This document shows positions 1-64,000 of a stretch of 64,000 nt of DNA, in pieces. Every line of letters begins with the position of its first letter. Positions within the stretch are counted from its first letter, which is position 1. This DNA comes from Actinomycetes bacterium. Lineage in GTDB: Bacteria > Actinomycetota > Thermoleophilia > RBG-16-64-13. A program made the position numbers and the translations under genes. Location of the stretch: NCBI GenBank assembly GCA_024637035.1, contig JAGXFW010000020.1, forward strand, positions 62,001 through 126,000. Reading direction: 5' to 3'. The notes beneath the pieces are model-generated. The model searched no databases, was not told the origin of the DNA, and worked only from the letters and a program-made list of their open reading frames with translations.

Positions 1-109
1 GTACGTGATGAAGACCGGACACATGGTGTTGAGCGGCACAGGCGAAGAGTTGCTGGCCAACGAGGACGTGCGCAAGGCGTATGTGGGCGAGAGGGGGAGC
101 AGGCTGTAA
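1..109 (+). CDS. livF: LivF-type ABC transporter ATP-binding protein, C-terminal fragment
   Basis: The reading frame enters from the left edge (frame of base 2) and gives 35 residues ending at TAA 107-109. The tail, with a G-T-G-E-E-L-L-A motif followed by V-R-K-A-Y-V-G-E, is the usual C-terminus of the branched-chain amino acid ABC ATPase LivF. The stop overlaps the start of the next permease gene (TAATG), which fits a liv operon reading rightward. Only the last tail is visible, so Walker motifs cannot be checked. The substrate is unknown; such importers often carry aromatic acids or amides rather than amino acids. Confidence 0.85.
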   Translation, partial: YVMKTGHMVLSGTGEELLANEDVRKAYVGERGSRL

Positions 110-990
110 TGGGCTCTCTTGTTCAGATCCTGGTCAACGGCATCCTCTTGGGGTCCATGTATGGGATAGCCGCCATCGGTCTCAGTCTCATCTTCGGCAC
201 GATGCGCATCATCTTCCTCGCTCAGGGGACCATGATCGTCTTCTTCGCCTATTTGACCTATTGGTCGTTCGAGAAGGCCGGGATCGATCCCTACTTGTCT
301 TTGTTCACGGTGATTCCCCTAGCTTTCGTCGTGGGGCTGGGTCTGTTCTATCTCCTGTTCCGGAAGGCTGCCGCGCTCGAAGACAAGAACGTCTCGCTGT
401 TGCTGGCCGTGGGTCTGATGTACTTGATCGACAACCTGATCCTGAAGATCTGGGGCGCCACTCCGCGTGGGGTCAACCTCTCGTATTCAGGGGCCGTGCT
501 CGTGATCGGCGACATCAGAGTGCCGTGGCTACGGTTCGCGCTTCTGGGGCTTGCGCTTGCGTCTGCTCTCGTCGTGTACTTGTTCCTCAAGAGGACGCGG
601 GTGGGGACGGCGGTGAGGGCGGCCTCTGAGGACATGGAGGCGACCACGCTCCAAGGCATCAACTCCGTGTGGGTGTGCGCGATCAGCTTCGCGATCGGGA
701 TCGCCTTGGCGGGGGTGGCCGGCGTCGGCATGGCGACGGTCTACTCATTCGATTATCAGTTCGGATTCATCTTCGCCATCAAAGCCCTGGTCGCGCTCGC
801 TCTCGGTGGCATCGGCAACGTGTTCGGCGCGCTGGCAGGGGGGCTTCTTCTTGGGATCATCGAGAATCTCGCCGCCTACTACATAGGCATCGCCTGGATC
901 GAAGTGGCCTCCTACGGGGTCTTCATGTTGGTATTGATCTTCCTGCCCCAGGGCTTGTTCGGCAGGCGAGGGCTGGTGAAGAAGGTATGA
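109..990 (+). CDS. livH: Branched-chain amino acid-type ABC transporter permease LivH
   Basis: This is a 293-residue, strongly hydrophobic protein with about eight membrane segments and the LivH hallmarks: an N-terminal N-G-I-L-L-G-S-M-Y-G-I-A-A-I-G-L-S-L-I-F-G stretch around residues 10-30, and a C-terminal G-G-I-G-N-V-F-G-A-L-A-G-G segment near residue 240 that contacts the ATPase. It would form half of the inner-membrane channel with LivM. The ATG at 109 overlaps the upstream stop, so the start is fixed by translational coupling. Length is normal for the family. The solute-binding protein LivK and the LivG ATPase are not in the window and presumably lie upstream. Confidence 0.93.
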   Translation: MGSLVQILVNGILLGSMYGIAAIGLSLIFGTMRIIFLAQGTMIVFFAYLTYWSFEKAGIDPYLSLFTVIPLAFVVGLGLFYLLFRKAAALEDKNVSLLLAVGLMYLIDNLILKIWGATPRGVNLSYSGAVLVIGDIRVPWLRFALLGLALASALVVYLFLKRTRVGTAVRAASEDMEATTLQGINSVWVCAISFAIGIALAGVAGVGMATVYSFDYQFGFIFAIKALVALALGGIGNVFGALAGGLLLGIIENLAAYYIGIAWIEVASYGVFMLVLIFLPQGLFGRRGLVKKV

Positions 991-994
991 AGCG

Positions 995-2038
995 ATGAGC
1001 GACCAGAGAATCGATGACACCGATGTCAAGCTGCTGCCGGACGACGGCGGGCGGCGCAGGCGGAAGCTGATCTGGGCGGGCCTCGCGGCCTTGGCCGTTC
1101 TGTTCTTCGCTACCCTGCCGTTCTACTACGACGTGCACAACGGGCAGTTCGGAGTCTTCTTCTTCAATGTTTTCGTGTATGTCATCGTCGCCCAGGGGTG
1201 GAATCTGGTGGGCGGGTACACCGGGCAGATCAGTCTGGGCCAGAACGCCTTCTTCGGCGTCGGAGCCTACACTATGGCTCTGTTGTGGTTCAACGACGTC
1301 ACGAAGACCGGGTACTACTTCGACCCTGTTTTGATGATCCTCGCCGGAGTGGTGCCGTTCATCCTTGCCGTCCTGGTCGGCGTACCGCTCCTGTCTCGGC
1401 TTCGGGGAGACTATTTCGCCTTCGGCACCCTGGGGATGGGGATGATCGTGACCGTGCTCTTCATAAATGGAGGGATGTTCACCGGCGGCGCGGAGGGCAG
1501 GATGCTGGTGCCGAAGATGCCCGAAGGCGCAGTGTTCGATCTGCGCACGCACTACTGGGTAGCTTTCCTGGTAGCGGTTCTGGCGACGCTGGTGGTCTAC
1601 TTCATGACTACTTCGCGCATCGGGCTCGCTCTTAGGGCCATCCGTGAAGACGAGGTCTCGGCGGCGTCGCACGGTGTGAACGTACTCAAATACAAAGTCT
1701 TCGCCTTCGCCGTGGGAGCGTTCATGGCGGGGGTTGCCGGCAGCATCTACGGCTACTATCTCCTTCAGGTGACGCCTTCCAACGTGCTCACTTCGAACTG
1801 GCTGTTCTTGCCGATCCTCATGGTCGTACTCGGGGGGACAGGGACGATCATGGGCCCGTGGCTGGGTGCCTTCTTGATCTACCTCATCTCCTGGTATGGG
1901 GACTCCTACTTCGCGGGCTACCACCCGATCATCTCGGGAGTCGTGATCATAGCGGTGATGTTGTTCCTGCCATCGGGCCTGATGGGGTTGGGGAAGAAGA
2001 TGCCGGGCTTCGGGAACCGAGGCCGCGGATCCGGATAG
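995..2038 (+). CDS. livM: Branched-chain amino acid-type ABC transporter permease LivM
   Basis: This 347-residue membrane protein begins with a charged cytoplasmic stretch of about 25 residues, followed by multiple transmembrane helices. It carries the LivM signatures N-L-V-G-G-Y-T-G-Q-I-S-L-G-Q (near residue 70) and A-I-R-E-D-E (near residue 215), and a G-G-T-G-T-I-M-G-P-W-L-G-A motif near the C-terminus. The ATG at 995 lies 4 nt after livH stops. It is the second permease of the importer. The following genes are spaced by only 45 nt, so the importer and the corrinoid methyltransferase pair are probably one transcript, which hints that the imported compound is a methyl donor. Confidence 0.93.
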   Translation: MSDQRIDDTDVKLLPDDGGRRRRKLIWAGLAALAVLFFATLPFYYDVHNGQFGVFFFNVFVYVIVAQGWNLVGGYTGQISLGQNAFFGVGAYTMALLWFNDVTKTGYYFDPVLMILAGVVPFILAVLVGVPLLSRLRGDYFAFGTLGMGMIVTVLFINGGMFTGGAEGRMLVPKMPEGAVFDLRTHYWVAFLVAVLATLVVYFMTTSRIGLALRAIREDEVSAASHGVNVLKYKVFAFAVGAFMAGVAGSIYGYYLLQVTPSNVLTSNWLFLPILMVVLGGTGTIMGPWLGAFLIYLISWYGDSYFAGYHPIISGVVIIAVMLFLPSGLMGLGKKMPGFGNRGRGSG

Positions 2039-2083
2039 CTACTTGTTGGTCTCCATCGGTTATCGAGAGGGGAGTTGGCACGT

Positions 2084-2719
2084 ATGGCGCACGAGTTGGT
2101 AGAAGCCATGGTGGGCATGAGGGAGAAGGATGCCCTACGAATCGTCGACGAGATGCTCGAGCGGGGTGACGACCCGCAGACGGTCCTCGACCTGGGCCAG
2201 GAGGCCATGCAGGTTGTGGGGGACAAGTTCGAGGAGGGCAGCTTCTTCCTCCCGGAATTGATGCTGTCAGGCGAGATGCTCAAGAAGATGGCTGAGATCA
2301 TCAAACCCAGGATGGCGGCGCAGGCTGAGCAGCGGGAGAAGCTGGGCACGGTCGTTCTCGGTACCGTGCGGGGCGACATCCACGATATCGGCAAGGACAT
2401 CGTAGGCTTCGTGCTCGATATCAACGGCTTCGAAGTGATCGACCTGGGCATCAACGTGCCCGAGGAAGCTTTCGTGGAAGCCGTGCGGGAGCACAAGCCG
2501 CAGGTGTTGGCTCTCTCGGGCTTCCTCTCCCTGGCCTTCGACTCCATGAAGTCCACCATCGAGCAGGTGCGCGGCGCCGGTTTGGGCGAGGGTCTGAGCG
2601 TGATCATCGGCGGCGGACAGATGGACGAGACCGTCCGGCAGTTCACAGTGGCCGATGCCTACGGTGAAGATGCGATGGCCGCTGTGGCGTACGCCAAGAA
2701 GACCGTGGGGGTGAACTAG
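2084..2719 (+). CDS. Corrinoid (B12-binding) methyl carrier protein, MtbC/MttC-like
   Basis: The 211-residue protein has two expected parts: a helical cap (about residues 1-85) and a Rossmann-like B12-binding domain (about 88-211). The cobalt-ligand motif D-x-H-x-x-G is present as D98-I-H100-D-I-G103, with downstream A-L-S-G and I-I-G-G-G elements of the cobalamin fold. It would carry a methyl group on Co between a substrate methyltransferase and an acceptor methyltransferase. I chose ATG 2084 because GGAG at 2071-2074 sits nine bases before it; an in-frame TTG at 2075 abuts that ribosome site and is unlikely. The next gene, a UroD-family methyltransferase, starts 1 nt downstream. Confidence 0.93.
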   Translation: MAHELVEAMVGMREKDALRIVDEMLERGDDPQTVLDLGQEAMQVVGDKFEEGSFFLPELMLSGEMLKKMAEIIKPRMAAQAEQREKLGTVVLGTVRGDIHDIGKDIVGFVLDINGFEVIDLGINVPEEAFVEAVREHKPQVLALSGFLSLAFDSMKSTIEQVRGAGLGEGLSVIIGGGQMDETVRQFTVADAYGEDAMAAVAYAKKTVGVN

Positions 2720-2720
2720 T

Positions 2721-4064
2721 ATGGCGGAGAATGGCAAGAGCTGGGCTGACAAGACGGCCGAGGAGAAGCGCGACCACCGCTACGCTTCTTGGTTGGCCTC
2801 CCCCGGGACGGAGTTCGTGAGCCCCGAGGCCAAGGCGACGTACGAGGCTGCGGTGACGAGGATCAGCGACGCCTACAGCCTTCGCCAACCCGACCGTGTT
2901 CCTGTGTCTATGAACATGGGTTGGTACCCAGTGAACTGGGCCGGCTATACCTCGTATGAGGCCATGTACGACTACTCGAAGGCTGCCGACGCCTACCTGC
3001 GCTTCAACCGGCATTTCCGTGCGGACGTCATGGCCAACCCCATCTTCATGACGGTCCCGGGCAAGGCCTACGAACTGCTGGAGTACCGACTGTACGACTG
3101 GCCCGGGCACGGAACCCCCGAGGACGCCGGGTTCCAGTACAAGGACCAGGAGTGGATGTCGATCGACGAGTACGATCACCTCATCGAAGACCCCACCGAC
3201 TTCTTCTACTCGGTGTACGCACCGCGGATCGCCGGCGGGTACGAGGGCTTCCGTATGCTCAGCACGCCCTTCGACCTCGTCGAGATGCCGTTCGGAACGC
3301 TCAACATGGGGCCCTGGGGTATCCCTGACGTGCAGGCCAGTCTGGAGAAGCTCAAGGCCGCCGCGGACGAGGTGGGCGCCTGGGCCGGGGGCATCTTCCC
3401 GGCGGTCGGCGCTCTCCAGGCGGAGGGCTTCTGCCAGATCTGGGGAGGCGCGTCGAAGGCGCCATACGATTTCATCGGCGACTCCCTGCGCGGTACCAGG
3501 GGCATGCTGATGGATCTCTACAGGGCTCCCGAGAAGGTCCTCGCCGCCTGCGAGAGGTTGGCGCCCCTCATGGTGCGCTGGACCCTCCGGCACGCTACCC
3601 CTGACACCATCCCGGGCATCTTCATCCCGCTTCACAAAGGCGCGGATGGTTTCATGTCGGTGGAACAGTTCCAGAAGTTCTATTGGCCGAGCCTGCGCAC
3701 GGTGCTCATGGGTCTCATCGAGGAGGGCTTCACCCCGTTCCTGTACGCCGAGGGTCGCTATGCCTCGCGCCTCGAGACCATCATGGACCTGCCGAAGGGC
3801 AAGACCGTGTGGCTCTTCGATCAGACCGACATGGAGCGGGCGAAGGAGACCATCGGCCAAGTAGCCTGCATCCAGGGGAATCTGCCGCTGTCGCTCGCGC
3901 ACGCGGGCACCGTCGACGAGGTGACGGCGTACGTGAAGAACCTCATCGACGTAGCCGGCCCCGGCGGCGGCTACGTGATGGACCTGGGCGGCGTGACGGA
4001 TTCCGCCAAGCAGGAGAACATCGAGGCCATGATCAACGTGACCAAGGAGTACGGGGTCTACTAG
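2721..4064 (+). CDS. UroD-family (MtaA/MtvB-like) cobalamin-dependent methyltransferase
   Basis: This 447-residue protein is of the uroporphyrinogen decarboxylase superfamily, longer than true HemE (about 350). Characteristic segments include H-K-G-A-D-G-F-M-S (about residue 303), a Y-A-E-G-R-Y-A-S-R-L-E motif (about 340) and a Q-G-N-L-P loop near 388. In anaerobes such proteins next to a corrinoid protein act as methyltransferases in methanol, methylamine, betaine or aromatic O-methyl metabolism. The neighbouring corrinoid protein supports that role over haem synthesis. The methyl donor cannot be read from sequence. Start ATG 2721 follows a G-rich ribosome site within the end of the previous gene. 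Confidence 0.88.
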   Translation: MAENGKSWADKTAEEKRDHRYASWLASPGTEFVSPEAKATYEAAVTRISDAYSLRQPDRVPVSMNMGWYPVNWAGYTSYEAMYDYSKAADAYLRFNRHFRADVMANPIFMTVPGKAYELLEYRLYDWPGHGTPEDAGFQYKDQEWMSIDEYDHLIEDPTDFFYSVYAPRIAGGYEGFRMLSTPFDLVEMPFGTLNMGPWGIPDVQASLEKLKAAADEVGAWAGGIFPAVGALQAEGFCQIWGGASKAPYDFIGDSLRGTRGMLMDLYRAPEKVLAACERLAPLMVRWTLRHATPDTIPGIFIPLHKGADGFMSVEQFQKFYWPSLRTVLMGLIEEGFTPFLYAEGRYASRLETIMDLPKGKTVWLFDQTDMERAKETIGQVACIQGNLPLSLAHAGTVDEVTAYVKNLIDVAGPGGGYVMDLGGVTDSAKQENIEAMINVTKEYGVY

Positions 4065-4115
4065 AAGGACGGATCCGCCGCGCCCGCCTCGGGCGCGGCA
4101 TCAGGCGTGAAGGTC

Positions 4116-4144
4116 GGGGCCGGGTGAGTGACTCACCCGGCCCC
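4116..4144. terminator. Bidirectional terminator hairpin between convergent operons
   Basis: A perfect 13-bp stem (4116-4128 pairing with 4132-4144) closes a 3-base loop, followed on the plus strand by GTTCTGTCTT. It lies 51 nt after the UroD gene and 58 nt before the end of the convergent SDR gene, so it can end both transcripts. The weak T-run is common in G+C-rich genomes. Confidence 0.75.
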
Positions 4145-4202
4145 GTTCTGTCTTGCGCGCGGTCGCGCCTCGCACGCGCAGCCTCGCGCCCGCAGGCCCG
4201 GC

Positions 4203-4967
4203 TCAGACCAGCTGGAACCCGCCGTCCACGTAGTAGGAGGCCCCGGTGCAGTAGCTGCTCTCGTCGCAGGCGAGGAAGAGCATGAGGTCGGCGACCTCCT
4301 TCGGCGTACCGTAGCGTCCCATGAGGGAGGAGGCGTGCAACTGAGCGGCGCCCTTGGCCGGGTCTTCGGGCGAGAAGGTCCGCTCGAGTTGGTGGATCAT
4401 GGGGGTGTCGATGGTGCCGGGGAGCACCGCGTTGACGCGGATGCCGGCGGCCGCGTACTCGACCGCCGCCGTGCGCATCATGCCCTGCACCGCGTGCTTG
4501 GTCGCACTGTAGGCCACGTTCCCCGGCTTGCCGCCCGTTCCCCCCGCCGACGACGTGAGGACGACGCTCCCCCCGCCGTGTTCCGCCATCAGGGGCAGTC
4601 CGTATTTCAGGGCGTAGAACACCGAGGTGAGGTTGACCTCGATCACCCGCTTGAAAGTGTCGATGGGGTATCCCGCGATGTCGGACACGGTGCCCCAGAT
4701 GCCCGCGTTCGGCAGGAGCACGTCGAGGCCGCCGTATCGCTCCACGGCCGCCGCCATCATCGCCTCCACCTGCGCGGGATCGGTGACGTCGCCCGCGAAC
4801 CCGCTCACCCGGGGGCCGATCGCGGCGGCGACCTCGTCCAGCGCGGCTTGATCCAGGTCGACGGCGAGCACGCTTGCCCCCTCCTCCGCGAATCGTGTGG
4901 CGGTCGCCAGACCCAGACCGGAAGCCGCACCGGTGATGACGGCTACCTTTTGCTCGAGGCGTCCCAT
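4203..4967 (-). CDS. SDR-family NAD(P)-dependent oxidoreductase
   Basis: This is a classical 254-residue short-chain dehydrogenase. It has the cofactor motif T-G-A-A-S-G-L-G at residues 12-19, N-A-G near 90, the catalytic serine in L-T-S-S-A, the Y-x-x-x-K pair in A-Y-S-A-T-K, and the C-terminal Y-Y-V-D-G-G. Residue D37 after the second strand favours NAD(H). It lacks the insertion after the glycine motif that marks mycofactocin-coupled SDRs, so a direct link to the neighbouring redox-peptide operon is not shown by sequence. It follows the small ABM-like gene by 32 nt on the same strand and probably shares its transcript. Substrate unknown. Confidence 0.93.
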   Translation of the reverse strand: MGRLEQKVAVITGAASGLGLATATRFAEEGASVLAVDLDQAALDEVAAAIGPRVSGFAGDVTDPAQVEAMMAAAVERYGGLDVLLPNAGIWGTVSDIAGYPIDTFKRVIEVNLTSVFYALKYGLPLMAEHGGGSVVLTSSAGGTGGKPGNVAYSATKHAVQGMMRTAAVEYAAAGIRVNAVLPGTIDTPMIHQLERTFSPEDPAKGAAQLHASSLMGRYGTPKEVADLMLFLACDESSYCTGASYYVDGGFQLV

Positions 4968-4999
4968 GGCCCATCCCTTCTAGTAGGGTGCGTCGACCG

Positions 5000-5362
5000 T
5001 TAGCGTCGGAAGCCGTTCTCGAGCACGAGGTAGTGGGGTGAGAGCCTCGCCATGGGTCCTTCCAGTTTGGCCAGTTCGTCCGCCGGGCCGCAGACTTCGA
5101 AACGGGCAATATCGCAATGCTGCATGAGTTCGTCGAGCAGCGGCCCGAGGTGTTCCGCGTGGTGCAGTAGCCCGTCGGCGTCGGCGTAGCCCTCGCGGCA
5201 GTAGGCCTCGTCCCCCTCGTAGCTGAAGCCGTAGTAGAGGCACTTGGGCTCGGAGCTCGTCTCGGCCGTCATACGCTCGGCCACCGCCTTGAACTCGGCC
5301 ATCTTGCCCTCGTGGATCTTGAAGTACGGTTGGATCGTGCAACAGGTGTCGTTGGTCGACAT
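5000..5362 (-). CDS. Small antibiotic-biosynthesis-monooxygenase-like (ABM fold) protein
   Basis: The 120-residue protein has the alternating pattern of the dimeric alpha-beta ABM/quinol-monooxygenase fold: an opening strand (I-Q-P-Y-F-K-I), a helix with K-M-A-E-F-K-A-V-A-E-R-M, then C-L-Y-Y-G-F-S and a middle helix beginning D-G-L-L-H-H-A-E-H. Such proteins act on quinones or other aromatic compounds, or only bind them. Start ATG at 5362 has GAGGGG ahead of it; the same frame stays open far upstream but without a coding pattern. It is the first gene of a two-gene minus-strand unit divergent from mftA. Function remains unassigned. Confidence 0.75.
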   Translation of the reverse strand: MSTNDTCCTIQPYFKIHEGKMAEFKAVAERMTAETSSEPKCLYYGFSYEGDEAYCREGYADADGLLHHAEHLGPLLDELMQHCDIARFEVCGPADELAKLEGPMARLSPHYLVLENGFRR

Positions 5363-5448
5363 GTGTCCCCCTCGTCGAAGTCGTTCCCCATGTGCCAATC
5401 CTCTCGCACTTGGGCCCGCAACGGAAGGGCGGAACGCTCGATTCTGTG

Positions 5449-5463
5449 CGCAGACGTCTGAAG
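5449..5463. promoter_or_regulatory. Palindromic operator-like element between the ABM/SDR unit and mftA
   Basis: The ten-base palindrome CAGACGTCTG (5451-5460) is followed by AAG. On the minus strand it lies directly after a TTGACT hexamer (5462-5467), in the spacer of a possible promoter for the ABM-SDR unit. It resembles elements upstream of other operons in the window with the core TCTGA-N-GTCTGA. That it binds the same regulator is inference. Confidence 0.4.
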
Positions 5464-5532
5464 TCAAATCGACCGGATGCGAACCCGCGGTTCGATCGCA
5501 CGGCAAATCGCCGGAAGGCATGCCGGCCATGG

Positions 5533-5561
5533 TTGACGCCGCTACCGGTGGTCGGTATCGT
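5533..5561 (+). promoter_or_regulatory. Putative sigma-70-type promoter of the mft operon
   Basis: TTGACG (5533-5538) and TATCGT (5556-5561) are separated by 17 bases, a standard housekeeping promoter layout. It has the same -10 hexamer and spacing as the promoter before the aldehyde oxidoreductase gene. The predicted transcript would start near 5568, about 70 nt before mftA. Confidence 0.55.
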
Positions 5562-5638
5562 GCTGGGACCGCCCGCCGCCGGCCGCCCTCGCGCCGGTGG
5601 GATACACTCTTGACAACGCGACCCATGGAGGACCTGCG

Positions 5639-5758
5639 ATGACACCGAACGAAGGCGAGTCCCGCCCCGAAGACCTCTTGGCCGACGGTGACCCCGAGAT
5701 CATCGATGAGATCGAAGTGGAAGACCTGGCGGTCGACGGCATCTGCGGCGTGTATTAG
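5639..5758 (+). CDS. mftA: Mycofactocin-type precursor peptide MftA
   Basis: The 39-residue peptide is highly acidic in its leader and ends in A-V-D-G-I-C-G-V-Y followed directly by TAG. The mycofactocin precursor of mycobacteria ends in S-I-D-G-M-C-G-V-Y, so the core and the terminal Val-Tyr pair, which the radical SAM enzyme decarboxylates and cross-links, are conserved. The next genes encode MftB and MftC homologues. ATG 5639 follows a ribosome site in CATGGAGGACC. The two core changes are I for M before the Cys and A-V-D for S-I-D. The gene is small enough to be missed by gene callers. Confidence 0.95.
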   Translation: MTPNEGESRPEDLLADGDPEIIDEIEVEDLAVDGICGVY

Positions 5759-5784
5759 CCGCGCCTGAGTGCCTGAGGTCGCGG

Positions 5785-6033
5785 ATGAAGACCTATCACC
5801 TGGCTCCCTGGGCTCGCGCGCGGCAGGAACGGTTCGGGCTCCTCTTCTACGATACCCGTAGTACCACCATGACCTTCGTGCGCTCGGGCGACCGTCTCGT
5901 CGCTCCCCCGTTCGACGACCGCGCCGTCCCTTTGCGGGTCGTGACGCGCTCGCCGGCCGAGGAGCTTCGCGTGATCCGCGTGCTTGACGGTCTCGAAGCC
6001 AAAGGACTTGTCGTTGCCGCAGAACCTGAGTAG
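5785..6033 (+). CDS. mftB: Mycofactocin peptide chaperone MftB
   Basis: This 82-residue protein has the PqqD-like fold expected of the peptide-recognition element that delivers MftA to MftC. The early segment W-A-R-A-R-Q-E-R-F-G-L-L-F-Y, followed by a short strand and a C-terminal winged-helix-like half (V-I-R-V-L-D-G-L-E-A-K-G), matches the MftB layout. It begins 26 nt after mftA and overlaps mftC by about 50 nt, implying coupled translation. Identification rests mainly on its position between a clear MftA and a clear MftC, plus the conserved R-F-G-L-L-F-Y patch. Confidence 0.88.
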   Translation: MKTYHLAPWARARQERFGLLFYDTRSTTMTFVRSGDRLVAPPFDDRAVPLRVVTRSPAEELRVIRVLDGLEAKGLVVAAEPE

Positions 6034-7114
6034 CGAGCGTCTCGGCGCTCCTGTCAACGTCACCTGGGAGATCACGGACCACTGCAACCTCGGTTGCCGG
6101 CACTGCCTGTCGGCGGATCTGCGTCGAGAGAGCGGGGGAGAGCTCGACCGGGAGCGTTGCGAAACGCTGATCGACGAGTTGGCGGCGCTGCAAGTGTTCC
6201 AGATCAACTTCGGCGGCGGCGAGCCGTTTCTCCGCCCCGATTTCATGGATATCCTCCGCTACGCGCAGACGAAGGGCATCGTCACGTGCGTGAGCACCAA
6301 CGGCACGATGCTCACGCCGGAGCTGGTGGATGAGCTCGTGGGCATGGAGCTGCTGTTCCTGCAGGTGAGCCTCGACGGAGCCCAGGCCGCGACGAACGAC
6401 GCTATCCGAGGTGAGGGCACCTTCGAACGGATCCTGGAGGGTGTGTCGCTGCTCTCCCGACGCTCGTTTCCCGATCTGAGCCTCAACATGGTGGTCACCA
6501 GCGTGAACTTCGAGGAGATCGGGGAGTTCCACCGGCTGGCGGACTCATTCGGGGCGCGCACGCGCCTCTCCCGCTTCCGTCCTTCAGGCGACGGGTCGCG
6601 TATGTGGGAGCAGTACCGCCTGAGCCGCGACCAGCTCGCCTGGCTGTCGGGCTTCCTGGGGGAGAACCCGGGCATCCTCACCGGCGACTCCTTCTTCTCG
6701 CTCACCAACGCCGACCGTCAGACGCAGGGGCTGCGCACCTGCGGTGCGGCCCGCATGACCTGTGCCGTAGGCCCGGACGGAAGCGTGTTCCCGTGCGCCT
6801 TCCTCTGCGACCCGGCCTTCCTGGCCGGGAACGTGGTGGAGGAGTCGCTGGGCGCCATCTTCGAGAACGCCCTCATCATGCGGACGCTCCGAGATCTCGA
6901 GGTCGAACCCTGCCAGACGTGCGACCGGTTCTCACTCTGCAACGGCGGGTGTCCCGCGGTGGCCTACTTTGTCACCGACTCCCTGGGTCTGCCCGATCCC
7001 GAGTGCCTGCGGGTTGCGATACCTGGACCGGGCATCCCCGGACCGGGTATCCCCGCACCGGGCACCCCTGTAGCGGAGCACCTGTCGGCCCCCGAACGCG
7101 CGGAGGTGGCGTGA
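5984..7114 (+). CDS. mftC: Radical SAM/SPASM mycofactocin maturase MftC
   Basis: The product is about 376 residues. The radical SAM cluster motif is C-N-L-G-C-R-H-C (CX3CX2C, about residues 34-41), followed by G-G-G-E-P. A SPASM region near the C-terminus carries C-G-A-A-R-M-T-C, C-x-x-C, C-N-G-G-C and P-D-P-E-C. Stretches such as L-T-G-D-S-F-F match mycobacterial MftC. The enzyme decarboxylates the C-terminal Tyr of MftA and cross-links it to Val. Start is uncertain: TTG 5984 gives the N-terminal length seen in homologues; TTG 6008 or 6014 are alternatives. The tail contains three 15-bp tandem repeats giving G-P-G-I-P units, absent from known MftC. Confidence 0.93.
   Translation: MTVSKPKDLSLPQNLSSERLGAPVNVTWEITDHCNLGCRHCLSADLRRESGGELDRERCETLIDELAALQVFQINFGGGEPFLRPDFMDILRYAQTKGIVTCVSTNGTMLTPELVDELVGMELLFLQVSLDGAQAATNDAIRGEGTFERILEGVSLLSRRSFPDLSLNMVVTSVNFEEIGEFHRLADSFGARTRLSRFRPSGDGSRMWEQYRLSRDQLAWLSGFLGENPGILTGDSFFSLTNADRQTQGLRTCGAARMTCAVGPDGSVFPCAFLCDPAFLAGNVVEESLGAIFENALIMRTLRDLEVEPCQTCDRFSLCNGGCPAVAYFVTDSLGLPDPECLRVAIPGPGIPGPGIPAPGTPVAEHLSAPERAEVA
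7025..7069 (+). repeat. Three 15-bp tandem repeats in the 3' end of mftC
   Basis: Units at 7025-7039, 7040-7054 and 7055-7069 differ by a few bases and keep the reading frame, encoding a Pro/Gly-rich tail. This looks like slippage expansion in a non-essential C-terminus. Confidence 0.85.
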
Positions 7115-9063
7115 TGCAGTTCCCCCTTCTGTTCTCGCCGTTACGCATCGGCCGGGTCGAGGTAGCCAACCGGATATCGTTCTCGGCGCACCTCACCAAC
7201 CTCGCCGAGCACGGTCTGCCCACCGACCGACTCACCCACTACCTCGCCGCCCGTGCCCGGGGTGGCGCCGGCCTCATCATCACCGAGGAACAGTCAGTGC
7301 ATCCCACCGACAGGGCCTACGAGCACCTGATCGAGGCCTTCCTCCCCGAGGTGGTGGCGGAGTACCGGAAGCTCACCCGGGCGGTGCACGAGTTCGACAC
7401 GCGCATCTTCGCGCAGCTGAACCACAACGGTCAGCAGTGTAGCGGGGCCCTTTCCCGCCTGCCCGTGTGGGCGCCATCCGCCGTGCCCGATGTCCTGTAC
7501 CGGGAAGTGCCCAAGGTCATGGAGCCCGAGGACATCGCCGAGGTGATCGACTACTTCCAGCGCTCCGCGGTGCACGTGCGCGAGGGCGGGTTCGACGGCG
7601 TGGAACTGCAGTTCGGGCACAGTTCTCTGGCCCGGCAGTTCATGTCGCCCCTCACCAACTACCGCGACGACGAGTATGGCGGCGATGCCGAGAAACGGCT
7701 GCGCTTCCCGCTGGAACTGGTCGCCGCCGTCCGGAGGGCGCTCGGCTCCGACTACACGCTGGGCGTGCGCCTCTGCGCCGACGAACTCATCCCCGGAGGG
7801 CTCACTCTCGACGACGCGAAGGTGATCGCTCGGCGGATGGAAGACACCGGGCATCTGGACTTCATCAACCTCACCCTCTCCACCTTCTACAACCTGCACC
7901 TGGTGGGCGGCACCATGCACCTGCCGCTGGGGTACACGGTGCCGCTGGCGGCCGGCGTCAAGGAAGCCGTTTCCCTGCCCGTGTTCGCCACGGGCCGCAT
8001 CAACGACCCGGCCCTGGCGGAGCGCGTGCTGGCCGACGGCCAGGCCGACATGATCGGCGTGGTGCGCGGACAGATAGCCGACCCCGATTTCGCGCGGAAG
8101 GCCCGGGACGGTCGCACCGACGACATCCGCTACTGCATCGCCTGCAATCAGAACTGCTACGGCCGAGTGGGGCTCAATCGCTCCATCGGGTGTGTGCAGA
8201 ACCCGGCGGTGGGCGTGGAGGCGATCGAGGGCGAGCGGTGGCTGAAGCCCACCCGGAACCGCAAGCGCGTGATGGTGATAGGTGGCGGTCCGGCTGGCAT
8301 GTGGGCGGCGAAGGTCGCGGCGCTGCGGGGACACGACGTGACCCTGTACGAGAGGGGTGGCGAACTGGGTGGTCAGGTGCTGATCGCCGCCAAGGGAGCC
8401 GGTCGCGACGAGTTCGGGGTGATCGTGCGGAACGAACGCAACCAGCTCGAGCCGGCGGGCGTGTCTGTGATGCTCGGCACCGAGGTGACGCCCGAACTGG
8501 TGGCCGGGGCGAAGCCCGACGCGGTGATCGTGGCCACGGGGTCTCGGCCGAAGGCGTGCCCAGTCGCCGGCGGCGACGGGCCCGACGTCGTGAACGTCTG
8601 GCAGGTGCTGCGCGACGAGGTGACCCTGGGTGAGCGGGTGGCGCTGATCGACTACGACGGACACCACCAAGCCACCGCGACCGCCGAGACGCTCGCCGAC
8701 AGGGGCAAGACCGTACATGTGGTGACCTCCAGCCTGTTCGTGGGCTCGGAGTTGGGCCCGTCCCAAGACCTTTATCTCTCTCGGCAACGCCTGCTGCAGA
8801 AGGGAGTGACCTTCACCCCCGACTTCGCGGTGATGGAGATCAAGGGCACCGAGATCCACGGCTTCAACGTGTACTCGAACGAGTGGGACGTCCTCGGCCC
8901 TTACGACACCGTGGTGACCGCCATGGGCAACGATGCCGACGACTCCCTCTACTTCGCTCTGAAGGGGACGGTGCCGGAGCTCTACCGGGTGGGTGACTGC
9001 GTAGCGCCCCGCAAGGTGGATATGGCCATCCTCGAGGGATACACGGCCGGCAAGCGGGTATGA
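7114..9063 (+). CDS. FadH/old-yellow-enzyme-type FMN/FAD/4Fe-4S oxidoreductase of the mft locus
   Basis: The 649-residue protein has an N-terminal OYE-type TIM barrel (about 1-350; H-N-G-Q-Q motif near 110, F-G-H-S-S near 168). Next comes a 4Fe-4S site in C-I-A-C-N-Q-N-C-Y with a later C (near 345-370), then a NAD(P)/FAD region with G-G-G-P-A-G near 390. This is the architecture of 2,4-dienoyl-CoA reductase FadH, trimethylamine dehydrogenase and related enzymes. Members tied to mycofactocin loci are a recognised subfamily. ATG 7114 overlaps the mftC stop. Trimethylamine-dehydrogenase-like enzymes pass electrons to ETF, which fits the ETF genes that follow. Its role in peptide maturation or in oxidising the mature carrier is inference. 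Confidence 0.88.
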   Translation: MQFPLLFSPLRIGRVEVANRISFSAHLTNLAEHGLPTDRLTHYLAARARGGAGLIITEEQSVHPTDRAYEHLIEAFLPEVVAEYRKLTRAVHEFDTRIFAQLNHNGQQCSGALSRLPVWAPSAVPDVLYREVPKVMEPEDIAEVIDYFQRSAVHVREGGFDGVELQFGHSSLARQFMSPLTNYRDDEYGGDAEKRLRFPLELVAAVRRALGSDYTLGVRLCADELIPGGLTLDDAKVIARRMEDTGHLDFINLTLSTFYNLHLVGGTMHLPLGYTVPLAAGVKEAVSLPVFATGRINDPALAERVLADGQADMIGVVRGQIADPDFARKARDGRTDDIRYCIACNQNCYGRVGLNRSIGCVQNPAVGVEAIEGERWLKPTRNRKRVMVIGGGPAGMWAAKVAALRGHDVTLYERGGELGGQVLIAAKGAGRDEFGVIVRNERNQLEPAGVSVMLGTEVTPELVAGAKPDAVIVATGSRPKACPVAGGDGPDVVNVWQVLRDEVTLGERVALIDYDGHHQATATAETLADRGKTVHVVTSSLFVGSELGPSQDLYLSRQRLLQKGVTFTPDFAVMEIKGTEIHGFNVYSNEWDVLGPYDTVVTAMGNDADDSLYFALKGTVPELYRVGDCVAPRKVDMAILEGYTAGKRV

Positions 9064-10103
9064 GCGGCGGCGCCGACGTTCTGGCGGTACTCGTGCCCGA
9101 GATCGAGGGGCGCGACGGCGCTGCCGCCGTGCTCCTTGCCGAGGCGACACGTGTCGCCCTCGCTCTGGGCGGGGAACCGACCGCCGTGGAACTCGGGCCT
9201 GGCGCCGCCCATTCCACCTCGGGTCGTCCCCTGGATGTCGAGTCGTGCGTGCGGGCGCTCGCCGCCCACGTGGGTGCGTCGCGACCACGTGTCGTCCTCA
9301 TGCTCGACGGTGACCTGAGTCGCGAACTCGCTCCTCGTCTAGCTGTGGCCTGCGGCAGTGCGGCGGTGGTGGGCTGCACAGGGATCGCCGTCGTGGGGGA
9401 TGCCCTGACCTACTCGAAACCTGTGTACGGCGGCTGGCTCGAGGAGGAACTGGGCTACGCCGGCGGATCGCTCGAGGTTGCGACACTCGACCCCGGAGCT
9501 CTTTCGCTTGCGACGCCCGGCGCGACGGACCCCTCGACGGACCCCTCGACGGACTCCTCGACGGACTCCTCGACGGCGGAGGTGGCCGTAACCATGCTGG
9601 AGGTCGGCGCAGGAGCAGCCGCCCCCGCCATCCGTCGCCTGGAGATGCGCCCCCCTGACTATCGCACCGTCGACATCGTGCACGCCAAGCGGATCGTGGC
9701 CGTGGGCATGGGCGTTATCGCCCCGCCGACTTCGCCGAGCGGCGCGGACCGGCCGCATGCCGGCGGTGAGGGACTGCTGGCCGACGCGAAAAGGTTGGCC
9801 GCCCTGCTGGAAGGCTCGATCGCCGCGACCCGTCCGGTGGTGGACGAGGGCCGTCTCCCCAAGGAGCGACTCGTCGGGCAGACGGGACGCACGGTCGCCC
9901 CGGAACTTTATCTGGCGCTGGGCATCTCCGGGTCGCCGCACCACGTCGCCGGCATCCAAGGCGCCAAGACCATCCTGGCTGTCGATCGGGACTCCGCCGC
10001 TCCCGTGTTCCAGTTCGCGGACGCCGGTTATGTGGCCGACCTCCGCGACATCCTGCCTGCACTTGTCCGGCGTATCGAGGAGTGGCGTGATGGCGGCGAC
10101 TGA
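9060..10103 (+). CDS. etfA: Electron transfer flavoprotein alpha subunit (EtfA/FixB)
   Basis: A 347-residue EtfA. The N-terminal domain is variable. The C-terminal FAD-binding domain carries the family signature G-Q-T-G-R-T-V-A-P (about 275), L-G-I-S-G-S-P-H-H near 292 and A-G-Y-V-A-D-L near 330. It would hold the electron-shuttling FAD and pair with the EtfB encoded three genes downstream. The ATG overlaps the preceding stop (ATGA). A 12-bp repeat array at 9524-9576 inserts D-P-S-T/D-S-S-T repeats in the linker between domains. Placement inside the mft operon suggests dedicated electron transfer for that system. Confidence 0.92.
   Translation: MSGGADVLAVLVPEIEGRDGAAAVLLAEATRVALALGGEPTAVELGPGAAHSTSGRPLDVESCVRALAAHVGASRPRVVLMLDGDLSRELAPRLAVACGSAAVVGCTGIAVVGDALTYSKPVYGGWLEEELGYAGGSLEVATLDPGALSLATPGATDPSTDPSTDSSTDSSTAEVAVTMLEVGAGAAAPAIRRLEMRPPDYRTVDIVHAKRIVAVGMGVIAPPTSPSGADRPHAGGEGLLADAKRLAALLEGSIAATRPVVDEGRLPKERLVGQTGRTVAPELYLALGISGSPHHVAGIQGAKTILAVDRDSAAPVFQFADAGYVADLRDILPALVRRIEEWRDGGD
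9524..9576 (+). repeat. Four-plus copies of a 12-bp tandem repeat inside etfA
   Basis: GACGGACCCCTC and the variant GACGGACTCCTC occur twice each in direct succession, plus a partial copy, in frame, coding a Thr/Asp/Ser/Pro linker between the two EtfA domains. Confidence 0.9.
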
Positions 10104-11391
10104 GTTCGACGCGGTCGTCGTCGGTGCCGGCCCGGCAGGCTCCATCGCTGCCCTCACGCTCGCGCAGAAGGGCGTCAAGACGCTCCTGCTGGAGCGCGGT
10201 GAGCGCCCGGGCGCCAAGAACATGTTCGGCGGTACCCTGGCCTGGTGTCCCGCGCCGGAGGAGCTGATCCCCGGCTTCTGGGAGAAGGCTCCGTGGGAGC
10301 GTGAGGTGGTCAAGCGGACCCTGACCGTGGTGGCCGAGACCTCGGCCACGTCGATGGTGTTCCGCTCCGATGACGTCGGCCGGCCCTTCCGGGGCCGGGT
10401 CACTCTCTTCCGCCCCGCCTTCGACGGCTGGCTGGCCGCCCAGGCGCAGGCGGCCGGGGCCACCGTGGTGTGCGGCTGCACTGTCGAGGGTCTCGTGGTG
10501 CGCGACGGCCGGGTGTGCGGTGTGCGGGTAGGTGGTCCGAACGGCGTGGTGGAGGCGCCGCTGGTCGTGGCGGGAGACGGCGCCCTCTCGTTCCTCGCCA
10601 AGGAGGCCGGCCTCCACGCCGGTGTGCGTGCGGAGCAGATGGCGGTGGGCGTCCGTGGCCTCTACGCGCTCGACGCCGAAGAGATCGATGGGCGTTTCGG
10701 CCTCGTCCGGGGGCAGGGGGCCACCAACGAGTATCTCGGCGGCACCGACGGCGTGCGTGGCGGCGGCTTCGTCTACACCCAGACTGAGAGCCTTTCGGTG
10801 GGTCTCGTGCTCCATCTGGACTCGCTGAAGGCGTCCGGACTCGCCCCGTACGATCTCCTGGAGCGGTTCGTGGGCTCGGTGCACGTGGCGCCACTGCTTC
10901 GCGGGGCCCAGCTCGTTGAGTATTCCGCTCATCTCTTGCCTGAAGCGGGCCTCTCCATGGTGCCCCGGCTTTCGATGGGTGGGATGCTCGTGGCCGGAGA
11001 CGCCGGTGGCCTGTGCTACACCAACGGCCTGACGCAGGAGGGCATGAACTTGGCGTTGACTTCCGGCCACCTGGCCGGGCTCGTGGGTGCGGAGGCGCTT
11101 GAGGTGCGAGACATGTCGGCCGCCCGCCTAGCCGCATACGACGAGCGGCTGCGCGAGAGTTTCGTGTTCCGCGATCTCAAGACCTACGATCGGGCGATCA
11201 AACTCCTCCGGCGTGACCGACTGTTCTCCGACTACCCCGAGGTGGTTGGGGCGATCATGGAGCAACTCTACGCGTCTGACGGCGCCCCGAAGCGCAGGGT
11301 CGGCGCCATCGCCCGCAATGCCCTTCGCGACCGCATCTCGATCCGCGAGACGTTGGCCGACCTGATTCGGATTGGGAGGTCGTACCTGTGA
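10090..11391 (+). CDS. fixC: FixC/ETF-quinone oxidoreductase-like FAD protein
   Basis: The 433-residue protein has an N-terminal FAD-binding motif V-V-G-A-G-P-A-G (residues 10-17) with E-R-G at the second strand's end. The G-D-A-G-G motif near 300 (L-V-A-G-D-A-G-G-L) is typical of the GR2 flavoprotein fold, and overall length matches FixC. FixC accepts electrons from ETF and passes them with FixX to quinone. ATG 10090 overlaps etfA by 14 nt. The pair fixC-fixX sits between etfA and etfB rather than after both as in the classical fixABCX order. Confidence 0.9.
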   Translation: MAATEFDAVVVGAGPAGSIAALTLAQKGVKTLLLERGERPGAKNMFGGTLAWCPAPEELIPGFWEKAPWEREVVKRTLTVVAETSATSMVFRSDDVGRPFRGRVTLFRPAFDGWLAAQAQAAGATVVCGCTVEGLVVRDGRVCGVRVGGPNGVVEAPLVVAGDGALSFLAKEAGLHAGVRAEQMAVGVRGLYALDAEEIDGRFGLVRGQGATNEYLGGTDGVRGGGFVYTQTESLSVGLVLHLDSLKASGLAPYDLLERFVGSVHVAPLLRGAQLVEYSAHLLPEAGLSMVPRLSMGGMLVAGDAGGLCYTNGLTQEGMNLALTSGHLAGLVGAEALEVRDMSAARLAAYDERLRESFVFRDLKTYDRAIKLLRRDRLFSDYPEVVGAIMEQLYASDGAPKRRVGAIARNALRDRISIRETLADLIRIGRSYL

Positions 11392-11663
11392 ACCTAGACG
11401 ACATCTTCGATCTGGTGAGCTATCGCATCCACCCCGAGGCACACATCGTGGTGGACTACAGCACGTGCCCATCCTGTCCCCATCGGGCGTGCACCTTCGC
11501 CTGCCCCGCTCGCTGCTACGAGTGGAACGACGCCCGGGACCGCGTGGACTTCGCTTACGAGTCGTGCCTGGAATGCGGCACGTGTCTCCTCGTGTGCGAC
11601 CCCGGGGCCTTGACGTGGAACTACCCCGCCGGAGGGTACGGCGTGAGATTCCGGGCGACGTAG
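11388..11663 (+). CDS. fixX: FixX-type ferredoxin
   Basis: This 91-residue ferredoxin-like protein has a C-terminal C-L-E-C-G-T-C-L-L-V-C-D cluster site (CX2CX2CX3C). Its N-terminal set of cysteines (T-C-P-S-C, A-C, A-C-P-A-R-C-Y) follows the FixX pattern. It closes with W-N-Y-P-A-G-G-Y-G-V, diagnostic for FixX. It supplies the iron-sulfur step of the FixC/FixX quinone reductase, equivalent to the C-terminal domain of single-chain ETF-QO. GTG 11388 overlaps the fixC stop by four bases. Confidence 0.93.
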   Translation: MNLDDIFDLVSYRIHPEAHIVVDYSTCPSCPHRACTFACPARCYEWNDARDRVDFAYESCLECGTCLLVCDPGALTWNYPAGGYGVRFRAT

Positions 11664-11664
11664 G

Positions 11665-12648
11665 ATGAGAATCCTCGTCCTACTGGAGTCGGCGGATGAT
11701 GTGCGCATCCCACCCTGGAGAGACCCACGCTCCGGCCGCGTGCGACCGGAATGGCAGGTGCCTCGACTGGAACCGGGCTGCGCGCGCGCGCTCGACCTTG
11801 CGCTCGAGTTGAAGGAGGCCGCGTCCGAGCCTGTGGTTGAGTACGATACTGAGGCCGCGTCCGAGGAGGGCGGCGGGCCGCGCGCGGCCGCCGAGGTTGA
11901 GGTCGTTGCGCTGACCATCGGCCCCGAGGAGGGCGATCGTCTCCTTCGTGACGCCCTCGCTCGCGGCTGCGACGAGGTGATCCGAGTGTGGTCCGCGGAG
12001 TGCGTGGGACTGCACGCTCCAGGCAAGGCGGTGGTCTTGGCGGCCGCGGCCCGGGCGGCTCGCTGCGACGTGGTCTTGGCCGGCACCTCCAGTCCTACGA
12101 CCGCGTCCGCGCAGGTGGGCGTGCTTGTCGCGGAGCACCTGCACCTACCGTGCGTGACCCAGGTGGTGGAGTTCGACGCGACGCAGGACGACGCCGGGCC
12201 GGCGCCGGGCTCAGTGCGTGCGGTGCGGGGCTTGGCCGGGGGTTTTCGTGAGGTGGTCGAGGTGTCGTTGCCCGCGGTGCTGACCGTGCTTGCCGGTGAA
12301 CTGGACTCGACGTCGGCCTCGCTTCCCGCGGTGCTTGGCGCGCAGGTCGCTTCGGTCCCTCTGTGGGATCTGGCCGAACTGGGGGTGCCCATCGAGGATG
12401 TGCGTCGGGCGGAGCGCCCCCTGTGCCACCTGGGTGTGCGCGTCCCGCGGCCGGCCGTGCGGCGTGTGCCTGCCCCCGACCCCGACGAATCGGCCTTCAA
12501 CCGGATCGGGGAGCTTGTGCGTGGGACCGTGCGGCGGCGGGAGGGGCGGGTGGCCGAGGGGTCTCCCGAAATCCTGGCAGGCGAGTTGTTCCAGGCGCTC
12601 CGCGACGGCGGGTGGCTGGATCACCTACGTCAGGAGGAGAGGGAGTGA
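11665..12648 (+). CDS. etfB: Electron transfer flavoprotein beta subunit (EtfB/FixA-like), extended
   Basis: The 327-residue product is longer than usual EtfB (about 255-285). The ETF beta/adenine-nucleotide fold is seen around residues 75-185, with D-x-V-L-A-G-T-S-S near 135 and an L-P-C-V-T segment near 160. Extra length lies in an N-terminal insertion around 50-70 and a C-terminal extension with R-R-R-E-G-R. The gene starts 1 nt after fixX. Whether it binds FAD (bifurcating type) or AMP cannot be settled by eye. With EtfA, FixC and FixX it completes a four-component ETF system inside the mft operon. Confidence 0.85.
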   Translation: MRILVLLESADDVRIPPWRDPRSGRVRPEWQVPRLEPGCARALDLALELKEAASEPVVEYDTEAASEEGGGPRAAAEVEVVALTIGPEEGDRLLRDALARGCDEVIRVWSAECVGLHAPGKAVVLAAAARAARCDVVLAGTSSPTTASAQVGVLVAEHLHLPCVTQVVEFDATQDDAGPAPGSVRAVRGLAGGFREVVEVSLPAVLTVLAGELDSTSASLPAVLGAQVASVPLWDLAELGVPIEDVRRAERPLCHLGVRVPRPAVRRVPAPDPDESAFNRIGELVRGTVRRREGRVAEGSPEILAGELFQALRDGGWLDHLRQEERE

Positions 12649-14198
12649 TCGGGTCGAACACGATCCCGCTGTCGTACCGCCTCCGAGCTGGGGTGCGCGT
12701 CGAGGAGGACGCAGGGGGGTGGAGGGCGGTGTGCGAATTGCCCCTTGCGGTCATGCGGGTGAACCTCGCGGCCGCGAGGTTGCTGGAGCTGACCAGAGAG
12801 GGCTGTGCGGTGCAGGATCTCGCCGCCGCCCTGTCCGTCGATCAAGAGCGCATCCTCCTCCTGTGCGAGAGGTTCCGGAGCCGAGGCCTGCTCGAAGTGG
12901 ATCTCATGCCGGCTGGGATCGCCGGCGCGTCGGCCGCTCCGCCATCTGTCACGGTGATCGTGCCGACCAAGGACCGGGCGGACGAACTCGACGACTGCCT
13001 CACCGCTCTCTTTGCCCTGGACTATCCCGGGGAGCGCCTCGAGGTGATCGTCGTTGACGACGGGTCCACCGACGGGACCGCGGGGGTGGCGCACAGGCAC
13101 CCGTGTGTCTATCTTGCCAACGACCGGAATCGCGGACAGTCGTACTCCCGCAACGCCGGGGCGCGTATCGCCTCGGGAGAGATACTGGCCTTCATCGACA
13201 GCGATTGCGTGCCCTCCGTGGAGTGGCTGAGCGACCTCGTACCCTTCTTCTCGTGGTCGAAGATAGCCGCGGTGGGCGGCTTCGTCGCGGGCTACCACGC
13301 CGACTCCCGACTCGATCGATACGAGCAGGTCGCTTCTTCCCTCAACATGGGGGGTCGGATGATCCTCATGACCGACGACCGATCCATGTCGTACGTACCC
13401 ACGTGTAACCTGCTCGTTCGGAGGGATGTCTATCGGGCCGAGGGTGGGCTTCGGGAAGAGATGCGCGTGGGTGAGGATGTCGATCTATGTTGGCGGCTGC
13501 GGGGGGCCGGATGGAACCTGGTCTACTCACCCACCGGCACGGTGTGGCATCGTCACCGCAACCGACTCAGCGAGATGCTCCGGCGACGCGCGGCGTACGG
13601 TACCTCTGAGGCGCTGCTTCATGGGCTCCATCCCGAGAAACGCAAGACGATGCCGGTGCGCCTGCTCCCGTTGCTGACCGCCGGGTTGGTCGCCGCGGGG
13701 GTGTTGGGACTAGAACCGCGGCTGCTCCCTCTCGCTCTCATGCCCGTGGTCGCAGACGGGGTTCGCGCCACCCTCCGTTTGACACGGGAAGGTGCTGGGG
13801 TCCGTGTGAGCCGGGTGTGGTTCTCGGTGGTCAGGGGCCACCTGTCGTTCCTCTACTCCGTGGCGTTCCATCTGGTCCGCTACTACCTGCTCGTGTTGGT
13901 CGCGGCCGGGTTCGTGGTTCCCGGCTTCTGGGTTCTGGCGGCGGCGGCGCTGCTCTACGTGGTGACGGTCGATGTTTCGGCAAAGCGGCCGCGTCTGGCC
14001 TTTCCCGTCTACCTCTGGTTCTCTCTGGCGGAGCACATGGCGTACCAGGCCGGGGTGGTCGCCGGGTGTGTGCGCAAGCGCTCCTTCCGCTCCTACCTGC
14101 TTCGGTTCGCCCGCACTGCTAACCCGGAGCGAGCGGATAGCACCCCCAATTCCGCTCCTCCTCCGATCTCTCTTCGGAAGGCTGCGTCAGGTTCCTAG
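12645..14198 (+). CDS. mftF: Mycofactocin glycosyltransferase MftF
   Basis: The 517-residue protein has an N-terminal PqqD/MftB-like domain of about 90 residues and a family-2 glycosyltransferase domain starting at T-V-I-V-P-T-K-D-R (about 103), with V-V-D-D-G-S-T-D-G-T and the D-S-D metal motif in F-I-D-S-D-C. Several transmembrane helices follow (about 335-480). This fused layout is specific to MftF, which decorates the mature redox cofactor with glucose units. GTG 12645 overlaps the etfB stop and is preceded by GGAGGAG. It is the last gene of the operon. No mftD (FMN oxidase) or mftE (creatininase-like peptidase) homologue is in the window. Confidence 0.92.
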   Translation: MIGSNTIPLSYRLRAGVRVEEDAGGWRAVCELPLAVMRVNLAAARLLELTREGCAVQDLAAALSVDQERILLLCERFRSRGLLEVDLMPAGIAGASAAPPSVTVIVPTKDRADELDDCLTALFALDYPGERLEVIVVDDGSTDGTAGVAHRHPCVYLANDRNRGQSYSRNAGARIASGEILAFIDSDCVPSVEWLSDLVPFFSWSKIAAVGGFVAGYHADSRLDRYEQVASSLNMGGRMILMTDDRSMSYVPTCNLLVRRDVYRAEGGLREEMRVGEDVDLCWRLRGAGWNLVYSPTGTVWHRHRNRLSEMLRRRAAYGTSEALLHGLHPEKRKTMPVRLLPLLTAGLVAAGVLGLEPRLLPLALMPVVADGVRATLRLTREGAGVRVSRVWFSVVRGHLSFLYSVAFHLVRYYLLVLVAAGFVVPGFWVLAAAALLYVVTVDVSAKRPRLAFPVYLWFSLAEHMAYQAGVVAGCVRKRSFRSYLLRFARTANPERADSTPNSAPPPISLRKAASGS

Positions 14199-14272
14199 CC
14201 GTTCCCCGTGCGCCGTGAACGCGACTCGCTGTCGTGGCTTGGTGCCTCGCGTGGCGTCGAATTCAGCGGGGA

Positions 14273-14989
14273 CTACCCCTCCGCGTCCTGGCGCGCCTGG
14301 GCTATCCGCGCCTCCATGTTCTGCAGATGCCGAGCCATCTCCTGTGCCGCGCCGGCGGGGTCGTGCGCGGCGATTCGGTCGAGGATGCGCTCGTGGTCAT
14401 CGAGGATCTCTTGGAGGGCGCCTTCCTGGGCGATCAGTTCGTTGGTCTCTTTCTTCAAGGAGTTGCGTACGGAGGTTATGACGTCGACGAAGACCTCGTT
14501 CTTGGCGGCTTCGGCGATGAGCAAGTGGAAGCCCACGTCCTGATCGATGAAGCGTGCAGGTATGCCCGTCACGTTGCGCATGCGATCCAGTTCTTCCCGC
14601 AGCACGGCTATCTCGTGGTCCTCCGCTCGCGCGGATGCCAGTTCGGCGGCCCTTGTCTCGATGAGCTTGCGCGCCTCCATCAGCTGCTCCCAGCCGGTGG
14701 TGGCCCGTCCGAACGGAGTGGTAGCGGCGAACGAATCCGCGGGGTCGGGGGGCTTGACGAAGGTGCCGCCGTTATAGCCGCGCTTCACGTACAGGAAGCC
14801 GGTGAGCTCGAGCACCTTCAAGGCCTCTCGTATGGCCGAGCGACCTACATTGAACTGCTTGGCGAGCTCCGTCTCGCTGGGCAGCCTCTGGTCCGGCTGC
14901 AAGTTGCCCAGGAGGATCTCACGTTGGATACTGTTAGCCACCTTCTCGAAGAAACGCTCGTTCTTGAGCGCTTTGAACATCTTCGCCAT
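14273..14989 (-). CDS. FadR-type GntR-family transcriptional regulator (FCD domain)
   Basis: The 238-residue protein has a winged HTH at about residues 10-78, with the GntR signature L-P-S-E-T-E-L-A-K-Q-F-N-V-G-R-S-A-I-R-E. An all-helical FCD ligand domain follows (about 95-220), with R-x-x-x-E-x-x-A-A near 125, D-x-x-F-H near 150 and D-D-H-E near 195; the Asp/His set usually binds a metal that senses a carboxylate. It is divergent from the VOC gene across a 217-nt spacer holding a strong promoter and an operator-like site. A near-copy precedes the CoA ligase gene. It is the likely regulator of the catabolic genes to its right (inference). Confidence 0.93.
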   Translation of the reverse strand: MAKMFKALKNERFFEKVANSIQREILLGNLQPDQRLPSETELAKQFNVGRSAIREALKVLELTGFLYVKRGYNGGTFVKPPDPADSFAATTPFGRATTGWEQLMEARKLIETRAAELASARAEDHEIAVLREELDRMRNVTGIPARFIDQDVGFHLLIAEAAKNEVFVDVITSVRNSLKKETNELIAQEGALQEILDDHERILDRIAAHDPAGAAQEMARHLQNMEARIAQARQDAEG

Positions 14990-15088
14990 CGATGGTCACC
15001 TACGCCTTCCGCCCGGTCGGTAGCGTTTCGATGGGACCCCCCCAGTGAAGTTGGACGGGGAGGCTGTTGCTCGCATTTCGCGAGGTCG

Positions 15089-15118
15089 TTGACAGCCGAC
15101 GTCCAAGCCGCCTATCAT
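15089..15118 (+). promoter_or_regulatory. Promoter of the VOC gene
   Basis: TTGACA (15089-15094), an 18-base spacer and TATCAT (15113-15118) form a near-consensus housekeeping promoter about 90 nt before the VOC start. The same hexamers and spacing recur at 15665-15694. Confidence 0.8.
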
Positions 15119-15123
15119 CCTAT

Positions 15124-15138
15124 CGTCAGACCTCAGAT
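15124..15138. promoter_or_regulatory. Operator-like site overlapping the VOC transcription start
   Basis: CGTCAGACCTCAGAT begins 5 bases after the -10 hexamer, with GTCAGAC 6 bases after it, so a bound protein would block initiation. GTCAGAC fits the T-N-G-T-N3-A-C core bound by many FadR-type GntR regulators, and the gene for such a regulator is the divergent neighbour. Binding is inferred. Confidence 0.55.
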
Positions 15139-15206
15139 GTAGTCAACGTGCCGGCGCGGGCAGTGTCGGGCACGGCGGCGACCGGGCCGCGGCGAGGAGA
15201 GCGCGC

Positions 15207-15668
15207 GTGATCACCGGGATCCACCACACTTGCTTGACCGTCAGCGACCTCGAGCGTTCCATCGACTTCTATAGTCGCTTCCTGGACGCGGAGGTCGTGT
15301 GGGATTCGGAGGCCGTCGGGCTGAAGCTCGAGGGTCCGATGGCCGACATGGTCACGGGCTGCCCAGGGACGAGCCAGCGGGTCGTCTACCTGCAGGCGGG
15401 GGGAGACCTGTTCGAGCTGATGGCCTTCACTCCGACGGGTCGGCAGCCGGAGGGCAATCTCTCGAGCGATGTCGGTAGTCCGCATGTCTGCTTCCTTACC
15501 GACGACATCGACGAACTGTACGAGAGACTCCTTGCGGCCGACGTCGTGCTGCACTGCCCGCCGCAGGATCTGGGTGACACCCGCTTGTTCTACTTCCGAG
15601 ATCCGGACGGCATCATCCTCGAGGCGATGGGCGGTACTCCAACCGTAGAGGGCCCTCGTTCAGGTTGA
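15207..15668 (+). CDS. VOC (glyoxalase/dioxygenase superfamily) protein
   Basis: This 153-residue protein has two beta-alpha-beta-beta-beta modules. The opening G-I-H-H-T-C-L-T-V-S-D-L-E-R-S-I-D-F-Y and the closing F-Y-F-R-D-P-D-G-I-I-L-E are typical, with metal-ligand candidates at H6, E72 and the final E. Members include glyoxalase I, methylmalonyl-CoA epimerase and ring-cleaving dioxygenases, so the reaction is open. GTG 15207 follows GAGGAG. It is separated from paaK by its own strong promoter, yet both promoters share an operator-like motif, which suggests co-regulation. Confidence 0.88.
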   Translation: MITGIHHTCLTVSDLERSIDFYSRFLDAEVVWDSEAVGLKLEGPMADMVTGCPGTSQRVVYLQAGGDLFELMAFTPTGRQPEGNLSSDVGSPHVCFLTDDIDELYERLLAADVVLHCPPQDLGDTRLFYFRDPDGIILEAMGGTPTVEGPRSG

Positions 15669-15694
15669 CACGTAGTGCACCCGCCGCATATCAT
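15665..15694 (+). promoter_or_regulatory. Promoter of the CoA ligase/carboxylase operon
   Basis: TTGACA (15665-15670) and TATCAT (15689-15694) with an 18-base spacer are identical in hexamers and spacing to the VOC promoter 576 bases upstream. The -35 box overlaps the VOC stop codon. Confidence 0.8.
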
Positions 15695-15700
15695 CGCTGT

Positions 15701-15715
15701 TGTCAGACATTAGAC
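15701..15715. promoter_or_regulatory. Operator-like site after the second promoter
   Basis: TGTCAGACATTAGAC starts 7 bases after the -10 hexamer. It shares GTCAGAC and a following T-x-A-G-A with the site at 15124-15138, in the same orientation and nearly the same place relative to the promoter. Confidence 0.55.
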
Positions 15716-15865
15716 TTCCTCATGCTCGTGTATCCGCGGGCAGTGTAGCGAGGTCGGGGCTGCCGGCGACGCCGCAGCCCGTCATCGGGGGGATGCCGAG
15801 TAGGAGCGTGGCCGACGATCGGCAGCGGCCGCTTCTGCTGGGACCAATCGGGAAGGGGAGAAGCC

Positions 15866-17200
15866 TTGGGGGAAGATTTCCTGAACCGTGAGATGGAGAC
15901 GATGACTCCTTCGGAGTTGGTCGCCGTCCAGGAGTCCAAGCTACGGGAGCAGGTGGAGTACGTCTGCGAACGTTCGCCCTTCTACCAGCGGAAGTTCGCC
16001 GAAGCCGGACTGAAGACCGGCGATGTGACGACGCTCGAGGGTCTGGCTCGTCTACCGTTCACCACCAAAGAGGAGCTGCGCGACAGTCAGCTGTCCGATC
16101 CACCCCTTGGCAACCATGCGGCGGCTCCCATGAGCGATGTGATCCGCATCCACTCCTCCACCGGCACCACCGGGCGTCCGAGCTACGTGGGCATCACGCG
16201 CCACGACGCTTCCGTCTGGATGGACCTCACCACCCGCTCGCTCTACACCCAAGGAGTGCGCAAGGAGGACATCGTCATACACGCGGTGGGCTTGACCATG
16301 TTCGTGGGGGGCCTGCCCGTGAAGGACGCGACTGAGCACTTGGGGGCCACCCTCGTACCCATCGGGACAGGGGCCTCGGAGAAGGTGGTGATGGCGCTTC
16401 AGTCGCTGCGCGCCAACGTGCTCCACTGCACCCCCTCCTACGCCATGTACCTGGCCGAGTATGTGCGCTCTCATTATGGCCTGGACCCTAAGGAACTGGG
16501 ACTCGAGCGCATCATCAGCGGGGCTGAGCCGGGGGCCGGTATCCCCGCTGTCCGCCAGCGCATCGAGAGTGATTGGGGGGTGAGACTCACCGAGGGCTTG
16601 GGGAACGCCGACATGGCGCCCATCATCTTCGGCGAATGCCCCGAGCAGCGCGGGATGCACTTCAACGCCCAGGAATACATCATCCCCGAAATCATCGATC
16701 CCGAGTCGGGCGAACGGCTGTCGATCGAAGAGGGTGTGTCGGGCGAGCTGGTCTACACGGCGATCGACCGAGAGTGCTGTCCCCTCTTGCGTTTTCGCAC
16801 TCGTGACCGGGTCATTGTGACGGCCACGTCCTGTGGCTGCGGACGCACGAGCTTCCAGCTGCGCTGCGTGGGCCGCACCGATGACATGCTTATCGTTCTT
16901 GGGGTCAATGTGTTCCCCTCGGCGGTGAAGGACATCGTGGCCTCTCTCGTGCCGGAGACGACCGGCGAGATGCAGATCGCGCTCGAGAAGCCGGGCCCGG
17001 GGGTGGCCCCGCCCTTGAGGATCATCGCCGAGTATGGAGCGGACGTGAGCGATCTACCGTCGTTGAAGTCGAGACTCGAGGGGCTGATCAAGGATCGGCT
17101 CTCCATTCCCGCCAAGGTCGAACTGGTGCCGCCCGAGACGCTTCCGCGGTATGACATGAAGGGGCAATTGGTTCGCAGACTCTATGAGGAGAGTCGCTAG
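15866..17200 (+). CDS. paaK: Phenylacetate-CoA ligase-like AMP-forming enzyme (PaaK family)
   Basis: A 444-residue acyl-adenylating enzyme. The AMP-binding loop reads H-S-S-T-G-T-T-G-R-P (about residues 92-101). It also has Y-x-x-S-P-F-Y near the N-terminus (E-R-S-P-F-Y-Q-R-K-F), R-F-R-T-R-D-R near 308 and G-R-T-D-D-M-L-I-V-L-G near 335, all PaaK hallmarks. The enzyme would activate an aromatic or related carboxylate to its CoA thioester. TTG 15866 is supported by GGGGAG five bases upstream. It heads the probable operon with the carboxylase genes, as CoA ligases do in acetophenone-type pathways where the carboxylated product is activated next. Substrate is not readable. Confidence 0.88.
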   Translation: MGEDFLNREMETMTPSELVAVQESKLREQVEYVCERSPFYQRKFAEAGLKTGDVTTLEGLARLPFTTKEELRDSQLSDPPLGNHAAAPMSDVIRIHSSTGTTGRPSYVGITRHDASVWMDLTTRSLYTQGVRKEDIVIHAVGLTMFVGGLPVKDATEHLGATLVPIGTGASEKVVMALQSLRANVLHCTPSYAMYLAEYVRSHYGLDPKELGLERIISGAEPGAGIPAVRQRIESDWGVRLTEGLGNADMAPIIFGECPEQRGMHFNAQEYIIPEIIDPESGERLSIEEGVSGELVYTAIDRECCPLLRFRTRDRVIVTATSCGCGRTSFQLRCVGRTDDMLIVLGVNVFPSAVKDIVASLVPETTGEMQIALEKPGPGVAPPLRIIAEYGADVSDLPSLKSRLEGLIKDRLSIPAKVELVPPETLPRYDMKGQLVRRLYEESR

Positions 17201-17289
17201 GGCCGCACGGGTTCCGCGCCACAGGCGGCGTACGAAGTTGCACGGTACACACGGGGCTTCACAGGACGCACGACAGCAGAGGGGGGCTG

Positions 17290-19332
17290 ATGGGTTTCAC
17301 CATCGACATCGACACCGGGGGCACCTTCACCGACGGCTTCTTCACGAGCGATCAGGAGGTGCGCTACGCAAAGGTGCCCACCACCCCGCACGACCTGACG
17401 GTGTGCCTGGTGGACGTGGTGGAGAAGGGGGCGGCGCTCTTCGGGCTGGCCAAGGAGGAGTTCCTGGGGAAGACGGACGTGGTCCGCTATTCGACCACAG
17501 TCGGCACCAACGCCATCATCCAACGCTCGGGACCCAAGCTGGGAGTGGTGGTGACCAAGGGCCACGAGGCCGATCTCTATGGCCCCGCCGGTAGCGGCCT
17601 GGACATGTTCGTGTCAGGGGACATGGTGGTGGGCGTTGAAGAGAATGTGGAGCCCGACGGCGTCATACACGCGCTCGACGTGGGCCAGGCGCTACGCGCC
17701 ATCGAGGATCTGATCGACCGCGGAGCGCGCGCCATCGTGGTGAGCCTGCGGAACGCCTCGTATGACCCGGTGCACGAGCGGGCGATCAAGGACGCCTTCG
17801 AGACAGAGTATCAGCCCCACTATCTGGGCATCGTGCCGCTCATCCTGTCGACCGACCTCTCCCGCCGCCGCGATGATTACAAGCGAACGGCGACCACCAT
17901 CATCAACGCGTACCTTCACCGCGACATGGTGAAGTACCTGTACCGCGGCGACGAGGAACTGCGTCGGTCCTGGTACGATCGCCCGCTGCTCATCACGCAC
18001 TCGAGTGGCGGGACCGCTCGCGTGGCCAAGACCACCGCCCTCAACACGTACAATTCCGGGCCGGCCGCAGGGATGCTGGGAAGCGCCCGCATCGCGGAGA
18101 TGTACGGTCTGCCCAACCTGATCAGCACCGATATGGGTGGCACCAGCATGGACATCGGCTTCATCGTCGATGGCGCCTACGACTACGAGATCGAGCCGAC
18201 CATCGAGGGGATCCCCGTCTACCTGCCCATGATCGAGGTGGACACCATCGGGGCGGGCGGCGGCTCCATCGCCTGGGTCGACCCGGTCAGCGGCTCCGTA
18301 GAGGTAGGCCCGCAGAGCGCCGGCGCCCAACCGGGGCCCGCGGCCTTCGATCTAGGCGGCACCGAGCCCACTGTCACCGACGCAGACATCGTCCTCGGCT
18401 ACATCGACGTGGATGGCTTCCTCGGCGGGACGATGAAGTTGGACCGCGACAAGGCCGTCCGGGCCATCGCCGACCGCATCGCGACCCCACTCTCCATCTT
18501 CGTGGAAGAGGCCGCCCTCGCCATCAAACAGAAGGTGGACGGCAACATCGGCGCCCGCATCGCGGCGGAGGTCGCCGACCTGGGTCGGGACGCGGGCGAG
18601 TTCACCCTGCTGGCGTACGGCGGAGCTGGAGCCACCCACTGCTGCGGCTACGCGGCGGCGCTCGGCGTCGATCGCATTGTCACCTTCCCCTACTCGGCCG
18701 TGTTCAGCGCCTTCGGGTCTTCCACGGCCGACGTCATGCACTACTACACACACACCGAGCCGATGGCCGCCCGCTCCAAGGAGGGGGGCATCCATGTCTC
18801 GCAGACGGCCCGCTTCAACGAGATCATCGACGATCTGCGGGTGAGGGCCCTTCACGATATCCGCGGCGAGGGCTTCGCCGCCGACGAGGTGATCCTGGAA
18901 CTCGACCTCATCGCCGGGGGAGTGGGTGACGAAGCCCGGTTGGTGCACTCGCCGCTTCTGGAATTCGCCGGCGAGGCGGAACTACGGGCCGTGTGCGACG
19001 CCTGCCTGCCGGGCGCCGACGACGTGGTCTTCGATACCTTCATGTTGCGTGCCCGAGGGGCTGTTCCCCACTGGGAGATCCAAACGTGGGAGCCGGTGGG
19101 TGAGGACCCGTCGGCCGCGATCAAGACGGAGCGACCTGTGTACTGGCCCGGGGGGTTCCGCGATACCGCAGTGTACGACTACGAGCGCCTGCAGGCCGGC
19201 AACGTGGTGAGCGGACCGGCCATCATCGACTCCGACAGCACGACCTACGTCATCCCCGAGGGCGCCCGCCTGACGGTCGACCGCTACCGCAACGGGATCA
19301 TCGAGATCGTCGGGGAAGGGGGGTCCCAGTGA
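17290..19332 (+). CDS. Hydantoinase/oxoprolinase A-type subunit; carboxylase subunit (ApcA-like)
   Basis: The 680-residue HyuA-type protein opens with the sugar-kinase-fold phosphate loop I-D-T-G-G-T-F-T-D-G-F (residues 6-16). It shows S-T-T-V-G-T-N-A near 75, the second loop S-T-D-M-G-G-T-S-M-D near 280, and G-A-G-G-G-S-I-A-W near 320. Such subunits bind and hydrolyse ATP to activate a carbonyl or lactam. The gene is followed with four-base overlaps by a small zinc-type subunit, a second HyuA and a HyuB. That set of four sizes is the acetophenone carboxylase core arrangement, not a simple hydantoinase pair. The actual substrate is unproven. Confidence 0.88.
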   Translation: MGFTIDIDTGGTFTDGFFTSDQEVRYAKVPTTPHDLTVCLVDVVEKGAALFGLAKEEFLGKTDVVRYSTTVGTNAIIQRSGPKLGVVVTKGHEADLYGPAGSGLDMFVSGDMVVGVEENVEPDGVIHALDVGQALRAIEDLIDRGARAIVVSLRNASYDPVHERAIKDAFETEYQPHYLGIVPLILSTDLSRRRDDYKRTATTIINAYLHRDMVKYLYRGDEELRRSWYDRPLLITHSSGGTARVAKTTALNTYNSGPAAGMLGSARIAEMYGLPNLISTDMGGTSMDIGFIVDGAYDYEIEPTIEGIPVYLPMIEVDTIGAGGGSIAWVDPVSGSVEVGPQSAGAQPGPAAFDLGGTEPTVTDADIVLGYIDVDGFLGGTMKLDRDKAVRAIADRIATPLSIFVEEAALAIKQKVDGNIGARIAAEVADLGRDAGEFTLLAYGGAGATHCCGYAAALGVDRIVTFPYSAVFSAFGSSTADVMHYYTHTEPMAARSKEGGIHVSQTARFNEIIDDLRVRALHDIRGEGFAADEVILELDLIAGGVGDEARLVHSPLLEFAGEAELRAVCDACLPGADDVVFDTFMLRARGAVPHWEIQTWEPVGEDPSAAIKTERPVYWPGGFRDTAVYDYERLQAGNVVSGPAIIDSDSTTYVIPEGARLTVDRYRNGIIEIVGEGGSQ

Positions 19333-19706
19333 AACGGCAGATCACCGAGTATCTGGATATCGATCTGGTGAGCGAGATGTGGTGCTGCCACACCTGCGGC
19401 GAGGAACTCGTGTCGGCCCGCGAGCCCTACAAGACAGGGTGCCTGGTGGCGGAGCGCGACCCGCGCGAGATCCATCGCCCGGTCCTCGACGAGGGTCCCT
19501 TCACCTTCGCACCCGATCCCGAATGGTGCCGACTCCTCGAGTTCTACTGCCCGGGGTGCGGCGGGATGATCGAGACGGAGTACCTGCCACCCGGACACCC
19601 CATCACACACGACATCGAGTTGGATATCGACGCCATGAAACGCAAGCATCTCGGCGGCGGCGCCGGTGATGCCGGCTCCGGCTCGTCCGCGGGAGGCGAG
19701 GCCTGA
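19329..19706 (+). CDS. Small zinc-site subunit of ketone carboxylase type (ApcB/AcxC-like)
   Basis: The 125-residue protein carries two cysteine pairs, C-H-T-C near residue 22 and C-P-G-C near 76, forming a likely zinc site. Its acidic body includes the segment T-E-Y-L-P-P-G-H-P. Its tail is Gly/Ser-rich. Small subunits of this kind belong to acetone carboxylase (gamma) and acetophenone carboxylase (alpha-prime) and are absent from ordinary hydantoinases. GTG 19329 overlaps the HyuA stop and its own stop overlaps the next ATG, so the three are translationally coupled. It is the best evidence that this operon encodes a carboxylase. Confidence 0.8.
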   Translation: MKRQITEYLDIDLVSEMWCCHTCGEELVSAREPYKTGCLVAERDPREIHRPVLDEGPFTFAPDPEWCRLLEFYCPGCGGMIETEYLPPGHPITHDIELDIDAMKRKHLGGGAGDAGSGSSAGGEA

Positions 19707-21832
19707 TGACCAGGACGATCGACATCGATATCGGCGGCACGTTCACCGATTGCTTCCTGGTGTGGGACGACCGCACGGTGACTGGTAAGAGCCTCACCAC
19801 GCGCCACAACCTCAGCCTGGGCTTCAAGCGAGCCCTGAAAGAGGCGGCCGGCAAGCTCGGCTCCTCGGTGTTCGACGTGCTGGCCGAGACCGACACTCTG
19901 CGCTACTCCACCACCATCGCTACCAATGCCTTGGTTGAGCGGAAGGGCCCCAAGCTGGGCCTGATCACCACCATGGGGCATGAAGACACCATCTACATCG
20001 GCAAGGGCAGCCAATGGGCCCACGGGCTCACGAACGAGGAGCAGCGGAACGTCGCCGGCATGCGTAAGCCCGAGCCGCTGATTCCGGTGGAGATGACCGT
20101 GGGTCTGCGCGAGCGGATCGATTGTTTCGGCAATGCAGTCATCCCGCTCAAACGCGAAGAGGTGTTGGAGAAGGTCCAGTACCTCGTCGACAAAGGTTGC
20201 CGCGGGTTCATCGTCTCCCTCCTCTGGTCGTTCCTCAACCCGGCGCACGAGCGGATGGTGAAACAGATCATCCGTGATGAGTACCCCGATGTGTATCTGG
20301 GCAACGCCCCGGTCATGCTCTCCAGCGAAGTAGCGCCGAAGCTCGGTGAGTACGCCCGCACGATGACCACCATCGTGAACGGGTATCTGCACGCCGAGAT
20401 GAAGGAGGAACTCACCTCCCTGGCTGAAGACCTACGCGACGACGGCTTCACCAAGCCGGTACTGATCGTTCACAACACCGGCGGCACTGCCAAGACATCG
20501 CGCACCACGGCCGTGGCGACCCACAACGCCGGCCCCGTTGCCGGTCTTTTGGGCGCCGCCCACCTGGCACAGACCCTGTACGACTACGACAACGTGATCG
20601 TCTCAGACATGGGCGGCACCAGCTTCGACATCGGAGTGATGGCCCGGGGGAGCATCCGCTTCTACCAGTTCGACCCCATCATCGACCGCTGGCAGGTGAA
20701 CCTGTCGATGATCGAGACCAAGGCGATCGGCGCCGGGGGCGGCTCCATCGCCTGGATCCATCCCACCTACCACACGGTGCAGATCGGCCCACAGAGCGCA
20801 GGGTCGATGCCCGGCCCGGCCGCCTTCGACATGGGCGGCACGCAACCCACGGTCACCGACGCCGACATCGTGCTCGGCTACATCAACCCCGACTACTACC
20901 TGGGTGGGCGGGCGCGGTTGAGCAAGCAGCGCGCCGTCGACGCTATCCGGGAGCATATCGCCGTCCCACTCGGCATCGAGGTAGAGGAGGCCGCTCTCCG
21001 CATCAAGCGGATCGTGGACGGCAACATGGGCAACGAGATCTTCAAGGAGACCGCCCTCAAGGGCTTCGACCCGCGGGAGTTCGTGCTCTTCTCGTACGGC
21101 GGCGCGGGACCCACCCACTGCAGCGGCTACGCCGGCTACGTAGGGGTACAGAAGGTGGTCACGTTCCCCTTCGCTTCAGTGTTCTGTGCCTTCGGCGCCA
21201 GCACCATGGACGTCATGCACCAGTACGAGCAGTCCAAGCACATCATCCTCTTCGATCCTAGAAGCGGCTCGCTGCTCGATGACTTCGACACCTTCAATCG
21301 GACGGTGGAGGAACTGCAGGCCTTGGCAGTGCGTGACATGCAGGGAGAAGGCTTCGATCCCGGCAGGATCATCTTCAGCCTCGAGTTGGAGATGCGCTAC
21401 GGCACCCAGCTGAACTCCGCCCGGGTGCCCTCGCCGCGGATCCTCGTGCAGAGCGCCGAGGACGTACAGGCAGTGCTCGACGCCCACACCAACGAGTACA
21501 AGGTCGTGTATGGAGCCATCGCCGCCTACCCGGAGGGAGGCGTCGAGATCGACACCTTCGTGCTCAAGGCTTCTGTGCCCATGGAAAAATACCGCTTCCC
21601 CGAGTTCCCTCTTGGGGGCGCCGATCCCGGCGAGGCCCGCAAGGGGCGCCGTCAAGTGTGGTGGGAAGAAGGGCCTCGCGATACCGACATCTACGATCGT
21701 GCTCTCCTTAAGGCGGGCAACGTCATCGAAGGGCCGGCGGTGGTGGAGGCCGAGGACACCACGTACGTCATCCCGGCCGACAAGGTCTTCCGGATCGATC
21801 GGTTCCTCAACGGCACCATCGAAAGCGCGTAG
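19706..21832 (+). CDS. Second hydantoinase A-type subunit; carboxylase subunit (ApcC-like)
   Basis: A 708-residue paralogue of the HyuA at 17290. The phosphate loops are conserved (I-D-I-G-G-T-F-T-D-C-F at residues 5-15; S-D-M-G-G-T-S-F-D near 300), as are G-A-G-G-G-S-I-A-W and the C-terminal V-V-E-A-E-D-T-T-Y-V-I-P. Two different HyuA-type chains in one operon match the two ATP-dependent subunits of acetophenone carboxylase, thought to activate bicarbonate and the ketone separately. ATG 19706 overlaps the previous stop. The following HyuB begins 8 nt downstream. Codon use is like its neighbours. Confidence 0.88.
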   Translation: MTRTIDIDIGGTFTDCFLVWDDRTVTGKSLTTRHNLSLGFKRALKEAAGKLGSSVFDVLAETDTLRYSTTIATNALVERKGPKLGLITTMGHEDTIYIGKGSQWAHGLTNEEQRNVAGMRKPEPLIPVEMTVGLRERIDCFGNAVIPLKREEVLEKVQYLVDKGCRGFIVSLLWSFLNPAHERMVKQIIRDEYPDVYLGNAPVMLSSEVAPKLGEYARTMTTIVNGYLHAEMKEELTSLAEDLRDDGFTKPVLIVHNTGGTAKTSRTTAVATHNAGPVAGLLGAAHLAQTLYDYDNVIVSDMGGTSFDIGVMARGSIRFYQFDPIIDRWQVNLSMIETKAIGAGGGSIAWIHPTYHTVQIGPQSAGSMPGPAAFDMGGTQPTVTDADIVLGYINPDYYLGGRARLSKQRAVDAIREHIAVPLGIEVEEAALRIKRIVDGNMGNEIFKETALKGFDPREFVLFSYGGAGPTHCSGYAGYVGVQKVVTFPFASVFCAFGASTMDVMHQYEQSKHIILFDPRSGSLLDDFDTFNRTVEELQALAVRDMQGEGFDPGRIIFSLELEMRYGTQLNSARVPSPRILVQSAEDVQAVLDAHTNEYKVVYGAIAAYPEGGVEIDTFVLKASVPMEKYRFPEFPLGGADPGEARKGRRQVWWEEGPRDTDIYDRALLKAGNVIEGPAVVEAEDTTYVIPADKVFRIDRFLNGTIESA

Positions 21833-21840
21833 GGGGGACA

Positions 21841-23877
21841 ATGGGAATCAAGCTCGACACAGCCGATATGTGGAAACCGAGCCCGCCCTCCCAGAGGGAG
21901 CTCGACTGCGTGGGTCTCGTGGAAGCGGCCGATTTCGAGATCTACGCCAAGAAGCTAGACCTCATCTGCGCGGAGGCGCGGGTGATCTTCGTGAAGATGG
22001 GAGCCGCGCAGATGCTGCAGTCCGGCGACGTGGCCCTGGGCATCTACACCGCCCAGGGAGACCTCGCGGCCGCCGACGTGAGCATCTACCTTCACTTGGT
22101 GACCGGCCAGATCCCCATCAAGTACATCATCGACGCCTACCTGAACGATCCCACCGTTGGTGTGAAGGACGGAGATATCTTCTTCGTGAATGAGGCCACC
22201 TTCGGCGGCATCCACAACCCCGACATGATCGCCATCATGCCCATCTTCTTCGAGGAAGAGCTGGTGGGCTGGACGCTGGCCGCCCTGCACGAGGGCGAGA
22301 CGGGGGCCGTAGATCCGGGTGGGATGTCGGTGGCGGCCAAGACGCGCTACGACGAGGGCATGCACTGGGTCCCCTTCAAGGTGGGTGAGAACTACCAGCT
22401 GAAGCAGGACTTGGTGACCATGATGGCCAACCAGGTGCGCGACCCGCGCATGCACACCATCGATCTGAAGGCGCGGGCGGCTGCCTGCGAGCGCATGATC
22501 AAGCGGGTGCGGGAGGAGGTCATCGGCCGCAAGGGTGTGGACTTCTTCATCGGTCTCATGCGCAAGAACATCGACACGGCGATGGAGGCCGGGCGGGCCA
22601 TGGTCCGCGAACTGAACGACGGGGTGTACCGCACACCCATGTTCCTGGACGCGGTGGGCGCCGACTACGGGCTCGTGCGCATGATGCTCACCGTGACGAA
22701 GAAGGGCGACGAGATCACCCTGGACTTCAGCGGCACCTCGCCGGAAACGCCGGACGGTCCCTTCAATACCTACAAGCATGTGGTCATCGCCGGCTCGGCT
22801 CTCTACATCTACCAGTTCTTGTTCTCCGACCTCCCGCCGACGGCCGGCGCCATGGCGCCCTTCGACTACACGTTCACACCGGGTTCCCTGCTCGACGCGG
22901 GCGCGGACGCGGCCGTGGCCTGCGGCGTCTTGACTTCGGGCTTCCTGGCCTTCTACGCCATCCCGTCCTGCTTCGCCAAGATGCTCTTCGACAGCGAGTG
23001 GCGCCACAAGGCCGTGGCCAGCTGGGGCACGCCGTCGCCGCCGTTCATGTACGGGGGGCTCAACCAGTACGGGTTGCCGGTGGCCGGACTCGCCTCCGAC
23101 GCCCTCAACACCCAAGGCGCTGGTGCCCGCCAGGACAAGGACGGCGAGAACACGGCCGGATTCTCCTTCTGCCCCACGGGCATCCTCCAGGACGCGGAGT
23201 TCACCGAACTTCAGTTGCCGTGGATGTATCTGTTCCGCAACCGCTTTATGGCTGACAACCACGGTTTTGGGAAGTACCGTGGCGGCACCGGGGTCATGAT
23301 CGGCTACATGCCACACAACGTGCCCTGGCTGGTGTGTGGCTCGTCCCAAGGGGGCAACAAGTTCCCACCGGAGAAGGGTCTCTTCGGTGGCTACGCGGCC
23401 ATGACCGCTCCCGCCGTATCGATCAACGGCAGCGACTTCGCTGAGCTCTTCGCCGAGTCCAGCGACAAGATCCCGTTCGATGTCTATGAACTGTTGGAGG
23501 AGCGGGCCGTCAAGGGCGAGTACGTGGTCGAGAGCATGATCCGGCCGTTCCGGCCGGTCATGGGCGACGACATCATCCTTATGCCCTCTTTGGGCGGTAG
23601 TAGCTATGGGGAAGTCCTCGAACGGGATCCCGATCTGGTGACGGCCGACCTCAAGGCCGGCATCACGACGCCCTGGACCGCGGACAACGTGTATCGAGTG
23701 GTCTACGACCCGGAGACTCTCCGCGCCGACCACGAGGCCACGGCTGCAGCCCGCGACGCGGAGCGCGAGAAGCGGAAGCAGCGGGGGCGCCCGTACGCAG
23801 AGTTCGAGAAGGAGTGGTTACAGAAGCGCCCCGCCGATGAGATAATCAAGAGGTATGGCGACTGGCCCGATCCTTGA
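21841..23877 (+). CDS. Hydantoinase B-type subunit; carboxylase subunit (ApcD-like)
   Basis: A 678-residue HyuB-type protein. The family pattern is visible in G-D-I-F-F-V-N-E-A-T-F-G-G-I-H-N-P-D near residue 115, D-P-G-G-M-S near 158, D-F-S-G-T-S-P near 297 and K-Y-R-G-G-T-G near 478. In HyuAB systems the B chain carries the catalytic site for the ring or ketone substrate. With the two HyuA-type chains and the zinc subunit it completes an alpha/alpha-prime/beta/gamma complement. ATG 21841 is preceded by GGGGGAC. Length is larger than typical N-methylhydantoinase B (about 560-600), as in the carboxylases. Confidence 0.88.
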   Translation: MGIKLDTADMWKPSPPSQRELDCVGLVEAADFEIYAKKLDLICAEARVIFVKMGAAQMLQSGDVALGIYTAQGDLAAADVSIYLHLVTGQIPIKYIIDAYLNDPTVGVKDGDIFFVNEATFGGIHNPDMIAIMPIFFEEELVGWTLAALHEGETGAVDPGGMSVAAKTRYDEGMHWVPFKVGENYQLKQDLVTMMANQVRDPRMHTIDLKARAAACERMIKRVREEVIGRKGVDFFIGLMRKNIDTAMEAGRAMVRELNDGVYRTPMFLDAVGADYGLVRMMLTVTKKGDEITLDFSGTSPETPDGPFNTYKHVVIAGSALYIYQFLFSDLPPTAGAMAPFDYTFTPGSLLDAGADAAVACGVLTSGFLAFYAIPSCFAKMLFDSEWRHKAVASWGTPSPPFMYGGLNQYGLPVAGLASDALNTQGAGARQDKDGENTAGFSFCPTGILQDAEFTELQLPWMYLFRNRFMADNHGFGKYRGGTGVMIGYMPHNVPWLVCGSSQGGNKFPPEKGLFGGYAAMTAPAVSINGSDFAELFAESSDKIPFDVYELLEERAVKGEYVVESMIRPFRPVMGDDIILMPSLGGSSYGEVLERDPDLVTADLKAGITTPWTADNVYRVVYDPETLRADHEATAAARDAEREKRKQRGRPYAEFEKEWLQKRPADEIIKRYGDWPDP

Positions 23878-23900
23878 GCGAGGGCCGAAGGGGGAGCCCC

Positions 23901-24902
23901 GTGCTCGACATCACGGCCGGCCGGGAACTAGTGCGGAGGTGCATCGAGGGTAGGCCTATCGATCGGTCGCCCGTCGTGCTGCACCTTGGTCCGTACGCTG
24001 CCCGGCTGCAGCAGTCGAGCTACCAGCAGGTGTGTGCCGACCCCACCATGCTCGCGAATTCCCTGCATAGCGCCCAGAGACTGTTCGGTTGCGATGGTCT
24101 CATCGTGCTGATGGACTCGACGCTCGAAGCGGAGGCCTGCGGCTGCGACGTGGCCTGGCACGACGACGAGCCCGAGGTGGTGTCGCACCCGCTGGCCGGC
24201 GTGGAGCCCGGTGCTCACTCACTCGCTGTGGAGGGTGTCGAGAATCAGGGACGCTTGGCGGTCGCCCTCGAGGCGGCCCGGCGGCTCAACACCGTCGCCG
24301 GGAAGGAGGTGGCCCTCTTCCCGGCGGTCACGGGTCCGGTGACGCTCGCCTCCCACCTGCGGGGTCCCTCGTTCTGGGCCGATCTGGACGAGTCACCCGA
24401 CCTCGCGTACCAAACTCTCGAGGTGGCCGGCCAGGTGATGGTGCGTGTGGCTCGGCAGTACCTCGACGCCGGCTTCGAGCAGCTGCTGGTGTCCGACCCC
24501 CTTCTGGGCCGCGTCGACGCGACACACTATCCGCAGATCGCCGCGGTGCTGCGCACATTGTGGAACGTGGCGGACTTCTACGACGCCCACGTGCTCCTTC
24601 AGACAGACGTGAGCGATGACTCGCGTCTTGAGGGCCTCCTCGGTCTGGGCGCCGCCGGCCTCATCGCCGATGGTCACACGGAAGCCGACCGGCTCGCCTC
24701 TGGTGGCGACGGCCACAGCTGCCGGATCGCCACGGGGGTCTCCGCGGCCCTCATCGAAGGAGACCAGGGCGACATGGAACGAGTTCTCTCGCCTCTGCGA
24801 GCGGCCGGCGGCAGGTCGGGCCCGTTGGTGGCGTGTTGCACGATCCCGCGCTCCACACCCCCTGCGAACGTCCACAACGCCCTTCGGATTCTGCGAGGTT
24901 GA
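23901..24902 (+). CDS. UroD/MtaA-superfamily protein lacking the usual zinc His-x-Cys
   Basis: This 333-residue protein has the uroporphyrinogen decarboxylase-type barrel: R-P-I-D-R-S-P-V near the start, T-G-P-V-T-L-A near 145, and a C-terminal A-C-C-T-I-P-R-S-T-P-P-A-N. In MtaA/MtbA methyltransferases a zinc-binding H-x-C precedes that last Cys; here the equivalent strand reads L-L-Q-T-D-V. It may therefore be a divergent methyltransferase or a binding protein. GTG 23901 is preferred because GGGGGAG lies just ahead; an in-frame TTG at 23874 overlapping the HyuB stop is the alternative. No corrinoid protein is adjacent. It sits between the carboxylase and porAB genes. Confidence 0.75.
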   Translation: MLDITAGRELVRRCIEGRPIDRSPVVLHLGPYAARLQQSSYQQVCADPTMLANSLHSAQRLFGCDGLIVLMDSTLEAEACGCDVAWHDDEPEVVSHPLAGVEPGAHSLAVEGVENQGRLAVALEAARRLNTVAGKEVALFPAVTGPVTLASHLRGPSFWADLDESPDLAYQTLEVAGQVMVRVARQYLDAGFEQLLVSDPLLGRVDATHYPQIAAVLRTLWNVADFYDAHVLLQTDVSDDSRLEGLLGLGAAGLIADGHTEADRLASGGDGHSCRIATGVSAALIEGDQGDMERVLSPLRAAGGRSGPLVACCTIPRSTPPANVHNALRILRG

Positions 24903-24914
24903 TGTGGTGGTGCT

Positions 24915-26075
24915 GTGACCGTCACTACCGAGACCCGCATGCTCCTCACCGGCAACCACGCCGTCGCCTACGCCGTGATGCTGGCGCGGCCGGCAGTGGT
25001 GCCCGTGTACCCGATCACGCCGCAGACCCCGATCCTCGAGAAGATCAGCGACCTGCAACTGGCCGGCGAGTTCGAGGTGGACCTCATGACCGCCGAGTCC
25101 GAGCACTCGGCCATGACAGCCTGCATCACCGCCTCACTCACGGGCGCGCGGGTGTTCACGGCCACAGCCTCCCAGGGACTCCTGCTCATGCACGAGATGC
25201 TGCACTTCGCCTCGGGGGCGCGCACGCCTATCGTCATGATGAACGTGAACCGCACGGTCAGCTCACCCTGGGGGTTCTGGCCCGATCAGACCGACAGCCT
25301 CTCGCAGCGGGACACCGGCTGGATCCAGTACTACACCGAGAGCGCGCAGGAGTCCCTCGACACGGTGATCCAGGCCTACCGCGTGGCCGAGCAGGTCATG
25401 CTGCCCACCATGGTGGTGCACGAGGCCTTCTACATCTCACACTCGTTGGAGCCGGTGATCGTGCCTGCACAGGACGCGGTCGATGCGTATCTTCCGCCGT
25501 TCGACCCCGCCATCCGGCTCGATCCGGATATCGGGCGGTCGTGGGGTAACCCGGTCAACCAGGAACTCTACTTCCGCTTCCGTGAGGCGGTGGGCGGTTC
25601 GATGGACACTGTGCCGGGGCTCGCGGTTGAAGCCGACGCGGAGTACGGCCGCGCCTTCGGGCGCAGCTACGGCATCGTTGAGCGGTACCGCATGGAGGAG
25701 GCCGAGATCGCGATCGTGGCCTTCGGCGCGATGGCGGGCACGGCTCGGGTCGCGGTGGACGCTCTGCGTGCGGCAGGGGTGGCCGCCGGCCTGGTCAAGG
25801 TGAAGCTGTTCCGGCCCTTCCCGATCGAAGCGGTTCGCGAGGCGGTGACCGGAGTGCCGAAGTTGGTGGTTATCGAGCGGAACTTCTCCCCGGGCGCGGG
25901 TGGCATCCTTCACCAGGAACTGAAAGCCGCATTGTGCGGCATGGTCGGTCTGCCCAAGGTGCACGGCTACATGGCCGGCGTGGGCGGAGTGAATGTCTCA
26001 CCCAAGCGGATCGAGGAGCTGACGCGCGAGGCTTTGGCCACGGAGCCCGTGCCACAATCGGTGTGGCGCAGATGA
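24915..26075 (+). CDS. porA: 2-oxoacid:ferredoxin oxidoreductase alpha subunit
   Basis: A 386-residue alpha subunit. The N-terminal pyrimidine domain shows G-N-H-A-V-A-Y-A, V-Y-P-I-T-P-Q-T-P-I near residue 33, and E-S-E-H-S-A near 57. The second domain has V-A-F-G-A-M-A-G-T and V-I-E-R-N-F-S-P-G. It oxidatively decarboxylates pyruvate or another 2-oxoacid to acyl-CoA with the beta subunit, reducing ferredoxin. GTG 24915 is used. The gamma domain and the delta ferredoxin subunit are not fused and not encoded nearby, which is unusual for the pyruvate enzyme. Substrate specificity remains open (pyruvate, 2-ketoisovalerate or an aryl pyruvate). Confidence 0.9.
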   Translation: MTVTTETRMLLTGNHAVAYAVMLARPAVVPVYPITPQTPILEKISDLQLAGEFEVDLMTAESEHSAMTACITASLTGARVFTATASQGLLLMHEMLHFASGARTPIVMMNVNRTVSSPWGFWPDQTDSLSQRDTGWIQYYTESAQESLDTVIQAYRVAEQVMLPTMVVHEAFYISHSLEPVIVPAQDAVDAYLPPFDPAIRLDPDIGRSWGNPVNQELYFRFREAVGGSMDTVPGLAVEADAEYGRAFGRSYGIVERYRMEEAEIAIVAFGAMAGTARVAVDALRAAGVAAGLVKVKLFRPFPIEAVREAVTGVPKLVVIERNFSPGAGGILHQELKAALCGMVGLPKVHGYMAGVGGVNVSPKRIEELTREALATEPVPQSVWRR

Positions 26076-26983
26076 GAGCCAACTACGAGATCGATGAGGC
26101 CGGCGTCTTCCTCTCGGGGCACCACGCCTGCGCGGGTTGCGGCGAGGCGCTCGCCGTGCGCTACGTCATCAACACGATGGGACCGCGCACTATCGCAGTC
26201 GTCCCCCCTTCGTGTATCGCCATCATCGCGGGTCTGCAGCCCAACAGTTCCATGCACGTGCCTATCGTGCACGGCACCCTGGAGTCCAGCGCCGCCGCGG
26301 CCGCCGGCATCAAGCGGGCGCTCGTGAGCCAGGGCAAGGACGACGTGAACGTGCTGGTGATGGCCGGCGACGGCGGCACCTACGACATCGGTTTCCAGGC
26401 ACTGTCCGGCGCGGCGGAGCGCAACGAAGACATGGTCTACGTGTGCATGGACAACGAGGGCTACATGAACACCGGCGCCCAGAAGTCCGGCTCGACACCG
26501 CACCTGGCTTCGACGGCCTCCACCCCTGGCGGCAAGCTCACGGGGAAGAAGAACATCGCCGAGATCATGGCGGCGCATCGCATCCCCTACGTGGCTACCG
26601 CCACGGTAGGCTACCCCGACGACCTGGCGCGCAAAGTGGCCAAAGCGCGCGACATGAAGGGTATGCGTTTCATCGTGGTGCTCACCCCGTGTATCGATGG
26701 GTGGGGGCTTTCCGAGAACGCAGCGGTAGGTGTCTCGCGCTTGGCGGTGGAGACGGGGATCTTTCCTCTGATCGAGGTCGAGGACGGCGTGCGCTACACG
26801 ATCAATCACGGCTCCAGGGGCGTGCCCGTGGAGCGCTACTTCGCAGGGCAAAAGCGGTTCCGCCACCTGGGCCCCGAGCAGATCGCCCAGCTCCAAGCCG
26901 AGGTGGACGAAGGTTGGAGCCTGCTGAAGTCCCGCGTCGAGTGCGACCCGACCGGCGACCCGACCGGCGACCCGACCGGCTGA
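26072..26983 (+). CDS. porB: 2-oxoacid:ferredoxin oxidoreductase beta subunit (TPP-binding)
   Basis: The 303-residue beta subunit binds thiamine diphosphate in M-A-G-D-G-G-T-Y-D-I-G near residue 92. Cluster cysteines are present in C-A-G-C-G-E (near 21) and in T-P-C near 207. ATG 26072 overlaps porA by four bases. The C-terminus ends in three exact D-P-T-G repeats coded by a 12-bp repeat (26945-26980), outside the catalytic fold. Only three bases separate its stop from that of the convergent E2 gene, leaving no room for a terminator between the two operons. Confidence 0.92.
   Translation: MRANYEIDEAGVFLSGHHACAGCGEALAVRYVINTMGPRTIAVVPPSCIAIIAGLQPNSSMHVPIVHGTLESSAAAAAGIKRALVSQGKDDVNVLVMAGDGGTYDIGFQALSGAAERNEDMVYVCMDNEGYMNTGAQKSGSTPHLASTASTPGGKLTGKKNIAEIMAAHRIPYVATATVGYPDDLARKVAKARDMKGMRFIVVLTPCIDGWGLSENAAVGVSRLAVETGIFPLIEVEDGVRYTINHGSRGVPVERYFAGQKRFRHLGPEQIAQLQAEVDEGWSLLKSRVECDPTGDPTGDPTG
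26945..26980 (+). repeat. Three exact 12-bp tandem repeats at the 3' end of porB
   Basis: GACCCGACCGGC occurs three times in direct succession immediately before the final TGA and codes D-P-T-G each time. Confidence 0.92.
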
Positions 26984-26986
26984 GTC

Positions 26987-28342
26987 TCACGCCAGGACGG
27001 CCTCGGGGTCTCCCAGCCGGTCCAGCAGCGCCTTCAGGAACTCCGCCGCCGGAGCACCATCGATGATCCGGTGATCGAAGGTGAGCGAGAGTCCCACCGT
27101 GTGGCGCACCACGATCGAGCGGTTGACCGCGATGACGTCATCGATCACGCGCCCCACCCCGAGGATGGCCGCCTCGGGTTGATTGATGATCGGGGTGAAC
27201 CAGTCCACGGAACCGTAGCCGCTCAGACTGGTCACAGTGAACGTGCCCCCGCTCACCTCGTCGGGCAGCAAAGCGCCTTCACGTGCCCGCCGGGCCAGGT
27301 CTCTGAGTTCGCCGCTGATCTCAGAGGCACTCTTCAAGTTCGCGTCTCTGATCACGGGTACGATCAGCCCGTCTGACACCGACACGGCCACGCCGACGTC
27401 GATCTCCTGCCACACCAGTATCTCGTCGCCCTCGAGCGTCGCGTTGATCGCGGGCTGCATCTCGATGGCGACCGCGACGGCCTTGACGATGACTGCCGTG
27501 ACCGACACCTGGTCGTTGCCGGAACGCCCCTCGTTGACTCGGAGGAGGGCTTCGGTCAGTTCGTGTACGTCGGCCCGAACGTGGTGCGTGACCGTGGGCG
27601 AGGTGTCGCGGCTCGCGGCCATGTGCTCGCCGATCGCGCGGCGCATCCCGGCGTAGGCGATGACGCGGCGCACCGTTCGCGCCGTGCGCCCACCCGGGTC
27701 GGCCGCCCGTGGGGCTTGGGTCGCGGCGGTGGCTGCCGTGCCGCCGGAGGCGGCGGCACCCGGCGCCGGCGTGGACGCGACGCTCGGTGCACTTCCTTCG
27801 TGCGCGGCCTGCACGTCGTCGGTGGTGATGCGGTTCCCCGGACCCGAGCCGGACACCGTCGCAAGATCGACGCCGAGCCCCGCCGCGAGCTTTCGCGCGG
27901 CGGGTGACGCGATGACACGGACCCCCGCCTCGGCGGGACGGCCGCCAGCTGCGGTCAGCGGCATCGCGCCCGGGCGCGTGGGCGCGCTCGTGGGCGGGTT
28001 GGCGTCTCCGGCGGATGGGCCGTGGGCGCCGAGGCCGTCACCTCCCGGCGGGAGCTCCTTCGGCGGGAGCCCCGAGCCTCGGTCGAGTAGTGCCGTGATA
28101 TCTTCGCCGGGCTCGCCGATCACGCCGATCGTCGTCCCGACAGCGACCTCCCCCTCTTCCACTACGATCTTGAGCAGGACTCCGGCCACCTGAGCCTCTA
28201 CCTCGTACGTGATCTTCTCCGTGGTGATCTCCACTATGACGTCGCCTATGGCCACTCGCTGCCCTTCGTCTGCGACCCAGAGGGCCACTGCGCCCGCCGT
28301 CATGGTCAGGCCGAGCTTTGGCATCACGATCGAAGTAGCCAC
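26987..28342 (-). CDS. Dihydrolipoamide acyltransferase (E2) of a 2-oxoacid/acetoin dehydrogenase complex
   Basis: The 451-residue E2 has an N-terminal lipoyl domain with the lipoylated lysine in T-E-K-I-T (K43), then a long Ala/Pro/Gly linker. The peripheral subunit-binding domain lies at about 150-190 (A-S-P-A-A-R-K-L-A). The catalytic domain ends in D-H-R-I-I-D-G-A with the catalytic His and Asp. It transfers the acyl group from E1 to CoA. It closes the minus-strand operon and follows E1 beta by 45 nt. No E3 (dihydrolipoamide dehydrogenase) gene is present, so E3 must be shared from elsewhere. Confidence 0.92.
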   Translation of the reverse strand: MATSIVMPKLGLTMTAGAVALWVADEGQRVAIGDVIVEITTEKITYEVEAQVAGVLLKIVVEEGEVAVGTTIGVIGEPGEDITALLDRGSGLPPKELPPGGDGLGAHGPSAGDANPPTSAPTRPGAMPLTAAGGRPAEAGVRVIASPAARKLAAGLGVDLATVSGSGPGNRITTDDVQAAHEGSAPSVASTPAPGAAASGGTAATAATQAPRAADPGGRTARTVRRVIAYAGMRRAIGEHMAASRDTSPTVTHHVRADVHELTEALLRVNEGRSGNDQVSVTAVIVKAVAVAIEMQPAINATLEGDEILVWQEIDVGVAVSVSDGLIVPVIRDANLKSASEISGELRDLARRAREGALLPDEVSGGTFTVTSLSGYGSVDWFTPIINQPEAAILGVGRVIDDVIAVNRSIVVRHTVGLSLTFDHRIIDGAPAAEFLKALLDRLGDPEAVLA

Positions 28343-28387
28343 AGTTGTCGTCTCTCCTCGGAGTTCGGTGCGCGTGGTCCATCGAGC

Positions 28388-29380
28388 CTACATCAGCTCG
28401 AGGACGGCAGCGGCTATGTTCTCAGCGCCGGGCAGGTAGGCGTCTTCCAACACCGGACTGAACGGCACTGGAGTGTCGGGCGCGGTCACCCGTTTGATGG
28501 GCGAATCCAGCAGGTCGAAGCCCTCGTCGGCGACGAGGGCGGCGATCTCGCCGCCGAATCCTCCGGTCCTCACCGCCTCGTGCACGATGACGAGCCGGTG
28601 CGTCTTGGCAACCGATTCGAGGATGGCCTCTTTGTCCAGGGGCACGATGGTGCGCAGGTCGATGACTTCCGCGCTCACCCCTTGCTCGGCTAGGAGTTCG
28701 GCCGCCCGCTCCGCCTGGGGGACCATGGCCGACCACGTGACCAACGTGACGTCATCCCCCTTGCGCTTGATCGCTGCCTTGCCCAAGGGCACGATGTACT
28801 CGCCCTCGGGGACGTCGCCCGTCACCCCGAGCAGGATCTTGTGTTCCAGGAAGACCACGGGGTTGTTATCGCGGATGGCAGCGATGATCAGGCCCTTCGC
28901 GTCCGCCGGTGTGCTTGGGGCGACCGTCTTCAGGCCCGGTACGTGCGCGCACCACGCCTCCAGAGACTGCGAGTGTTGGGCCGCCGCTCTGATGCCGGCG
29001 CCGCACGAGGCTCTGAGGACCATGGGGATCTTGACCTTGCCGCCGAACATGTAGCGGGCCTTGGCTGCTTGATTCCCGAGTTCGTCCATGACGATCCCGA
29101 GGAAGTCGTCGAACATGATCTCTGCCACCGGCCGCAGACCGGCCGCGGCTGCGCCGACGGCATGGCCCACGATCGCCGTCTCCGAGAGCGGCGTATCGCG
29201 CACCCTCCTCGGACCGAACTCCTCGAGCAGGCCCAAGGTCACGCCCAGACCCCCGCCGAACATACCCACGTCCTCACCCACAACGTAGACGTCGGGATCG
29301 CGCCGCATCTCGACGGCCAAACCGTCACAGATCGCCTGGGCGTATGTCATGGTCTTGGTTGAAACTGTCTCGGTTCCCAT
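28388..29380 (-). CDS. Acetoin/pyruvate dehydrogenase-type E1 beta subunit
   Basis: A 330-residue transketolase-like beta subunit. It has D-V-Y-V-V-G-E-D-V-G-M-F-G-G near residue 30, R-V-R-D-T-P-L-S-E near 60, and a C-terminal domain with I-D-L-R-T-I-V-P-L-D. It combines with E1 alpha to form the thiamine-dependent decarboxylase. ATG 29380 is favoured: GAGGGTGGGG lies just ahead, 11 nt after the E1 alpha stop. An upstream TTG at 29395 would overlap the stop and add five residues. The set E1 alpha/E1 beta/E2 is closest in layout to acetoin dehydrogenase AcoABC. Confidence 0.92.
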   Translation of the reverse strand: MGTETVSTKTMTYAQAICDGLAVEMRRDPDVYVVGEDVGMFGGGLGVTLGLLEEFGPRRVRDTPLSETAIVGHAVGAAAAGLRPVAEIMFDDFLGIVMDELGNQAAKARYMFGGKVKIPMVLRASCGAGIRAAAQHSQSLEAWCAHVPGLKTVAPSTPADAKGLIIAAIRDNNPVVFLEHKILLGVTGDVPEGEYIVPLGKAAIKRKGDDVTLVTWSAMVPQAERAAELLAEQGVSAEVIDLRTIVPLDKEAILESVAKTHRLVIVHEAVRTGGFGGEIAALVADEGFDLLDSPIKRVTAPDTPVPFSPVLEDAYLPGAENIAAAVLELM

Positions 29381-29391
29381 GAGCCCCACCC

Positions 29392-30354
29392 TCAATCGCT
29401 GTAGACGTCGGTGAGCAGGTCGGCCACGTCAGGCCACGGACTCGAGCGACCGAATTCGATGGCTTCCTCGATCTCCGCTTTGATCTCGGAGGTCAGGCGC
29501 GCGATGGCGTCTTTCGTGGCGAAGCCCCGCTCGATCAGCATCCGTGTTCCGCGCAGGATGGGGTCTTTGGCCATCCACTCCTCGTGCTCACTGGGGTCCC
29601 GATAAGCGCACGGATCGCCGACGAAATGTCCTTGGTGCCTCCACGTCTTGCACTCCAGGAGGGTCGGACCGGCGCCACGACGCGCCGACGCGACGGCCGT
29701 CACGGTGGCTTCGTAGACCGCTTCCACGTCGTTGCCGTCGACCACGACCCCCGGTATGCCGTACGCCGCCCCACGCTCGGCGACATCGGTGATCCTCATG
29801 TGATCTCGCTGGCAGGTGGAGACGCCGTAGAGGTTGTTCTCGCACACGAAGATGACCGGAAGGTCCCAGACGGCGGCCATGTTGACCGCCTCGTGGAACG
29901 TGCCGCGGTTCGAGGCGGCATCGCCGAAGAAGCTCACCACAACGCTGTCGGTGCCCCGGTATTGGCACGCGAGGGCGGCGCCGGTGGCGATCGGGATGCC
30001 TCCGCCCACGATCCCGTTGGCGCCCAAGATGCCCAGATCGAGGTCGGCGATGTGCATGGAGCCGCCCTTGCCCTTGCAGTAACCTGTCGAGCGTCCGAAT
30101 ATCTCGGCCATCATGAGCCGTATGTCGCCACCTTTCGCGATCAGGTGGCCGTGGCCCCGGTGCGAACTGGCGACCCAGTCGTCGGTACGAAGCGCCGCCG
30201 TGACTCCCGCCGCAATGGCCTCCTCGCCAAGGTAGAGGTGGAGGAAGCCCGGGAGCTCACCCGCGAGGAACATCTCGTGGGCGCGGTTCTCGAACTCGCG
30301 GATCTTGACCATACAACGGAACATCTCGAGCAGTTGCTCCTGGCTCATCGACAT
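29392..30354 (-). CDS. Acetoin/pyruvate dehydrogenase-type E1 alpha subunit
   Basis: The 320-residue thiamine-diphosphate subunit shows H-L-Y-L-G-E-E-A near residue 40 and S-H-R-G-H-G-H near 64. The cofactor motif G-D-A-A-S-N-R-G-T-F-H-E-A-V-N-M-A near 145 has G-D-A in place of the usual G-D-G, and E-N-N-L-Y-G-V-S follows. It decarboxylates the 2-oxoacid or cleaves acetoin. It begins 11 nt after the RutB-like gene on the same strand. Acetoin dehydrogenase and short-chain pyruvate-type complexes cannot be told apart by eye, and 2-ketoacids derived from aromatics are possible. Confidence 0.92.
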   Translation of the reverse strand: MSMSQEQLLEMFRCMVKIREFENRAHEMFLAGELPGFLHLYLGEEAIAAGVTAALRTDDWVASSHRGHGHLIAKGGDIRLMMAEIFGRSTGYCKGKGGSMHIADLDLGILGANGIVGGGIPIATGAALACQYRGTDSVVVSFFGDAASNRGTFHEAVNMAAVWDLPVIFVCENNLYGVSTCQRDHMRITDVAERGAAYGIPGVVVDGNDVEAVYEATVTAVASARRGAGPTLLECKTWRHQGHFVGDPCAYRDPSEHEEWMAKDPILRGTRMLIERGFATKDAIARLTSEIKAEIEEAIEFGRSSPWPDVADLLTDVYSD

Positions 30355-30365
30355 GCGTGTCCTCC

Positions 30366-31049
30366 TTAGTGCTCGGCCCTCGCAGAGAGGGCCTCCAGCA
30401 GCGCATCGCTGGTGGTGACCCAGCCAAAGAACGTGCTCACGTTGAAAAGGGTGGCCTCATGCGCCGTGGGCGGTCCAGCCTGCATGCAGGCGTCGCTCAC
30501 GAGCAAGGGCCAGTACTCATGGAAGTAGGCGTCGCGCAGAGTCGACTCGACGCACACGTTCGTTGCGATGCCGGTGAAGATCAAGTGGCGCTTGTTGCGC
30601 ACGCGGAGCAGCTGGTCGAGATTGGTGCCTGCGAAGCCGCTGTAGCGGGTCTTGTACACCACGAGGTCGCCCGGCTCCGGCTTCAACCTGTCCACCACTT
30701 CGAAATCCCAGGTTCCGTAGGTGAGGACCTTCCCGCGGAGTTCGGGCCGAGCCCGCATCAGGCACAGCGCAAGCTCTTTCATGGGGTTCGGTGATGCGGG
30801 GCCGCCGGCGTTGGTCTGCTCCGCGTCGTAGCCTATCTGCAGGTAGACGACGTCGATGCCCGCGGCTCGGGCGGCAGCGAGGACCCGATGGTTCACCTCG
30901 ACCACCTCGTCCGCGCCGGTGATGTCCATGCCTGCCAGTTCGAGCATCCCGCCCTTGCTGGCGAAGGCGTTCTGCATGTCCACCACGATCACGGCGGTAC
31001 GCGCCGGATCGATGTCCAAAGACTCAGGTTCGGCCGGTACGTTGATCAT
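30366..31049 (-). CDS. Cysteine hydrolase, isochorismatase family, RutB-like
   Basis: A 227-residue isochorismatase-fold hydrolase with the triad Asp in V-V-D-M-Q-N-A-F, Lys in Y-K-T-R-Y-S-G-F and Cys in A-T-N-V-C-V-E-S. The stretch around the Cys (G-I-A-T-N-V-C-V-E-S-T-L-R-D) and the later F-F-G-W-V are nearly those of RutB, the ureidoacrylate amidohydrolase of pyrimidine breakdown. No other rut gene is nearby, so it may act on another carbamate or amide in this catabolic unit. ATG 31049 is preceded by GGGGGAC. It stands 11 nt before E1 alpha. Confidence 0.88.
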   Translation of the reverse strand: MINVPAEPESLDIDPARTAVIVVDMQNAFASKGGMLELAGMDITGADEVVEVNHRVLAAARAAGIDVVYLQIGYDAEQTNAGGPASPNPMKELALCLMRARPELRGKVLTYGTWDFEVVDRLKPEPGDLVVYKTRYSGFAGTNLDQLLRVRNKRHLIFTGIATNVCVESTLRDAYFHEYWPLLVSDACMQAGPPTAHEATLFNVSTFFGWVTTSDALLEALSARAEH

Positions 31050-31104
31050 GGTCCCCCTAGGATCATGGTTCCCCCAAAGTCGTGCGGGCTCCCCGCCAGT
31101 GGGC

Positions 31105-31128
31105 CGCCGCTCGGAACGCCGCTCGGAA
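31105..31128. repeat. Two 12-bp direct repeats in the SDR-RutB spacer
   Basis: CGCCGCTCGGAA occurs twice in tandem between the two minus-strand genes. No function is evident; it resembles the slippage repeats inside mftC, etfA and porB. Confidence 0.8.
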
Positions 31129-31134
31129 CGTACG

Positions 31135-31929
31135 TCAGCTCGAGAACTCAGCCATGCCCAGATCCACGATCGAAGCGCCGCCGTCCACGGGAATGGTGGC
31201 CCCTGTGACGAATGACGCGTCATCGGACACGAGGAACTCTATGACGCTCGCCACTTCGGACGGTTCCGCGGTGCGACGGAGCGGATAGTTCCGGGTTGCC
31301 CGGATCGCAGCCTCCTCGAGAGTCAGCCCCACCTGTCCGCCAACTCCCTCCAGGGCTCTGTCGCCCATCTCGGTGCGCGTGAAGGCGGGGCAGACTGCGT
31401 TGACCCTGATGCCCTCCGGTCCGTAGTCCACAGCCAGGGAGCGCATCAATCCGATGACCGCGTGTTTGCTGGTGACGTACGAGACGAAGGAGGGCACGCC
31501 GAACAAGGACGCGATGGAGCCCAGCACCACGATGGCGCCACCACCTCGTTCGCGCATGGGGCCGAGAGCGGCGCGCGCCGAGAACAGCACGCCGTCCAGG
31601 TTGACGTGGAGCACTTCGCGCCACTGGTCGAGGTCCACATCGACGGCCGAGCCGAAGAGTTCCACGCCCGCGTTCGCCACGAGGATGTCCAGGCCGCCAT
31701 ACGTGTCCACCGCGAGGGCGGCGAGCGCGTCGCAATGCGCCGCATCGCTCACGTCGCCTGCCAGGGCGATACCCCCGACCTCTCGGGCCACCGCTTCGAT
31801 CGGCTCGAGCCGGCGCCCCGTCACGACCACCTTCGCACCCGCGGCGGCGAACCTGCGAGCGGTGGCCGCGCCGATACCGCTGCCCCCGCCCGTGATCACA
31901 GCCACCTTGTCCTGCAACCGCCCGGTCAT
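31135..31929 (-). CDS. SDR-family NAD(P)-dependent oxidoreductase
   Basis: A 264-residue classical SDR. It has T-G-G-G-S-G-I-G (residues 13-20), N-A-G-V near 90, catalytic S in V-L-G-S-I-A, Y-x-x-x-K in Y-V-T-S-K, and a C-terminal I-P-V-D-G-G-A. ATG 31929 with GGGGGAGAC ahead is chosen over an upstream start that would add ten residues. It is the promoter-proximal gene of the minus-strand operon ending with E2, and may feed its product (a ketone or acyloin) into the E1/E2 complex. Exact substrate unknown; an SDR giving or using acetoin would fit the operon. Confidence 0.92.
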   Translation of the reverse strand: MTGRLQDKVAVITGGGSGIGAATARRFAAAGAKVVVTGRRLEPIEAVAREVGGIALAGDVSDAAHCDALAALAVDTYGGLDILVANAGVELFGSAVDVDLDQWREVLHVNLDGVLFSARAALGPMRERGGGAIVVLGSIASLFGVPSFVSYVTSKHAVIGLMRSLAVDYGPEGIRVNAVCPAFTRTEMGDRALEGVGGQVGLTLEEAAIRATRNYPLRRTAEPSEVASVIEFLVSDDASFVTGATIPVDGGASIVDLGMAEFSS

Positions 31930-31997
31930 GTCTCCCCCCATCCACGGCGAATCCTGCAAGGTGCCTCAAGCTATCACCGCGCGGTGGGCAGTGCAAG

Positions 31998-32012
31998 GAC
32001 TGACGTCTGAGT
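31998..32012. promoter_or_regulatory. Operator-like element upstream of the SDR-aco operon
   Basis: GACTGACGTCTGAGT is a near-palindrome of the form ACTCAGACGTCTGAGT. It lies 69 bases before the SDR start on the minus strand and resembles sites at 5449, 15124, 15701 and 41559. No clear -35/-10 pair was found beside it. Confidence 0.4.
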
Positions 32013-32084
32013 ACAACTCGCGGGTCCTGCGCTTGCTTTTCTCCTGGTGATGGGCGAATCGGAGGGCGCGGGGGAGGGTGCAGT

Positions 32085-32123
32085 TTTGAGTTCGCCGCGC
32101 TGTCTGCTAGGTTGTGATCTGAC
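32085..32123 (+). promoter_or_regulatory. Putative promoter and half-operator of the gldA-like gene
   Basis: TTGAGT (about 32086-32091), a 16-17 base spacer and TAGGTT (about 32108-32113) form a weak promoter. TCTGAC at 32118-32123 follows the -10 box by a few bases, the same relative place as the GTCAGAC elements after the 15-kb promoters. The 216-nt divergent spacer also holds the element at 31998-32012. Confidence 0.4.
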
Positions 32124-32144
32124 AAGCGAAGGGGGAGTGTGACC

Positions 32145-33335
32145 ATGGCGCTGAAAGTGATGTTGGCCCCGGGCCGATATGTTCAAGGACCGGGCGCTCT
32201 CGACCACATGGGGGAACAGCTGGAGATCCTTGGCCTCCAGAACCCCCTCATCCTCGTTTCGCCGAGCGCCAAGAAGGCAGTGGGGGCAGCCATCACGCAG
32301 AGTCTTGACGCGAGGGGTCTCGCCTACGCGTTCGTGGACTTCGGGGGCGAGTGCACCCGCACGGAGATCGAGCGGATCAAGAACGTCTGTGTGCAGGGCG
32401 GGCACGATGCGATCATCAACTGCGGTGGGGGGAAGGTCTTGGACGCCGGCCGGGCGGCCGCCACGAGATCGGCGTTGAACGTGGAGATGGTGCCGCCCGA
32501 GCACATCCCCGACCTCGGTGCAGGAGTCGCGTGCATCAACGTCCCTACCGTCGCGGCCAGCGACGCCTCTACGTCATCGGTATCTCTGGTGTACACCGAA
32601 GACCATGTGGTCGAAGCCACCATGCTCTTCCCCGCGAGCCCCGCCATGGTCTTCGTGGACACCACCGTCATCGCCGCGTCCCCGGTGCGCCTCTTGGTGG
32701 CGGGCATGGGCGACGCTCTGGCCACGTACTTCGAAGCCGACATGTGTCTTCGCACCGGCTCGCCCGCGGTGGTCACGCGCTCGCACAGCACGCGCGCCGC
32801 ACAAGCCCTCGCCCGGTTGTGTTTCGACCTGCTGATGACCTATGGAGCCCAGGCGAAACGTGAAGCGGACGCGGGAGTGGCGGGCCCCGGCCTCGAAGCG
32901 GTCGTCGAGGCCAACATCCTTCTGAGCGGACTCGGCTTCGAGAGCGGAGGCATCTCCGGGTCGCACGCGGTGGGCCACGGCTTCTACCACGTGGCCGAGT
33001 TCTTCGCCTCGCCCCGGTACCACGGCGAGGTGGTGGCGTACGGCACGCTCACCCAGCTGATGCTCGAAGCGCGGCCGCCGGAGTTCCTCAAGACGGTGTT
33101 CGACTTCTGCCGTGCGGTGGGGCTCCCGACCACACTCGAGGAGCTCACGCTCACCGACACCTCGGACGAGGTGATCGAGAAGGTGGCGCTCGCCGCCGCG
33201 CGCGACGTCGTGCTGATCACTTCCATGGCCGGGGCGTCCTCGCAGCCCGACGACCTCGGGAGGTACTACGATCATCGGGTCATCTTCAACGCGATCAAGG
33301 CGGTTGACGTCTTCGGCCGAGCATACGGCGCCTGA
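32145..33335 (+). CDS. Iron-containing alcohol dehydrogenase, glycerol dehydrogenase (GldA)-like
   Basis: A 396-residue member of the GldA branch. NAD loop G-G-G-K-V-L-D-A-G (about 92-100), V-P-T-V-A-A-S-D-A-S near 125, and metal ligands in G-M-G-D-A-L-A-T-Y-F-E-A-D and S-H-A-V-G-H-G-F-Y-H. GldA oxidises glycerol or vicinal diols such as 2,3-butanediol, which would link to the neighbouring acetoin-type complex. ATG 32145 has GGGGGAG seven bases ahead; a GTG at 32139 is too close to that site. It is divergent from the SDR-aco operon. Confidence 0.88.
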   Translation: MALKVMLAPGRYVQGPGALDHMGEQLEILGLQNPLILVSPSAKKAVGAAITQSLDARGLAYAFVDFGGECTRTEIERIKNVCVQGGHDAIINCGGGKVLDAGRAAATRSALNVEMVPPEHIPDLGAGVACINVPTVAASDASTSSVSLVYTEDHVVEATMLFPASPAMVFVDTTVIAASPVRLLVAGMGDALATYFEADMCLRTGSPAVVTRSHSTRAAQALARLCFDLLMTYGAQAKREADAGVAGPGLEAVVEANILLSGLGFESGGISGSHAVGHGFYHVAEFFASPRYHGEVVAYGTLTQLMLEARPPEFLKTVFDFCRAVGLPTTLEELTLTDTSDEVIEKVALAAARDVVLITSMAGASSQPDDLGRYYDHRVIFNAIKAVDVFGRAYGA

Positions 33336-33367
33336 CGCTGATCGCCGGACGCCGTCCGCCTGACGCT

Positions 33368-33560
33368 TCAGGCCATATGCATGCCGCCGTCGATCGTGTA
33401 GAACCAGCCGGTGCAGAAGCCGCTTTCATCGGAGGCGAGGAACAGCATGAGTTCAGCCACCTCTTCCCGGGGTTGCCCATCATCCCTGTGACCGACGACG
33501 TGATGACGATGCTGCCTCCGCCTCGGGCTTTCAGGTGAGGACGCCTGAGCTCAGATGCTA
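33368..33560 (-). pseudogene. Remnant of an SDR dehydrogenase gene
   Basis: On the minus strand one frame reads [23 protein letters not shown], the strand carrying the SDR catalytic Ser. Without the expected Y-x-x-x-K region, a second frame continues [19 protein letters not shown] and ends [11 protein letters not shown] with TGA at 33368-33370. About 80 codons between the two parts are deleted, the frame is shifted, and the nucleotide-binding N-terminus is gone. It resembles the SDR at 4203 most in its C-terminal part. It is a dead paralogue. Confidence 0.85.
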
Positions 33561-33622
33561 CTCTACAGACGGCAGTGGCGACAGGTGGCAGGTGTTGGGT
33601 GACAGGTGACCGGGGGGCGCTT

Positions 33623-36307
33623 GTGGGCAGATACCTCGAGGTAGGGTCTGCTGCCGCGTCGGGCACCGATGCGGCAGCGGTCGCGGGCCAAGCGGCGCAG
33701 CTCTGCATGAGTCAGCTTCGGGTCTTCCGTCCGTCTCTCGTCACCGTGTTCGCGTCCGCTCGGTTCGACCCGCGCGAGGTCGCGAGCGGGGTGGCCGGTG
33801 TCGTGGGCGACTGCCCCATGATCGGCGCGTCCAGCGCCGGCGAGATCAGTGGCACACCACTCACGGACTCGGTCGTAGTGACCATCCTGGCGTCTCCCCA
33901 TCTGAGTGCAGAGGTGGGGGTTGGTGAGGGCGTCTCGAACGATTGGCAGACGGCCACGCGGGCGGCGCTTCCCCGCGGTCGATCATCCGCGTACTTCCGA
34001 GATGGGCCGAAAGTCGGCCGACCTTTCTACTTCGCACACCCGGCCTCAGGGCTCTCTCCGCTGTTCGTATTGCTCTTCTCGCCGGGCAAGACGCTCGACC
34101 AGCCCTCCCTCGGACACGAGATCCAGGCGTTCCTGAAGCGCGGCACGCTCGGTCGTGTGCCCATCGTGGGCGGCAACACGAGCACGCCCGACCTGGCCGT
34201 GGGCAACTTCCAGATCGCCAATGGCAAGGCCTACCGTGACGCCGTGGTCATGGCTGTGGTGGAGTCCGACCTCTTGTTCGGGGTGGGAGTCGCACACGGG
34301 TTCAAGCCCACGAAGCGGCGTGCGGTGGTCACCCGGGCTGAGGGCCACGTGGTGCACGAGATCGATGATCGGCCTGCCGCCGACGCCTGCGCGGACCTGA
34401 TGGGAGTGGACTCCATCGGGGTCGACGACCAGAGCACCGATTTCTCGCGCACGCCCTTCGGTGCCGCCGACGTCTACGGCGAGCATCACCTTCTCGTCCT
34501 CGAGCGGGCGTTGGGAGACGGCTCGGTGCAGTTCGGCCCGAACATGCAGGGTATGCAGGCCATCACCGTGATGGAGATGGACCCGGAGAAGCAACAGTCG
34601 GCGGCCGCCGATGCCGTCTCGAAGGCCATCGATATCGGTCACGTGCGTGACCCGGCGGCGGTCTTCCTGTTCGCCTGCTCGTTGCTGTTCGGCACCGACG
34701 CTCGGGAACCGCAGGTGGATGAGCGGTTCTTGAAACGAGTCACGGGCGGGGCCGCCATCGCCGGCTTCCAAACGGCCGGAGAATATGGTCTGAGCGACGA
34801 GGGCCTGCCCATCTACTGCAACCAATCGATCGTAGCGCTGGTGATAGGCGACAATCTCGATCCCCTGGCTGCGGCTACCCGTCGTAACGCGAACGCCCTC
34901 AAGGAGATCGAGGCCGAACTGGAGGGACGCACGCGCGAATTGGCGGCCGTACGGGCTGCCAACGCCGTGGTGCTCGATGGAGACAACTGGCGCGACCGAC
35001 TCGGTCGGTATGAGCGCATCATCAGCGACTTGACCGGTGCCTCGCGCGCGCGATTCCACGTTGACCTCATGGGGGGGACCGGCGATGGCTCGCCCCTGGT
35101 CGGCCGTCGCGGCCGTGCCGATCACGCGGTGCTGCCGCTCATGAGCATGGGGCGTCCCCTGGGCTTCCTGGAACTGGAAGGCAGCGAGCCGCTGCTCAGC
35201 ATGGAGGTGGCGGCCAGCATCTGCGACCTGGTGGCCCGCGCGGTCCACAGGGTCATCATGGAGCGCACCATCGAAGAGCAGGCGCGAGAGATCGAGACGG
35301 TGAATGTGATCGCTCGGGAGATCGTCACCGCAGACGACAACCGTGCGGCACTCACCAACATCGCGACCGTCATCGAACGGCACATGCACGCCGATGGCTT
35401 CTCGCTGTGGTTGAACGGGGAAGCCCCAGAGTTGGTAGGGCGGAACGGCCAGACGGAAGAGTTCGCGATCGAAGCGCGGCTCGCGGCCCGTGCGATGGAG
35501 TCCCGGATCACCCAGAGGAGCGTTGACGCGGACGCTGTGCGGATCGTGGCACCGTTGCTTCTCAAGGACCGGGCCAATGGTGCGCTCGTGCTGAGATTCG
35601 CGGCAGGCGCCGCTCCCCTCGGCACGGCGTTCCTGAACTACCTCTCGATGCCCCTTGCCGTCATGGCCGAGATGTACGTGCGTTATCGCGAGTCGAACGT
35701 GGCCCGCGAGATGCATCATCGGGTGAAGAACAACCTGCAGATCATCGCCAGCTTGCTGAATCTGCAGCTGCGTCGGCTACACGATCCGTCAGCCCAGGAG
35801 GCTCTGGAGAGCAGCATCCGGCGCATTCTGAGCATCTCCGTCGTGCATGAGGTGCTTTCAGAGAAGCACACCGGTCTTGTGGATCCGGTGTCGATAGTGC
35901 AGAACGTGTCCGACTTCGTGCTGCGGGCGATGTCCGGACCGAATCAAGAGATAGCGGTGTCCGTGGAGGGACATCCAGGCCTCGCCTTGAACTCACAACA
36001 GGCTACGAACGTGGCGGTCGTGGTGAGCGAACTCCTCGGGAACGCTCTCAAGCATGGATTCCGAGACCGCACCGAAGGCACGATCTCGGTGCGCCTGGGT
36101 CAGGAGAACGGCGCGGTGACGCTTGTAGTGAAGGATGACGGCGCAGGACCTCCAGCGGGCTTCGACCTCGTTCGCGATCAAGGTCTCGGACTGCAGCTCA
36201 TCGGGACCATCGTCGGGGGTGAGCTTCGTGGGGACTTCTCCGTGCGCGGAGCGGAACCCGGCATGGAAGCCAGGATCACATTTCCTCAGGAACCGGGACA
36301 GGCCTAG
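33623..36307 (+). CDS. FIST-domain sensor histidine kinase (HisKA_2 type)
   Basis: About 894 residues. An N-terminal FIST_N/FIST_C ligand region (about 15-400) shows M-I-G-A-S-S-A-G-E, P-I-V-G-G-N-T-S-T and A-G-F-Q-T-A-G-E-Y-G. GAF-like segments follow (about 470-690). The dimerisation/phosphoacceptor segment R-E-M-H-H-R-V-K-N-N-L-Q has the acceptor His near residue 699, and a HATPase ends with N-A-L-K-H-G, D-D-G-A-G and G-L-G-L-Q-L-I. There are no membrane helices, so it senses a cytoplasmic ligand; FIST domains are thought to bind small molecules such as amino acids. GTG 33623 has GGGGGG five bases ahead; GTG 33575 is an alternative. It is directly followed by the ANTAR regulator. Confidence 0.9.
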   Translation: MGRYLEVGSAAASGTDAAAVAGQAAQLCMSQLRVFRPSLVTVFASARFDPREVASGVAGVVGDCPMIGASSAGEISGTPLTDSVVVTILASPHLSAEVGVGEGVSNDWQTATRAALPRGRSSAYFRDGPKVGRPFYFAHPASGLSPLFVLLFSPGKTLDQPSLGHEIQAFLKRGTLGRVPIVGGNTSTPDLAVGNFQIANGKAYRDAVVMAVVESDLLFGVGVAHGFKPTKRRAVVTRAEGHVVHEIDDRPAADACADLMGVDSIGVDDQSTDFSRTPFGAADVYGEHHLLVLERALGDGSVQFGPNMQGMQAITVMEMDPEKQQSAAADAVSKAIDIGHVRDPAAVFLFACSLLFGTDAREPQVDERFLKRVTGGAAIAGFQTAGEYGLSDEGLPIYCNQSIVALVIGDNLDPLAAATRRNANALKEIEAELEGRTRELAAVRAANAVVLDGDNWRDRLGRYERIISDLTGASRARFHVDLMGGTGDGSPLVGRRGRADHAVLPLMSMGRPLGFLELEGSEPLLSMEVAASICDLVARAVHRVIMERTIEEQAREIETVNVIAREIVTADDNRAALTNIATVIERHMHADGFSLWLNGEAPELVGRNGQTEEFAIEARLAARAMESRITQRSVDADAVRIVAPLLLKDRANGALVLRFAAGAAPLGTAFLNYLSMPLAVMAEMYVRYRESNVAREMHHRVKNNLQIIASLLNLQLRRLHDPSAQEALESSIRRILSISVVHEVLSEKHTGLVDPVSIVQNVSDFVLRAMSGPNQEIAVSVEGHPGLALNSQQATNVAVVVSELLGNALKHGFRDRTEGTISVRLGQENGAVTLVVKDDGAGPPAGFDLVRDQGLGLQLIGTIVGGELRGDFSVRGAEPGMEARITFPQEPGQA

Positions 36308-36907
36308 GTGGGTGCTCAGGTGCAGACGCTGCGGATCTTGATAGCCGACGACGAAGCCATCATCCGTATGGATCTTCGCGAGATGCTCCAAAGCCTAGGG
36401 CACCAGGTGGTGGGCGAAGCCGGCGACGGAGACGAGGCCGTGCGTCTGGCGCAGAGCCTTGACCCCGACCTCGTCTTCCTCGACATAAAGATGCCGCGCA
36501 CGGACGGACTCGAGGCTCTTCGTCTCATGAACTGCGAACGGATCAGACCCGTGGTGATCCTGACGGCCTTCAGCGAGAAGTCGGTGATCGAGCGGGCGAT
36601 CGAACTCGGGGCGAAAGCCTACCTCGTGAAGCCGTTCGATTCGGCCAGCCTGCTGCCCGCCGTGCACCTGGCGATGGCCCATTCCGCCGAGCTGCGTACG
36701 TTGCGCGACGAGAACGAGTCGCTCAAGGAGGCCATCCGCGCCAGCAAGCTTGTCAATCGCGCCAAAGCACTGCTCGCAGCCCATGAAGGGTTGAGCGAGA
36801 GTGAGGCGTTCAGGCGCATCCAGAAACTCAGCATGGACAAGAACAGGAAGATGGCCGACATCGCAGAGACCGTGATCGAGTTACTCGCGAAGACCGCGGC
36901 CTCGTAG
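36308..36907 (+). CDS. ANTAR-domain response regulator (RNA-binding antiterminator)
   Basis: The 199-residue protein has a receiver domain (about 8-122; acidic pair D14-D15, phosphoacceptor D59 in F-L-D-I-K-M-P, Lys in V-K-P-F-D). A coiled coil and a C-terminal ANTAR domain follow (A-F-R-R-I-Q-K-L-S-M-D, then R-K-M-A-D-I-A). ANTAR proteins act on nascent RNA, stabilising a hairpin that prevents a terminator. The gene begins right at the kinase stop, so kinase and regulator are a cognate pair like EutW/EutV. GTG 36308 is used; GTG 36320 is possible. The next gene downstream has a leader with a terminator, its probable target. Confidence 0.92.
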   Translation: MGAQVQTLRILIADDEAIIRMDLREMLQSLGHQVVGEAGDGDEAVRLAQSLDPDLVFLDIKMPRTDGLEALRLMNCERIRPVVILTAFSEKSVIERAIELGAKAYLVKPFDSASLLPAVHLAMAHSAELRTLRDENESLKEAIRASKLVNRAKALLAAHEGLSESEAFRRIQKLSMDKNRKMADIAETVIELLAKTAAS

Positions 36908-36940
36908 CGCAGCTGCAGCCGCAGACGTAGCTGTGGTTCC

Positions 36941-36969
36941 TTGACACCCTCTCTGGCGGGTTGTATCGT
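36941..36969 (+). promoter_or_regulatory. Promoter of the aldehyde oxidoreductase transcript
   Basis: TTGACA (36941-36946) and TATCGT (36964-36969) with a 17-base spacer lie in the 179-nt gap after the ANTAR gene. Transcription would start near 36976, just before the leader hairpins. Confidence 0.75.
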
Positions 36970-36977
36970 CTACATGC

Positions 36978-37033
36978 GGAAGTGAAGGCGCTTCCCGAGC
37001 GGAGATGAAGCCGCCCGGGAGGTGCTTTTTTTT
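36978..37033 (+). promoter_or_regulatory. Leader attenuator: antiterminator hairpin overlapping an intrinsic terminator
   Basis: A 19-bp stem with one mismatch (36984-37002 with 37011-37029, 8-base loop) runs into eight T residues (37026-37033), a strong intrinsic terminator placed before the aldehyde oxidoreductase gene. A competing 6-bp hairpin at 36978-36995 with the hexaloop GAAGGC (stem GGAAGT/GCTTCC) uses part of the terminator's 5' arm, so the two cannot coexist. This is the architecture of ANTAR-controlled leaders. Known ANTAR targets have six-base loops with A at position 1 and G at 4; here position 4 fits and position 1 does not, and only one small hairpin precedes the terminator. 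Confidence 0.75.
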
Positions 37034-37086
37034 GTTGGCCGAGGCTGTTGGAGCACTGGGTCAAGGGCACCAAGGGAGGGAGTCTC

Positions 37087-38961
37087 ATGTTGCAGGGGGG
37101 ATACACCGGGAAGATCTTGCGGATCGATCTTTCCCGCAAGGAGGCACACACCGAGGAAGTCTCTGCTGAGCTCGCGAAGAGCTACATCGGTGGCGCGGGA
37201 TTCGGCATCAAGATGCTCTACGACGAGGTGCCCGCCGGCGCGGATCCGCTGGGGCCGGACAACAAGCTCATCTTCGCTTCGGGGCCGCTGTCGGGTAGCG
37301 ACACGCCGTGCGCCAGCCGGATGGCCGTCACCTCCAAGAGCCCCCTTACCGGGGCTGTGGGTATGGCCACCACCGGTGGCTTCTTCCCCGCGGAGCTGAA
37401 GTTCGCCGGGTACGACGCTCTGATCATCGAGGGCGCAGCGGACTCGCCTACCTACGTGACGATCAACGACGACGACGTGAAGTTTCGGGACGCGCAGGGA
37501 CTCTGGGGCACACACACGTCTGACTGCCAGCAGATGATCAAGGACTCTCTGAAGGATCAGGGATACCGCATCGCTTGCATCGGGCCCGCGGGCGAGAACC
37601 TGAGTCGCTTGGCGTGCATCATCAACGAGCGGCGGGCCGCCGGCCGCAAGGGCCTGGGGGCCGTCATGGGCTCCAAGAACTTGAAGGCCATCGCCGTGCG
37701 CGGGCATGGTGAGGTCGCGGTAGCCGATCCCGACGCCTACAAGATCGCCCGTTCCTCCTTCCGCGAACACATGCGCGAGAGCCCCGTGCTGTACTCGGCC
37801 TTCGCGAAGATCGGTACGCCGATGGTGGTGGATGCAGTGGGTTCCATGGGGATGCTCGCGGCCAAGAACTGGCAGGCCACGGGCGAGTTCGTCCCGATAG
37901 ACGAACTGGGCACCGAGGCGGGTAAGGCCGTCACCGTGGGCAGGAATCCGTGTCAGGGCTGTCCCGTCGCGTGTAGTCAGCTGAAGTTGGCTCGGAACGC
38001 GCCCTATGCCGGCATCATGGCAGAGGGCCCCGAGTTCGAGAGCCTCTACTCCCTTGGCACTCAGTGCGGGATAAGCAACATGGACGCCGTCATCGCCGCG
38101 GACCGCCTGTGCGATGAACTCGGCCTCGATACCATGTCAGCCGGCGTCACCATCGGTTTCGCGATGGAGCTCTCCGAGCGGGGTGCGCTTTCCGCCATCG
38201 ACAGCGGCGACCTCGATATCGCCTTCGGCAACGACCGGACGATGATGGCCCTTCTAGAGAAGATGGCGTACAGGGACGGCATCGGCGACCTGCTGGCCGA
38301 CGGGGTGAAGGAAGCCGCCGAGCGCATCGGCGGTGACGCGGCCTACTACGCGATGCACGTGAAGGGGCTCGAGTTGCCCGCCTACGATGTGCGCGGGGCG
38401 AAGGCTCACGGGTTGAACTACGCCACCTCCTATACGGGAGCGGATCACAACCGCGGGTACGCCTTCCAGGAGATCTTCGGCATCCCCATCCCCAAGGAAG
38501 TGGACCGTTTCGCCCTCGAAGGCAAAGGTGAGCTCTGCAAATGGAATCAGGACATCCGCACCGCTACGTGCGATTGTCCGACCATGTGCGCGTTCATCCT
38601 CGATATGGCGGTCCCGGCCGTCGCGGCCGAGAACTCAGCGGCGTTGCTCACCTCGCTCACCGGGCTCAGCTTCACGGCCGAGGAGGTGTTCCAGGTGGGC
38701 GAGCGCGTCAACAACCTCGCTCGAGCCTTCAACGCGCGCGAAGGGTTCTCGCGCAAGGACGACACGCTGCCCGACCGGCTCATGAACGAGCCCCTGCTTG
38801 CCGGTGGGTCCAAAGGGCATCACATCCCTCAAGAGGACCTCGACTTCATGCTCGACGACTACTACACCGCTCGTGGTTGGGACGTGGCTACCGGCACACC
38901 CACGCGCGCGAAGCTCGAGGAACTCGGGTTGGCCTCGGTCGCCGACGATCTGGGGGTGTGA
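37087..38961 (+). CDS. aor: Aldehyde:ferredoxin oxidoreductase (tungsten/molybdenum AOR family)
   Basis: A 624-residue AOR family enzyme. N-terminal domain G-G-Y-T-G-K-I-L-R-I-D-L and Y-I-G-G-A-G-F-G, then R-M-A-V-T-S-K-S-P-L-T-G. The 4Fe-4S site starts in N-P-C-Q-G-C-P-V-A-C (CX2CX3C, near 290); the fourth Cys would be in the C-D-C-P-T-M-C region near 500. It oxidises aldehydes to acids, or runs in reverse, with ferredoxin and a bis-pyranopterin tungsten cofactor. ATG 37087 follows GGGAGGG. It is controlled by the attenuator just upstream and followed by a MoaD-like protein and an alcohol dehydrogenase, suggesting an alcohol-aldehyde-acid branch. Confidence 0.93.
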   Translation: MLQGGYTGKILRIDLSRKEAHTEEVSAELAKSYIGGAGFGIKMLYDEVPAGADPLGPDNKLIFASGPLSGSDTPCASRMAVTSKSPLTGAVGMATTGGFFPAELKFAGYDALIIEGAADSPTYVTINDDDVKFRDAQGLWGTHTSDCQQMIKDSLKDQGYRIACIGPAGENLSRLACIINERRAAGRKGLGAVMGSKNLKAIAVRGHGEVAVADPDAYKIARSSFREHMRESPVLYSAFAKIGTPMVVDAVGSMGMLAAKNWQATGEFVPIDELGTEAGKAVTVGRNPCQGCPVACSQLKLARNAPYAGIMAEGPEFESLYSLGTQCGISNMDAVIAADRLCDELGLDTMSAGVTIGFAMELSERGALSAIDSGDLDIAFGNDRTMMALLEKMAYRDGIGDLLADGVKEAAERIGGDAAYYAMHVKGLELPAYDVRGAKAHGLNYATSYTGADHNRGYAFQEIFGIPIPKEVDRFALEGKGELCKWNQDIRTATCDCPTMCAFILDMAVPAVAAENSAALLTSLTGLSFTAEEVFQVGERVNNLARAFNAREGFSRKDDTLPDRLMNEPLLAGGSKGHHIPQEDLDFMLDDYYTARGWDVATGTPTRAKLEELGLASVADDLGV

Positions 38962-39046
38962 TCTTCGGCGTGCGACGTGGGTGTGCTCCCGTTGGCCCGC
39001 GTCCGGGGGATGTAACCTGGGCGCGCAGCTGCCACATGGTGGCGTG

Positions 39047-39334
39047 ATGCGGGTCACCGCACGCACGATCACGCATCTCGCCGTGCTTCTCGGGAGCAGG
39101 GAAGTCGAGTTGGAGATGCCGACGGGCAGTCGCGTGATGGATGTGCTCGTCCGCATGGCCGATCTGATGGGAGACCAAGCGGTTCCGGCGCTTCTGCGGC
39201 CTGAGGACCGGAGTCCCCAGGGCCACCTGCGGATCATGCTGAACGGACGGGATATCGGCGTCCTCGAGGGGATCGAGACCCTCGTACAAGACGGTGACGA
39301 GGTTCTGGTGGTACCGCCTGCTGGAGGAGGATAG
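39047..39334 (+). CDS. MoaD/ThiS-like sulfur carrier protein
   Basis: A 95-residue ubiquitin-like protein ending in P-P-A-G-G-G, the thiocarboxylate-type Gly-Gly tail, with N-G-R-D-I near residue 67 and D-G-D-E-V-L-V-V-P just before it. MoaD delivers sulfur to the pyranopterin of molybdenum and tungsten enzymes, and copies dedicated to AOR enzymes are common, so a role in making the cofactor of the upstream AOR is likely. ATG 39047 lies 85 nt after aor. The ribosome site is weak. An extra terminal Gly after Gly-Gly may need trimming or be an alternative end. Confidence 0.85.
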   Translation: MRVTARTITHLAVLLGSREVELEMPTGSRVMDVLVRMADLMGDQAVPALLRPEDRSPQGHLRIMLNGRDIGVLEGIETLVQDGDEVLVVPPAGGG

Positions 39335-39386
39335 GCGCTCCGATTCGTTGCGGGAGTCCAAGGTCTAGTCGGGAAGAGGAGAGGCA

Positions 39387-40487
39387 ATGAAGACCATCGC
39401 TGCCGTCGTTCACGAGACGGGCGGGCCGTTCGTGCTCGAGGAAGTGACGCTCGACGAACCCCGGGCGGACGAGGTGCTGGTGCGGATGGTGGCCACCGGC
39501 CTCTGCCATACGGATCTCTCGGTTCGAGCCGGGTACATCCCGTTCCCGCTCCCCGGCGTGATGGGTCACGAAGGCGCGGGGATCGTAGAGGCGGTCGGTT
39601 CTGCGGTGAAGCGCGTAGCGCCAGGCGATCATGTGCTGGCCACGTTCACCTCGTGCGGGCACTGCGCCCATTGCGCCGGCGGTGAGCCGGCCTACTGCCA
39701 CACGTTCATCCCCTCGAACCTCATCGGAGGCACGCGTTCGGATGGCAGCTACACCATCCATCTGGACGGCGCCCCCATCAACGCGCACTTCTTCGGCCAG
39801 TCGACGCTGGCACGGCATGCTCTGATCGACGAGCGGAGCCTGGTGAAGGTCGCCGACGATGCTCCGCTGGAGACGCTTGCGCCCCTGGGGTGCGGCATCC
39901 AGACTGGAGTCGGCACGGTGCTCAACGTGCTGCGTCCCGAGCCCGGCAGCACGGTTGTTGTCTTCGGTGTGGGAGGGGTGGGGCTCGCGGCGATCATGGG
40001 AGCGGCCTTGACCGGGGCGTCGAAGATCGTCGCTGTGGATGTGGTCCCCTCACGCCTCGAGCTCGCCCTGGAACTCGGGGCCACGCACGTCATCGACGCC
40101 GGGTCCGTGGACGTCGTGGGAGCCCTCGCCGAGTTGTGCCCTGGAGGCGTGCAGTACACCATCGAGTGCACGGGGGTGATCGATGTGGTGAGCCAGGCCG
40201 TGCAGGTGCTTGCGCCGCTCGGCACCTGTGCCCTCATCGGTGCGCCGCCCGCCGGCTCGGTGCTGCCGATCGACGTGCAGTTCATGCTGGACGGCCGGCG
40301 TCTGGTGGGCATCACCGAGGGATCGAGCAGGCCGGAGTCCTTCATCCCCACGCTCGTCGACCTGTATCAACAGGGCAGGTTGCCCCTCGATAAACTGATC
40401 CGTCACTACCCGTTCGAGGACATCGAGCGGGCCGCCGCGGATGCCTCTTCGGGAGCGACCATCAAGCCGGTGCTGGTGTTCGACTGA
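39387..40487 (+). CDS. Zinc-dependent alcohol dehydrogenase, benzyl/aryl-alcohol type
   Basis: A 366-residue medium-chain dehydrogenase. Catalytic zinc ligands are in G-L-C-H-T-D and G-H-E-G-A-G with Cys in L-G-C-G-I-Q-T-G-V-G. The structural zinc lobe C-G-H-C-A-H-C-A-G-G-E-P-A-Y-C has all four cysteines. The cofactor loop is G-V-G-G-V-G-L near 195, with D at the end of the next strand favouring NAD. The L-G-C-G-I-Q-T-G segment is typical of aryl-alcohol dehydrogenases. It would interconvert an alcohol with the aldehyde handled by AOR. GAGAGG precedes ATG 39387. Confidence 0.9.
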   Translation: MKTIAAVVHETGGPFVLEEVTLDEPRADEVLVRMVATGLCHTDLSVRAGYIPFPLPGVMGHEGAGIVEAVGSAVKRVAPGDHVLATFTSCGHCAHCAGGEPAYCHTFIPSNLIGGTRSDGSYTIHLDGAPINAHFFGQSTLARHALIDERSLVKVADDAPLETLAPLGCGIQTGVGTVLNVLRPEPGSTVVVFGVGGVGLAAIMGAALTGASKIVAVDVVPSRLELALELGATHVIDAGSVDVVGALAELCPGGVQYTIECTGVIDVVSQAVQVLAPLGTCALIGAPPAGSVLPIDVQFMLDGRRLVGITEGSSRPESFIPTLVDLYQQGRLPLDKLIRHYPFEDIERAAADASSGATIKPVLVFD

Positions 40488-40500
40488 CCCCGTATCGGCG

Positions 40501-40538
40501 CTCGACCGTCGGATCGGTGGTTCCGGCCGACGGTCGAG
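40501..40538. terminator. Bidirectional terminator hairpin
   Basis: A perfect 12-bp stem (40501-40512 with 40527-40538, 14-base loop) lies in the 69-nt gap between the convergent alcohol dehydrogenase and epimerase genes. No T-run follows on either strand, so efficiency is uncertain. Confidence 0.6.
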
Positions 40539-40556
40539 GCGAACGCAGCGTGGGTC

Positions 40557-41522
40557 CTAGGGTTGCAGCAGCGGCAGACCCGCCTCGCGGCGCGCGTCGT
40601 TGATGTGGATCAAGACGGCTTCCTCGATGGGCATGACGGAGAAGTCGAAGTCTTCCTTCGCCCGGGCGCAACTCACCTTGTACGGCAGCTCCTCCCGACC
40701 TTGTTCGTCGCCGAATGTGATCTGGGCATCGGGAAGATACGTGCGCACGACATCCGCCAGGTCGCGCAGGGTGGTGGGCGGACCCCCGAGATTGTATACA
40801 GGGTGCGGTGATGACTCGGCATGCAGAAGGATCCGCGTGAACTCTCCGATGTCGTCTGGACACAGCAGCGACCAGAGGCTCTTGCCGTTGATCTCGTAGT
40901 GCAGCGGCTCGCCGACGGCCGGCACCGAGACCATGTCTGAGAACCACTTGACCACGAACGGGGCGAACGCCCCGTGGCCGAACACGATGCAGGGGCGTAG
41001 TCCGGTGCACTCGAGACCGTACACCTGCGAGTACTCGTCGGCCATGATCTCGGCGAGGCGCTTGGCATACGCGTAGAAGTGGCCGGGCCCCATGTACAAC
41101 CGGTCGTCCTCGACTACTTCTCGGTCACCGTAGTCTCCCTGGCTCCCGTACACGGTCTCGGAACTCGCGTACACCACGCGCTTGATGCCGGTGAGTCGAG
41201 CGGCCTCGAAGACGTTGCACATACCGAGGATCCCGACCTTCGTGTTCAGTCTCGGCAGGGGATCGAGCGACATCACCATCGCCCAGTTGACCAGTTGGTC
41301 GATGTCGTAGCGGCGGATGATGTCGAGGATATCCTCGAGTTGGGAGATGTCACCCCGGGCGAAGCGGAACTTATCCTGATGGTCTGTGATGGATTCCATG
41401 AACCAGTCCGCCGGCGGATTCAGGTCCATCGAGACTACCAGATCGACTTCCGGATCCTCGACCAGGCGGGCGACTGTCTTCCGGCCGAACTGCCCACTAC
41501 CCCCGATGACCAACACTCTCAC
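40557..41522 (-). CDS. NAD-dependent epimerase/dehydratase (extended SDR)
   Basis: A 321-residue extended SDR. The cofactor motif is G-G-S-G-Q-F-G (residues 8-14), with D at the end of the second strand, the catalytic Y-x-x-x-K in Y-A-Y-A-K and S-S-E-T-V near 122. The C-terminal half lacks specific nucleotide-sugar motifs, so reductase activity on another compound is possible. The GTG start at 41522 is preceded by AGGGGGA. It is monocistronic. Its upstream region carries an operator-like element resembling those before the catabolic operons, which may link its regulation to them. Confidence 0.88.
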   Translation of the reverse strand: MRVLVIGGSGQFGRKTVARLVEDPEVDLVVSMDLNPPADWFMESITDHQDKFRFARGDISQLEDILDIIRRYDIDQLVNWAMVMSLDPLPRLNTKVGILGMCNVFEAARLTGIKRVVYASSETVYGSQGDYGDREVVEDDRLYMGPGHFYAYAKRLAEIMADEYSQVYGLECTGLRPCIVFGHGAFAPFVVKWFSDMVSVPAVGEPLHYEINGKSLWSLLCPDDIGEFTRILLHAESSPHPVYNLGGPPTTLRDLADVVRTYLPDAQITFGDEQGREELPYKVSCARAKEDFDFSVMPIEEAVLIHINDARREAGLPLLQP

Positions 41523-41558
41523 GTGAGTCCCCCTGTGCCTTGGGTACGTGCCGTAGAA

Positions 41559-41573
41559 GTCTGACGTCTGTCA
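41559..41573. promoter_or_regulatory. Operator-like element upstream of the epimerase gene
   Basis: GTCTGACGTCTGTCA lies 37 bases before the epimerase start. It contains the inverted pair CTGAC/GTCAG and best fits the consensus TCTGA-N-GTCTGA inferred from the other intergenic sites. Confidence 0.45.
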
Positions 41574-41592
41574 GTAAATCAGCCTACCATGC

Positions 41593-42993
41593 CTAGCGGC
41601 TTCTTCGCTCGAAGATGTGCGGCCGCCCGTCCTCATCGACATAGGCCAAGTGTTTCTCGGCCACCGAGATGACGCTGCCGAACCAGGGCGGCGTGGTCTG
41701 CAATCCCACCACCTGCTCCAGACCATCGGCCAGTCCAAGGGTGACGATGTCCCACCCGAACGCGTCGGCGCCAGTCGACGCTCGCAGGTATGTCACGTAC
41801 GACTCGGCCAGGGCGGGCCAGTCGCCCTCGGCATCGAGGAGGCGCACCGTGTCGGTCTCCAGATCGTACAGATAGAGCCCGTCGCCGCCCCAGTAGGCGA
41901 CGTTGGTGCCGGCCATCGAGGGGCGCCAGGAATCTGATCCCAGGTAGGTCTCGGCGCCCGAACGGAGGTCGCGTACGTACGTCCCGGCGTTGGAGCTGCG
42001 ATCGTCGTGATTCTCCCAGACGAGGTGGGTGGAGGTGAGCTCGTACTTCCACGTGGAGTCGCCGAGCATATACGCCGCGGGTGAGGGCGCAAGGAGTTCA
42101 GGCTTGCCCTTGGCAAGACCGGTGGGGTCGAGACGGATGCCGTAGATAGGGAACTCCATGACCTCTTCGGGCGAATATGTGGTGGGGCGTGATTCGGTCC
42201 ACGTGACGAGGTCTTCAGCAACCCGCGGATAACCGGGTGACCGGTCATTGCCAACCAACTCCACCCGCGGCCCCGCGGGGAGGCGGTAGCCGAAGATGCC
42301 CTGCTCGGCCCACTCCTCGGCCGTGGTGCTATAGGTGCCTTCCCACCAGACCAGTTGATTGCCGTCGATGTCGGCCATGCCGGCGCTCTCGAGCTCGGTG
42401 GGGATCTTCTGCGGGCGCTTGCTTTCGAGGTCCAGCGCAAAGATGAAGTCTTCTCCCTGGAAGACGGCCGTCTCGTCGGTCAGCGCCACGTGGTAGCTGG
42501 GTCCGGGCGGCTCCGGCAGGTCCATCTCGACCCACTCGCCATCGGCGTAGGCGCCGCCTGTGGTCGCGAGCGTCGTGGAAGCGGCGGTGGGCACGGTGTC
42601 TTCCGTGGTGGTGGAAAGAGGCTCCGCCGCAGAAGTGGCCGTGGTTGTCACGGGTGGGTCGTCGCCGCCCCGGCCCACCAGCAGGAGGGCCACAGCGGCA
42701 GTGGCGAGCAGGAGCAGTGCGATCAAGCCGACGATCACCCCGATGAGGAGGCCTCGGCCGCCACCTCGGGGAGGCGGAGGGGTCGGAGAATACGGGGGCT
42801 CCGGAGAATACGGGGGCTCCGGAGAATAAGGGGCCTGTGCTGCGAGCGGGGGCTGCTGGGCGGCGGGGGGCTGCTGGGCCTCCGTAGGCCACGCCCCGGC
42901 GCCTCCAGCTTCGCCTGGCTCGAATCGCCACCCGCAGTGCTGACAGAACGAGGCTGCGTCGGAGACCTCACGGCGGCAACTCGGACACTGCAT
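41593..42993 (-). CDS. Zinc-ribbon, single-span membrane protein with beta-propeller-like exterior
   Basis: The 466-residue protein starts with a zinc ribbon (C3, C6, C17, C20). A Pro/Ala/Gln-rich linker follows, with a repeated P-Y-S-P-E-P unit coded by 18-bp repeats (42785-42828). One transmembrane helix lies at about 81-107, then a Thr/Ser-rich stretch. From residue 150 there are repeats of short blades (V-A-L-T-D-E-T-A-V-F, G-N-Q-L-V-W-W-E, E-D-L-V-T-W-T-E, T-H-L-V-W-E-N, T-N-V-A-Y-W-G, E-S-Y-V-T-Y-L) typical of Tol-type beta-propellers. The topology puts the ribbon inside and the propeller outside. Function is not assigned. Confidence 0.8.
   Translation of the reverse strand: MQCPSCRREVSDAASFCQHCGWRFEPGEAGGAGAWPTEAQQPPAAQQPPLAAQAPYSPEPPYSPEPPYSPTPPPPRGGGRGLLIGVIVGLIALLLLATAAVALLLVGRGGDDPPVTTTATSAAEPLSTTTEDTVPTAASTTLATTGGAYADGEWVEMDLPEPPGPSYHVALTDETAVFQGEDFIFALDLESKRPQKIPTELESAGMADIDGNQLVWWEGTYSTTAEEWAEQGIFGYRLPAGPRVELVGNDRSPGYPRVAEDLVTWTESRPTTYSPEEVMEFPIYGIRLDPTGLAKGKPELLAPSPAAYMLGDSTWKYELTSTHLVWENHDDRSSNAGTYVRDLRSGAETYLGSDSWRPSMAGTNVAYWGGDGLYLYDLETDTVRLLDAEGDWPALAESYVTYLRASTGADAFGWDIVTLGLADGLEQVVGLQTTPPWFGSVISVAEKHLAYVDEDGRPHIFERRSR
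42785..42828 (-). repeat. 18-bp tandem repeats in the linker of the zinc-ribbon protein
   Basis: GGAGAATACGGGGGCTCC is present twice and a third partial copy follows, coding repeated P-Y-S-P-E-P. Confidence 0.88.
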
Positions 42994-43106
42994 CGCTCAC
43001 CCCTCCCTGATAGGACAGCTATCCGTGCGCGGCGCTCCTCGAGGGACGCCGGCCTGTGACTCTCGGTGATCGCCGATTCATCCGGTCTACCCGTGCGCGG
43101 AGGCGG

Positions 43107-44747
43107 CTATGCGTGGGAAGGGCCTTGGCTTCCGCCGCCCGTGCTCGGAGTACTCTGCGATGTCGAGCGACCCGGTTGAGAACTAGCGATGCTCTTCCTG
43201 ATCTTGCTGAGAAAGCACTCCGCAGCTGCGGCCGCCTTCGTTCCCCGTGCTTCGCCCATGTGCGCGAGAATGGCCGTGCCCACGATGACGCCGTCTGCCA
43301 CTGTGGCTATCCCTCGCGCCGCGTCCGGCCCGGTGATGCCGAAGCCCACGAGAACGGGGATGTCGCTGTGACGGCGCACGAACTCGACCAGGGTCCGCGC
43401 CCTTGACACCGACGCCGCCGTTCCACCTGTGCCTCCCTCGACGGAGACGCAATAGACGAAGCCTTGCGCCTCCCTGACAAGCGTCTCGCATCGGCTCGGG
43501 AGGGTCTTCGGATCCAGCAAGGCCACTTTCTCCAGCCGGCACCCTTTCAGGTCCGGCGGGAGGCTGTCTGCTTCAGGCCGGGAGGGGTCCACGATCAGGA
43601 GGCCGTCGATCCCGCTGCGGCGGGCGTCGGTTGCCAGGACCGCCCCGCGTGATCGTAGTAAATGATCGTTGTAGGCCATGAGCACGACGGGGACAGTCAA
43701 CCCGCGGGTTCGGGCCAGCGCCACGTCGTCGAGCACTTCACGGGGGGTCGTCCCTCGGGCGAGGGAATCGCCTATCGCGTGCCGGATGACCGGACCGTCC
43801 AAGACTGGGTCGGGGGTGGGCAGCCCGACCTCGATTGCGTCGACGCCGGCTCTTTGGGCGCCGAGTAGCAGGGCGATGAAGGTCTCGCGGTCGGGGTAGC
43901 CGCCCACGAAAAAGGGGACGAGGCTCTTCCCCCCTGCGGCACGGCGGGCGCGCAAGGCCGCTTCCAGGCGACCGACCCGCCGGCCGCCCGCCATGCGGTC
44001 CCGATCCGAGGTGGAGGTTCTGAAGATATGGCCCCACTCCACAGGGACACCCGGGGTCATCATATGCTCCGCCTCGCTAGAGGCTCCTGGCCCACAGGAC
44101 TCAGCTGCGGCTCTCTTCGCGTGCGCTATGAACGATCGCAGCTTGCCGGGATCCTTGCGACCAGGCCGGCTTTCGGTGCCTGAGGCGACATCGACCGCCC
44201 AGGGGCGGACCGCCCTCACCGCCTCGGCGACGTTGTCGGGGTCGAGGCCGCCACTCAGGACGACCCGTGGGAACGCAGGCCGCGAGGCGATCCAGTTCCA
44301 ATCGAAGGTATCGCCGGTACCGCCGGTCACCACGCGCCGCTCGGCGACGGAGGTGAGTTCGACGCGCGCTGAATCGAGGAGGACGATACGGAGCGATCCG
44401 TATTCCGCGAGCGTGGCGATGTCTTCAGGGCCGAGCAGTCCCACCGCCTTGAGAACGGGGAAGGATAGGCTCCTAATGTAGGCGGCGTCCTCCGCTCCGT
44501 GAAGTTGTGCCACGTCGAGGCCGCAGTCGAGCATTGTGTCTCGCACGGCGTCGAGGCCTTGGTCCTGGAACACTCCCAACGTGGTCACGCCTGAGGGGAG
44601 CTCGGCGACGATACTGGCGACGACGGCGGGGTCGGCCCGTCTTCGACTGTGTGGCGCGAACACGAACCCGAGCGCGTCCGCTCCAGCCTCCACCGCGCGG
44701 AGGGCGTCTTCCCGACGAGTCAAGCCGCAGATCTTGACCAGAGTCAC
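43107..44747 (-). CDS. trpF/trpA: Fused phosphoribosylanthranilate isomerase-tryptophan synthase alpha (TrpF-TrpA)
   Basis: A 546-residue fusion. Residues 1-210 are TrpF: catalytic Cys7 in K-I-C-G-L-T, Asp125 in L-L-D, L-S-G-G-L-D-P-D-N and D-V-A-S-G-T-E. After a 45-residue linker, residues about 258-520 are TrpA, with V-P-F-F-V-G-G-Y-P-D, the catalytic Glu306 in I-E-V-G, Asp317 in V-L-D-G-P, and G-F-G-I-T. A Ser/Gly-rich tail follows. TrpA normally works only with TrpB, yet no trpB lies here or elsewhere in the window; standard operons place trpB between these two parts. The start overlaps trpC by four bases. Confidence 0.93.
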   Translation of the reverse strand: MTLVKICGLTRREDALRAVEAGADALGFVFAPHSRRRADPAVVASIVAELPSGVTTLGVFQDQGLDAVRDTMLDCGLDVAQLHGAEDAAYIRSLSFPVLKAVGLLGPEDIATLAEYGSLRIVLLDSARVELTSVAERRVVTGGTGDTFDWNWIASRPAFPRVVLSGGLDPDNVAEAVRAVRPWAVDVASGTESRPGRKDPGKLRSFIAHAKRAAAESCGPGASSEAEHMMTPGVPVEWGHIFRTSTSDRDRMAGGRRVGRLEAALRARRAAGGKSLVPFFVGGYPDRETFIALLLGAQRAGVDAIEVGLPTPDPVLDGPVIRHAIGDSLARGTTPREVLDDVALARTRGLTVPVVLMAYNDHLLRSRGAVLATDARRSGIDGLLIVDPSRPEADSLPPDLKGCRLEKVALLDPKTLPSRCETLVREAQGFVYCVSVEGGTGGTAASVSRARTLVEFVRRHSDIPVLVGFGITGPDAARGIATVADGVIVGTAILAHMGEARGTKAAAAAECFLSKIRKSIASSQPGRSTSQSTPSTGGGSQGPSHA

Positions 44748-45625
44748 GCCTGGCTCCCGCTCACGATGGGCGGATGGGGTGAAGCCGTGGGGCGTCCGAC
44801 GTAGATCGCGCCCTGCCGGCGAACGAGTCTTCGCAGTGCGGCTTCCGGGTCGGATGCGGTCACCAGCGTCTCGCCGACGAGGTAGGCGGCGGCGCCGTGA
44901 CGTCCGAGATCGTCGAGGTCCGCCGCGCTCTTGAGCCCGCTCTCCGCCACCGCCAGGATCCCGGCCGGGATGCGGGGCAGCAGACTCCGGCAGACACCGA
45001 GATCCACGTTCAGCGTATTCAGATCTCTGTTGTTGACGCCTACGAGCCGCGCTCCGGCGGCGAGGGCCATCTCGAGTTCGGCGCCGGTGTGAGCTTCGAC
45101 CAGAGGTTCCAGGCCGGCTCGACGCGCCAGCCTGACGAAGTGTCCGGTCTCAGGACCGAGCACGGCGACCATGAGCAGCACGAGATCGCCGCCCGCCGCG
45201 CCGGCTTGGCGAATCTGGTGTGGGTCCACCACGAAGTCCTTGCAGAGTACCGGTACGCGCACCGCGCGGCTGACTGCGGCCAGATCCGCGAACGACCCCC
45301 CGAAGTAGTCGGGCTCGGTGAGCACCGAGATCGCCCAGGCTCCGGCTCGCTCGTACGCCAGCGCGAGCTGCACGGGATCGAGATCTGGGCGCAGATCACC
45401 TCGCGAAGGGCTGCGTCTCTTGACCTCGGCGATCACGGGCCTCTCCCGGACCTGATGCGAAGGATCGACCAGGTCAGCGCGGGCGGCCGCGTCGAGCTTC
45501 TCGAGGAATAGCGCAGCTCGCTCTCCGGCGCGCGGCCTGGACGTCGCCGCAACGTGCGCTTCGCGAGCTTTGTCGAGTCCCACGCTGGCGCGCCGGGCAC
45601 GTACGATCTCGTCCAGGACGCTCAT
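44744..45625 (-). CDS. trpC: Indole-3-glycerol-phosphate synthase
   Basis: A 293-residue TIM-barrel enzyme that closes carboxyphenylaminodeoxyribulose phosphate to indoleglycerol phosphate. Motifs: E-V-K-R-R-S-P-S-R-G (about 68-77, catalytic Lys), S-V-L-T-E-P-D-Y-F-G-G, K-D-F-V-V-D (catalytic Lys), G-V-N-N-R-D-L and A-E-S-G. The C-terminus is about 30 residues longer than usual. It overlaps trpD and trpFA by four bases each, consistent with one coupled operon. Confidence 0.95.
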   Translation of the reverse strand: MSVLDEIVRARRASVGLDKAREAHVAATSRPRAGERAALFLEKLDAAARADLVDPSHQVRERPVIAEVKRRSPSRGDLRPDLDPVQLALAYERAGAWAISVLTEPDYFGGSFADLAAVSRAVRVPVLCKDFVVDPHQIRQAGAAGGDLVLLMVAVLGPETGHFVRLARRAGLEPLVEAHTGAELEMALAAGARLVGVNNRDLNTLNVDLGVCRSLLPRIPAGILAVAESGLKSAADLDDLGRHGAAAYLVGETLVTASDPEAALRRLVRRQGAIYVGRPTASPHPPIVSGSQA

Positions 45626-46656
45626 CGCGCGGCGCTCGCGAGTTCACAGCTGTTCGTCGCTTGCACGAGGCGCGTCAGGACGGAGAGGGCCCGACCCGAG
45701 TCGATGGAATCGGCCGCCATGGCGGTGCCTTCGCGGAGGTCGGCGGCCGCGCCCGAGAGGCGTAGGGCTGCTGCGGCGTTCAGCAGGACCACGTCCCGCG
45801 GCGGACCGGTCTTCCCCGCGAGGATCCCGTCGATCATGGCGGCATTGGTGTGAGCGTCGCCGCCCCGGATGGAATCGAGCGGCGAGCGCTCGAGGCCCGC
45901 TTCCTCGGGAGTGACAACGTATTCGGTGACCTTTCCGCCCCGCACCTCCGCGACGAGCGTGGGTCCCGAGATGCTGACTTCGTCAAGGCCCTCGCACCCA
46001 TGAACGACGATGGCGCGGGGAGTCCCTAGCCGCAGTAGGACCTCGGCGAGCAACCGAGCGTGCTCTGGGCGGGAGACTCCCACCACCTGCTGAGTCACGC
46101 CGGCTGGGTTCGTCAACGGTCCGAGCAGGTTGAACACGGTACGGATGCCCAGGTCACTCCGGATCGGCGCGACGTGGCGCATGGCCTCGTGGACGAGGGG
46201 GGCGAAGAGGAAGCCCACGCCGATGTCGTCGATGCAGGCGCACACGGTGGCGGGGTGCAGGTCGATGCGGACGCCGAGCGCCTCCAGCACGTCCGCGCTG
46301 CCACAGGTGCTGGACACGGCCCGGTTACCGTGTTTCGCAACGTGCCTGCCGGCCCCGGCAAGCACGAAGGCACTCGCCGTGGATATGTTGAACGTGTGTG
46401 AGGCGTCTCCACCTGTTCCACAGGTGTCCACCAGATCCGTCGCTCTGGGGCGGATGGTGGTGGCGTGGCGGCGCATGATCCGCGCCGCACCCACGACCTC
46501 GTCGGCAGTCTCGCCTTTGAGTCGCATGGCGGCGAGAAAGGCTCCCACCTGCCCGTCTGAGCCACGTCCGCACATGATGTGCTCCATGGCGCCCATGACA
46601 TCCGCCTCGTCGAGGTCGATACCGTCGGCCAATCTGGCGATCAGCGGTTTGAGCAT
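45622..46656 (-). CDS. trpD: Anthranilate phosphoribosyltransferase
   Basis: A 344-residue enzyme transferring phosphoribose to anthranilate. The diphosphate-binding C-G-T-G-G-D near residue 79, K-H-G-N-R near 108 and G-P-L-T-N-P near 180 are all present. The start ATG at 46656 lies within the end of trpG (16-base overlap). It is separate from trpG, unlike the fused form of enteric bacteria. Confidence 0.95.
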   Translation of the reverse strand: MLKPLIARLADGIDLDEADVMGAMEHIMCGRGSDGQVGAFLAAMRLKGETADEVVGAARIMRRHATTIRPRATDLVDTCGTGGDASHTFNISTASAFVLAGAGRHVAKHGNRAVSSTCGSADVLEALGVRIDLHPATVCACIDDIGVGFLFAPLVHEAMRHVAPIRSDLGIRTVFNLLGPLTNPAGVTQQVVGVSRPEHARLLAEVLLRLGTPRAIVVHGCEGLDEVSISGPTLVAEVRGGKVTEYVVTPEEAGLERSPLDSIRGGDAHTNAAMIDGILAGKTGPPRDVVLLNAAAALRLSGAAADLREGTAMAADSIDSGRALSVLTRLVQATNSCELASAAR

Positions 46657-47282
46657 GACGCCTCCCCTGTGCGCGCTCGCTCCGTCTCGGGCGAGCGGGT
46701 GGTGATGTCCAGGAAGTTCCGCAACACGTCCATGCCCGCGAGTGTCAGGACGGATTCCGGGTGGTACTGAAGGCCGTAGAGACCTCGGTGGTCGTCCGCG
46801 ATGGCCATGACCGCGCCGTCGTCCTGGGCGCGGGCCGTGACCCGAAAGCCGGCCGGAAGGGTCTCCTCGCGCACCACAAGCGAGTGATAGCGGGTGGCTG
46901 CGAAGCCTTGCGATATCCCAGAGTGGAGTCCCGCACCGTCATGCTGAACGGATGACGTCCTGCCATGCATGATGCGGTCTGCTCTGATCACGTCGCCGCC
47001 GAAGGCGTGGGCCAGGCATTGGTGCCCGAGGCAGACGCCGAGTATCGGGATTCGTCGAGATAGCCGGCGAACCAGTTCGGTGCAGATGCCGGCAGCGGAC
47101 GGATGACCCGGACCGGGCGAGATGACCACTCTTCGAGGGCCCATCCTCTCGACTTCTTCAATGGTGATCTGATCGTTTCTGATCACGGTCACGCCTTGCC
47201 CTAATATCGAGAAGTATTGGGCCAGGTTGTGAGTGAACGAGTCGTAGTTGTCGATGAGTAGGAGTGGGGGAGGCGTTCTCAT
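46641..47282 (-). CDS. trpG: Anthranilate synthase glutamine amidotransferase subunit
   Basis: A 213-residue class I amidotransferase supplying ammonia to TrpE. Motifs: D-N-Y-D-S-F-T-H-N-L, S-P-G-P-G-H-P, the nucleophile in G-V-C-L-G-H-Q, and the His/Glu pair in Y-H-P-E-S. It overlaps trpE by four bases. A dual role in folate synthesis (PabA) is possible, as in many bacteria with a single copy. Confidence 0.95.
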   Translation of the reverse strand: MRTPPPLLLIDNYDSFTHNLAQYFSILGQGVTVIRNDQITIEEVERMGPRRVVISPGPGHPSAAGICTELVRRLSRRIPILGVCLGHQCLAHAFGGDVIRADRIMHGRTSSVQHDGAGLHSGISQGFAATRYHSLVVREETLPAGFRVTARAQDDGAVMAIADDHRGLYGLQYHPESVLTLAGMDVLRNFLDITTRSPETERARTGEASCSNR

Positions 47283-48823
47283 GGGGCGGCCATCCTTGTC
47301 GGTCGGGGGTGAAGCGCCGGGGGTTCCTCGTGCCTGTGCTCGGAGCGCTCGGGGCTACGGCCGGAACCGCCACTGGCGAGGATGAGGGCTTGGCGCATCG
47401 CCTCGCCCTTGTGGAGGGTCTCGTCGTACTCGCAGGCGGCGACTGAGTCCGCCACGATCCCGGCCCCTGCCTGGTACGTGACTCTGCCCTCGGCGAACAC
47501 GAGAGTCCGGATGGCGATGCACGTGTCGAGCGACCCGTCGAAGCCGAGGTAGCCCACCGCGCCCGCGTACGGCCCGCGCTCGTGCGGTTCAAGGGCCGCG
47601 ATGATCTCGAGCGCGCGCACCTTCGGGGCGCCCGAGACCGTGCCTGCGGGGAAAGTCGCCGCCAGGACATCGAGGGCGTCGGTGTGTGCGCGCAACTCGG
47701 CGGAGACCGTCGATGTGAGGTGCATCACATGCGAGTAGCGTTCGACCTCGAACGAGCTGTCGACGCTCACGCCTCCGGGTTTCGCGACTCTTCCCAAGTC
47801 GTTGCGTGCCAGATCGAGCAACATGACGTGTTCCGCCTGCTCCTTCTGGTCGCGGACGAGTTCTTCTTCCAATGCGAGGTCTTCCGCCGGAGTGGCGCCT
47901 CTGGGGCGTGTCCCGGCGATGGGCCTGAGAAGGGCGCGACCATCCTCCACCCGTACCATGACTTCGGGGCTGGTTCCCACCAAGGTCTCTTCGCCGAGAG
48001 CGAGGTGGAACATGTAGGGGCTGGGATTGAGCACCCTCAGGGCGCGGTAGACGGCGAAGGGATCGAGTTCGGTGGGCCCGGAGAACGACTGTGAGAGGAC
48101 CACCTGGACGACCTCGCCGGAGTGCACCGCTTCCCTAGCCTCGTCGACCATCGCTTCGAAGCGCGCGCGGGGGATGGTGGGGCTGATCTGTGGGGCTCCG
48201 CTGGGCCGCGGATCGTGCGCCGGTGGGGACAGGGGAGAGGTGAGGCGTTCGAGCACGCGCTCGATCTGCTCCTGAGCGTCGTCGTATCCACCGGGCCCCT
48301 CACCACCATGGGCCGGCACTATCACGGTGAGCGAGGAGTCGAGGTTGTCGAAAGCGAGGATGGTCCGCGGGGCGAACATCCGCATATCGGGAAGCGAAGA
48401 GGCATCCGGCTGGGGTTCGGGCAGGCGCTCGAACAGCCGGGCGCAACCGGACCCGAGGTATCCGACCAAGCCCCCGTTCAAGCGGGGTAGACCCGGCAGC
48501 GCGGGCATCTGGTGTTCGGCCGCGATACGACGCAACGCCGCCATCGGATCGTCGTATCGGCTGGTTTCACCGTCCTTTGTCACCGTCAGTTCTCGCCCGC
48601 GGGCTTCGATCGTCAGGAAGGGGTCGCAACCCACAAGGGAGTAGCGGGCCCAGTGCGCGCCACCCTCGACGCTCTCGAACAAGAACGACCACGGACCACC
48701 GGCCACCTTGAGGTAGGCGCTCACCGGAGTCTCCGTGTCGGCCGAGACCGTGCGGGTCACGGGCACCAGGGGGTACCGGCCGGCGAGATGGGCGAACCCG
48801 GTCCTATCTGCGTGGTGGAACAT
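47279..48823 (-). CDS. trpE: Anthranilate synthase component I
   Basis: A 514-residue chorismate-utilising enzyme. The N-terminal half carries the Trp feedback site region (F-L-F-E-S-V near 48). The catalytic half shows V-L-S-Q-S-F, P-S-P-Y-M-F, I-A-G-T-R-P-R-G, H-V-M-L-L-D-L-A-R-N-D-L-G-R and F-P-A-G-T-V-S-G-A-P-K. It makes anthranilate from chorismate with TrpG. ATG 48823 is preceded by AAGGAGGA. The 147 nt before it hold an attenuator and, further up, a Trp-rich leader peptide, so expression should respond to charged tRNA-Trp. Confidence 0.96.
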   Translation of the reverse strand: MFHHADRTGFAHLAGRYPLVPVTRTVSADTETPVSAYLKVAGGPWSFLFESVEGGAHWARYSLVGCDPFLTIEARGRELTVTKDGETSRYDDPMAALRRIAAEHQMPALPGLPRLNGGLVGYLGSGCARLFERLPEPQPDASSLPDMRMFAPRTILAFDNLDSSLTVIVPAHGGEGPGGYDDAQEQIERVLERLTSPLSPPAHDPRPSGAPQISPTIPRARFEAMVDEAREAVHSGEVVQVVLSQSFSGPTELDPFAVYRALRVLNPSPYMFHLALGEETLVGTSPEVMVRVEDGRALLRPIAGTRPRGATPAEDLALEEELVRDQKEQAEHVMLLDLARNDLGRVAKPGGVSVDSSFEVERYSHVMHLTSTVSAELRAHTDALDVLAATFPAGTVSGAPKVRALEIIAALEPHERGPYAGAVGYLGFDGSLDTCIAIRTLVFAEGRVTYQAGAGIVADSVAACEYDETLHKGEAMRQALILASGGSGRSPERSEHRHEEPPALHPRPTRMAAP

Positions 48824-48857
48824 CTGTGTCCTCCTTGTGGCGCGGCATAGAATGCAA

Positions 48858-48938
48858 GAAGAGCCGCGGAGTGCTCCGCGGCTCTTCGTCGTACAACTAG
48901 AAACGCCGCGGACGGTCCCTGAGGGCCGTCCGCGGCGT
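48858..48938 (-). promoter_or_regulatory. trp attenuator: two GC-rich hairpins with a competing antiterminator pairing
   Basis: Hairpin A (48903-48938) has a perfect 13-bp stem extended to about 16. Hairpin B (48858-48887) has a perfect 13-bp stem and a 4-base loop and is followed on the minus strand by TTGCATTCT, acting as the likely terminator although the U-run is poor. Eight bases of A's 3' arm (48905-48912) are exactly complementary to B's 5' arm (48875-48882), so pairing between them would dissolve B. An extra hairpin over the Trp codons (48966-48996, 6-bp GGCGCT/AGCGCC) could set the choice. This is the standard layout of transcription attenuation. Confidence 0.85.
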
Positions 48939-48970
48939 CTAAGTTCCTATGTCAAGAAACGTGCCGGCGC

Positions 48971-49057
48971 TCAGCCCCGTGTATCAGGCCAGCGCCACCA
49001 CGAACCCCGCGAGCTATCGCAGGTGTAAGTGACGAGTGTTCGATCGACGACGTTCAT
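48971..49057 (-). CDS. trpL: Trp leader peptide TrpL
   Basis: A 28-residue open frame, ATG at 49057 to TGA at 48971-48973, contains S-W-W-R-W-P: three Trp codons within four positions near the end, then five more residues. It is 148 nt upstream of trpE on the same strand and followed by the attenuator hairpins. Ribosome stalling at those codons when Trp is scarce would change folding downstream. A TAGGGT hexamer ends 7 bases before the ATG and no good ribosome site is seen, so the peptide may be read from a leaderless transcript. Confidence 0.93.
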   Translation of the reverse strand: MNVVDRTLVTYTCDSSRGSWWRWPDTRG

Positions 49058-49064
49058 GAGGGGC

Positions 49065-49094
49065 ACCCTACCACGGTTCGAATACCTGCCGCAA
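49065..49094 (-). promoter_or_regulatory. Candidate trp operon promoter giving a leaderless transcript
   Basis: On the minus strand TTGCGG (49094-49089) and TAGGGT (49070-49065) are 18 bases apart. The -10 box lies 7 bases before the trpL ATG, as in the TANNNT arrangement of leaderless actinobacterial genes. Confidence 0.5.
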
Positions 49095-49157
49095 GATTCA
49101 GCGGCACGCGTACCGAAACAACTGCACCAGACCCACCAAGCTAAAGAACGGGGCCTG

Positions 49158-49274
49158 TTAGACGGCGACTCTGGTGTGGCCGAACGAGTGCGTGTACGTG
49201 GTCTCTCCGAGAACGAGCAGGATGGTGGCGGTAGTCAAGCTGATCACGGCGACAGTCAGACGGGTCATCTTCAT
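49158..49274 (-). CDS. Small membrane peptide, unknown function
   Basis: A 38-residue frame starts with M-K-M-T-R and has one hydrophobic helix (about residues 7-22), then a short polar tail ending T-R-V-A-V. Its ATG at 49274 overlaps the stop of the broken HTH gene (ATGA), and GGAGGAAG lies ahead, so it is well placed for translation. It could be a small membrane partner of the HTH protein or a signal-anchor peptide. Not recognised. Confidence 0.5.
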   Translation of the reverse strand: MKMTRLTVAVISLTTATILLVLGETTYTHSFGHTRVAV

Positions 49275-49461
49275 GGTCTTCCTCCGTTCTGCTCGTAGCG
49301 CAGCAGGTCTCCAGGTTGACATCCAAGCTCGCGGCAGATCGCTTCGAGGGTGGAGAAACGGATCGCCTTCGCCTTGCCGCCGAGCGCACCACTCCTTGGC
49401 CGAACTCCTCGCTGGTCAACAGCATCGAGCCTTCGGCCGGCACGAAATGGATGGCAAGCAT
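49271..49461 (-). pseudogene. Frame-shifted small XRE/Cro-type HTH gene
   Basis: The C-terminal frame reads G-G-K-A-K-A-I-R-F-S-T-L-E-A-I-C-R-E-L-G-C-Q-P-G-D-L-L-R-Y-E, the end of a compact YozG-like HTH regulator. The expected N-terminal half (M-L-A-I-H-F, then G-S-M-L-L-T) is found just upstream but in another frame, and about eight residues of the recognition helix region are missing. A shift plus small deletion near 49385 explains this. A functional protein from an internal start cannot be excluded but would lack the first helices. Confidence 0.6.
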
Positions 49462-49510
49462 GATCGGATGGCAGTGGATGTCGGCCGACCCGACCCGGGA
49501 TGAGTCCATC

Positions 49511-49548
49511 ATAAGAAAAGGACCGGCCACCGTGAGGTGACCGGTCCT
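49511..49548 (-). terminator. Intrinsic terminator downstream of the DEAD-box helicase region
   Basis: A 13-bp stem with one mismatch (49519-49531 with 49536-49548, loop GTGA) is followed on the minus strand by CTTTTCTTA. It lies about 200 nt past the helicase stop, after the structured element, and would define that transcript's 3' end. Confidence 0.75.
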
Positions 49549-49563
49549 GAAGGATGCCTAGGA

Positions 49564-49723
49564 AGGCTGTTGAAGATCGAAGCCTTGGCCGCCAGAACTC
49601 ACTGGACGGCGCGATGCGGCGTCCTCGGTCGCGCACGTAGCGCTGCTACGAGCGCTCCCTGCATCCTCGTCTCACGCGTGCCCATCGCGCCCTGGCGGCG
49701 AAGCGTCCCTTCTTCAACAGCCT
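49564..49723. other. 160-bp nested inverted-repeat element, possible structured RNA or MITE-like repeat
   Basis: Three perfect helices nest inside one another. An outer 12-bp pair is AGGCTGTTGAAG with its complement at 49712-49723. A middle 8-bp pair is GCCGCCAG/CTGGCGGC. An inner 9-bp pair is GGCGCGATG/CATCGCGCC. Inside lies a hairpin with stem CGTAGC/GCTACG flanked by GCGC/GCGC. No reading frame here looks coding. On the minus strand it falls between the helicase stop and a terminator, so it would be part of that 3' UTR or a processed small RNA. No target-site duplication is obvious. Confidence 0.6.
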
Positions 49724-49748
49724 GCTGGTGGCGGGGGTCCTCCTTGGA

Positions 49749-51002
49749 CTACCGTCTGTAGCTTGAGCGCCCGCTGCCGCCTTGCCGGCTTCGATGACGG
49801 CCGCCGCCACCGTTGCCGCTGCCATTCCCGCCGCCGCTTCCTTTTGGACCGCGCACCTGCCGCCCGGGGTCGGGCACCACGCGTGAGCCGTAGGCGAAGC
49901 CTTCCAGATCCTGGCAGGGGATGGTCGCGCCAAGAGCCCGCTCGATGTCGGCGAACTGCTCGAGTTCTTCGATCGCCAGGAAGCTCACCGCGCTGCCCGA
50001 AGCGCCTGCTCGCGCGGTGCGGCCGATGCGGTGCACGTAGTCTTCCGGGGTGTTCGGCATGTCGTAGTTCACCACGTGGCTGATGTTGTCCACATCGATG
50101 CCGCGGGCGACCACGTCGGTAGCCACCAGGATGTGCGACTGGCCCGCGCGGAACGCGCCGAGGGCTCGCTGGCGCTGAGCTTGTGAGCGCCCGCCATGGA
50201 TGGCGGCGCTGCCCAGGCCGTGCTTCTCGAGTTGCCGGCTCAACTTGTCTGCGCCGTGCTTCGTGCGGGTGAACACCAACGTGCGCCGGTGAGTGCCGCC
50301 TTGAAGCAGTCGAACGAGAAGTTCGGTCTTCTGGTGTCGGCCTACCGGGTACACGGTCTGATCGATCTGGTCGACGGGCTTGGTGACCGGCGAGGTCTCC
50401 ACACGCACTGGATCGTGCAGGGTCGACTGCACTACTCTCAGCACCTCAGGCGACATGGTGGCGGAGAACAGCAGATTCTGGCGCTTGGCGGGAAGCAGGC
50501 CGAGGATGCGGCTGACGTCGGGCCAGAAGCCCATGTCGAGCATGCGGTCGGCTTCGTCGAGCACGAGGGTCTCGACGTGAGAGAGGTCGAGCACGCGTCG
50601 CGAATGGATGTCGAGCAGCCTGCCGGGGCACGCCACCACGATGTCGACACCGCGCCGCACGCGGTCGATCTGCGGATACATGCCCACGCCGCCGATGATG
50701 ACGGCCGTGCGGTGCCGCGTGTGCTTGGCGGCGGTGCGGATCACCTCGTCGATCTGGAGGGCCAGTTCGCGGGTGGGGGTGACGATCAAGGCACGTACGC
50801 CCTGTCTGATCGGGGTGCGCTGCAGCATGGGCAGCACGAATGCGGCGGTCTTGCCGGTACCGGTCTGAGCGGCTCCCACTACATCGGATCCGCGAAGGAT
50901 GTGGGGGATAGCCTCTTGCTGGATCGCCGTCGGAACGGTGTAACCCATGGAGGCTACGGCCTGGAGCAGGCGCGGCTCAAGGCCGAGTGTTTCGAATGAC
51001 AT
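49749..51002 (-). CDS. DEAD-box ATP-dependent RNA helicase
   Basis: A 417-residue RNA helicase with all core motifs: Q motif in P-T-A-I-Q-Q-E-A-I-P, Walker A A-Q-T-G-T-G-K-T (near 44), P-T-R-E-L-A, D-E-A-D in V-L-D-E-A-D-R-M, S-A-T, V-A-T-D-V-V-A-R-G-I-D and H-R-I-G-R-T-A-R-A-G. The tail is Gly/Arg/Ser-rich and basic, typical for RNA annealing or ribosome assembly factors of the RhlE/CsdA type. ATG 51002 follows AGGAGAG. It is alone on its transcript; a long structured 3' region follows. Confidence 0.95.
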   Translation of the reverse strand: MSFETLGLEPRLLQAVASMGYTVPTAIQQEAIPHILRGSDVVGAAQTGTGKTAAFVLPMLQRTPIRQGVRALIVTPTRELALQIDEVIRTAAKHTRHRTAVIIGGVGMYPQIDRVRRGVDIVVACPGRLLDIHSRRVLDLSHVETLVLDEADRMLDMGFWPDVSRILGLLPAKRQNLLFSATMSPEVLRVVQSTLHDPVRVETSPVTKPVDQIDQTVYPVGRHQKTELLVRLLQGGTHRRTLVFTRTKHGADKLSRQLEKHGLGSAAIHGGRSQAQRQRALGAFRAGQSHILVATDVVARGIDVDNISHVVNYDMPNTPEDYVHRIGRTARAGASGSAVSFLAIEELEQFADIERALGATIPCQDLEGFAYGSRVVPDPGRQVRGPKGSGGGNGSGNGGGGRHRSRQGGSGRSSYRR

Positions 51003-51189
51003 GTCTCTCCTGTACTGTGCGCCGCTGGTGGGTCGCACTGCGTTGTAGACGCAGTGGTCCGGGATGGCGGCATTTAGGGCAGCACAGGACGACCGAGTCT
51101 TGAGTGGATACCAAAGGAGTGTAGCACAGGGCCGGAGTGCCCATCGTGGGTGCACCGCTATCTTGCCCGGCGTAGGGCTGGCGCTCCGG

Positions 51190-52752
51190 TCACATCCCCA
51201 TCGACCCGCCCTTGATGTGCCACATGCCCATCATCCCGATATCCTCGTGCTCGATGATGTGGCAGTGGAACATGGTCATGCCCGCGTAGTCCATGACCGG
51301 CATCAGGAGTCGGATCGTGCCGAATTTCGGAACGATGGTCACGTCCTTCCAGGCCGGTGTCGTCGTGTAGAGGGCGGCGTACTTCGCATCGCCTCCCGTG
51401 ATCGAGAGCACTTGGGCGGCATTCACGTGGTGGTGGAAGGGATGGTCCATGTTGCTGGCGTTGGAGACCTCCCAGACCTCCCAGCCGCCGAGATCCGACA
51501 TGGCGGTGTAGCAGTGCTCATGATCCACGAAACTGATGCCGTTCACGTAACCCGCCCCCTGGCCCATCGAGAGCCTGATGGTCTTCTTCGGGAGCCCAGA
51601 AGTGTTCATCGTGACCCGCCGGGCGGCGGGGTCCACCACGGCGGGTAGTGCCTGGGTCAAGCGGCTGCCCCCATAGGTGATGGTGGCCAGGGTCACCTGA
51701 GCGGTCGACATCATTCCCATGCGGCTGTAGGGCAGAGAGAGGAACTTGTACGACGCCGTGGCCTTATCGGCCTTCACGAGGATGTCCACGCGCTCCCCGG
51801 GCGACACCAGGATCTCGGTCACCGGATATGGCTTGTCGAGCAATCCGCCTTCCGTGCCCACCAGATACATGGTGTGACTTGCAAGGCTGAGGCGGAAGAA
51901 ACGCGCGGTGCAGGTGTTCACGATACGCCACCGCTGCACTTGACCGGGCCTGATGCTCAGTCGAGGGTTCACCTGCCCGTTCACCATCACCGTGGAGCCT
52001 TCCACCCCGTGCATGTAGTCCATCATCGAGGAATGCGCCGCCGGCTGCGAGCCAGAGAGGGTGATGTCCTTCAGCATCATGATGTGGGTCTCGTAGGGAG
52101 CGAGGGAGGTCACCTCGTCCTCTATGACCAGGGACCCCGCCATGCCCGCCCACATCTGGTCGGTCACCGATCCGTGGATGTGCGGGTGGTAGAAGTTGAG
52201 GGTGCCCGCGTACTGCTTGGAGAGGTCGTACTCGTACACGGCGCTGTCGCCCGGTGCCAGCGAGACCAGCATGTTGTCTCCGTGCGTGCCGTTCGGGTTA
52301 TCGTCGGGCGTCACGTGCAGTCCGTGTGTGTGCAGGTTGGTGACGTACTTGGGGTGACCGAGGAAGTTCGTGGCCCCGTTCGCCGGAAGGCTGTTGCGGA
52401 AGCGGACCCGCAGCAGATCGCCCCGTCGGGCGCGGATCGTGCCCCCGGGGAAGAGCCCGTTGTACGTCATGAGATTCGCGGTGACCCCGTTCACATCGGC
52501 CGGTGCCACGACCGCGTCGAGGCTTACCTCCACAACTCCCGGCACCTGGCTCAGGTTGGGCAGCACCGGCGGATTGCGAAACGACCCGCCCACCGGCGGA
52601 TCGAAACTGCCGCCGCCCATACCTCCGCCGCCACCGCCGCCCATACCGCCTCCGCCCCTGCCGGCCAGCGCCTGGCCCTCGGCGCCGAGGATGAGGCCTG
52701 CGGTGAGGGCCGCCGTCCGCTTGAGAAGTTCCCGCCGTGTCATCCTGCGCAT
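51190..52752 (-). CDS. Tat-exported multicopper oxidase (laccase/CueO-like)
   Basis: A 520-residue multicopper oxidase. The N-terminus has a Tat signal (T-R-R-E-L-L-K followed by a hydrophobic segment ending A-L-A), then an unusual Gly/Met-rich stretch (about 32-48), possibly copper binding. Copper ligands: H-T-H-G-L-H near 133, H-P-H-I-H-G near 177, H-P-F-H-H-H near 433 and H-C-H-I-I-E-H-E-D-I-G-M-M near 500, giving type 1, 2 and 3 sites. It oxidises phenols or metal ions with O2, so the organism meets oxygen. Start ATG 52752 has GGGAGGGCAGG ahead. Confidence 0.93.
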   Translation of the reverse strand: MRRMTRRELLKRTAALTAGLILGAEGQALAGRGGGGMGGGGGGGMGGGSFDPPVGGSFRNPPVLPNLSQVPGVVEVSLDAVVAPADVNGVTANLMTYNGLFPGGTIRARRGDLLRVRFRNSLPANGATNFLGHPKYVTNLHTHGLHVTPDDNPNGTHGDNMLVSLAPGDSAVYEYDLSKQYAGTLNFYHPHIHGSVTDQMWAGMAGSLVIEDEVTSLAPYETHIMMLKDITLSGSQPAAHSSMMDYMHGVEGSTVMVNGQVNPRLSIRPGQVQRWRIVNTCTARFFRLSLASHTMYLVGTEGGLLDKPYPVTEILVSPGERVDILVKADKATASYKFLSLPYSRMGMMSTAQVTLATITYGGSRLTQALPAVVDPAARRVTMNTSGLPKKTIRLSMGQGAGYVNGISFVDHEHCYTAMSDLGGWEVWEVSNASNMDHPFHHHVNAAQVLSITGGDAKYAALYTTTPAWKDVTIVPKFGTIRLLMPVMDYAGMTMFHCHIIEHEDIGMMGMWHIKGGSMGM

Positions 52753-52827
52753 TATCCTGCCCTCCCGTGGCTGAGGCATGGTCCTACCGTCGGTCGTCAC
52801 CCTCCCCGATTAGCGAATCGCACAATC

Positions 52828-52853
52828 CTTCGTACGGTATGTTACTTACGAAG
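52828..52853. promoter_or_regulatory. Inverted repeat between multicopper oxidase and MFS genes
   Basis: CTTCGTA (52828-52834) and TACGAAG (52847-52853) form a perfect 7-bp inverted repeat with a 12-base centre in the 231-nt divergent spacer. It could be a dimeric repressor site serving either gene. No regulator gene is adjacent. Confidence 0.45.
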
Positions 52854-52983
52854 AGGGAAGACTTCGGCGCCAGAGCTGACTTGGGTGGAGCGATCAGATG
52901 TCCTCGAGACGAGCGCGCGGGCGGTATCACGCCCGGATCGCTCCCTTTGTCTGACCGGAGGGCTCTTTGGGAACACACGATAG

Positions 52984-54339
52984 ATGGACCCGATTCCCAC
53001 CTCCGACTCTGCGACCCCGAACCCCGACCAATCCTCTTCCGGGCCGACTTCATCAGGCGGCCACAGCCCACGGCGGGTGGTCGTCGCGTACCTCATGGTC
53101 TCGGTCTTGTTCACGCTGGCCTCGGCCTTGATCTGGCCGATCAACTCCATCTTTCTGTTGCGCGACGGTGGGTTGACCTTGCTCGGAGTCATGGTGGTGA
53201 ATGCGGTGTTCACCTTCGGCTCGATGGTCTTCGAGGTGCCCACGGGGGTCGTTGCCGACACGGTCGGCAGGAAAGTATCGCTGCTTCTGGGGATGTTCAC
53301 CCTCGTGGTCTCCACCCTTCTCTACGTGGGCACCCCGCGCTGGGGGCTCGGGATCTGGGGGTTCATCGGAGCGAGCGTGATCCTGGGGATCGGGTTCACC
53401 TTTCAGACCGGAGCCCTCGAGGCTTGGCTCGTCGATGCCCTCGACGCCACGGGTTGGGACTCGCCGAAGGAACGGGTGTTCGCCTGGGGCCAGATGGCAT
53501 CGGGCGGTGGGATGCTCACGGGTTCGCTGCTGGGGGGCGTGCTGGCGCAAGTAGGACTGTCGCTGCCCTACATAGTTCGGGCTGTCCTCCTTGTCGTCGC
53601 GTTCATCGCGGTGGCGGTGCTCGTGCGCGATCTCGGGTTCCAACCACGTCCGCTGAAGCTCGCCACACTGGGGGCCGAGACGCGGCGCATCTTCGATGCC
53701 GGGGTCACGTTCGGCTGGCGAAGCCCGGTGGTGCGTCCCCTGCTGTGGAGTTCCACGGCGGGCGGGTTGTTCTTCATGTTCGCGTTCTACGCGTGGCAGC
53801 CGTACATGCTCGCACTGCTCGATCGAGACTACGTGTGGTTGTTGGGCGTCGTGACGGCCGCCTTCTCGCTCGCCGGCATCGTGGGCAACTCGCTGGTGGG
53901 GCGCATCATGGGGAACGGTGTGGATCGACGTGACTCTTGGCGCGTCCTGGCGTTCTGCGGATGGTCGTATCTGGCGCTCGCCGTGGGCATCGCCCTGGTG
54001 GGGCTGTCGGGGGTCAATCCTGGATGGGGGCCGGCGGGCGTCGCCATCGCTCTCTGGTTGACGTTCGGCATGGTATTCGGCATCTCCGGCCCGGTGCGCA
54101 TGGCCTACATCAACGCCCACATCCCGTCCGCTCAGCGTGCGACCGTCCTGTCGCTCGACGCCTTCTTCGCCGATGGGGGAGGGGCCGCGGGGCAGCCGGC
54201 GCTCGGCTGGCTGTCTGGGCGGGCCAGCATACCCATCGCGTGGATCACCGGCGCAATGTTCCTCGCAGCCTCCCCGCTGCTCTACCGGGCTTCGGGGAAG
54301 GCGGCCGAGCGCGCGGAGACGCGCTCACCCGCTGCTTGA
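52984..54339 (+). CDS. MFS transporter
   Basis: A 451-residue membrane protein with about 12 predicted helices, a cytoplasmic Ser/Pro/Thr-rich N-terminus of about 35 residues and the MFS motif-A-like segment G-V-V-A-D-T-V-G-R-K (about 85-94). The pattern S-G-P-V-R-M-A-Y-I-N, then I-P-S-A-Q-R-A-T-V-L-S-L near 380 is seen in drug/antibiotic exporters. Substrate unknown. ATG 52984 is used; the ribosome site is weak. It is convergent with the pirin gene 31 nt away. Confidence 0.88.
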   Translation: MDPIPTSDSATPNPDQSSSGPTSSGGHSPRRVVVAYLMVSVLFTLASALIWPINSIFLLRDGGLTLLGVMVVNAVFTFGSMVFEVPTGVVADTVGRKVSLLLGMFTLVVSTLLYVGTPRWGLGIWGFIGASVILGIGFTFQTGALEAWLVDALDATGWDSPKERVFAWGQMASGGGMLTGSLLGGVLAQVGLSLPYIVRAVLLVVAFIAVAVLVRDLGFQPRPLKLATLGAETRRIFDAGVTFGWRSPVVRPLLWSSTAGGLFFMFAFYAWQPYMLALLDRDYVWLLGVVTAAFSLAGIVGNSLVGRIMGNGVDRRDSWRVLAFCGWSYLALAVGIALVGLSGVNPGWGPAGVAIALWLTFGMVFGISGPVRMAYINAHIPSAQRATVLSLDAFFADGGGAAGQPALGWLSGRASIPIAWITGAMFLAASPLLYRASGKAAERAETRSPAA

Positions 54340-54369
54340 GCCGACTTCACCCGCCGCCGAGGGCCCATT

Positions 54370-55254
54370 TCACCCGCCCTTCGATCCGTGGCGGACGAAC
54401 GTGCCGTCTCGGTAGTCGCGGAACGCGGCACGCAACTCCTCTTGGGTGTTCATGACGATCGGGCCTTGCCATGCGATGGGCTCGTGGAGCGGGCGCCCCG
54501 ACACCAGGAGGAACCGGGCCCCGCCTCCCTCCGCGCCGTCGCTCGCGTTACGAGCGACGATGGCGTCGCCATCGGCGAACAAGGCCGTTGAGAGCGCGGG
54601 CACCCGCATGCCGTCGTCTTCTTCTCCGAAGACCACCTCACCCGATACGACGTAGGCGAACACCGTGTGGCCTGCGGTAGTAGGGTGAGTCCACGCGTTG
54701 TCGCCCGTGAGCGTGACGTCGAGGTACTCGGGATCGATCACCACCTCGCCGACTGGACCTTCGACGTCTCCCACCCTACCGGCCACGACGCGTATCCTGG
54801 CTGGCCCGTCACCGATCTCGGGTATGTCGCAGGCCTCCACCCCGCGGTAGCGGGCGTCCATCATCTTGTTGGCGGCGGGGAGGTTCGCCCAGAGTTGGAA
54901 GCCTCCCATGCGGCCGGTCGGCTCGCCCGCAGGCATCTCCTGGTGTATCACTCCGCTCCCGGCTGTCATCCACTGGATGTCGCCCGTGCCGATGACGCCG
55001 CGGTTACCCATGGAGTCGCCGTGCTCGCACGAGCCCTCGATCATGTAGGTGATGGTTTCGATGCCCCGGTGGGGGTGCCAGGGGAAGCCCGCCTCGTAGT
55101 CCGCCGGGCTTTTGCCGCGGAAGTCGTCGAGCATGAGGAACGGGTCGAAGCGCGGCGCCTCGGCGTTGCCGAACGCGCGGCGTAGCCGGACTCCGGCGCC
55201 CTCCAGCGTGGGCCTGCTCGGGAATACTTCTTCGATCCGTCTGGTGATCGGCAT
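54370..55254 (-). CDS. Pirin family protein
   Basis: A 294-residue bicupin. The metal-binding N-terminal cupin shows W-H-P-H-R-G-I-E-T-I-T-Y near residue 61, H-G-D-S-M-G-N near 80, D-I-Q-W-M-T-A-G-S-G near 95 and H-Q-E. Bacterial pirins of this type often have quercetin 2,3-dioxygenase activity or act as redox sensors. ATG 55254 is favoured over an upstream in-frame start with a Pro-rich, non-conserved extension. Monocistronic. Confidence 0.93.
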   Translation of the reverse strand: MPITRRIEEVFPSRPTLEGAGVRLRRAFGNAEAPRFDPFLMLDDFRGKSPADYEAGFPWHPHRGIETITYMIEGSCEHGDSMGNRGVIGTGDIQWMTAGSGVIHQEMPAGEPTGRMGGFQLWANLPAANKMMDARYRGVEACDIPEIGDGPARIRVVAGRVGDVEGPVGEVVIDPEYLDVTLTGDNAWTHPTTAGHTVFAYVVSGEVVFGEEDDGMRVPALSTALFADGDAIVARNASDGAEGGGARFLLVSGRPLHEPIAWQGPIVMNTQEELRAAFRDYRDGTFVRHGSKGG

Positions 55255-55502
55255 ATCGTGTCCTTTGGTCGCCGCGGGAGGTGGCTCATAAGGTGGGTTC
55301 GGGCACCGCCGGCTTGGATGTCCCGGTTTGGGTGTTTCCGTTTCCAACACCTTGTACCCGACGAGACGCCCAAGGAAGCGCCTGCCGGGTAGCCTGACGT
55401 GCTAGCATCTGGGCAGCCGGGGGGCGCATGAGGCCCTTGGGTGCGTCGCCCTCCATGGGGTCCGTGCTGTGGGGGGCTCGCGGCGATCATACGGGAGGAC
55501 TG

Positions 55503-56159
55503 GTGGCCGTTCCGTCGGACGAGATCTCGAGCAGGCGTCCCTACAAACTCGGTGAGGAGATCGCCAACAGCGTGACCCACGGCCTCGGGGTCGGCCTGAG
55601 TGCGGCCGCGCTCGCGCTTCTGATCGTGTTCGCGGTCGAAGGCGGCGGCGGTGTGAAGCTCGCAAGCGCCATCGTCTACGGCACGACCCTCGTGCTCTGC
55701 TTCATGGCCTCGACTCTGTACCACAGCTTCCCCCAGCCCAAGGTGAAGCACGTCTTCAAGGTGCTGGATCATGCGGGTATCTACCTGCTGATCGCGGGCA
55801 CCTACACGCCGTTCATGTTGGTGGCGTTGGGAGGGCGGGGGTGGTGGATGTTCGCGCTCGTGTGGAGCCTGGCGGTCATCGGCATCGCGACCGAAGCGTT
55901 CTGGGTCTACCGGCCCCGGTGGGTGTCCGCGGCCGCGTACCTCGGGATGGGATGGATCGCGGTCCTCGCGATCGGCCCTCTGCGGGACGCGCTCGCCCCG
56001 GCCGGCGTCTGGCTCCTCGCCGCGGGCGGCCTCGCCTACACGCTGGGAACGGTCTTCTACGTGCTGAAGCGCGTACCCTACATGCACGCCGTGTGGCACC
56101 TGTTCGTGCTGGGCGGCGCCGTGTGCCACTTCCTCGCCGTCGCGCTCTTCGTGTTCTAG
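55503..56159 (+). CDS. Hemolysin III/PAQR family membrane protein
   Basis: A 218-residue seven-helix protein. Family signatures: E-E-I-A-N-S-V-T-H-G-L-G (about 18-29), S-T-L-Y-H-S-F near 72, D-H-A-G-I-Y-L-L-I-A-G-T-Y-T-P near 92 and H-A-V-W-H-L-F-V-L near 198; the His and Asp/Ser residues form the metal site. Bacterial members are linked to lipid homeostasis. GTG 55503 has GGGAGG just ahead; an upstream start would add a non-conserved 25-residue extension. Confidence 0.9.
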   Translation: MAVPSDEISSRRPYKLGEEIANSVTHGLGVGLSAAALALLIVFAVEGGGGVKLASAIVYGTTLVLCFMASTLYHSFPQPKVKHVFKVLDHAGIYLLIAGTYTPFMLVALGGRGWWMFALVWSLAVIGIATEAFWVYRPRWVSAAAYLGMGWIAVLAIGPLRDALAPAGVWLLAAGGLAYTLGTVFYVLKRVPYMHAVWHLFVLGGAVCHFLAVALFVF

Positions 56160-56197
56160 GCCGACCCTTGCCCTAGCCGAGGAACCTCCGCCGGATC

Positions 56198-56233
56198 GTC
56201 GCCCGCGTGCTACTTGTCGCCCGCGCGCTACTT
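56198..56233. repeat. Two 18-bp direct repeats at the 3' end of the lipoprotein gene
   Basis: GTCGCCCGCGTGCTACTT and a copy with one change follow each other directly, covering the stop codon and 3' flank of the minus-strand lipoprotein gene. No function is apparent. Confidence 0.85.
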
Positions 56234-57367
56234 CGTGGTGCGGAGTATCTTGCCCGGGAAGATCCCGACGTTGGGTATCTCCAACTGAACATCCTCCCCA
56301 TTCACGATGATGGTGAACGGCGTCGCATCCGTAGCGGAGACATCGCCCGTGTCGTAGTTGCCGCTGACGTTCGGAGCTTGTGCCGACATGTTCAGTGAGG
56401 CCAGACCCTCGAGGTGGGCGACCCCCGCGCCGCATACCAGCGGTTCACCTACCGATTCCCCGGTCAACAGGCTCGCGAGTGGCGCGTCGACTATGTAGAA
56501 GCTGAGCGCGTCGTCGCGTCCGGAGCCCTTCACCTCGCCGAACGTGTCCACGAAGGCCGGCGCGGGCCCGTTGTATACACCGTTCACGAAGAAGTTCACG
56601 TACCCTTCGTACCTTCCACCCTGCCAGACGTCGCCTCCCGAGGCGAAGAGATCGATCTCGTACGTGAAGTCCCACCCTTCGAGGGACTGGGTCTCGGTGC
56701 CCCCGGCCTTGATCGTCCAGTCGACCTGCTTGCCCCGTGCCTTGGCGCGTTCGACAAAGGCCTCATCGATTGCGGCCTTGTCTTCCTCTGCGGTCGTGTA
56801 GGCCGAGAAGCCATCCACGTTCGCGGTGAGGAGCGTCACTCCGTCTCTGAAGAGCCTGGTCGTGGGGACGATCTCGGAAGAAGTACCGTACGTGGAGATG
56901 CGGACGATCGTAGCACCCTCGGGCGCCTCGCCGGAAAGGGCGAACCCCACGGAGCACGGCTCATTCGGTTCGGCGCCGGCGGTGTCTACGTAGATGCCGG
57001 GGCACAGCGGTCGGCTGACGCCCGATGGCGAAGCGGAAAGCGGGGTGACGCGCCATTTCGCTCCGTCGGCCACCGCGCCCGCGGGCACGTAGACCGCAGC
57101 GGTGGCGTCGCCCGAGCGGAGGGCGATCCCGCCGCCCGCGGATCCGGGGATCAGGTCGACTCCAGCCGTGGGGTCGGCGCTGAAGGCCTCGGGCACAGCC
57201 GTCGTGTCCTCAGGAAACTCCGCGACGGTAGTGGTGGTGTCGCTCGCGCCGGCGGCCACGGCGGTCGTGGGAGGTGCCTGCCCGCCGGAAGAGCCGCACG
57301 CAGAAGGCGCCAAGATCGCCATCACGACCAGCGCACACAACAGAACCCGCATCAGCAATGGTCGCAT
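56228..57367 (-). CDS. Secreted lipoprotein, unknown function
   Basis: A 379-residue protein with a lipoprotein signal (hydrophobic core at residues 7-20, lipobox A-P-S-A-C with Cys24), a Thr/Ala-rich spacer, and an exported domain. The middle part (D-A-T-A-A-V-Y-V-P-A-G-A-V near 90, later F-A-L-S-G-E-A-P-E-G) resembles ZU5/immunoglobulin-like modules. The C-terminal part is unassigned beta-rich sequence with F-T-I-I-V-N-G-E-D-V. ATG 57367 has GAGGGGA ahead. It is divergent from the polyferredoxin gene across 313 nt. Confidence 0.8.
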   Translation of the reverse strand: MRPLLMRVLLCALVVMAILAPSACGSSGGQAPPTTAVAAGASDTTTTVAEFPEDTTAVPEAFSADPTAGVDLIPGSAGGGIALRSGDATAAVYVPAGAVADGAKWRVTPLSASPSGVSRPLCPGIYVDTAGAEPNEPCSVGFALSGEAPEGATIVRISTYGTSSEIVPTTRLFRDGVTLLTANVDGFSAYTTAEEDKAAIDEAFVERAKARGKQVDWTIKAGGTETQSLEGWDFTYEIDLFASGGDVWQGGRYEGYVNFFVNGVYNGPAPAFVDTFGEVKGSGRDDALSFYIVDAPLASLLTGESVGEPLVCGAGVAHLEGLASLNMSAQAPNVSGNYDTGDVSATDATPFTIIVNGEDVQLEIPNVGIFPGKILRTTK

Positions 57368-57601
57368 GGGTCCCCTCACTTCCGAGCATGGCCTGGATAT
57401 AAAGTTCACGAAGCATATCAGTCTGGTTCGTGCGCAGGGGAAGGTATTCGATCGGCCGTGAGCCGACGTGTTTCGCAGGCCGGCGACGCCTCTGTCGCCA
57501 CGGTCTTCTCCGCGATTCCATCGGTCTTTCGTGGTCGCAGGTGGCGCAACATCTACGAGCTCCCTGTCGTACGATGGGGCGACGCAGGAAGGACCTCGGG
57601 C

Positions 57602-57692
57602 ATGAGGATCGACAGGGGAGGATCGGGCATGAGGATCGACCGGGCGGGGCTGGCATGAGGATCGACGGGAAGGATCAGGCATGAGGATCGCC
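57602..57692 (+). repeat. Four tandem copies (26-27 bp) of a start-codon region, forming coupled mini-ORFs
   Basis: GGCATGAGGATCG recurs with its ATG at 57602, 57629, 57655 and 57681; spacings are 27, 26 and 26. The last ATG is the start of the polyferredoxin gene. The upstream copies open an 18-codon frame (57602-57658) and a 9-codon frame (57655-57684), each ending in an ATGA overlap with the next start. The rest of the 313-nt spacer shows no clear gene. Confidence 0.9.
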
Positions 57693-58439
57693 ACTCGACA
57701 GAAGGTGCGTCGCGCGCTGATACTCTTCTCCTTCGTCCTGTTCCCGGTCACCATGTACTACTTCTCACCTGTGCTGATCATCGAGGGCGCTGCCCAGGGG
57801 ATCGTCACTGGCAGCTTCCTTACCTTCGCGGTTCTGCTCGTGAGTGGTCTCTTCCTCGGGCGAGGATTCTGCGGCTGGGCCTGTCCCGCGGCGGGCCTCC
57901 AAGAGGCCTGCATGTGCGTGCGCGAGAAGCGGCTGAAGCCCGGGCGCCGCGACTGGATCAAGTACGCTATCTGGGTGCCGTGGATCGGTGGGATCGCCGC
58001 CGCGGCGGTGAGCGCCGGAGGGTTCCACGCCGTCGACCCTTGGATGCAGACCACCTACGGAATCTCGATCGCCGAGCCGGCCGCGTACATCGTCTACTAC
58101 TTCTTCCTCGTGCTGATCGTGGCGCTCGCCCTCGGCGTGGGGCGCCGCGGCTTCTGCCGGTACGTCTGCTGGATGGCTCCGTTCATGGTCATCGGCCGCG
58201 CCCTTCGTAACCTCGGCAGGTGGCCGTCGCTTCGCATCGTCGCGGACGTAGACGCCTGCAACAACTGCCACCGGTGCACACGCGATTGCCCCCAGAGTCT
58301 CGACGTGGAGACCATGGTAGGCCGGAGTTCAATGGAGAACGCTGAGTGCGTTCAGTGCGGAACCTGCGTGGATGTGTGCCCCCGCGACGCCCTCCGCTTC
58401 AGCTTCAGCTCAGGCACGGGAGCGCGCTCCCGTGCCTGA
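57681..58439 (+). CDS. NapH-like membrane polyferredoxin
   Basis: A 252-residue protein with four to five membrane helices. Conserved C-G-W-A-C-P motifs lie in the first loop (G-R-G-F-C-G-W-A-C-P) and C-R-Y-V-C-W-M in the second. Two C-terminal 4Fe-4S sites are C-N-N-C-H-R-C-T-R-D-C-P and C-V-Q-C-G-T-C-V-D-V-C-P. This is the NapH/CcoG/RnfB-like electron-transfer family passing electrons between quinol and a soluble or exported partner. No partner reductase is adjacent. Its stop codon is part of a perfect 30-bp palindrome acting as terminator. Confidence 0.9.
   Translation: MRIATRQKVRRALILFSFVLFPVTMYYFSPVLIIEGAAQGIVTGSFLTFAVLLVSGLFLGRGFCGWACPAAGLQEACMCVREKRLKPGRRDWIKYAIWVPWIGGIAAAAVSAGGFHAVDPWMQTTYGISIAEPAAYIVYYFFLVLIVALALGVGRRGFCRYVCWMAPFMVIGRALRNLGRWPSLRIVADVDACNNCHRCTRDCPQSLDVETMVGRSSMENAECVQCGTCVDVCPRDALRFSFSSGTGARSRA
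58410..58439. terminator. Perfect 30-bp palindrome ending the polyferredoxin gene
   Basis: Fifteen bases (58410-58424) are exactly repeated inverted in 58425-58439. The last three bases are the TGA stop of the polyferredoxin gene, so the hairpin encodes its final residues. The convergent heliorhodopsin gene ends 21 nt later, so it may serve both strands. Confidence 0.75.
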
Positions 58440-58459
58440 GGCGGCGCCTGTGCCGCAGC

Positions 58460-59221
58460 CTACGTCGTGGGTATCAGCACGTTAGCGAACACGAGCCACG
58501 CCAGCAATGATTTCGCGGCCAGGCTCAGGAACACGTAGGTGACCTCGCCGAACACGTAGTCGCGCCACGGTCCGACCTTCTTGTATTGCAGCACCATGTT
58601 CACGGCGAAGCTGTTGAAGAAGACGAACATGGCGAAGAAGATCACGTAAACGAATGACGGAGGCTCGCCCGGCGACCCGGGGCCCCACAGATACACGCCC
58701 AGCGCCAACCAAGGGATCGCGCCGGCGAAGCAGCCGAAGAGGTACGACATCCAGTTCGGCCGGCCCGGTGTCTCGTAGTGCTCCATCAGCAGTCCGAAGA
58801 GGATCATCGAGGCGTTGGCCCCAGCGATACCGATCACTGCGGCGACGTCAGAGGCGCCCGGCAGGAGCCCGATAAGCACTACCATCAGCGTCGAGGAGAA
58901 CGAGTACTCGATCCAACGAGCGTAGTTGCGCTCGCGCTTGAGGTTCTTCACATACCAATCGAAAGCAAGGGGCGAGGCGATGATGAAGTGCGCCAGCGCC
59001 GACATGAACACAAAAGCGGCTACCGCGAGGCCCAGTGGTACGTCGAAGAGCACTTCGGTCGGGCCGGGGGGCGTTCCGGGGGGGCCCTGCATGAAGCTCG
59101 CCGTCACCGGCAGGCTGAAGTCGTTCGAGAGCGCCACGAGTGCGGCACCCTGCACGAAGTGGAAGAGCCCCATCACCAGGTTGTAGATCCTGAGGCGCTT
59201 GAAACGTGTCTCTTCGATCAT
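58460..59221 (-). CDS. Heliorhodopsin
   Basis: A 253-residue, seven-helix protein with the heliorhodopsin signatures: retinal Schiff-base lysine K237 in S-L-A-A-K-S-L-L-A-W, counterion E105 in R-W-I-E-Y-S, and conserved His at 21 and 78, each two below the numbering of the reference protein 48C12 (H23, H80, E107). The long first extracellular-type loop rich in Gly/Pro (about 45-56) is typical. Heliorhodopsins bind retinal with inverted topology and do not pump ions; their role is unsettled. ATG 59221 follows GGAGGAA. No retinal synthesis gene is in the window. Confidence 0.95.
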   Translation of the reverse strand: MIEETRFKRLRIYNLVMGLFHFVQGAALVALSNDFSLPVTASFMQGPPGTPPGPTEVLFDVPLGLAVAAFVFMSALAHFIIASPLAFDWYVKNLKRERNYARWIEYSFSSTLMVVLIGLLPGASDVAAVIGIAGANASMILFGLLMEHYETPGRPNWMSYLFGCFAGAIPWLALGVYLWGPGSPGEPPSFVYVIFFAMFVFFNSFAVNMVLQYKKVGPWRDYVFGEVTYVFLSLAAKSLLAWLVFANVLIPTT

Positions 59222-59475
59222 TGTTCCTCCGTGCCGTCGGATGAGCGCGGTGGGCGACGTCGGCCTGTCGCGTCGTTCCCGGACCGCGCTCCGTTTGCGT
59301 CCATACGACGAGATACCCGCTCGGAAGCCTTCGTACACGGCGCGCCCGGTGAGTTCAGGGACACGTTGACCCCGGAGTGGTCGGGACACCTGGTTCAAGG
59401 AGCGGCTCTGGGAGGTACCTTTCCAGAAGACAACGACGACCGGGACCCCGGTCGCGGCTCGGAGGGGAGTGCGGC

Positions 59476-60555
59476 TTGACGGAATCCATCACTCTGACGG
59501 TCGGCGGGCGAGAGGTCGTTCTCGGTCACCCCGACAAGGTGCTCTTCCCTGGGCAAGGATGGACCAAGCTCGACGTAGCCGAGCACTATGTGGCCTGCGC
59601 TGAGGGGGCCCTGAGGGGAGTCCTCGGTCGCCCGACCGTACTCAAGAGGTGGCCGAAAGGCGTCTCGGAGAAGCCCTTCTTCCAGAAGCGGGCACCCAAA
59701 CCGAAGGACGGACCCGCACATGAGTACGCCACGGTCCGGTTCCCCTCCGGTCGGTCCGCCGACCTGCTCGTGCCCCGTCACTCGGCCGACATCATCTGGA
59801 TGGCTCATCTCGACTGTGTCGACTTGAATCCGTGGCCCGTGCGCGCGCATGACGTCGATCGACCGGACGAGCTTCGCCTCGACCTCGACCCCGAACCCGA
59901 TGTGCCGTTCTCGGCGGTGCAGGTGGTGGCGCTCCGCTGCCGCGAGGTGCTCGAGGAGCACGGTCTTGTGGGTTGGCCGAAGACATCTGGTTCGCGGGGC
60001 ATCCACGTGTCGGTGCGCATCGCCCCAAAGTGGCCCTTCACCGAAGTGCGCCGCGCCGCGCTGGCGCTCGCGCGGGAGGTGGAGCGGCGGGAGCCCAAGC
60101 TCGCCACCAGCTCCTGGTGGAAGGAGGAGCGGCACGGCGTCTTCATCGACTACAACCAGAACGCGCGTGACCGCACGGTGGCGAGCGCATACAGCGTGCG
60201 TCCCACGGGGTTCGTCTCCGCCCCGTTGACCTGGGAAGAAGTGCCCGACGCGCAGATCGCCGACTTTCCACTCGACACATTCGCCCGCGATCGGTACGCG
60301 CGGGTCGGCGACCTCACCGCAGGTATAGATGAGGTCGTGGGCGATCTGGGAGGCCTCCTGGAGCTCGCGAGGCGCGACGCTGATGAAGGCCTGGGCGACG
60401 CTCCTTGGCCGCCCCATTTCTCCAAGCAGCCGGACGAGCCCCCACGCGTGCAGCCGTCGCGCCGCCGTGCTTCGGGTACCGGCGACGAGGAGCACCGACC
60501 GACCGGCGATTGCGTCGATGTAGAGGCTGCCGACCCCGAGGCGGCAGATTCGTAG
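59476..60555 (+). CDS. ligD: LigD-type primase/polymerase domain protein (NHEJ)
   Basis: A 359-residue stand-alone polymerase domain. Motifs: P-T-V-L-K-R-W-P near 55, the metal-binding L-R-L-D-L-D-P near 133, K-T-S-G-S-R-G-I-H-V near 166 and D-Y-N-Q-N-A-R-D-R-T near 225. It adds ribo- or deoxynucleotides at breaks during Ku-dependent end joining. TTG 59476 has GGAGGGGAG ahead. The ligase is not fused: a separate ATP-dependent ligase is encoded convergently 50 nt away. No ku gene is seen. Confidence 0.92.
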   Translation: MTESITLTVGGREVVLGHPDKVLFPGQGWTKLDVAEHYVACAEGALRGVLGRPTVLKRWPKGVSEKPFFQKRAPKPKDGPAHEYATVRFPSGRSADLLVPRHSADIIWMAHLDCVDLNPWPVRAHDVDRPDELRLDLDPEPDVPFSAVQVVALRCREVLEEHGLVGWPKTSGSRGIHVSVRIAPKWPFTEVRRAALALAREVERREPKLATSSWWKEERHGVFIDYNQNARDRTVASAYSVRPTGFVSAPLTWEEVPDAQIADFPLDTFARDRYARVGDLTAGIDEVVGDLGGLLELARRDADEGLGDAPWPPHFSKQPDEPPRVQPSRRRASGTGDEEHRPTGDCVDVEAADPEAADS

Positions 60556-60605
60556 CTCGGCTGGCCGGCCGGGCGTTGCGCGGGATCGGGAGGACCAGTC
60601 GGAAC

Positions 60606-61670
60606 CTATAGGCCTGCCGACACCACGTCGGAGAAACCGAAGCCGCTCGGGCGCTCGAGTTGGTCCATGGTGCAATCGCGCGGGTCCTTGTCCGGGCGCC
60701 AGCGCTCGAGGCGGGTCGCGTGCCGGAAGCGGCCTCCGGTGAGCTGGTCGTAGCTGATCTCGGCCACGAGTTCCGGGGCCAGCGGCACCCAATCCAGGTC
60801 TTTGCCACCGGTCCAGCGGCTCTCCGCCCCGGGGCGCCGCGCGTCCGCGCCGAAGGACGACTCCGACCGCAGTTCTTCCAAGTGGGGCAGCAGCTCGTGC
60901 GCTTCCTGGTCGCTGAAGCTCGAAGTGTGCCCGATGAAGTGCAGCGCGCCGCTTTCGTCGTAGAGGCCCAGTAGGAGTGACCCCACCCGGTCTCCCTCCG
61001 CCTGCACGCGGTAGCCGCCGATCACCACATCGACCGTGCGGCGGTGCTTCACCTTCACCATCTGGCGCTTGGCCTCTATGTAGGGACGGTCGAGCGCCTT
61101 CGCGACGATGCCGTCGCAACCGGCGGCTTCGAACTCCACGAACCAGCGTCGGGCCGTGTCGATATCCGTGGTCGAGGGCGTCAAGTGCCACGGGGTTTCG
61201 AGCTTCGCCATGAGGGATTCCAGCCGGACGCGTCGATCCGCGAACGGGAGTGCGCGCACGTCTTCGCCGTCGAGCGCGAGGAGATCGAACGCCACCAACT
61301 GCGCGGGCGTCTCCTCGGCCAGGCGGACGATGCGGCTTTCCGCTGGATGGATGCGGTTCTGCAGAGCGTCGAACGCGAGCACTCCGTCTTGCACCACGAC
61401 CACCTCTCCGTCGACCACCGTCCCCTCTGGGAGCGCGTCTATCGCCGGCTTGAGTTCGGGGAAGTAGCGCAGGAGCGGCTTGCCGTTTCGGCTGTCGAGG
61501 CGCGCGGGATGCCCGCTCCACGCAAGAGCCCTGAAACCGTCCCATTTCGGTTCGTAGGCCCAGCCGGGCGGCGCGGGCAGGTCGGCCCGTATCACCGCCT
61601 CCATGGGTTTGATCGGCGGTTCGAAGGGCCGGGTTCGGTCGGCCGTGGTGGGCGCGTCGGGACTCATCAT
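60606..61670 (-). CDS. ATP-dependent DNA ligase (LigC/LigD-type)
   Basis: A 354-residue ligase. The nucleotidyl-transfer motif E-P-K-W-D-G-F-R (K near 43) carries the adenylated Lys. Further motifs are D-G-E-V near 89, F-D-L-L near 128, D-G-I-V-A-K near 186 and V-K-V-K near 207, followed by an OB-fold domain (G-S-L-L-L-G). It seals nicks and would partner with the LigD-type polymerase next door. Start ATG 61670 (M-M-S); an ATG one codon later is equally possible. Confidence 0.93.
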   Translation of the reverse strand: MMSPDAPTTADRTRPFEPPIKPMEAVIRADLPAPPGWAYEPKWDGFRALAWSGHPARLDSRNGKPLLRYFPELKPAIDALPEGTVVDGEVVVVQDGVLAFDALQNRIHPAESRIVRLAEETPAQLVAFDLLALDGEDVRALPFADRRVRLESLMAKLETPWHLTPSTTDIDTARRWFVEFEAAGCDGIVAKALDRPYIEAKRQMVKVKHRRTVDVVIGGYRVQAEGDRVGSLLLGLYDESGALHFIGHTSSFSDQEAHELLPHLEELRSESSFGADARRPGAESRWTGGKDLDWVPLAPELVAEISYDQLTGGRFRHATRLERWRPDKDPRDCTMDQLERPSGFGFSDVVSAGL

Positions 61671-61757
61671 GGGGGAACGGTCCCCGGTCGGCGGCGCTTT
61701 CAGTCTGTTGGTGAGGCGAGGTGGCTTGGGTTCGACTCCTGCGCGGCGATGGTTGCG

Positions 61758-63491
61758 TCAGGCGGGAGGCCGCGAGGTCAGCATCGACGCACCCTGGGCC
61801 GTCGTCGACGCCTCGCGGGCGAACAGAGCCAGGACCCCGGTAGCCTTCATCGACGGTGGCCGCCAGGCGGCGGCGCGTCGTTCGAGGTCGCGCGCGACCT
61901 CCTGGGGTGGTGCCGGGATCCCATCGACGCCCGTCACGTCGAGTCTGCGCGCAGGGATGTCGATGGTCACCAGATCACCGGCTGCCACGAAGGCGATGGC
62001 ACCTCCCTGAAGGGCTTCCGGCGTGACGTGCCCCACAGCCGGGCCGCGGGTGGCTCCCGAGAAGCGCCCGTCCGTGACGAGGGCGACGGTGTCGCGGAGG
62101 GCCGGCTTCGCGTGCAGCGTCTCGGTGGCCCTGAACATCTCGGGCATGCCTGCGGCTCTGGGCCCCACGTACCTGATCACCACCACGTCCCCCGGTTTCA
62201 CGCGTCCGGTCTCGATGGCCAGGACGGCGTCGTTCTCGGAATCGAAGGGTCGCGCGGGCCCGGTGTGTCGGTGCATGGCGGGCGCGACCGACGCATGCTT
62301 GACGACCGACCCTTCTGGAGCCAGATTACCGGTGAGCACGGCCAGCCCGCCGTCGGGACTCCACGGCGCCGCCAGCGGTTGGATCACTTGTTCGGGCCGG
62401 ACCCCGTATGCCGAAAGGTGCGCCGCCGTCCGCTCGAAGAAGCCGCTGCGCTCGAGATCGTCGAGGTTCTGTTCGACCGTGCGGCCGGTGACGGTGAGGG
62501 CGTCAAGGTGGAGGAACTCCCGCAGTTCGCGCATGAGCCCCGGCACGCCGCCGGCGAACCACAACATCTGAGTGGGCCAGGCGCCGGTGAGCTGCATCCC
62601 TGCGAGCACGGGCACCACCCGGTGGACACGGTCGAAGTCCGCAGGCCCGAGCGTCACACCGGCCGCCGCGGCGATGGCAGGCAGGTGCAGCAATGCGTTG
62701 GTGGAGCCTGAGACCGCGGCGTGCAATACCAGGGCGTTCTCAAACGCCTGCGGAGTCAGTATGGTGCTCGGAACGAGTCCGTCGCGCAGGAGTCCGACCG
62801 CGCGAGCACCGGCCCGGTCGGCGTAGTGGCGGATGAGGCCACCGGAGGCGGGCATCAGCGCGTTGCCGGGTAGAGCCAGGCCCAGGGCCTCGCTCAGAAC
62901 CTGCATGGTACTCGCCGTGCCCATGTACTGGCAGGCTCCGCAGCTTGGGCACGCGTCGACGGCGTAGGCAAGCGCGCGCTCCGGCGTCATCTCTCCGCGC
63001 TGCACCTTCTCGCGCGTCTCGTAGCAGACGACCGCGGTGGTGGACTCGGGGCCGGGAGCCATGGAGCCGCCGCAGAAGTGCAGTCCGGGCAGATCGAGTG
63101 TGGCAAGGGCCATCAGGTGAGCTGGTATCGCCTTGTCGCAGGAAGAGAAGGTCACCAGCGAATCGAAGGCCGCCGAGCGGGCGTGGATCTCGACCATGGC
63201 GGCGATGATGTCGCGCGAGACCAAGGAGTAGCTCATGCCCGCGTGGCCGGTGGCCACGCCGTCACAGATGTCGGTCGCCGTGTAGACGGCCGGCTTGCCT
63301 CCGGCCTTGAAGACGCCGGCACGCGCCTCTTGCACGAGGCCGCCCAGATGGATGCTTCCCGGGTGGCTGTCGCCGTGGGTGCTCTCTAGAAGGACTTGAG
63401 GCAGAGCGAGGTCGTCGGGCGTCCAGCCGCTAGCCAGGCGCAAGGGATCGTGCTCGGGGTTCACAGCGCGGCTCGCTTGGCTTCGCAGCAT
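61758..63491 (-). CDS. IlvD/Edd family dehydratase
   Basis: A 577-residue iron-sulfur dehydratase. Cysteine ligands are in S-S-C-D-K-A-I-P (about 129) and C-P-S-C-G-A-C-Q-Y-M-G-T-A (about 195), with S-G-S-T-N near 283 and G-R-F-S-G-A-T-R-G-P near 478. Family members dehydrate dihydroxy-acids (valine/isoleucine synthesis) or sugar acids (gluconate, xylonate). The N-terminal region departs from IlvD (H-G-D-S-H-P-G-S-I-H-L replaces the usual N-S-W-N-E-I-x-P-x-x-x-H-L), so a sugar-acid substrate is plausible. ATG 63491 has GGAGG about ten bases ahead. Downstream on the other strand is a PQQ-type sugar dehydrogenase. Confidence 0.88.
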   Translation of the reverse strand: MLRSQASRAVNPEHDPLRLASGWTPDDLALPQVLLESTHGDSHPGSIHLGGLVQEARAGVFKAGGKPAVYTATDICDGVATGHAGMSYSLVSRDIIAAMVEIHARSAAFDSLVTFSSCDKAIPAHLMALATLDLPGLHFCGGSMAPGPESTTAVVCYETREKVQRGEMTPERALAYAVDACPSCGACQYMGTASTMQVLSEALGLALPGNALMPASGGLIRHYADRAGARAVGLLRDGLVPSTILTPQAFENALVLHAAVSGSTNALLHLPAIAAAAGVTLGPADFDRVHRVVPVLAGMQLTGAWPTQMLWFAGGVPGLMRELREFLHLDALTVTGRTVEQNLDDLERSGFFERTAAHLSAYGVRPEQVIQPLAAPWSPDGGLAVLTGNLAPEGSVVKHASVAPAMHRHTGPARPFDSENDAVLAIETGRVKPGDVVVIRYVGPRAAGMPEMFRATETLHAKPALRDTVALVTDGRFSGATRGPAVGHVTPEALQGGAIAFVAAGDLVTIDIPARRLDVTGVDGIPAPPQEVARDLERRAAAWRPPSMKATGVLALFAREASTTAQGASMLTSRPPA

Positions 63492-63619
63492 GGGTCGTCT
63501 ACCTCCGGGTCGTAGCGTAGGCGCATGCGTGCGCCGTGCTCGGTGTGGGCACCATATCGGACGAGTGACGGGTATGCGAGCGCGGCGCCCACGGATGCCG
63601 CCCGCTAGGAGGTGCACGG

Positions 63620-64000
63620 GTGAGGGGCAGAACGACTGAAGTGGGACGTCGTACCGGGTGGCCGGCGATGGGCATGCAGACCGTCCTCCTGTGTGCGGCG
63701 CTGGCGCTCGCATCGGTCGCCGCGGGGTGCTCGGGTATCTCGCCGACGGCGCCGCCGGTCACGTCCAGCCCCACCGCGACCTCCACGCCCGGTTCGATCG
63801 ACTCCGGCGGGCAGGCTGGCGAGGCCCTCGAGGCCGACCTGTCCGTGGAAGTGGTAGCGCAGGGTCTCACCGTGCCCTGGGAGATCCGCTTCTTTCCCGA
63901 TGGCGCGCTCCTCGTGACCGAGCGCACCGGGCGTGTCCTTCGGATCGACCCGGAGACCGGCGCAGTCAGCGAGCTCGGCAGATTGCCGGTGGCCTCAGAG
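63620..64000 (+). CDS. PQQ-dependent sugar dehydrogenase-like lipoprotein, N-terminal part
   Basis: The frame runs off the right edge after 127 codons. A lipoprotein signal is visible (R-R-T, then a hydrophobic stretch and lipobox V-A-A-G-C), followed by a Ser/Thr/Pro spacer and then V-P-W-E-I-R-F-F-P-D-G-A-L-L-V-T-E-R-T-G-R-V, the first blade of the glucose/sorbosone dehydrogenase beta-propeller. GTG 63620 follows AGGAGGT six bases upstream. It would oxidise sugars outside the membrane with PQQ, perhaps linked to the divergent IlvD/Edd dehydratase. Catalytic residues lie beyond the window. Confidence 0.85.
   Translation, partial: MRGRTTEVGRRTGWPAMGMQTVLLCAALALASVAAGCSGISPTAPPVTSSPTATSTPGSIDSGGQAGEALEADLSVEVVAQGLTVPWEIRFFPDGALLVTERTGRVLRIDPETGAVSELGRLPVASE

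Follow-up and report, generated by a model that had tools for sequence, protein, structure and literature searches.

An old-yellow-type oxidoreductase and an ETF–FixCX module in an actinobacterial mycofactocin operon that lacks MftD

Introduction

Work on mycofactocin is based on mycobacteria, where MftD finishes the cofactor and MftG recycles it; the known substrate of MftD is the freed cross-linked unit. A mycofactocin operon is expected to yield a glycosylated keto-pyrrolidinone. The parts of Haft 2011 (PMC3023750) used here give MftA with a CGVY end, MftB, MftC and MftF as universal markers of the system, assign the MftD and MftE families to most, not all, mycofactocin species, and are the first listing of the Geobacter clusters.

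Here we compare these systems with an operon in a window of 64,000 nucleotides (the whole stretch of DNA that was analysed) from an actinobacterium (assembly GCA_024637035.1, contig JAGXFW010000020.1). Several of its genes have already been named by NCBI; the new part, not found in print, is that the oxidoreductase OYE_2 and MftD are nearly exclusive. Our literature search, which lay mostly outside bioRxiv and subscription papers, found neither this exclusivity nor a paper joining mycofactocin to ETF or electron transfer flavoprotein. The part of PMC7913881 used here names the OYE family only for Pseudomonas reductases, the part of PMC5264612 used here names no OYE, and a word search of PMC8406134 returned none of the terms sought.

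Results

Gene content of the operon

All nine genes proposed in an earlier, sequence-only reading were found between positions 5639 and 14198 of the window, on one strand and in the order mftA-mftB-mftC-OYE-etfA-fixC-fixX-etfB-mftF. From mftC to mftF every junction is overlapping or a single base.

5639–5758, + strand: mftA, variant-type precursor peptide of 39 aa (NF040489, the 'variant-type mycofactocin precursor' model; 34.2 bits, cut-off 30)
5785–6033, + strand: mftB, peptide chaperone (TIGR03967; 35.2 bits, cut-off 33)
6023–7114, + strand: mftC, radical SAM/SPASM maturase of a divergent clade, start codon not fixed (TIGR03962; 324.4 bits, cut-off 265)
7114–9063, + strand: OYE_2, FMN/4Fe-4S/dinucleotide-domain oxidoreductase of mycofactocin type (TIGR03997, 'mycofactocin system FadH/OYE family oxidoreductase 2', mycofact_OYE_2; 941.9 bits, cut-off 793.15)
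9060–10103, + strand: etfA, ETF alpha, FAD domain present (PF00766, 1.2e-23; NF038209, 109.5 bits, cut-off 240)
10090–11391, + strand: fixC, FixC-like ETF:quinone oxidoreductase flavoprotein (NF007542, 8.9e-93, 311.3 of 610 bits; PDB 7koe_C, 2.6e-60)
11388–11663, + strand: fixX, 4Fe-4S partner of FixC (NF011993, 6.5e-11, 42.3 of 166 bits)
11665–12648, + strand: etfB, divergent ETF beta (PF01012, 2e-23; TIGR04503, 76.6 bits, cut-off 200)
12645–14198, + strand: mftF, glycosyltransferase (TIGR03965; 364.4 bits, cut-off 280)

The universal markers are thus all present, including the C-terminal CGVY of MftA, whose translation ends in EIEVEDLAVDGICGVY (...DGICGVY). This MftA passed the variant model only and missed the main model TIGR03969 by 1 bit (24 bits, cut-off 25); its C-terminus is nearly identical across nine relatives with divergent MftC. 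The TIGR03962 score of the window MftC compares with 646–653 bits for three canonical relatives, and its CxxxCxxC and SPASM cysteines are invariant in all ten sequences compared, the window one among them. For EtfA and EtfB the best named models are mft_etfA and mft_etfB, and for the fixC and fixX products they are FixC and FixX, in each case under the curated cut-off. The best PDB relative of the etfB product is an ETF beta subunit, 1o94_C (4.1e-18).

A survey of other genomes for the same gene order, suggested in the sequence-only reading, showed that 44 of 80 loci share the arrangement from mftC to mftF (C-OYE-EtfA-FixC-FixX-EtfB-F), with a spread reaching from Thermoleophilia to Geobacter and Anaeromyxobacter; this is more than chance.

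MftD, MftE, MftG and alcohol dehydrogenases

The genome that carries the operon (3.57 Mb, rated 100% complete) has exactly one MftC over the cut-off. The lack of MftD and MftE, first noted for the operon, was borne out genome-wide: the best matches reached 26.6 bits for MftD (cut-off 470.85) and 50.1 bits for MftE (cut-off 172). Such an absence is compatible with membership of the mycofactocin family, since MftD and MftE occur in most but not all species (Haft 2011). Both proteins are over the cut-off in each of three canonical relatives and neither is in nine divergent relatives. MftE was over the cut-off in none of the 60 genomes with divergent MftC. Creatininases below the threshold occur in 26 of 50 genomes, the best of them with 170.4 of the 172 bits required. 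Matches at the same limit in 5 of 14 control genomes leave a reading of these creatininases as hidden MftE unsupported, less clearly so for the two best (G156 and G157).

At E<=1e-60, an unspecific limit at which E. coli and two other controls also match, MftG was found neither in the window's own genome, nor in the 25 of the 60 divergent genomes that were tested, nor in two genomes with MftD in place of the block. The three canonical genomes gave 389.4, 377.2 and 225.2 of the 387.45 bits needed, one being over the cut-off.

The NDMA-type alcohol dehydrogenase model TIGR03989 matched at E<=1e-90 in all ten divergent genomes, in two of the eight MftC-less family members entered (G013 omitted) and in all three canonical genomes. 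The best scores were 314–338 bits in nine of the ten divergent genomes and 391 in the tenth, where 440 are needed. E. coli and Synechococcus also match at this limit; hence the score was set aside as a sign of partnership and the neighbourhood alone was used. In 6 of 9 family loci an alcohol dehydrogenase gene immediately precedes mftA. The only match of the NDMA methanol dehydrogenase model TIGR04266 among 21 genomes was in a canonical one.

OYE_2 and MftD in related genomes

OYE_2 was found in 57 of the 60 genomes with divergent MftC, mostly draft MAGs of unstated completeness: 56 at E<=1e-180 (53 over the cut-off) and one more (G187) through its mft locus, L119. Only one of these 57 holds MftD over the cut-off (G179, with the OYE plus two MftDs), as against two of the three genomes without OYE_2; the third (G198) has neither. 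OYE_2 and MftD therefore nearly exclude each other, and the claim that the OYE-ETF-FixCX block occupies operons where MftD is missing holds in this census.

In three loci the block is absent as a unit. Loci L088, L078 and L134 lack the 5.5-kb cassette that is present in L094, L075 and L131, with 36–145 bases remaining between the matched flanks. Two of these three genomes, both Desulfuromonadales, hold MftD instead. Their MftDs are 68% alike and their MftCs 84%, which suggests that the MftDs were probably acquired separately. For L069, L070 and L073 the OYE lies elsewhere in the genome, separate from mftC, and 2 of 7 actinobacterial genomes with OYE_2 over the cut-off have no other mft genes within 20 kb of it.

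MftB-MftC fusions occur at L044 and L047 and carry no weight in the argument. A FixC-FixX fusion at L045 (G005) was dropped as a telling fusion; it may be a sequencing error, because OYE, EtfA and MftF are also split there. Genome G012 carries, at L158, a satellite mftA-OYE-etfA-fixC-fixX-etfB set without mftB, mftC or mftF.

Among plasmid sequences, 12 records match a canonical MftC query at E<=1e-50, and each carries exactly one of OYE_2 (8) or MftD (4); the four MftD plasmids are absent from the list of 29 records that gave OYE_2-like matches at E<=1e-100. The Streptomyces NBC_00080 plasmid has the canonical form, with mftD between mftC and mftE and with mftG adjoining mftA. The block comes after mftC on the five other Streptomyces plasmids viewed, where mftE is retained and mftG is not annotated nearby. 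On two haloarchaeal plasmids the module lies near an MftE or creatininase-family gene. The idea from the sequence-only reading that the block also replaces MftE is unsupported, as Streptomyces plasmids and a haloarchaeon hold both; the block appears to stand in for MftD, and perhaps MftG.

Active site of OYE_2 and the quinone outlet

His26, Thr28, Gln101, His104, His169, Asp223, Glu224 and Arg318 of OYE_2 are invariant in 42 chosen homologues (2 of them archaeal). At the position of the ene-reductase tyrosine, these homologues have Ser (40) or Gly (2). In the third domain the GxGxxG is replaced and the NAD(P)H motif lost; ETF genes are adjacent, and ETF is a candidate acceptor. The nearest solved relative is an entry called NCR (6qkg).

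The enzyme had been called like trimethylamine dehydrogenase (TMADH), and the third domain without an NAD(P)H motif agrees with this. The active site does not: Cys30 and the catalytic residues Tyr169, His172 and Asp267 of TMADH correspond to Leu27, Gln166, His169 and Val264 (positions counted on the alignment), so that only His172 of the four is kept. With Tyr169 and Asp267 not kept, amine oxidation by OYE_2 is unsupported residue by residue, and we retain TMADH-like amine chemistry as an analogy only.

In five loci FixCX gives way to a cytochrome c together with an EtfD-type protein. EtfD couples ETF to menaquinone (PMC13083937, in the part used here), and the proposed wiring to quinone gains support from this exchange.

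Discussion

Our results make it fairly probable that the operon serves an alternative route of mycofactocin production and use, in which OYE_2 performs an MftD-type oxidation and/or re-oxidation and sends the electrons to quinone. By homology, MftB would present MftA, and MftC would decarboxylate and cross-link its Val-Tyr end. A protease other than MftE would set the cross-linked unit free. For OYE_2 we infer the substrate, the reaction and the electron path: it would oxidise the amine to a keto-amide, which is the MftD step elsewhere, and/or return the reduced cofactor to its oxidised form, the task of MftG elsewhere. Its electrons would then pass from the 4Fe-4S cluster via EtfAB and FixC/FixX (EtfD in other lineages) to menaquinone. 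MftF may add the sugars, and the alcohol dehydrogenases encoded beside many such operons may load the cofactor. A dedicated respiratory outlet seems lavish for a reaction that occurs once per molecule, a point in favour of recycling.

An alternative explanation might be that OYE_2-ETF-FixCX is a stand-in for MftG and nothing more, the MftD step being performed by an unrecognised enzyme or dispensable. The pattern of MftG would fit, both in the 25 genomes searched and on the plasmids, where mftG adjoins mftA in the MftD-type form and is unannotated near the block. About 25% of mftC genomes lack MftG, with the replacement left open (eLife 2025, PMC11778925, in the part used here), and a complete ETF-quinone line fits a steady flux. 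Conversely, the two block-less genomes hold MftD and not MftG, and these operons contain no other conserved flavoenzyme for the MftD step; we regard this explanation as possible but distinctly less probable than the combined role. The consistent lack of MftE over the cut-off across the clade also led us to consider that the core is never cut from MftA, but docks on OYE_2 as a tethered carrier whose electrons go directly to ETF and on to quinone. In that case G012, with its satellite set, would have a second carrier and a receiver for it. We consider this unlikely; two MftE-less genomes took up MftD, an enzyme known to act on the freed unit.

Still less likely is a catabolic role, in which the OYE would act as a reductase on an enone or dienoyl-CoA and merely share the operon. 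Its ene-reductase tyrosine and NAD(P)H motif are gone, mft operons carry it in lineages ranging from actinobacteria to archaea, and it nearly excludes MftD. EtfAB-FixCX might also be a Fix complex that bifurcates electrons to generate low-potential ferredoxin, for instance for MftC, with the OYE separate from it. The window FixC is indeed closest to that of EtfABCX (7koe), a bifurcating complex in which bifurcation needs the Arg of an RPXFGG motif (PMC10734219, in the part used here). However, by motif matching rather than structure, six of the seven readable EtfA sequences have Lys in place of this Arg (KPVYGG in the window; Arg in L049), and RXGV and GXXSPTXV were not recognised by eye in EtfB, which disfavours a bifurcating group-2 ETF. 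An EtfD-type protein swaps for FixCX in other loci, and at three loci the block and the OYE are absent as one unit, so that we hold a bifurcating complex to be very improbable. That the operon is an accessory copy beside a canonical mftD-mftE system elsewhere is contradicted by the single MftC and the low MftD and MftE scores in a genome rated complete. Barring genes in an assembly gap, this idea is refuted for the present assembly, in favour of the variant redox-peptide system of the sequence-only reading.

The five-gene cassette offers a concrete, testable answer for the roughly one quarter of MftC genomes without MftG, the question left by the 2025 MftG paper. In bacteria and haloarchaea alike, the cassette and MftD are hardly ever found together, and where MftD entered the cassette is missing as a whole; its quinone outlets are of two unrelated kinds. 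If our preferred reading is true, mycofactocin can be made or recharged along a further route, which might need no oxygen, and an old-yellow-type enzyme working with ETF has a new function. The swap, seen in many bacteria and salt-loving archaea, may show how the cofactor is finished or recharged without the known enzymes, and Geobacter and Streptomyces, which can be cultured, would allow the route to be tested.

Comparison with known systems

Trimethylamine and histamine dehydrogenases share FMN, a 4Fe-4S cluster and a third domain without an NAD(P)H motif with OYE_2. ETF partner genes are another common feature, and the nearest entry to the window EtfB is from a TMADH-ETF structure; the difference is that OYE_2 lacks a Cys30-type FMN link as well as Tyr169 and Asp267. 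EtfABCX/FixABCX likewise have EtfA, EtfB, FixC and FixX side by side, whereas the window set lacks the bifurcation motifs and is joined to the OYE and mft genes.

The canonical mftABCDEF plus mftG of Streptomyces NBC_00080 shares the CGVY-ending precursor, MftB, MftC and MftF. In contrast, the genome with the window has no MftD, MftE or MftG over the cut-off, and its operon carries OYE_2, EtfAB and FixCX and has MftA and MftC of divergent type. The deltaproteobacterial clusters of Geobacter have the same nine genes, order and MftA type, while the window belongs to an actinobacterium close to Thermoleophilia. These Geobacter-type loci commonly have an aldehyde oxidoreductase and an Fe-alcohol dehydrogenase as neighbours, and neither was seen beside the window operon.

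The Streptomyces-plasmid form is annotated by NCBI as mftABC, FadH/OYE 1 (so named in 3 of 5), FadH/OYE 2, mft_etfA, FixC-like, FixX-like, mft_etfB and mftE, without mftD. Although it differs from the window in its retained MftE, second OYE and canonical MftC, it carries the same block, identically placed and ordered.

The operon and its genome

The nine-gene mycofactocin operon places five genes, OYE_2-etfA-fixC-fixX-etfB (hereafter the block), between mftC and mftF, with overlapping or near-touching junctions from mftC on.

Table. Operon and compared loci (L, locus handles)
5639-14198 of the window, + strand: mftA, mftB, mftC, OYE_2, etfA, fixC, fixX, etfB, mftF
L064, L066, L072, L074, L076, L077, L079, L080, L123, L124: two OYEs, other EtfA form
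L078, L088, L134: mftF directly after mftC, block missing
L067, L069, L070, L073, L097: block not beside mftC
L064:11083-12216: cluster 26 radical SAM/SPASM, between mftC and mftF
L078:12508-13641; L110:18347-19546: cluster 26 radical SAM/SPASM, directly after mftF

In a profile search of the window's proteins, MftB, MftC, MftF and OYE_2 (mycofactocin system FadH/OYE family oxidoreductase 2, TIGR03997, cut-off 793.15 bits) each scored above the curated-model cut-off, and MftA was named by the model for 'variant-type mycofactocin precursor'. Through the names of such models, NCBI curators have already tied an OYE, an EtfA and an EtfB to mycofactocin. The sequence-only reading that the operon lacks mftD and mftE held genome-wide (3,572,321 bases, 34 contigs; completeness rated at 100%, contamination at 1.63%): MftC exceeded the cut-off once, and neither MftE (best match 50.1 bits vs. 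172) nor MftD (26.6 vs. 470.85 bits) did so anywhere in the genome, which also gave no MftG at E<=1e-60. Downstream, at 14276-26072, a GntR/FCD regulator on the minus strand is followed by hydantoinase/acetophenone-carboxylase-like, URO-D-type and pyruvate:ferredoxin oxidoreductase-type genes.

Conservation of the gene order

The first comparison set comprised 149 genomes, the window's own among them. MftC exceeded the cut-off in 13, of a divergent type in 10 (323–356 bits, window included) and a canonical type in three (646–653 bits). Within this set, MftE and MftD each exceeded the cut-off in all three canonical genomes and in none of the 10 divergent ones. Wherever the contigs are long enough to show it, all 10 divergent loci have the gene order of the window; the contig of L051 ends within OYE. 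In L046, mftA lies ~5 kb ahead of mftB, flanked by two Zn-alcohol dehydrogenases, and in L044 and L047 mftB and mftC share one frame. FixC and FixX also lie in one frame in L045:8900-17445 (genome G005), a doubtful fusion that may be a sequencing error, because several adjoining genes are split.

A survey of other genomes for the same order, proposed by the sequence-only reading, was run as an MftC-alignment scan of the named genomes. The best 80 of its 101 matching loci were analysed; they belong to Thermoleophilia, Goldiibacteriota, Spirochaetes and deltaproteobacterial groups. Of these best 80, 44 have the full order C-OYE-EtfA-FixC-FixX-EtfB-F, eight of the 44 being contigs already in the set of 10 divergent relatives. 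Among the other 36, ten loci have two OYEs and another form of EtfA, three lack the block, five show no block beside mftC (see table), and the rest are broken off at contig ends.

On the side that would load the cofactor, Zn-alcohol dehydrogenase genes lie immediately upstream of mftA in six of nine loci of the window's family; in the window's genome the nearest is ~15 kb upstream, beyond the window. Among 79 compared loci, with each cluster named from one member, Fe-alcohol dehydrogenase clusters occurred in 15 and aldehyde ferredoxin oxidoreductase clusters in 33. Two other neighbours recur: a second radical SAM/SPASM protein of ~380 aa (cluster 26, six loci) and a protein of 200–230 aa (cluster 10, 23 loci, e.g. 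L100:11452-12153), which gave no Pfam or NCBIfam match at the limits applied and in L113 and L088 has the aldehyde oxidoreductase as its neighbour.

Second loci were also seen. At L158:4911-10870 (contig C117), genome G012 has mftA-OYE-etfA-fixC-fixX-etfB a second time, encoding an MftA of its own (C-terminus EIEIEQLAVDGICGVY), with a Zn-alcohol dehydrogenase ~5 kb off; mftB, mftC and mftF were absent from the 17 kb viewed. L159:7700-16467 (contig C9 of G001, a genome of the window's genus) is a second, divergent mycofactocin locus, with an MftA ending in DFEEISIDGICGVY, MftC for about its first 60 residues only, then OYE, ETF, FixC/X and a split MftF.

Near-exclusion between OYE_2 and MftD

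Outside the window's family, genome-wide searches covered 50 of 71 named loci. At E<=1e-180, OYE_2 was found in 46 of these 50 genomes, whether at the locus or elsewhere, in all 10 divergent relatives and in none of the three canonical genomes; it exceeded the cut-off in 53 of the 63 searched. The four of the 50 with no match at this limit were G159, G164, G198 and G187, the last of which nevertheless holds a lower-scoring OYE (541 bits) in its locus L119. Counting G187, OYE_2 is present in 57 of 60 divergent-MftC genomes. MftD exceeded the cut-off in three of the 50, G159 (L078), G164 (L088) and G179 (L110), that is, in one of 57 genomes with OYE_2 (G179) vs. two of three without (Fisher p = 0.005, kinship ignored). 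G198 has neither. G179 has the block and, on a 4.9-kb and a 15.3-kb contig, two copies of MftD, which is either an in-between state or contamination. MftE exceeded the cut-off in none of the 50 outside-family genomes, 26 of which have weaker creatininases (<=170.4 bits).

Among 396 genomes surveyed across the phylum, OYE_2 exceeded the cut-off in nine (36 matched at E<=1e-150), including the window's genome and G006; none of the other seven had MftD above cut-off. Three of these seven have a canonical-type MftC adjoining the block (L196, L199, L201), with MftE near L199 and L201. L197 has the block and MftE, with MftC not in view. In L198 and L200, no further mft gene accompanied OYE_2 within 20 kb; the contig of L195 is short. 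G237 has MftD together with a weaker OYE (562.1 of 793 bits).

The cleanest test of this exclusivity is provided by the plasmids of PLSDB, a comparison that covers the plasmid records alone. Twelve records matched a canonical-MftC query at E<=1e-50, a query that divergent MftC could escape. Eight (six Streptomyces and the haloarchaea Haloterrigena turkmenica and Halolamina) carry OYE_2 at 40–50% identity to the window's, with no MftD at E<=1e-80. MftD lies on four of the 12 (Tsukamurella, Mycolicibacterium chubuense, Streptomyces NBC_00080 and Thermomicrobium), none of which belongs to the 29 records with an OYE match at E<=1e-100. Sphingopyxis gave two more MftD-like matches (53% identity), without MftC.

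Five of the six block-bearing Streptomyces plasmids were inspected. They read mftA-B-C, OYE, OYE_2, etfA, fixC-like, fixX-like, etfB and then mftE, followed in four by mftF; neither mftD nor mftG occurs within ~9 kb. The first OYE is named OYE_1 in three; in CP016083, OYE_2 is unannotated and in two pieces. In contrast, the NBC_00080 plasmid reads mftG, then mftA-B-C-D-E-F, with mftD in the mftC-mftE interval that the block fills in the other five. Haloterrigena has the block with mftE, and Halolamina the block with a creatininase-family gene, mftD not being in view in either; in Thermomicrobium, MftD is accompanied by two NDMA-dependent alcohol dehydrogenases, with mftE not in view. These gene orders argue that the block would substitute for MftD, and perhaps MftG, but not for MftE. 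Hence, of the earlier proposal that the block stands in place of both MftD and MftE, the MftD part is supported by the near-exclusion, whereas MftE is kept beside the block in Streptomyces and Haloterrigena.

The block can be missing as a unit. The sequences flanking the gap are 84% identical between L088 and L094 at the DNA level, yet the mftC-mftF interval is 5.5 kb in L094 vs. 95 bases in L088; the same absence separates L078 from L075 (36 bases) and L134 from L131 (145 bases). In the MftC tree, L094 joins L088 and then L078, both without the block (support 97/84 for the trio, bootstrap unconverged), a nesting that would imply at least two block changes in this group. In both G159 and G164, MftD and the operon share one contig. 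MftD was likely gained separately in the two, since their MftDs are 68% identical while their MftCs are 84% identical; each MftD is equally near an actinobacterial MftD (67.5–68.4%).

Electron route and reaction step

The best solved relatives of OYE_2 are NCR (6qkg), presumably 2-naphthoyl-CoA reductase, dienoyl-CoA reductase, histamine dehydrogenase and trimethylamine dehydrogenase (TMADH). The GxGxxG that marks NAD(P)H users is missing from its third domain, as it is in TMADH and histamine dehydrogenase. Across 42 homologues, the ene-reductase Tyr position holds Ser in 40 and Gly in two, and eight polar residues are invariant. Cys344 (window 8143-8145), one of four presumed 4Fe-4S cysteines, is Asp in 12 of the 42, as it is in the OYE that comes first in Desulfobacteraceae-type loci. 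This points to a cluster that is either ligated by Asp or built of three irons.

EtfB has 1o94_C as its nearest solved relative (4.1e-18). The FixC nearest to the window's is that of EtfABCX, but the bifurcation-linked residues are not kept, which makes a bifurcating complex of this type unlikely. In L064, L066, L072, L074 and L079, the FixC/FixX slot holds a multihaem cytochrome c and a ~625-aa protein. The latter, in L079, has five hydrophobic stretches within residues 1–202 and CCG and 4Fe-4S domains, and its best solved relative (9ojn, 1e-94) is mycobacterial EtfD, which according to text in PMC13083937 connects ETF with menaquinone. Two unrelated ETF:quinone outlets in one slot argue that electrons would exit via ETF to quinone, so that the wiring proposed from the window alone gains backing from these five loci.

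According to PMC11778925, the published pathway has MftE release the cyclised Val-Tyr, which MftD deaminates to a keto-amide. Streptomyces and one archaeon have the block together with MftE, and MftD occurs in genomes with no MftE above cut-off; OYE_2 would therefore most likely act on the released Val-Tyr unit, in the role of MftD, of MftG or of both. The evidence on MftG is weaker: none was found at E<=1e-60 in the 25 tested of 60 divergent-MftC genomes, and MftG exceeded the cut-off in just one of three canonical genomes.

Comparison with earlier work

According to Haft (2011), most but not all species with mycofactocin have the MftD and MftE families; that paper lists Geobacter and Haloterrigena clusters, and its text (PMC3023750) has no mention of old yellow, FadH or electron transfer flavoprotein. 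Of the 311 mftC genomes counted in the MftG study (PMC11778925), about a quarter lack MftG, and that study leaves its replacement open. Our searches found no literature that connects ETF, under its full or short name, to mycofactocin, and nothing on mycofactocin and old yellow that bears on this question. Within the literature searched, the exclusivity of OYE_2 and MftD, the cassette-like absence of the block and the two quinone outlets appear not to have been described before.

Follow-up and report, generated by a model that had tools for sequence, protein, structure and literature searches.

A hairpin shared by three leaders of alcohol and aldehyde operons, a putative ANTAR antitermination target in a Thermoleophilia genome

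The AOR locus and its leader

The window, i.e. the whole stretch of 64,000 nucleotides analysed here, displays on its plus strand a predicted kinase and response regulator pair, followed by an operon that starts with an aldehyde:ferredoxin oxidoreductase (AOR) gene. The leader of the AOR gene contains a promoter, a small hairpin (H1) and an intrinsic terminator with its own apical hairpin (H2). The features are as follows.

33575..36307, plus strand: FIST-sensor histidine kinase, candidate signal sensor (Pfam matches FIST_N, FIST_C, HisKA_2 and HATPase_c)
36308..36907, plus strand: ANTAR response regulator (Pfam Response_reg and ANTAR)
36941..36969, plus strand: promoter TTGACA-17-TATCGT (consensus scan)
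36978..36995, plus strand: H1 hairpin GGAAGU[GAAGGC]GCUUCC, putative antiterminator, loop at 36984-36989 (recurs in two other leaders)
36984..37033, plus strand: intrinsic terminator with U8 at 37026-37033 (fold z -5.5)
36999..37014, plus strand: H2, apical hairpin of the terminator, GCGG[AGAUGAAG]CCGC (fold)
37087..38961, plus strand: AOR, first gene of the putatively controlled operon (AFOR_N and AFOR_C)
39083..39334, plus strand: MoaD/ThiS-like small protein, AOR operon (ThiS and MoaD_arch matches)
39387..40487, plus strand: zinc alcohol dehydrogenase (ADH), AOR operon (ADH_N and ADH_zinc_N)

The FIST-HisKA_2 kinase has a chain length of 910 aa and a phospho-acceptor motif, HHRVKNNLQ, at residue 714. 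The regulator shows a receiver domain followed by an ANTAR domain, both above the Pfam cut-off (Response_reg 97.6 bits, ANTAR 66.1 bits). The promoter lies 33 nt beyond the regulator stop codon, in agreement with an earlier note on this DNA that had placed a consensus promoter directly after the ANTAR gene. The match to TTGACA-17-TATCGT is by itself at chance level (1 found vs 1.3 expected in 11 kb); its hexamers are kept at 12/12 positions in a sister species, and promoters of the same type head two other leaders. The consensus scan finds no further promoter-like site ahead of AOR. Transcription is expected to start near position 36976, just before H1, and there is thus no space in this leader for an upstream P1 hairpin.

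The terminator is composed of a 5′ arm (36984-36997), the H2 tip and a 3′ arm (37016-37029), and its 5′ arm shares bases with the loop and the 3′ strand of H1. Its stability is 5.5 sd below that of dinucleotide shuffles, none of 200 of which is equally stable. The description of a 19-bp terminator with a T8 tail is right as to the T-run; the stem has 18 pairs here and 19 in the sister species. The overlapping hexaloop hairpin is found as described, with G at loop position 4 and without A at position 1. A second small hairpin, H2, had been overlooked, though this one forms the terminator tip, with a loop that differs between leaders. The AOR start codon is, as stated earlier, 54 nt past the end of the U-run, and is preceded by the Shine-Dalgarno sequence GGGAGG at 37074-37079.

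Three leaders and their conservation

A covariance model of H1 and H2 finds a second leader in the same genome (G000), at G000:C3:51868 on the plus strand, which is 47 kb upstream on the same contig. It has the promoter TTGACC-17-TATGTT, H1 of sequence GGAAGU[GAGGGC]GCUUCC and a terminator with U7. The genes behind it encode an NDMA-type Zn-ADH, then malate/lactate-dehydrogenase-like and PanE-like proteins. A third leader, at C3:55255, has TTGACT-17-TAGTTT, H1 of sequence GGGGGU[AAUGGU]GCUUCC and U7, and precedes genes for a VOC-family protein, another ADH, a split transketolase and a branched-chain-type ABC transporter. Thus all three share one plan, a TTGAC-17-TA promoter, H1 with GU[RANGGY]GCUUCC and a U7-8 terminator, and none is farther than about 47 kb from the single ANTAR gene of the genome.

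The same leaders are recovered by a scan that is blind to H1. A search for T6 or longer after a strong hairpin, across 126 kb of contig C3 (the window plus 62 kb upstream), gives three sites, which are the three H1 leaders. U-rich terminators of this type are otherwise nearly absent from the stretch scanned and may be reserved there for regulation. The H1 core common to the leaders, GTRANGGYGCTTCC, a pattern derived from the same three leaders that it matches, has exactly three matches in the 3.57-Mb genome, and the reversed control has none. By sequence H1 is confined in this genome to these leaders, and the window contains no second copy.

Paralogs of the AOR family number at least a dozen in the genome, with 19 matching stretches. 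The earlier note had proposed a covariance search for similar leaders before AOR genes; the covariance search made here led to the leader of the ADH operon. Nine other AOR paralogs show no terminator within 450 bp upstream, and the AOR of the window is the sole one of ten checked whose leader includes a U-rich terminator. Other R1/R2 covariance matches in G000, in the sister species and in the class were set aside as chance, the best inspected being nearly all coding-like and lacking T-runs. H1-like sites with one or two mismatches occur in the family at the control level and are not leaders. A minus-strand match in the window at 43096-43134 (17 bits) was likewise rejected as H1; it sits at the end of a trp gene. 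The region around it shows a 546-aa open reading frame (43107-44747, minus strand) in which phosphoribosylanthranilate isomerase (TrpF) is fused to the alpha chain of tryptophan synthase (TrpA) and no TrpB intervenes; TrpC and TrpD genes (44744-46656) are just upstream.

The whole block is present in the sister species (G001; JAHJSA010000013.1, an Actinomycetota MAG), with identities of 90% for the kinase, 92% for the regulator and 95% for AOR. All three leaders are kept, and H1 is identical at 18/18 positions in every pair, so the leader hairpin is conserved at the homologous loci, a point on which the earlier note had made its proposal depend. The DNA upstream of the three promoters is 35%, 60% and 69% identical. 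The terminator 3′ arms show 80% (AOR leader) and 73% (ADH leader) identity with pairing kept; the changes are U-A to U-G, an added C-G, G-C to G-U and a mismatch to C-G. In the third leader the terminator arms are unchanged and the H2 loop is one base shorter in the sister species. H1 is identical while its flanks drift, so selection acts on H1 itself and for more than termination alone. Covariation support for H1 appears thin, with one compensatory change, which is indistinguishable from shuffles in this comparison of two species. Between leaders only H1 is conserved; the H2 stem is kept and its sequence and loop vary. Of the 80 best relatives found, the sister species alone carries an AOR gene within 6 kb of an ANTAR gene.

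G011, a MAG from a different genus within the family, contains a copy of H1 that is 17/18 identical to that of the AOR leader, with the loop AAAGGC, i.e. A1 and G4. The leader (G011:C152:7180-7220, minus strand; L169 / L213) is promoter-led, has a weak terminator (U4) and precedes an operon of SDR and E1alpha/E1beta/E2-like dehydrogenase genes. Neither an ANTAR protein nor a FIST kinase is found in this MAG, which is 96% complete. A gene set like the SDR/E1 operon is present in the window at about 27-32 kb on the minus strand, and no H1 leader is seen there. In another relative a FIST-kinase homolog of 43% identity (G007:C177:55-1878; L222) is cut by a contig end, which would hide any partner regulator in that assembly, and it is plausible that pieces are missing from the MAGs.

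Predicted folds of the six leaders of the two species show H1 and the terminator to be mutually exclusive. When prefixes of increasing length are folded, H1 forms first and gives way to the terminator as soon as the 3′ arm is complete, in six of six. The full-length leaders fold better by 5-17 kcal/mol than folds in which H1 is enforced, so a bound factor would be needed to hold H1.

Candidate readers of H1

The single PF03861 match identifies one ANTAR protein in the genome. The regulator aligns over its full length with the Rv1626 and EutV structures, and the receiver Asp is present. In this alignment the EutV RNA-contact positions R142, K143, K147, E160, Y164, M172, N173, R175 and R177 (numbering of PMC8934654) correspond to S, K, R, E, F, M, D, N and K in the regulator. 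Thus K143 and the pocket residues E160 and M172 are kept, K147 is replaced by R and Y164 by F, and the others vary; NasR likewise has D and N at two of the EutV contact positions. The genome has no protein with a CAT_RBD domain (BglG/LicT-type) and one NusG only, with no LoaP/NusG paralog. The need for a bound factor, the adjoining sole ANTAR gene, the lack of these other antiterminators, and the retention of K143, E160 and M172 and of loop G4 together argue for the phosphorylated ANTAR regulator as the factor that holds H1.

G4 is present in 7/7 H1 loops. Position 1 is G in the AOR and ADH leaders; the third leader and G011 have A there. The published structure of EutV with RNA shows G4 flipped into the protein and A1 without a specific contact, and a tetraloop has been suggested to be avoided by EutV (PMC8934654). 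Loop positions 1 and 6 of H1 are pairable, as G-C in the AOR and ADH leaders and as A-U in the remaining one, and face each other as A-C in G011; such a pair would yield an ANGG tetraloop. Therefore either the pair opens on binding, or the ANTAR loop code differs here, or another factor reads H1.

The last of these, in which the attenuators are real and H1 is read by an uncharacterised RNA-binding protein, by a small-molecule aptamer or through an effect of RNA polymerase/NusA, seems rather unlikely. The closable loop favors it, as does the G011 leader without a detected ANTAR protein, which is the main contrary evidence against ANTAR control. Against it, in both species the sole ANTAR gene immediately precedes one leader and is no more than 47 kb from the others. 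In addition, no Rfam family reaches its gathering threshold in the window, the leader giving only sub-threshold chance matches, and a typical aptamer would be larger than H1.

Published ANTAR targets comprise a pair of hairpins, each with an A1/G4 hexaloop, and the second hairpin overlaps the terminator base (PMC3369931). H1 and H2 could be taken as such a P1 and P2, with the regulator contacting both. There are indeed two small hairpins with a 2-3-nt linker, and six-nt loops with G4 can be drawn in both hairpins of the AOR and ADH leaders. However, H2 is compatible with the terminator, and holding it would leave termination unblocked. The H2 loop of the third leader has C at position 4, besides its shortening in the sister species, and the place of the canonical P2, at the terminator base, is taken by H1. 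A strict dual hexaloop with H2 as its second member is rejected, since H2 is not conserved, and the canonical dual arrangement as a whole, a sub-case of ANTAR control whose probability overlaps with that of the preferred reading, is quite unlikely. That nothing is regulated, the terminator simply ending the kinase-regulator transcript and overlapping a hairpin by chance, is very improbable and hard to hold: a terminator behind a two-gene operon would be ordinary and the AOR promoter match alone is no better than chance, but this promoter precedes the terminator and is the only one seen before AOR, and the order promoter, H1, terminator recurs, conserved, at two other operons.

H1 is thus best read as a variant, possibly single-hairpin, ANTAR target. 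The earlier note had allowed for a variant motif, and the leaders agree with this: G4 is kept, A1 occurs in one of the three leaders and a second hexaloop is not conserved. Its central proposal, ANTAR control of AOR, gains from the attenuator anatomy, the conservation and the set of three leaders near the sole ANTAR gene; the dual A1/G4 hexaloop is present only in part.

The proposed switch and its place among ANTAR systems

The probable function of the locus is a two-component antitermination switch, in which the phosphorylated ANTAR regulator holds H1 and permits read-through into an alcohol-aldehyde-acid regulon. The phosphotransfer, ANTAR binding, read-through, substrate and signal are parts that we infer. 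As RNA emerges, H1 would fold first, the transcript starting just before it. With the 3′ arm made, the terminator would zip down from H2 and displace H1, and transcription would stop ahead of AOR. On sensing its signal, the FIST kinase would bring about phosphorylation of the regulator, which would bind the H1 loop through G4 and hold H1, so that the terminator 5′ arm stays occupied and read-through into AOR-MoaD-ADH follows. The same H1 in the other two leaders would coordinate the ADH operon and the VOC-ADH-transketolase-ABC unit, and the steps from alcohol to aldehyde to acid may be induced jointly. The three-leader set with its alcohol-oxidation operons fits ANTAR control of an AOR/ADH regulon. 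A more specific form of this reading is offered tentatively, with a little less than even confidence: a single-hairpin ANTAR antiterminator with loop RANGGY, which relies on G4 without a need for A1, has no recruitment hairpin, blocks the terminator in its bound state, and serves a carbon/redox (alcohol-aldehyde) regulon through a FIST-sensor kinase.

The closest parallel in organization is EutW/EutV of Enterococcus faecalis (PMC3369931, PMC8934654), which also pairs a kinase with a REC-ANTAR regulator and has promoter-hairpin-terminator leaders at several operons. Loop G4 is common to both systems, and the RNA-contact residues are kept in part here. Unlike the Eut leaders, which have two A1/G4 hexaloops, there is one conserved hairpin here, with R at loop position 1, a pairable 1-6 and a U-G closing pair; the sensor here is of the FIST type, and the genes concerned are for alcohol and aldehyde in place of ethanolamine. 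H1 resembles the canonical P2 in overlapping the terminator.

Among solved structures Rv1626 of PdtaS/PdtaR is closest in sequence to the regulator (E 2e-54). The actinobacterial ANTAR RNAs (PMC8164766) share the high-GC setting, and a loose loop consensus is accepted there. However, most of those targets are at the RBS or start codon or within open reading frames and few have a terminator, whereas a clear U-rich attenuator is found here. The NasR-nasF attenuator of Klebsiella (PMC7496416) also combines an ANTAR protein with a leader terminator. It differs in that NasR is a one-component NIT-ANTAR nitrate sensor, and its SELEX consensus has a C-G closing pair, in place of the U-G found here, and A1/G4 in two hairpins.

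ANTAR antitermination itself is already known. The targets in the two main ANTAR surveys are nitrogen genes or belong to general transport and metabolism, and aldehyde or oxidoreductase genes are not mentioned in their main text. A full-text literature search gave no paper that connects ANTAR with AOR; the nearest case found, in Thermacetogenium, is one of eut genes under ordinary ANTAR control.

ANTAR antitermination has so far been tied mostly to nitrogen management, and little is known of the control of AOR, which acts in anaerobic alcohol and acid metabolism. The ANTAR regulator described here is a candidate regulator for AOR. If the proposal is true, the conserved and compact three-leader AOR/ADH regulon would widen the range of ANTAR targets and also the RNA code that ANTAR proteins read. 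It would further put to the test a proposal made from structure, namely that a single hexaloop suffices as the minimal ANTAR site, with only G4 being read.
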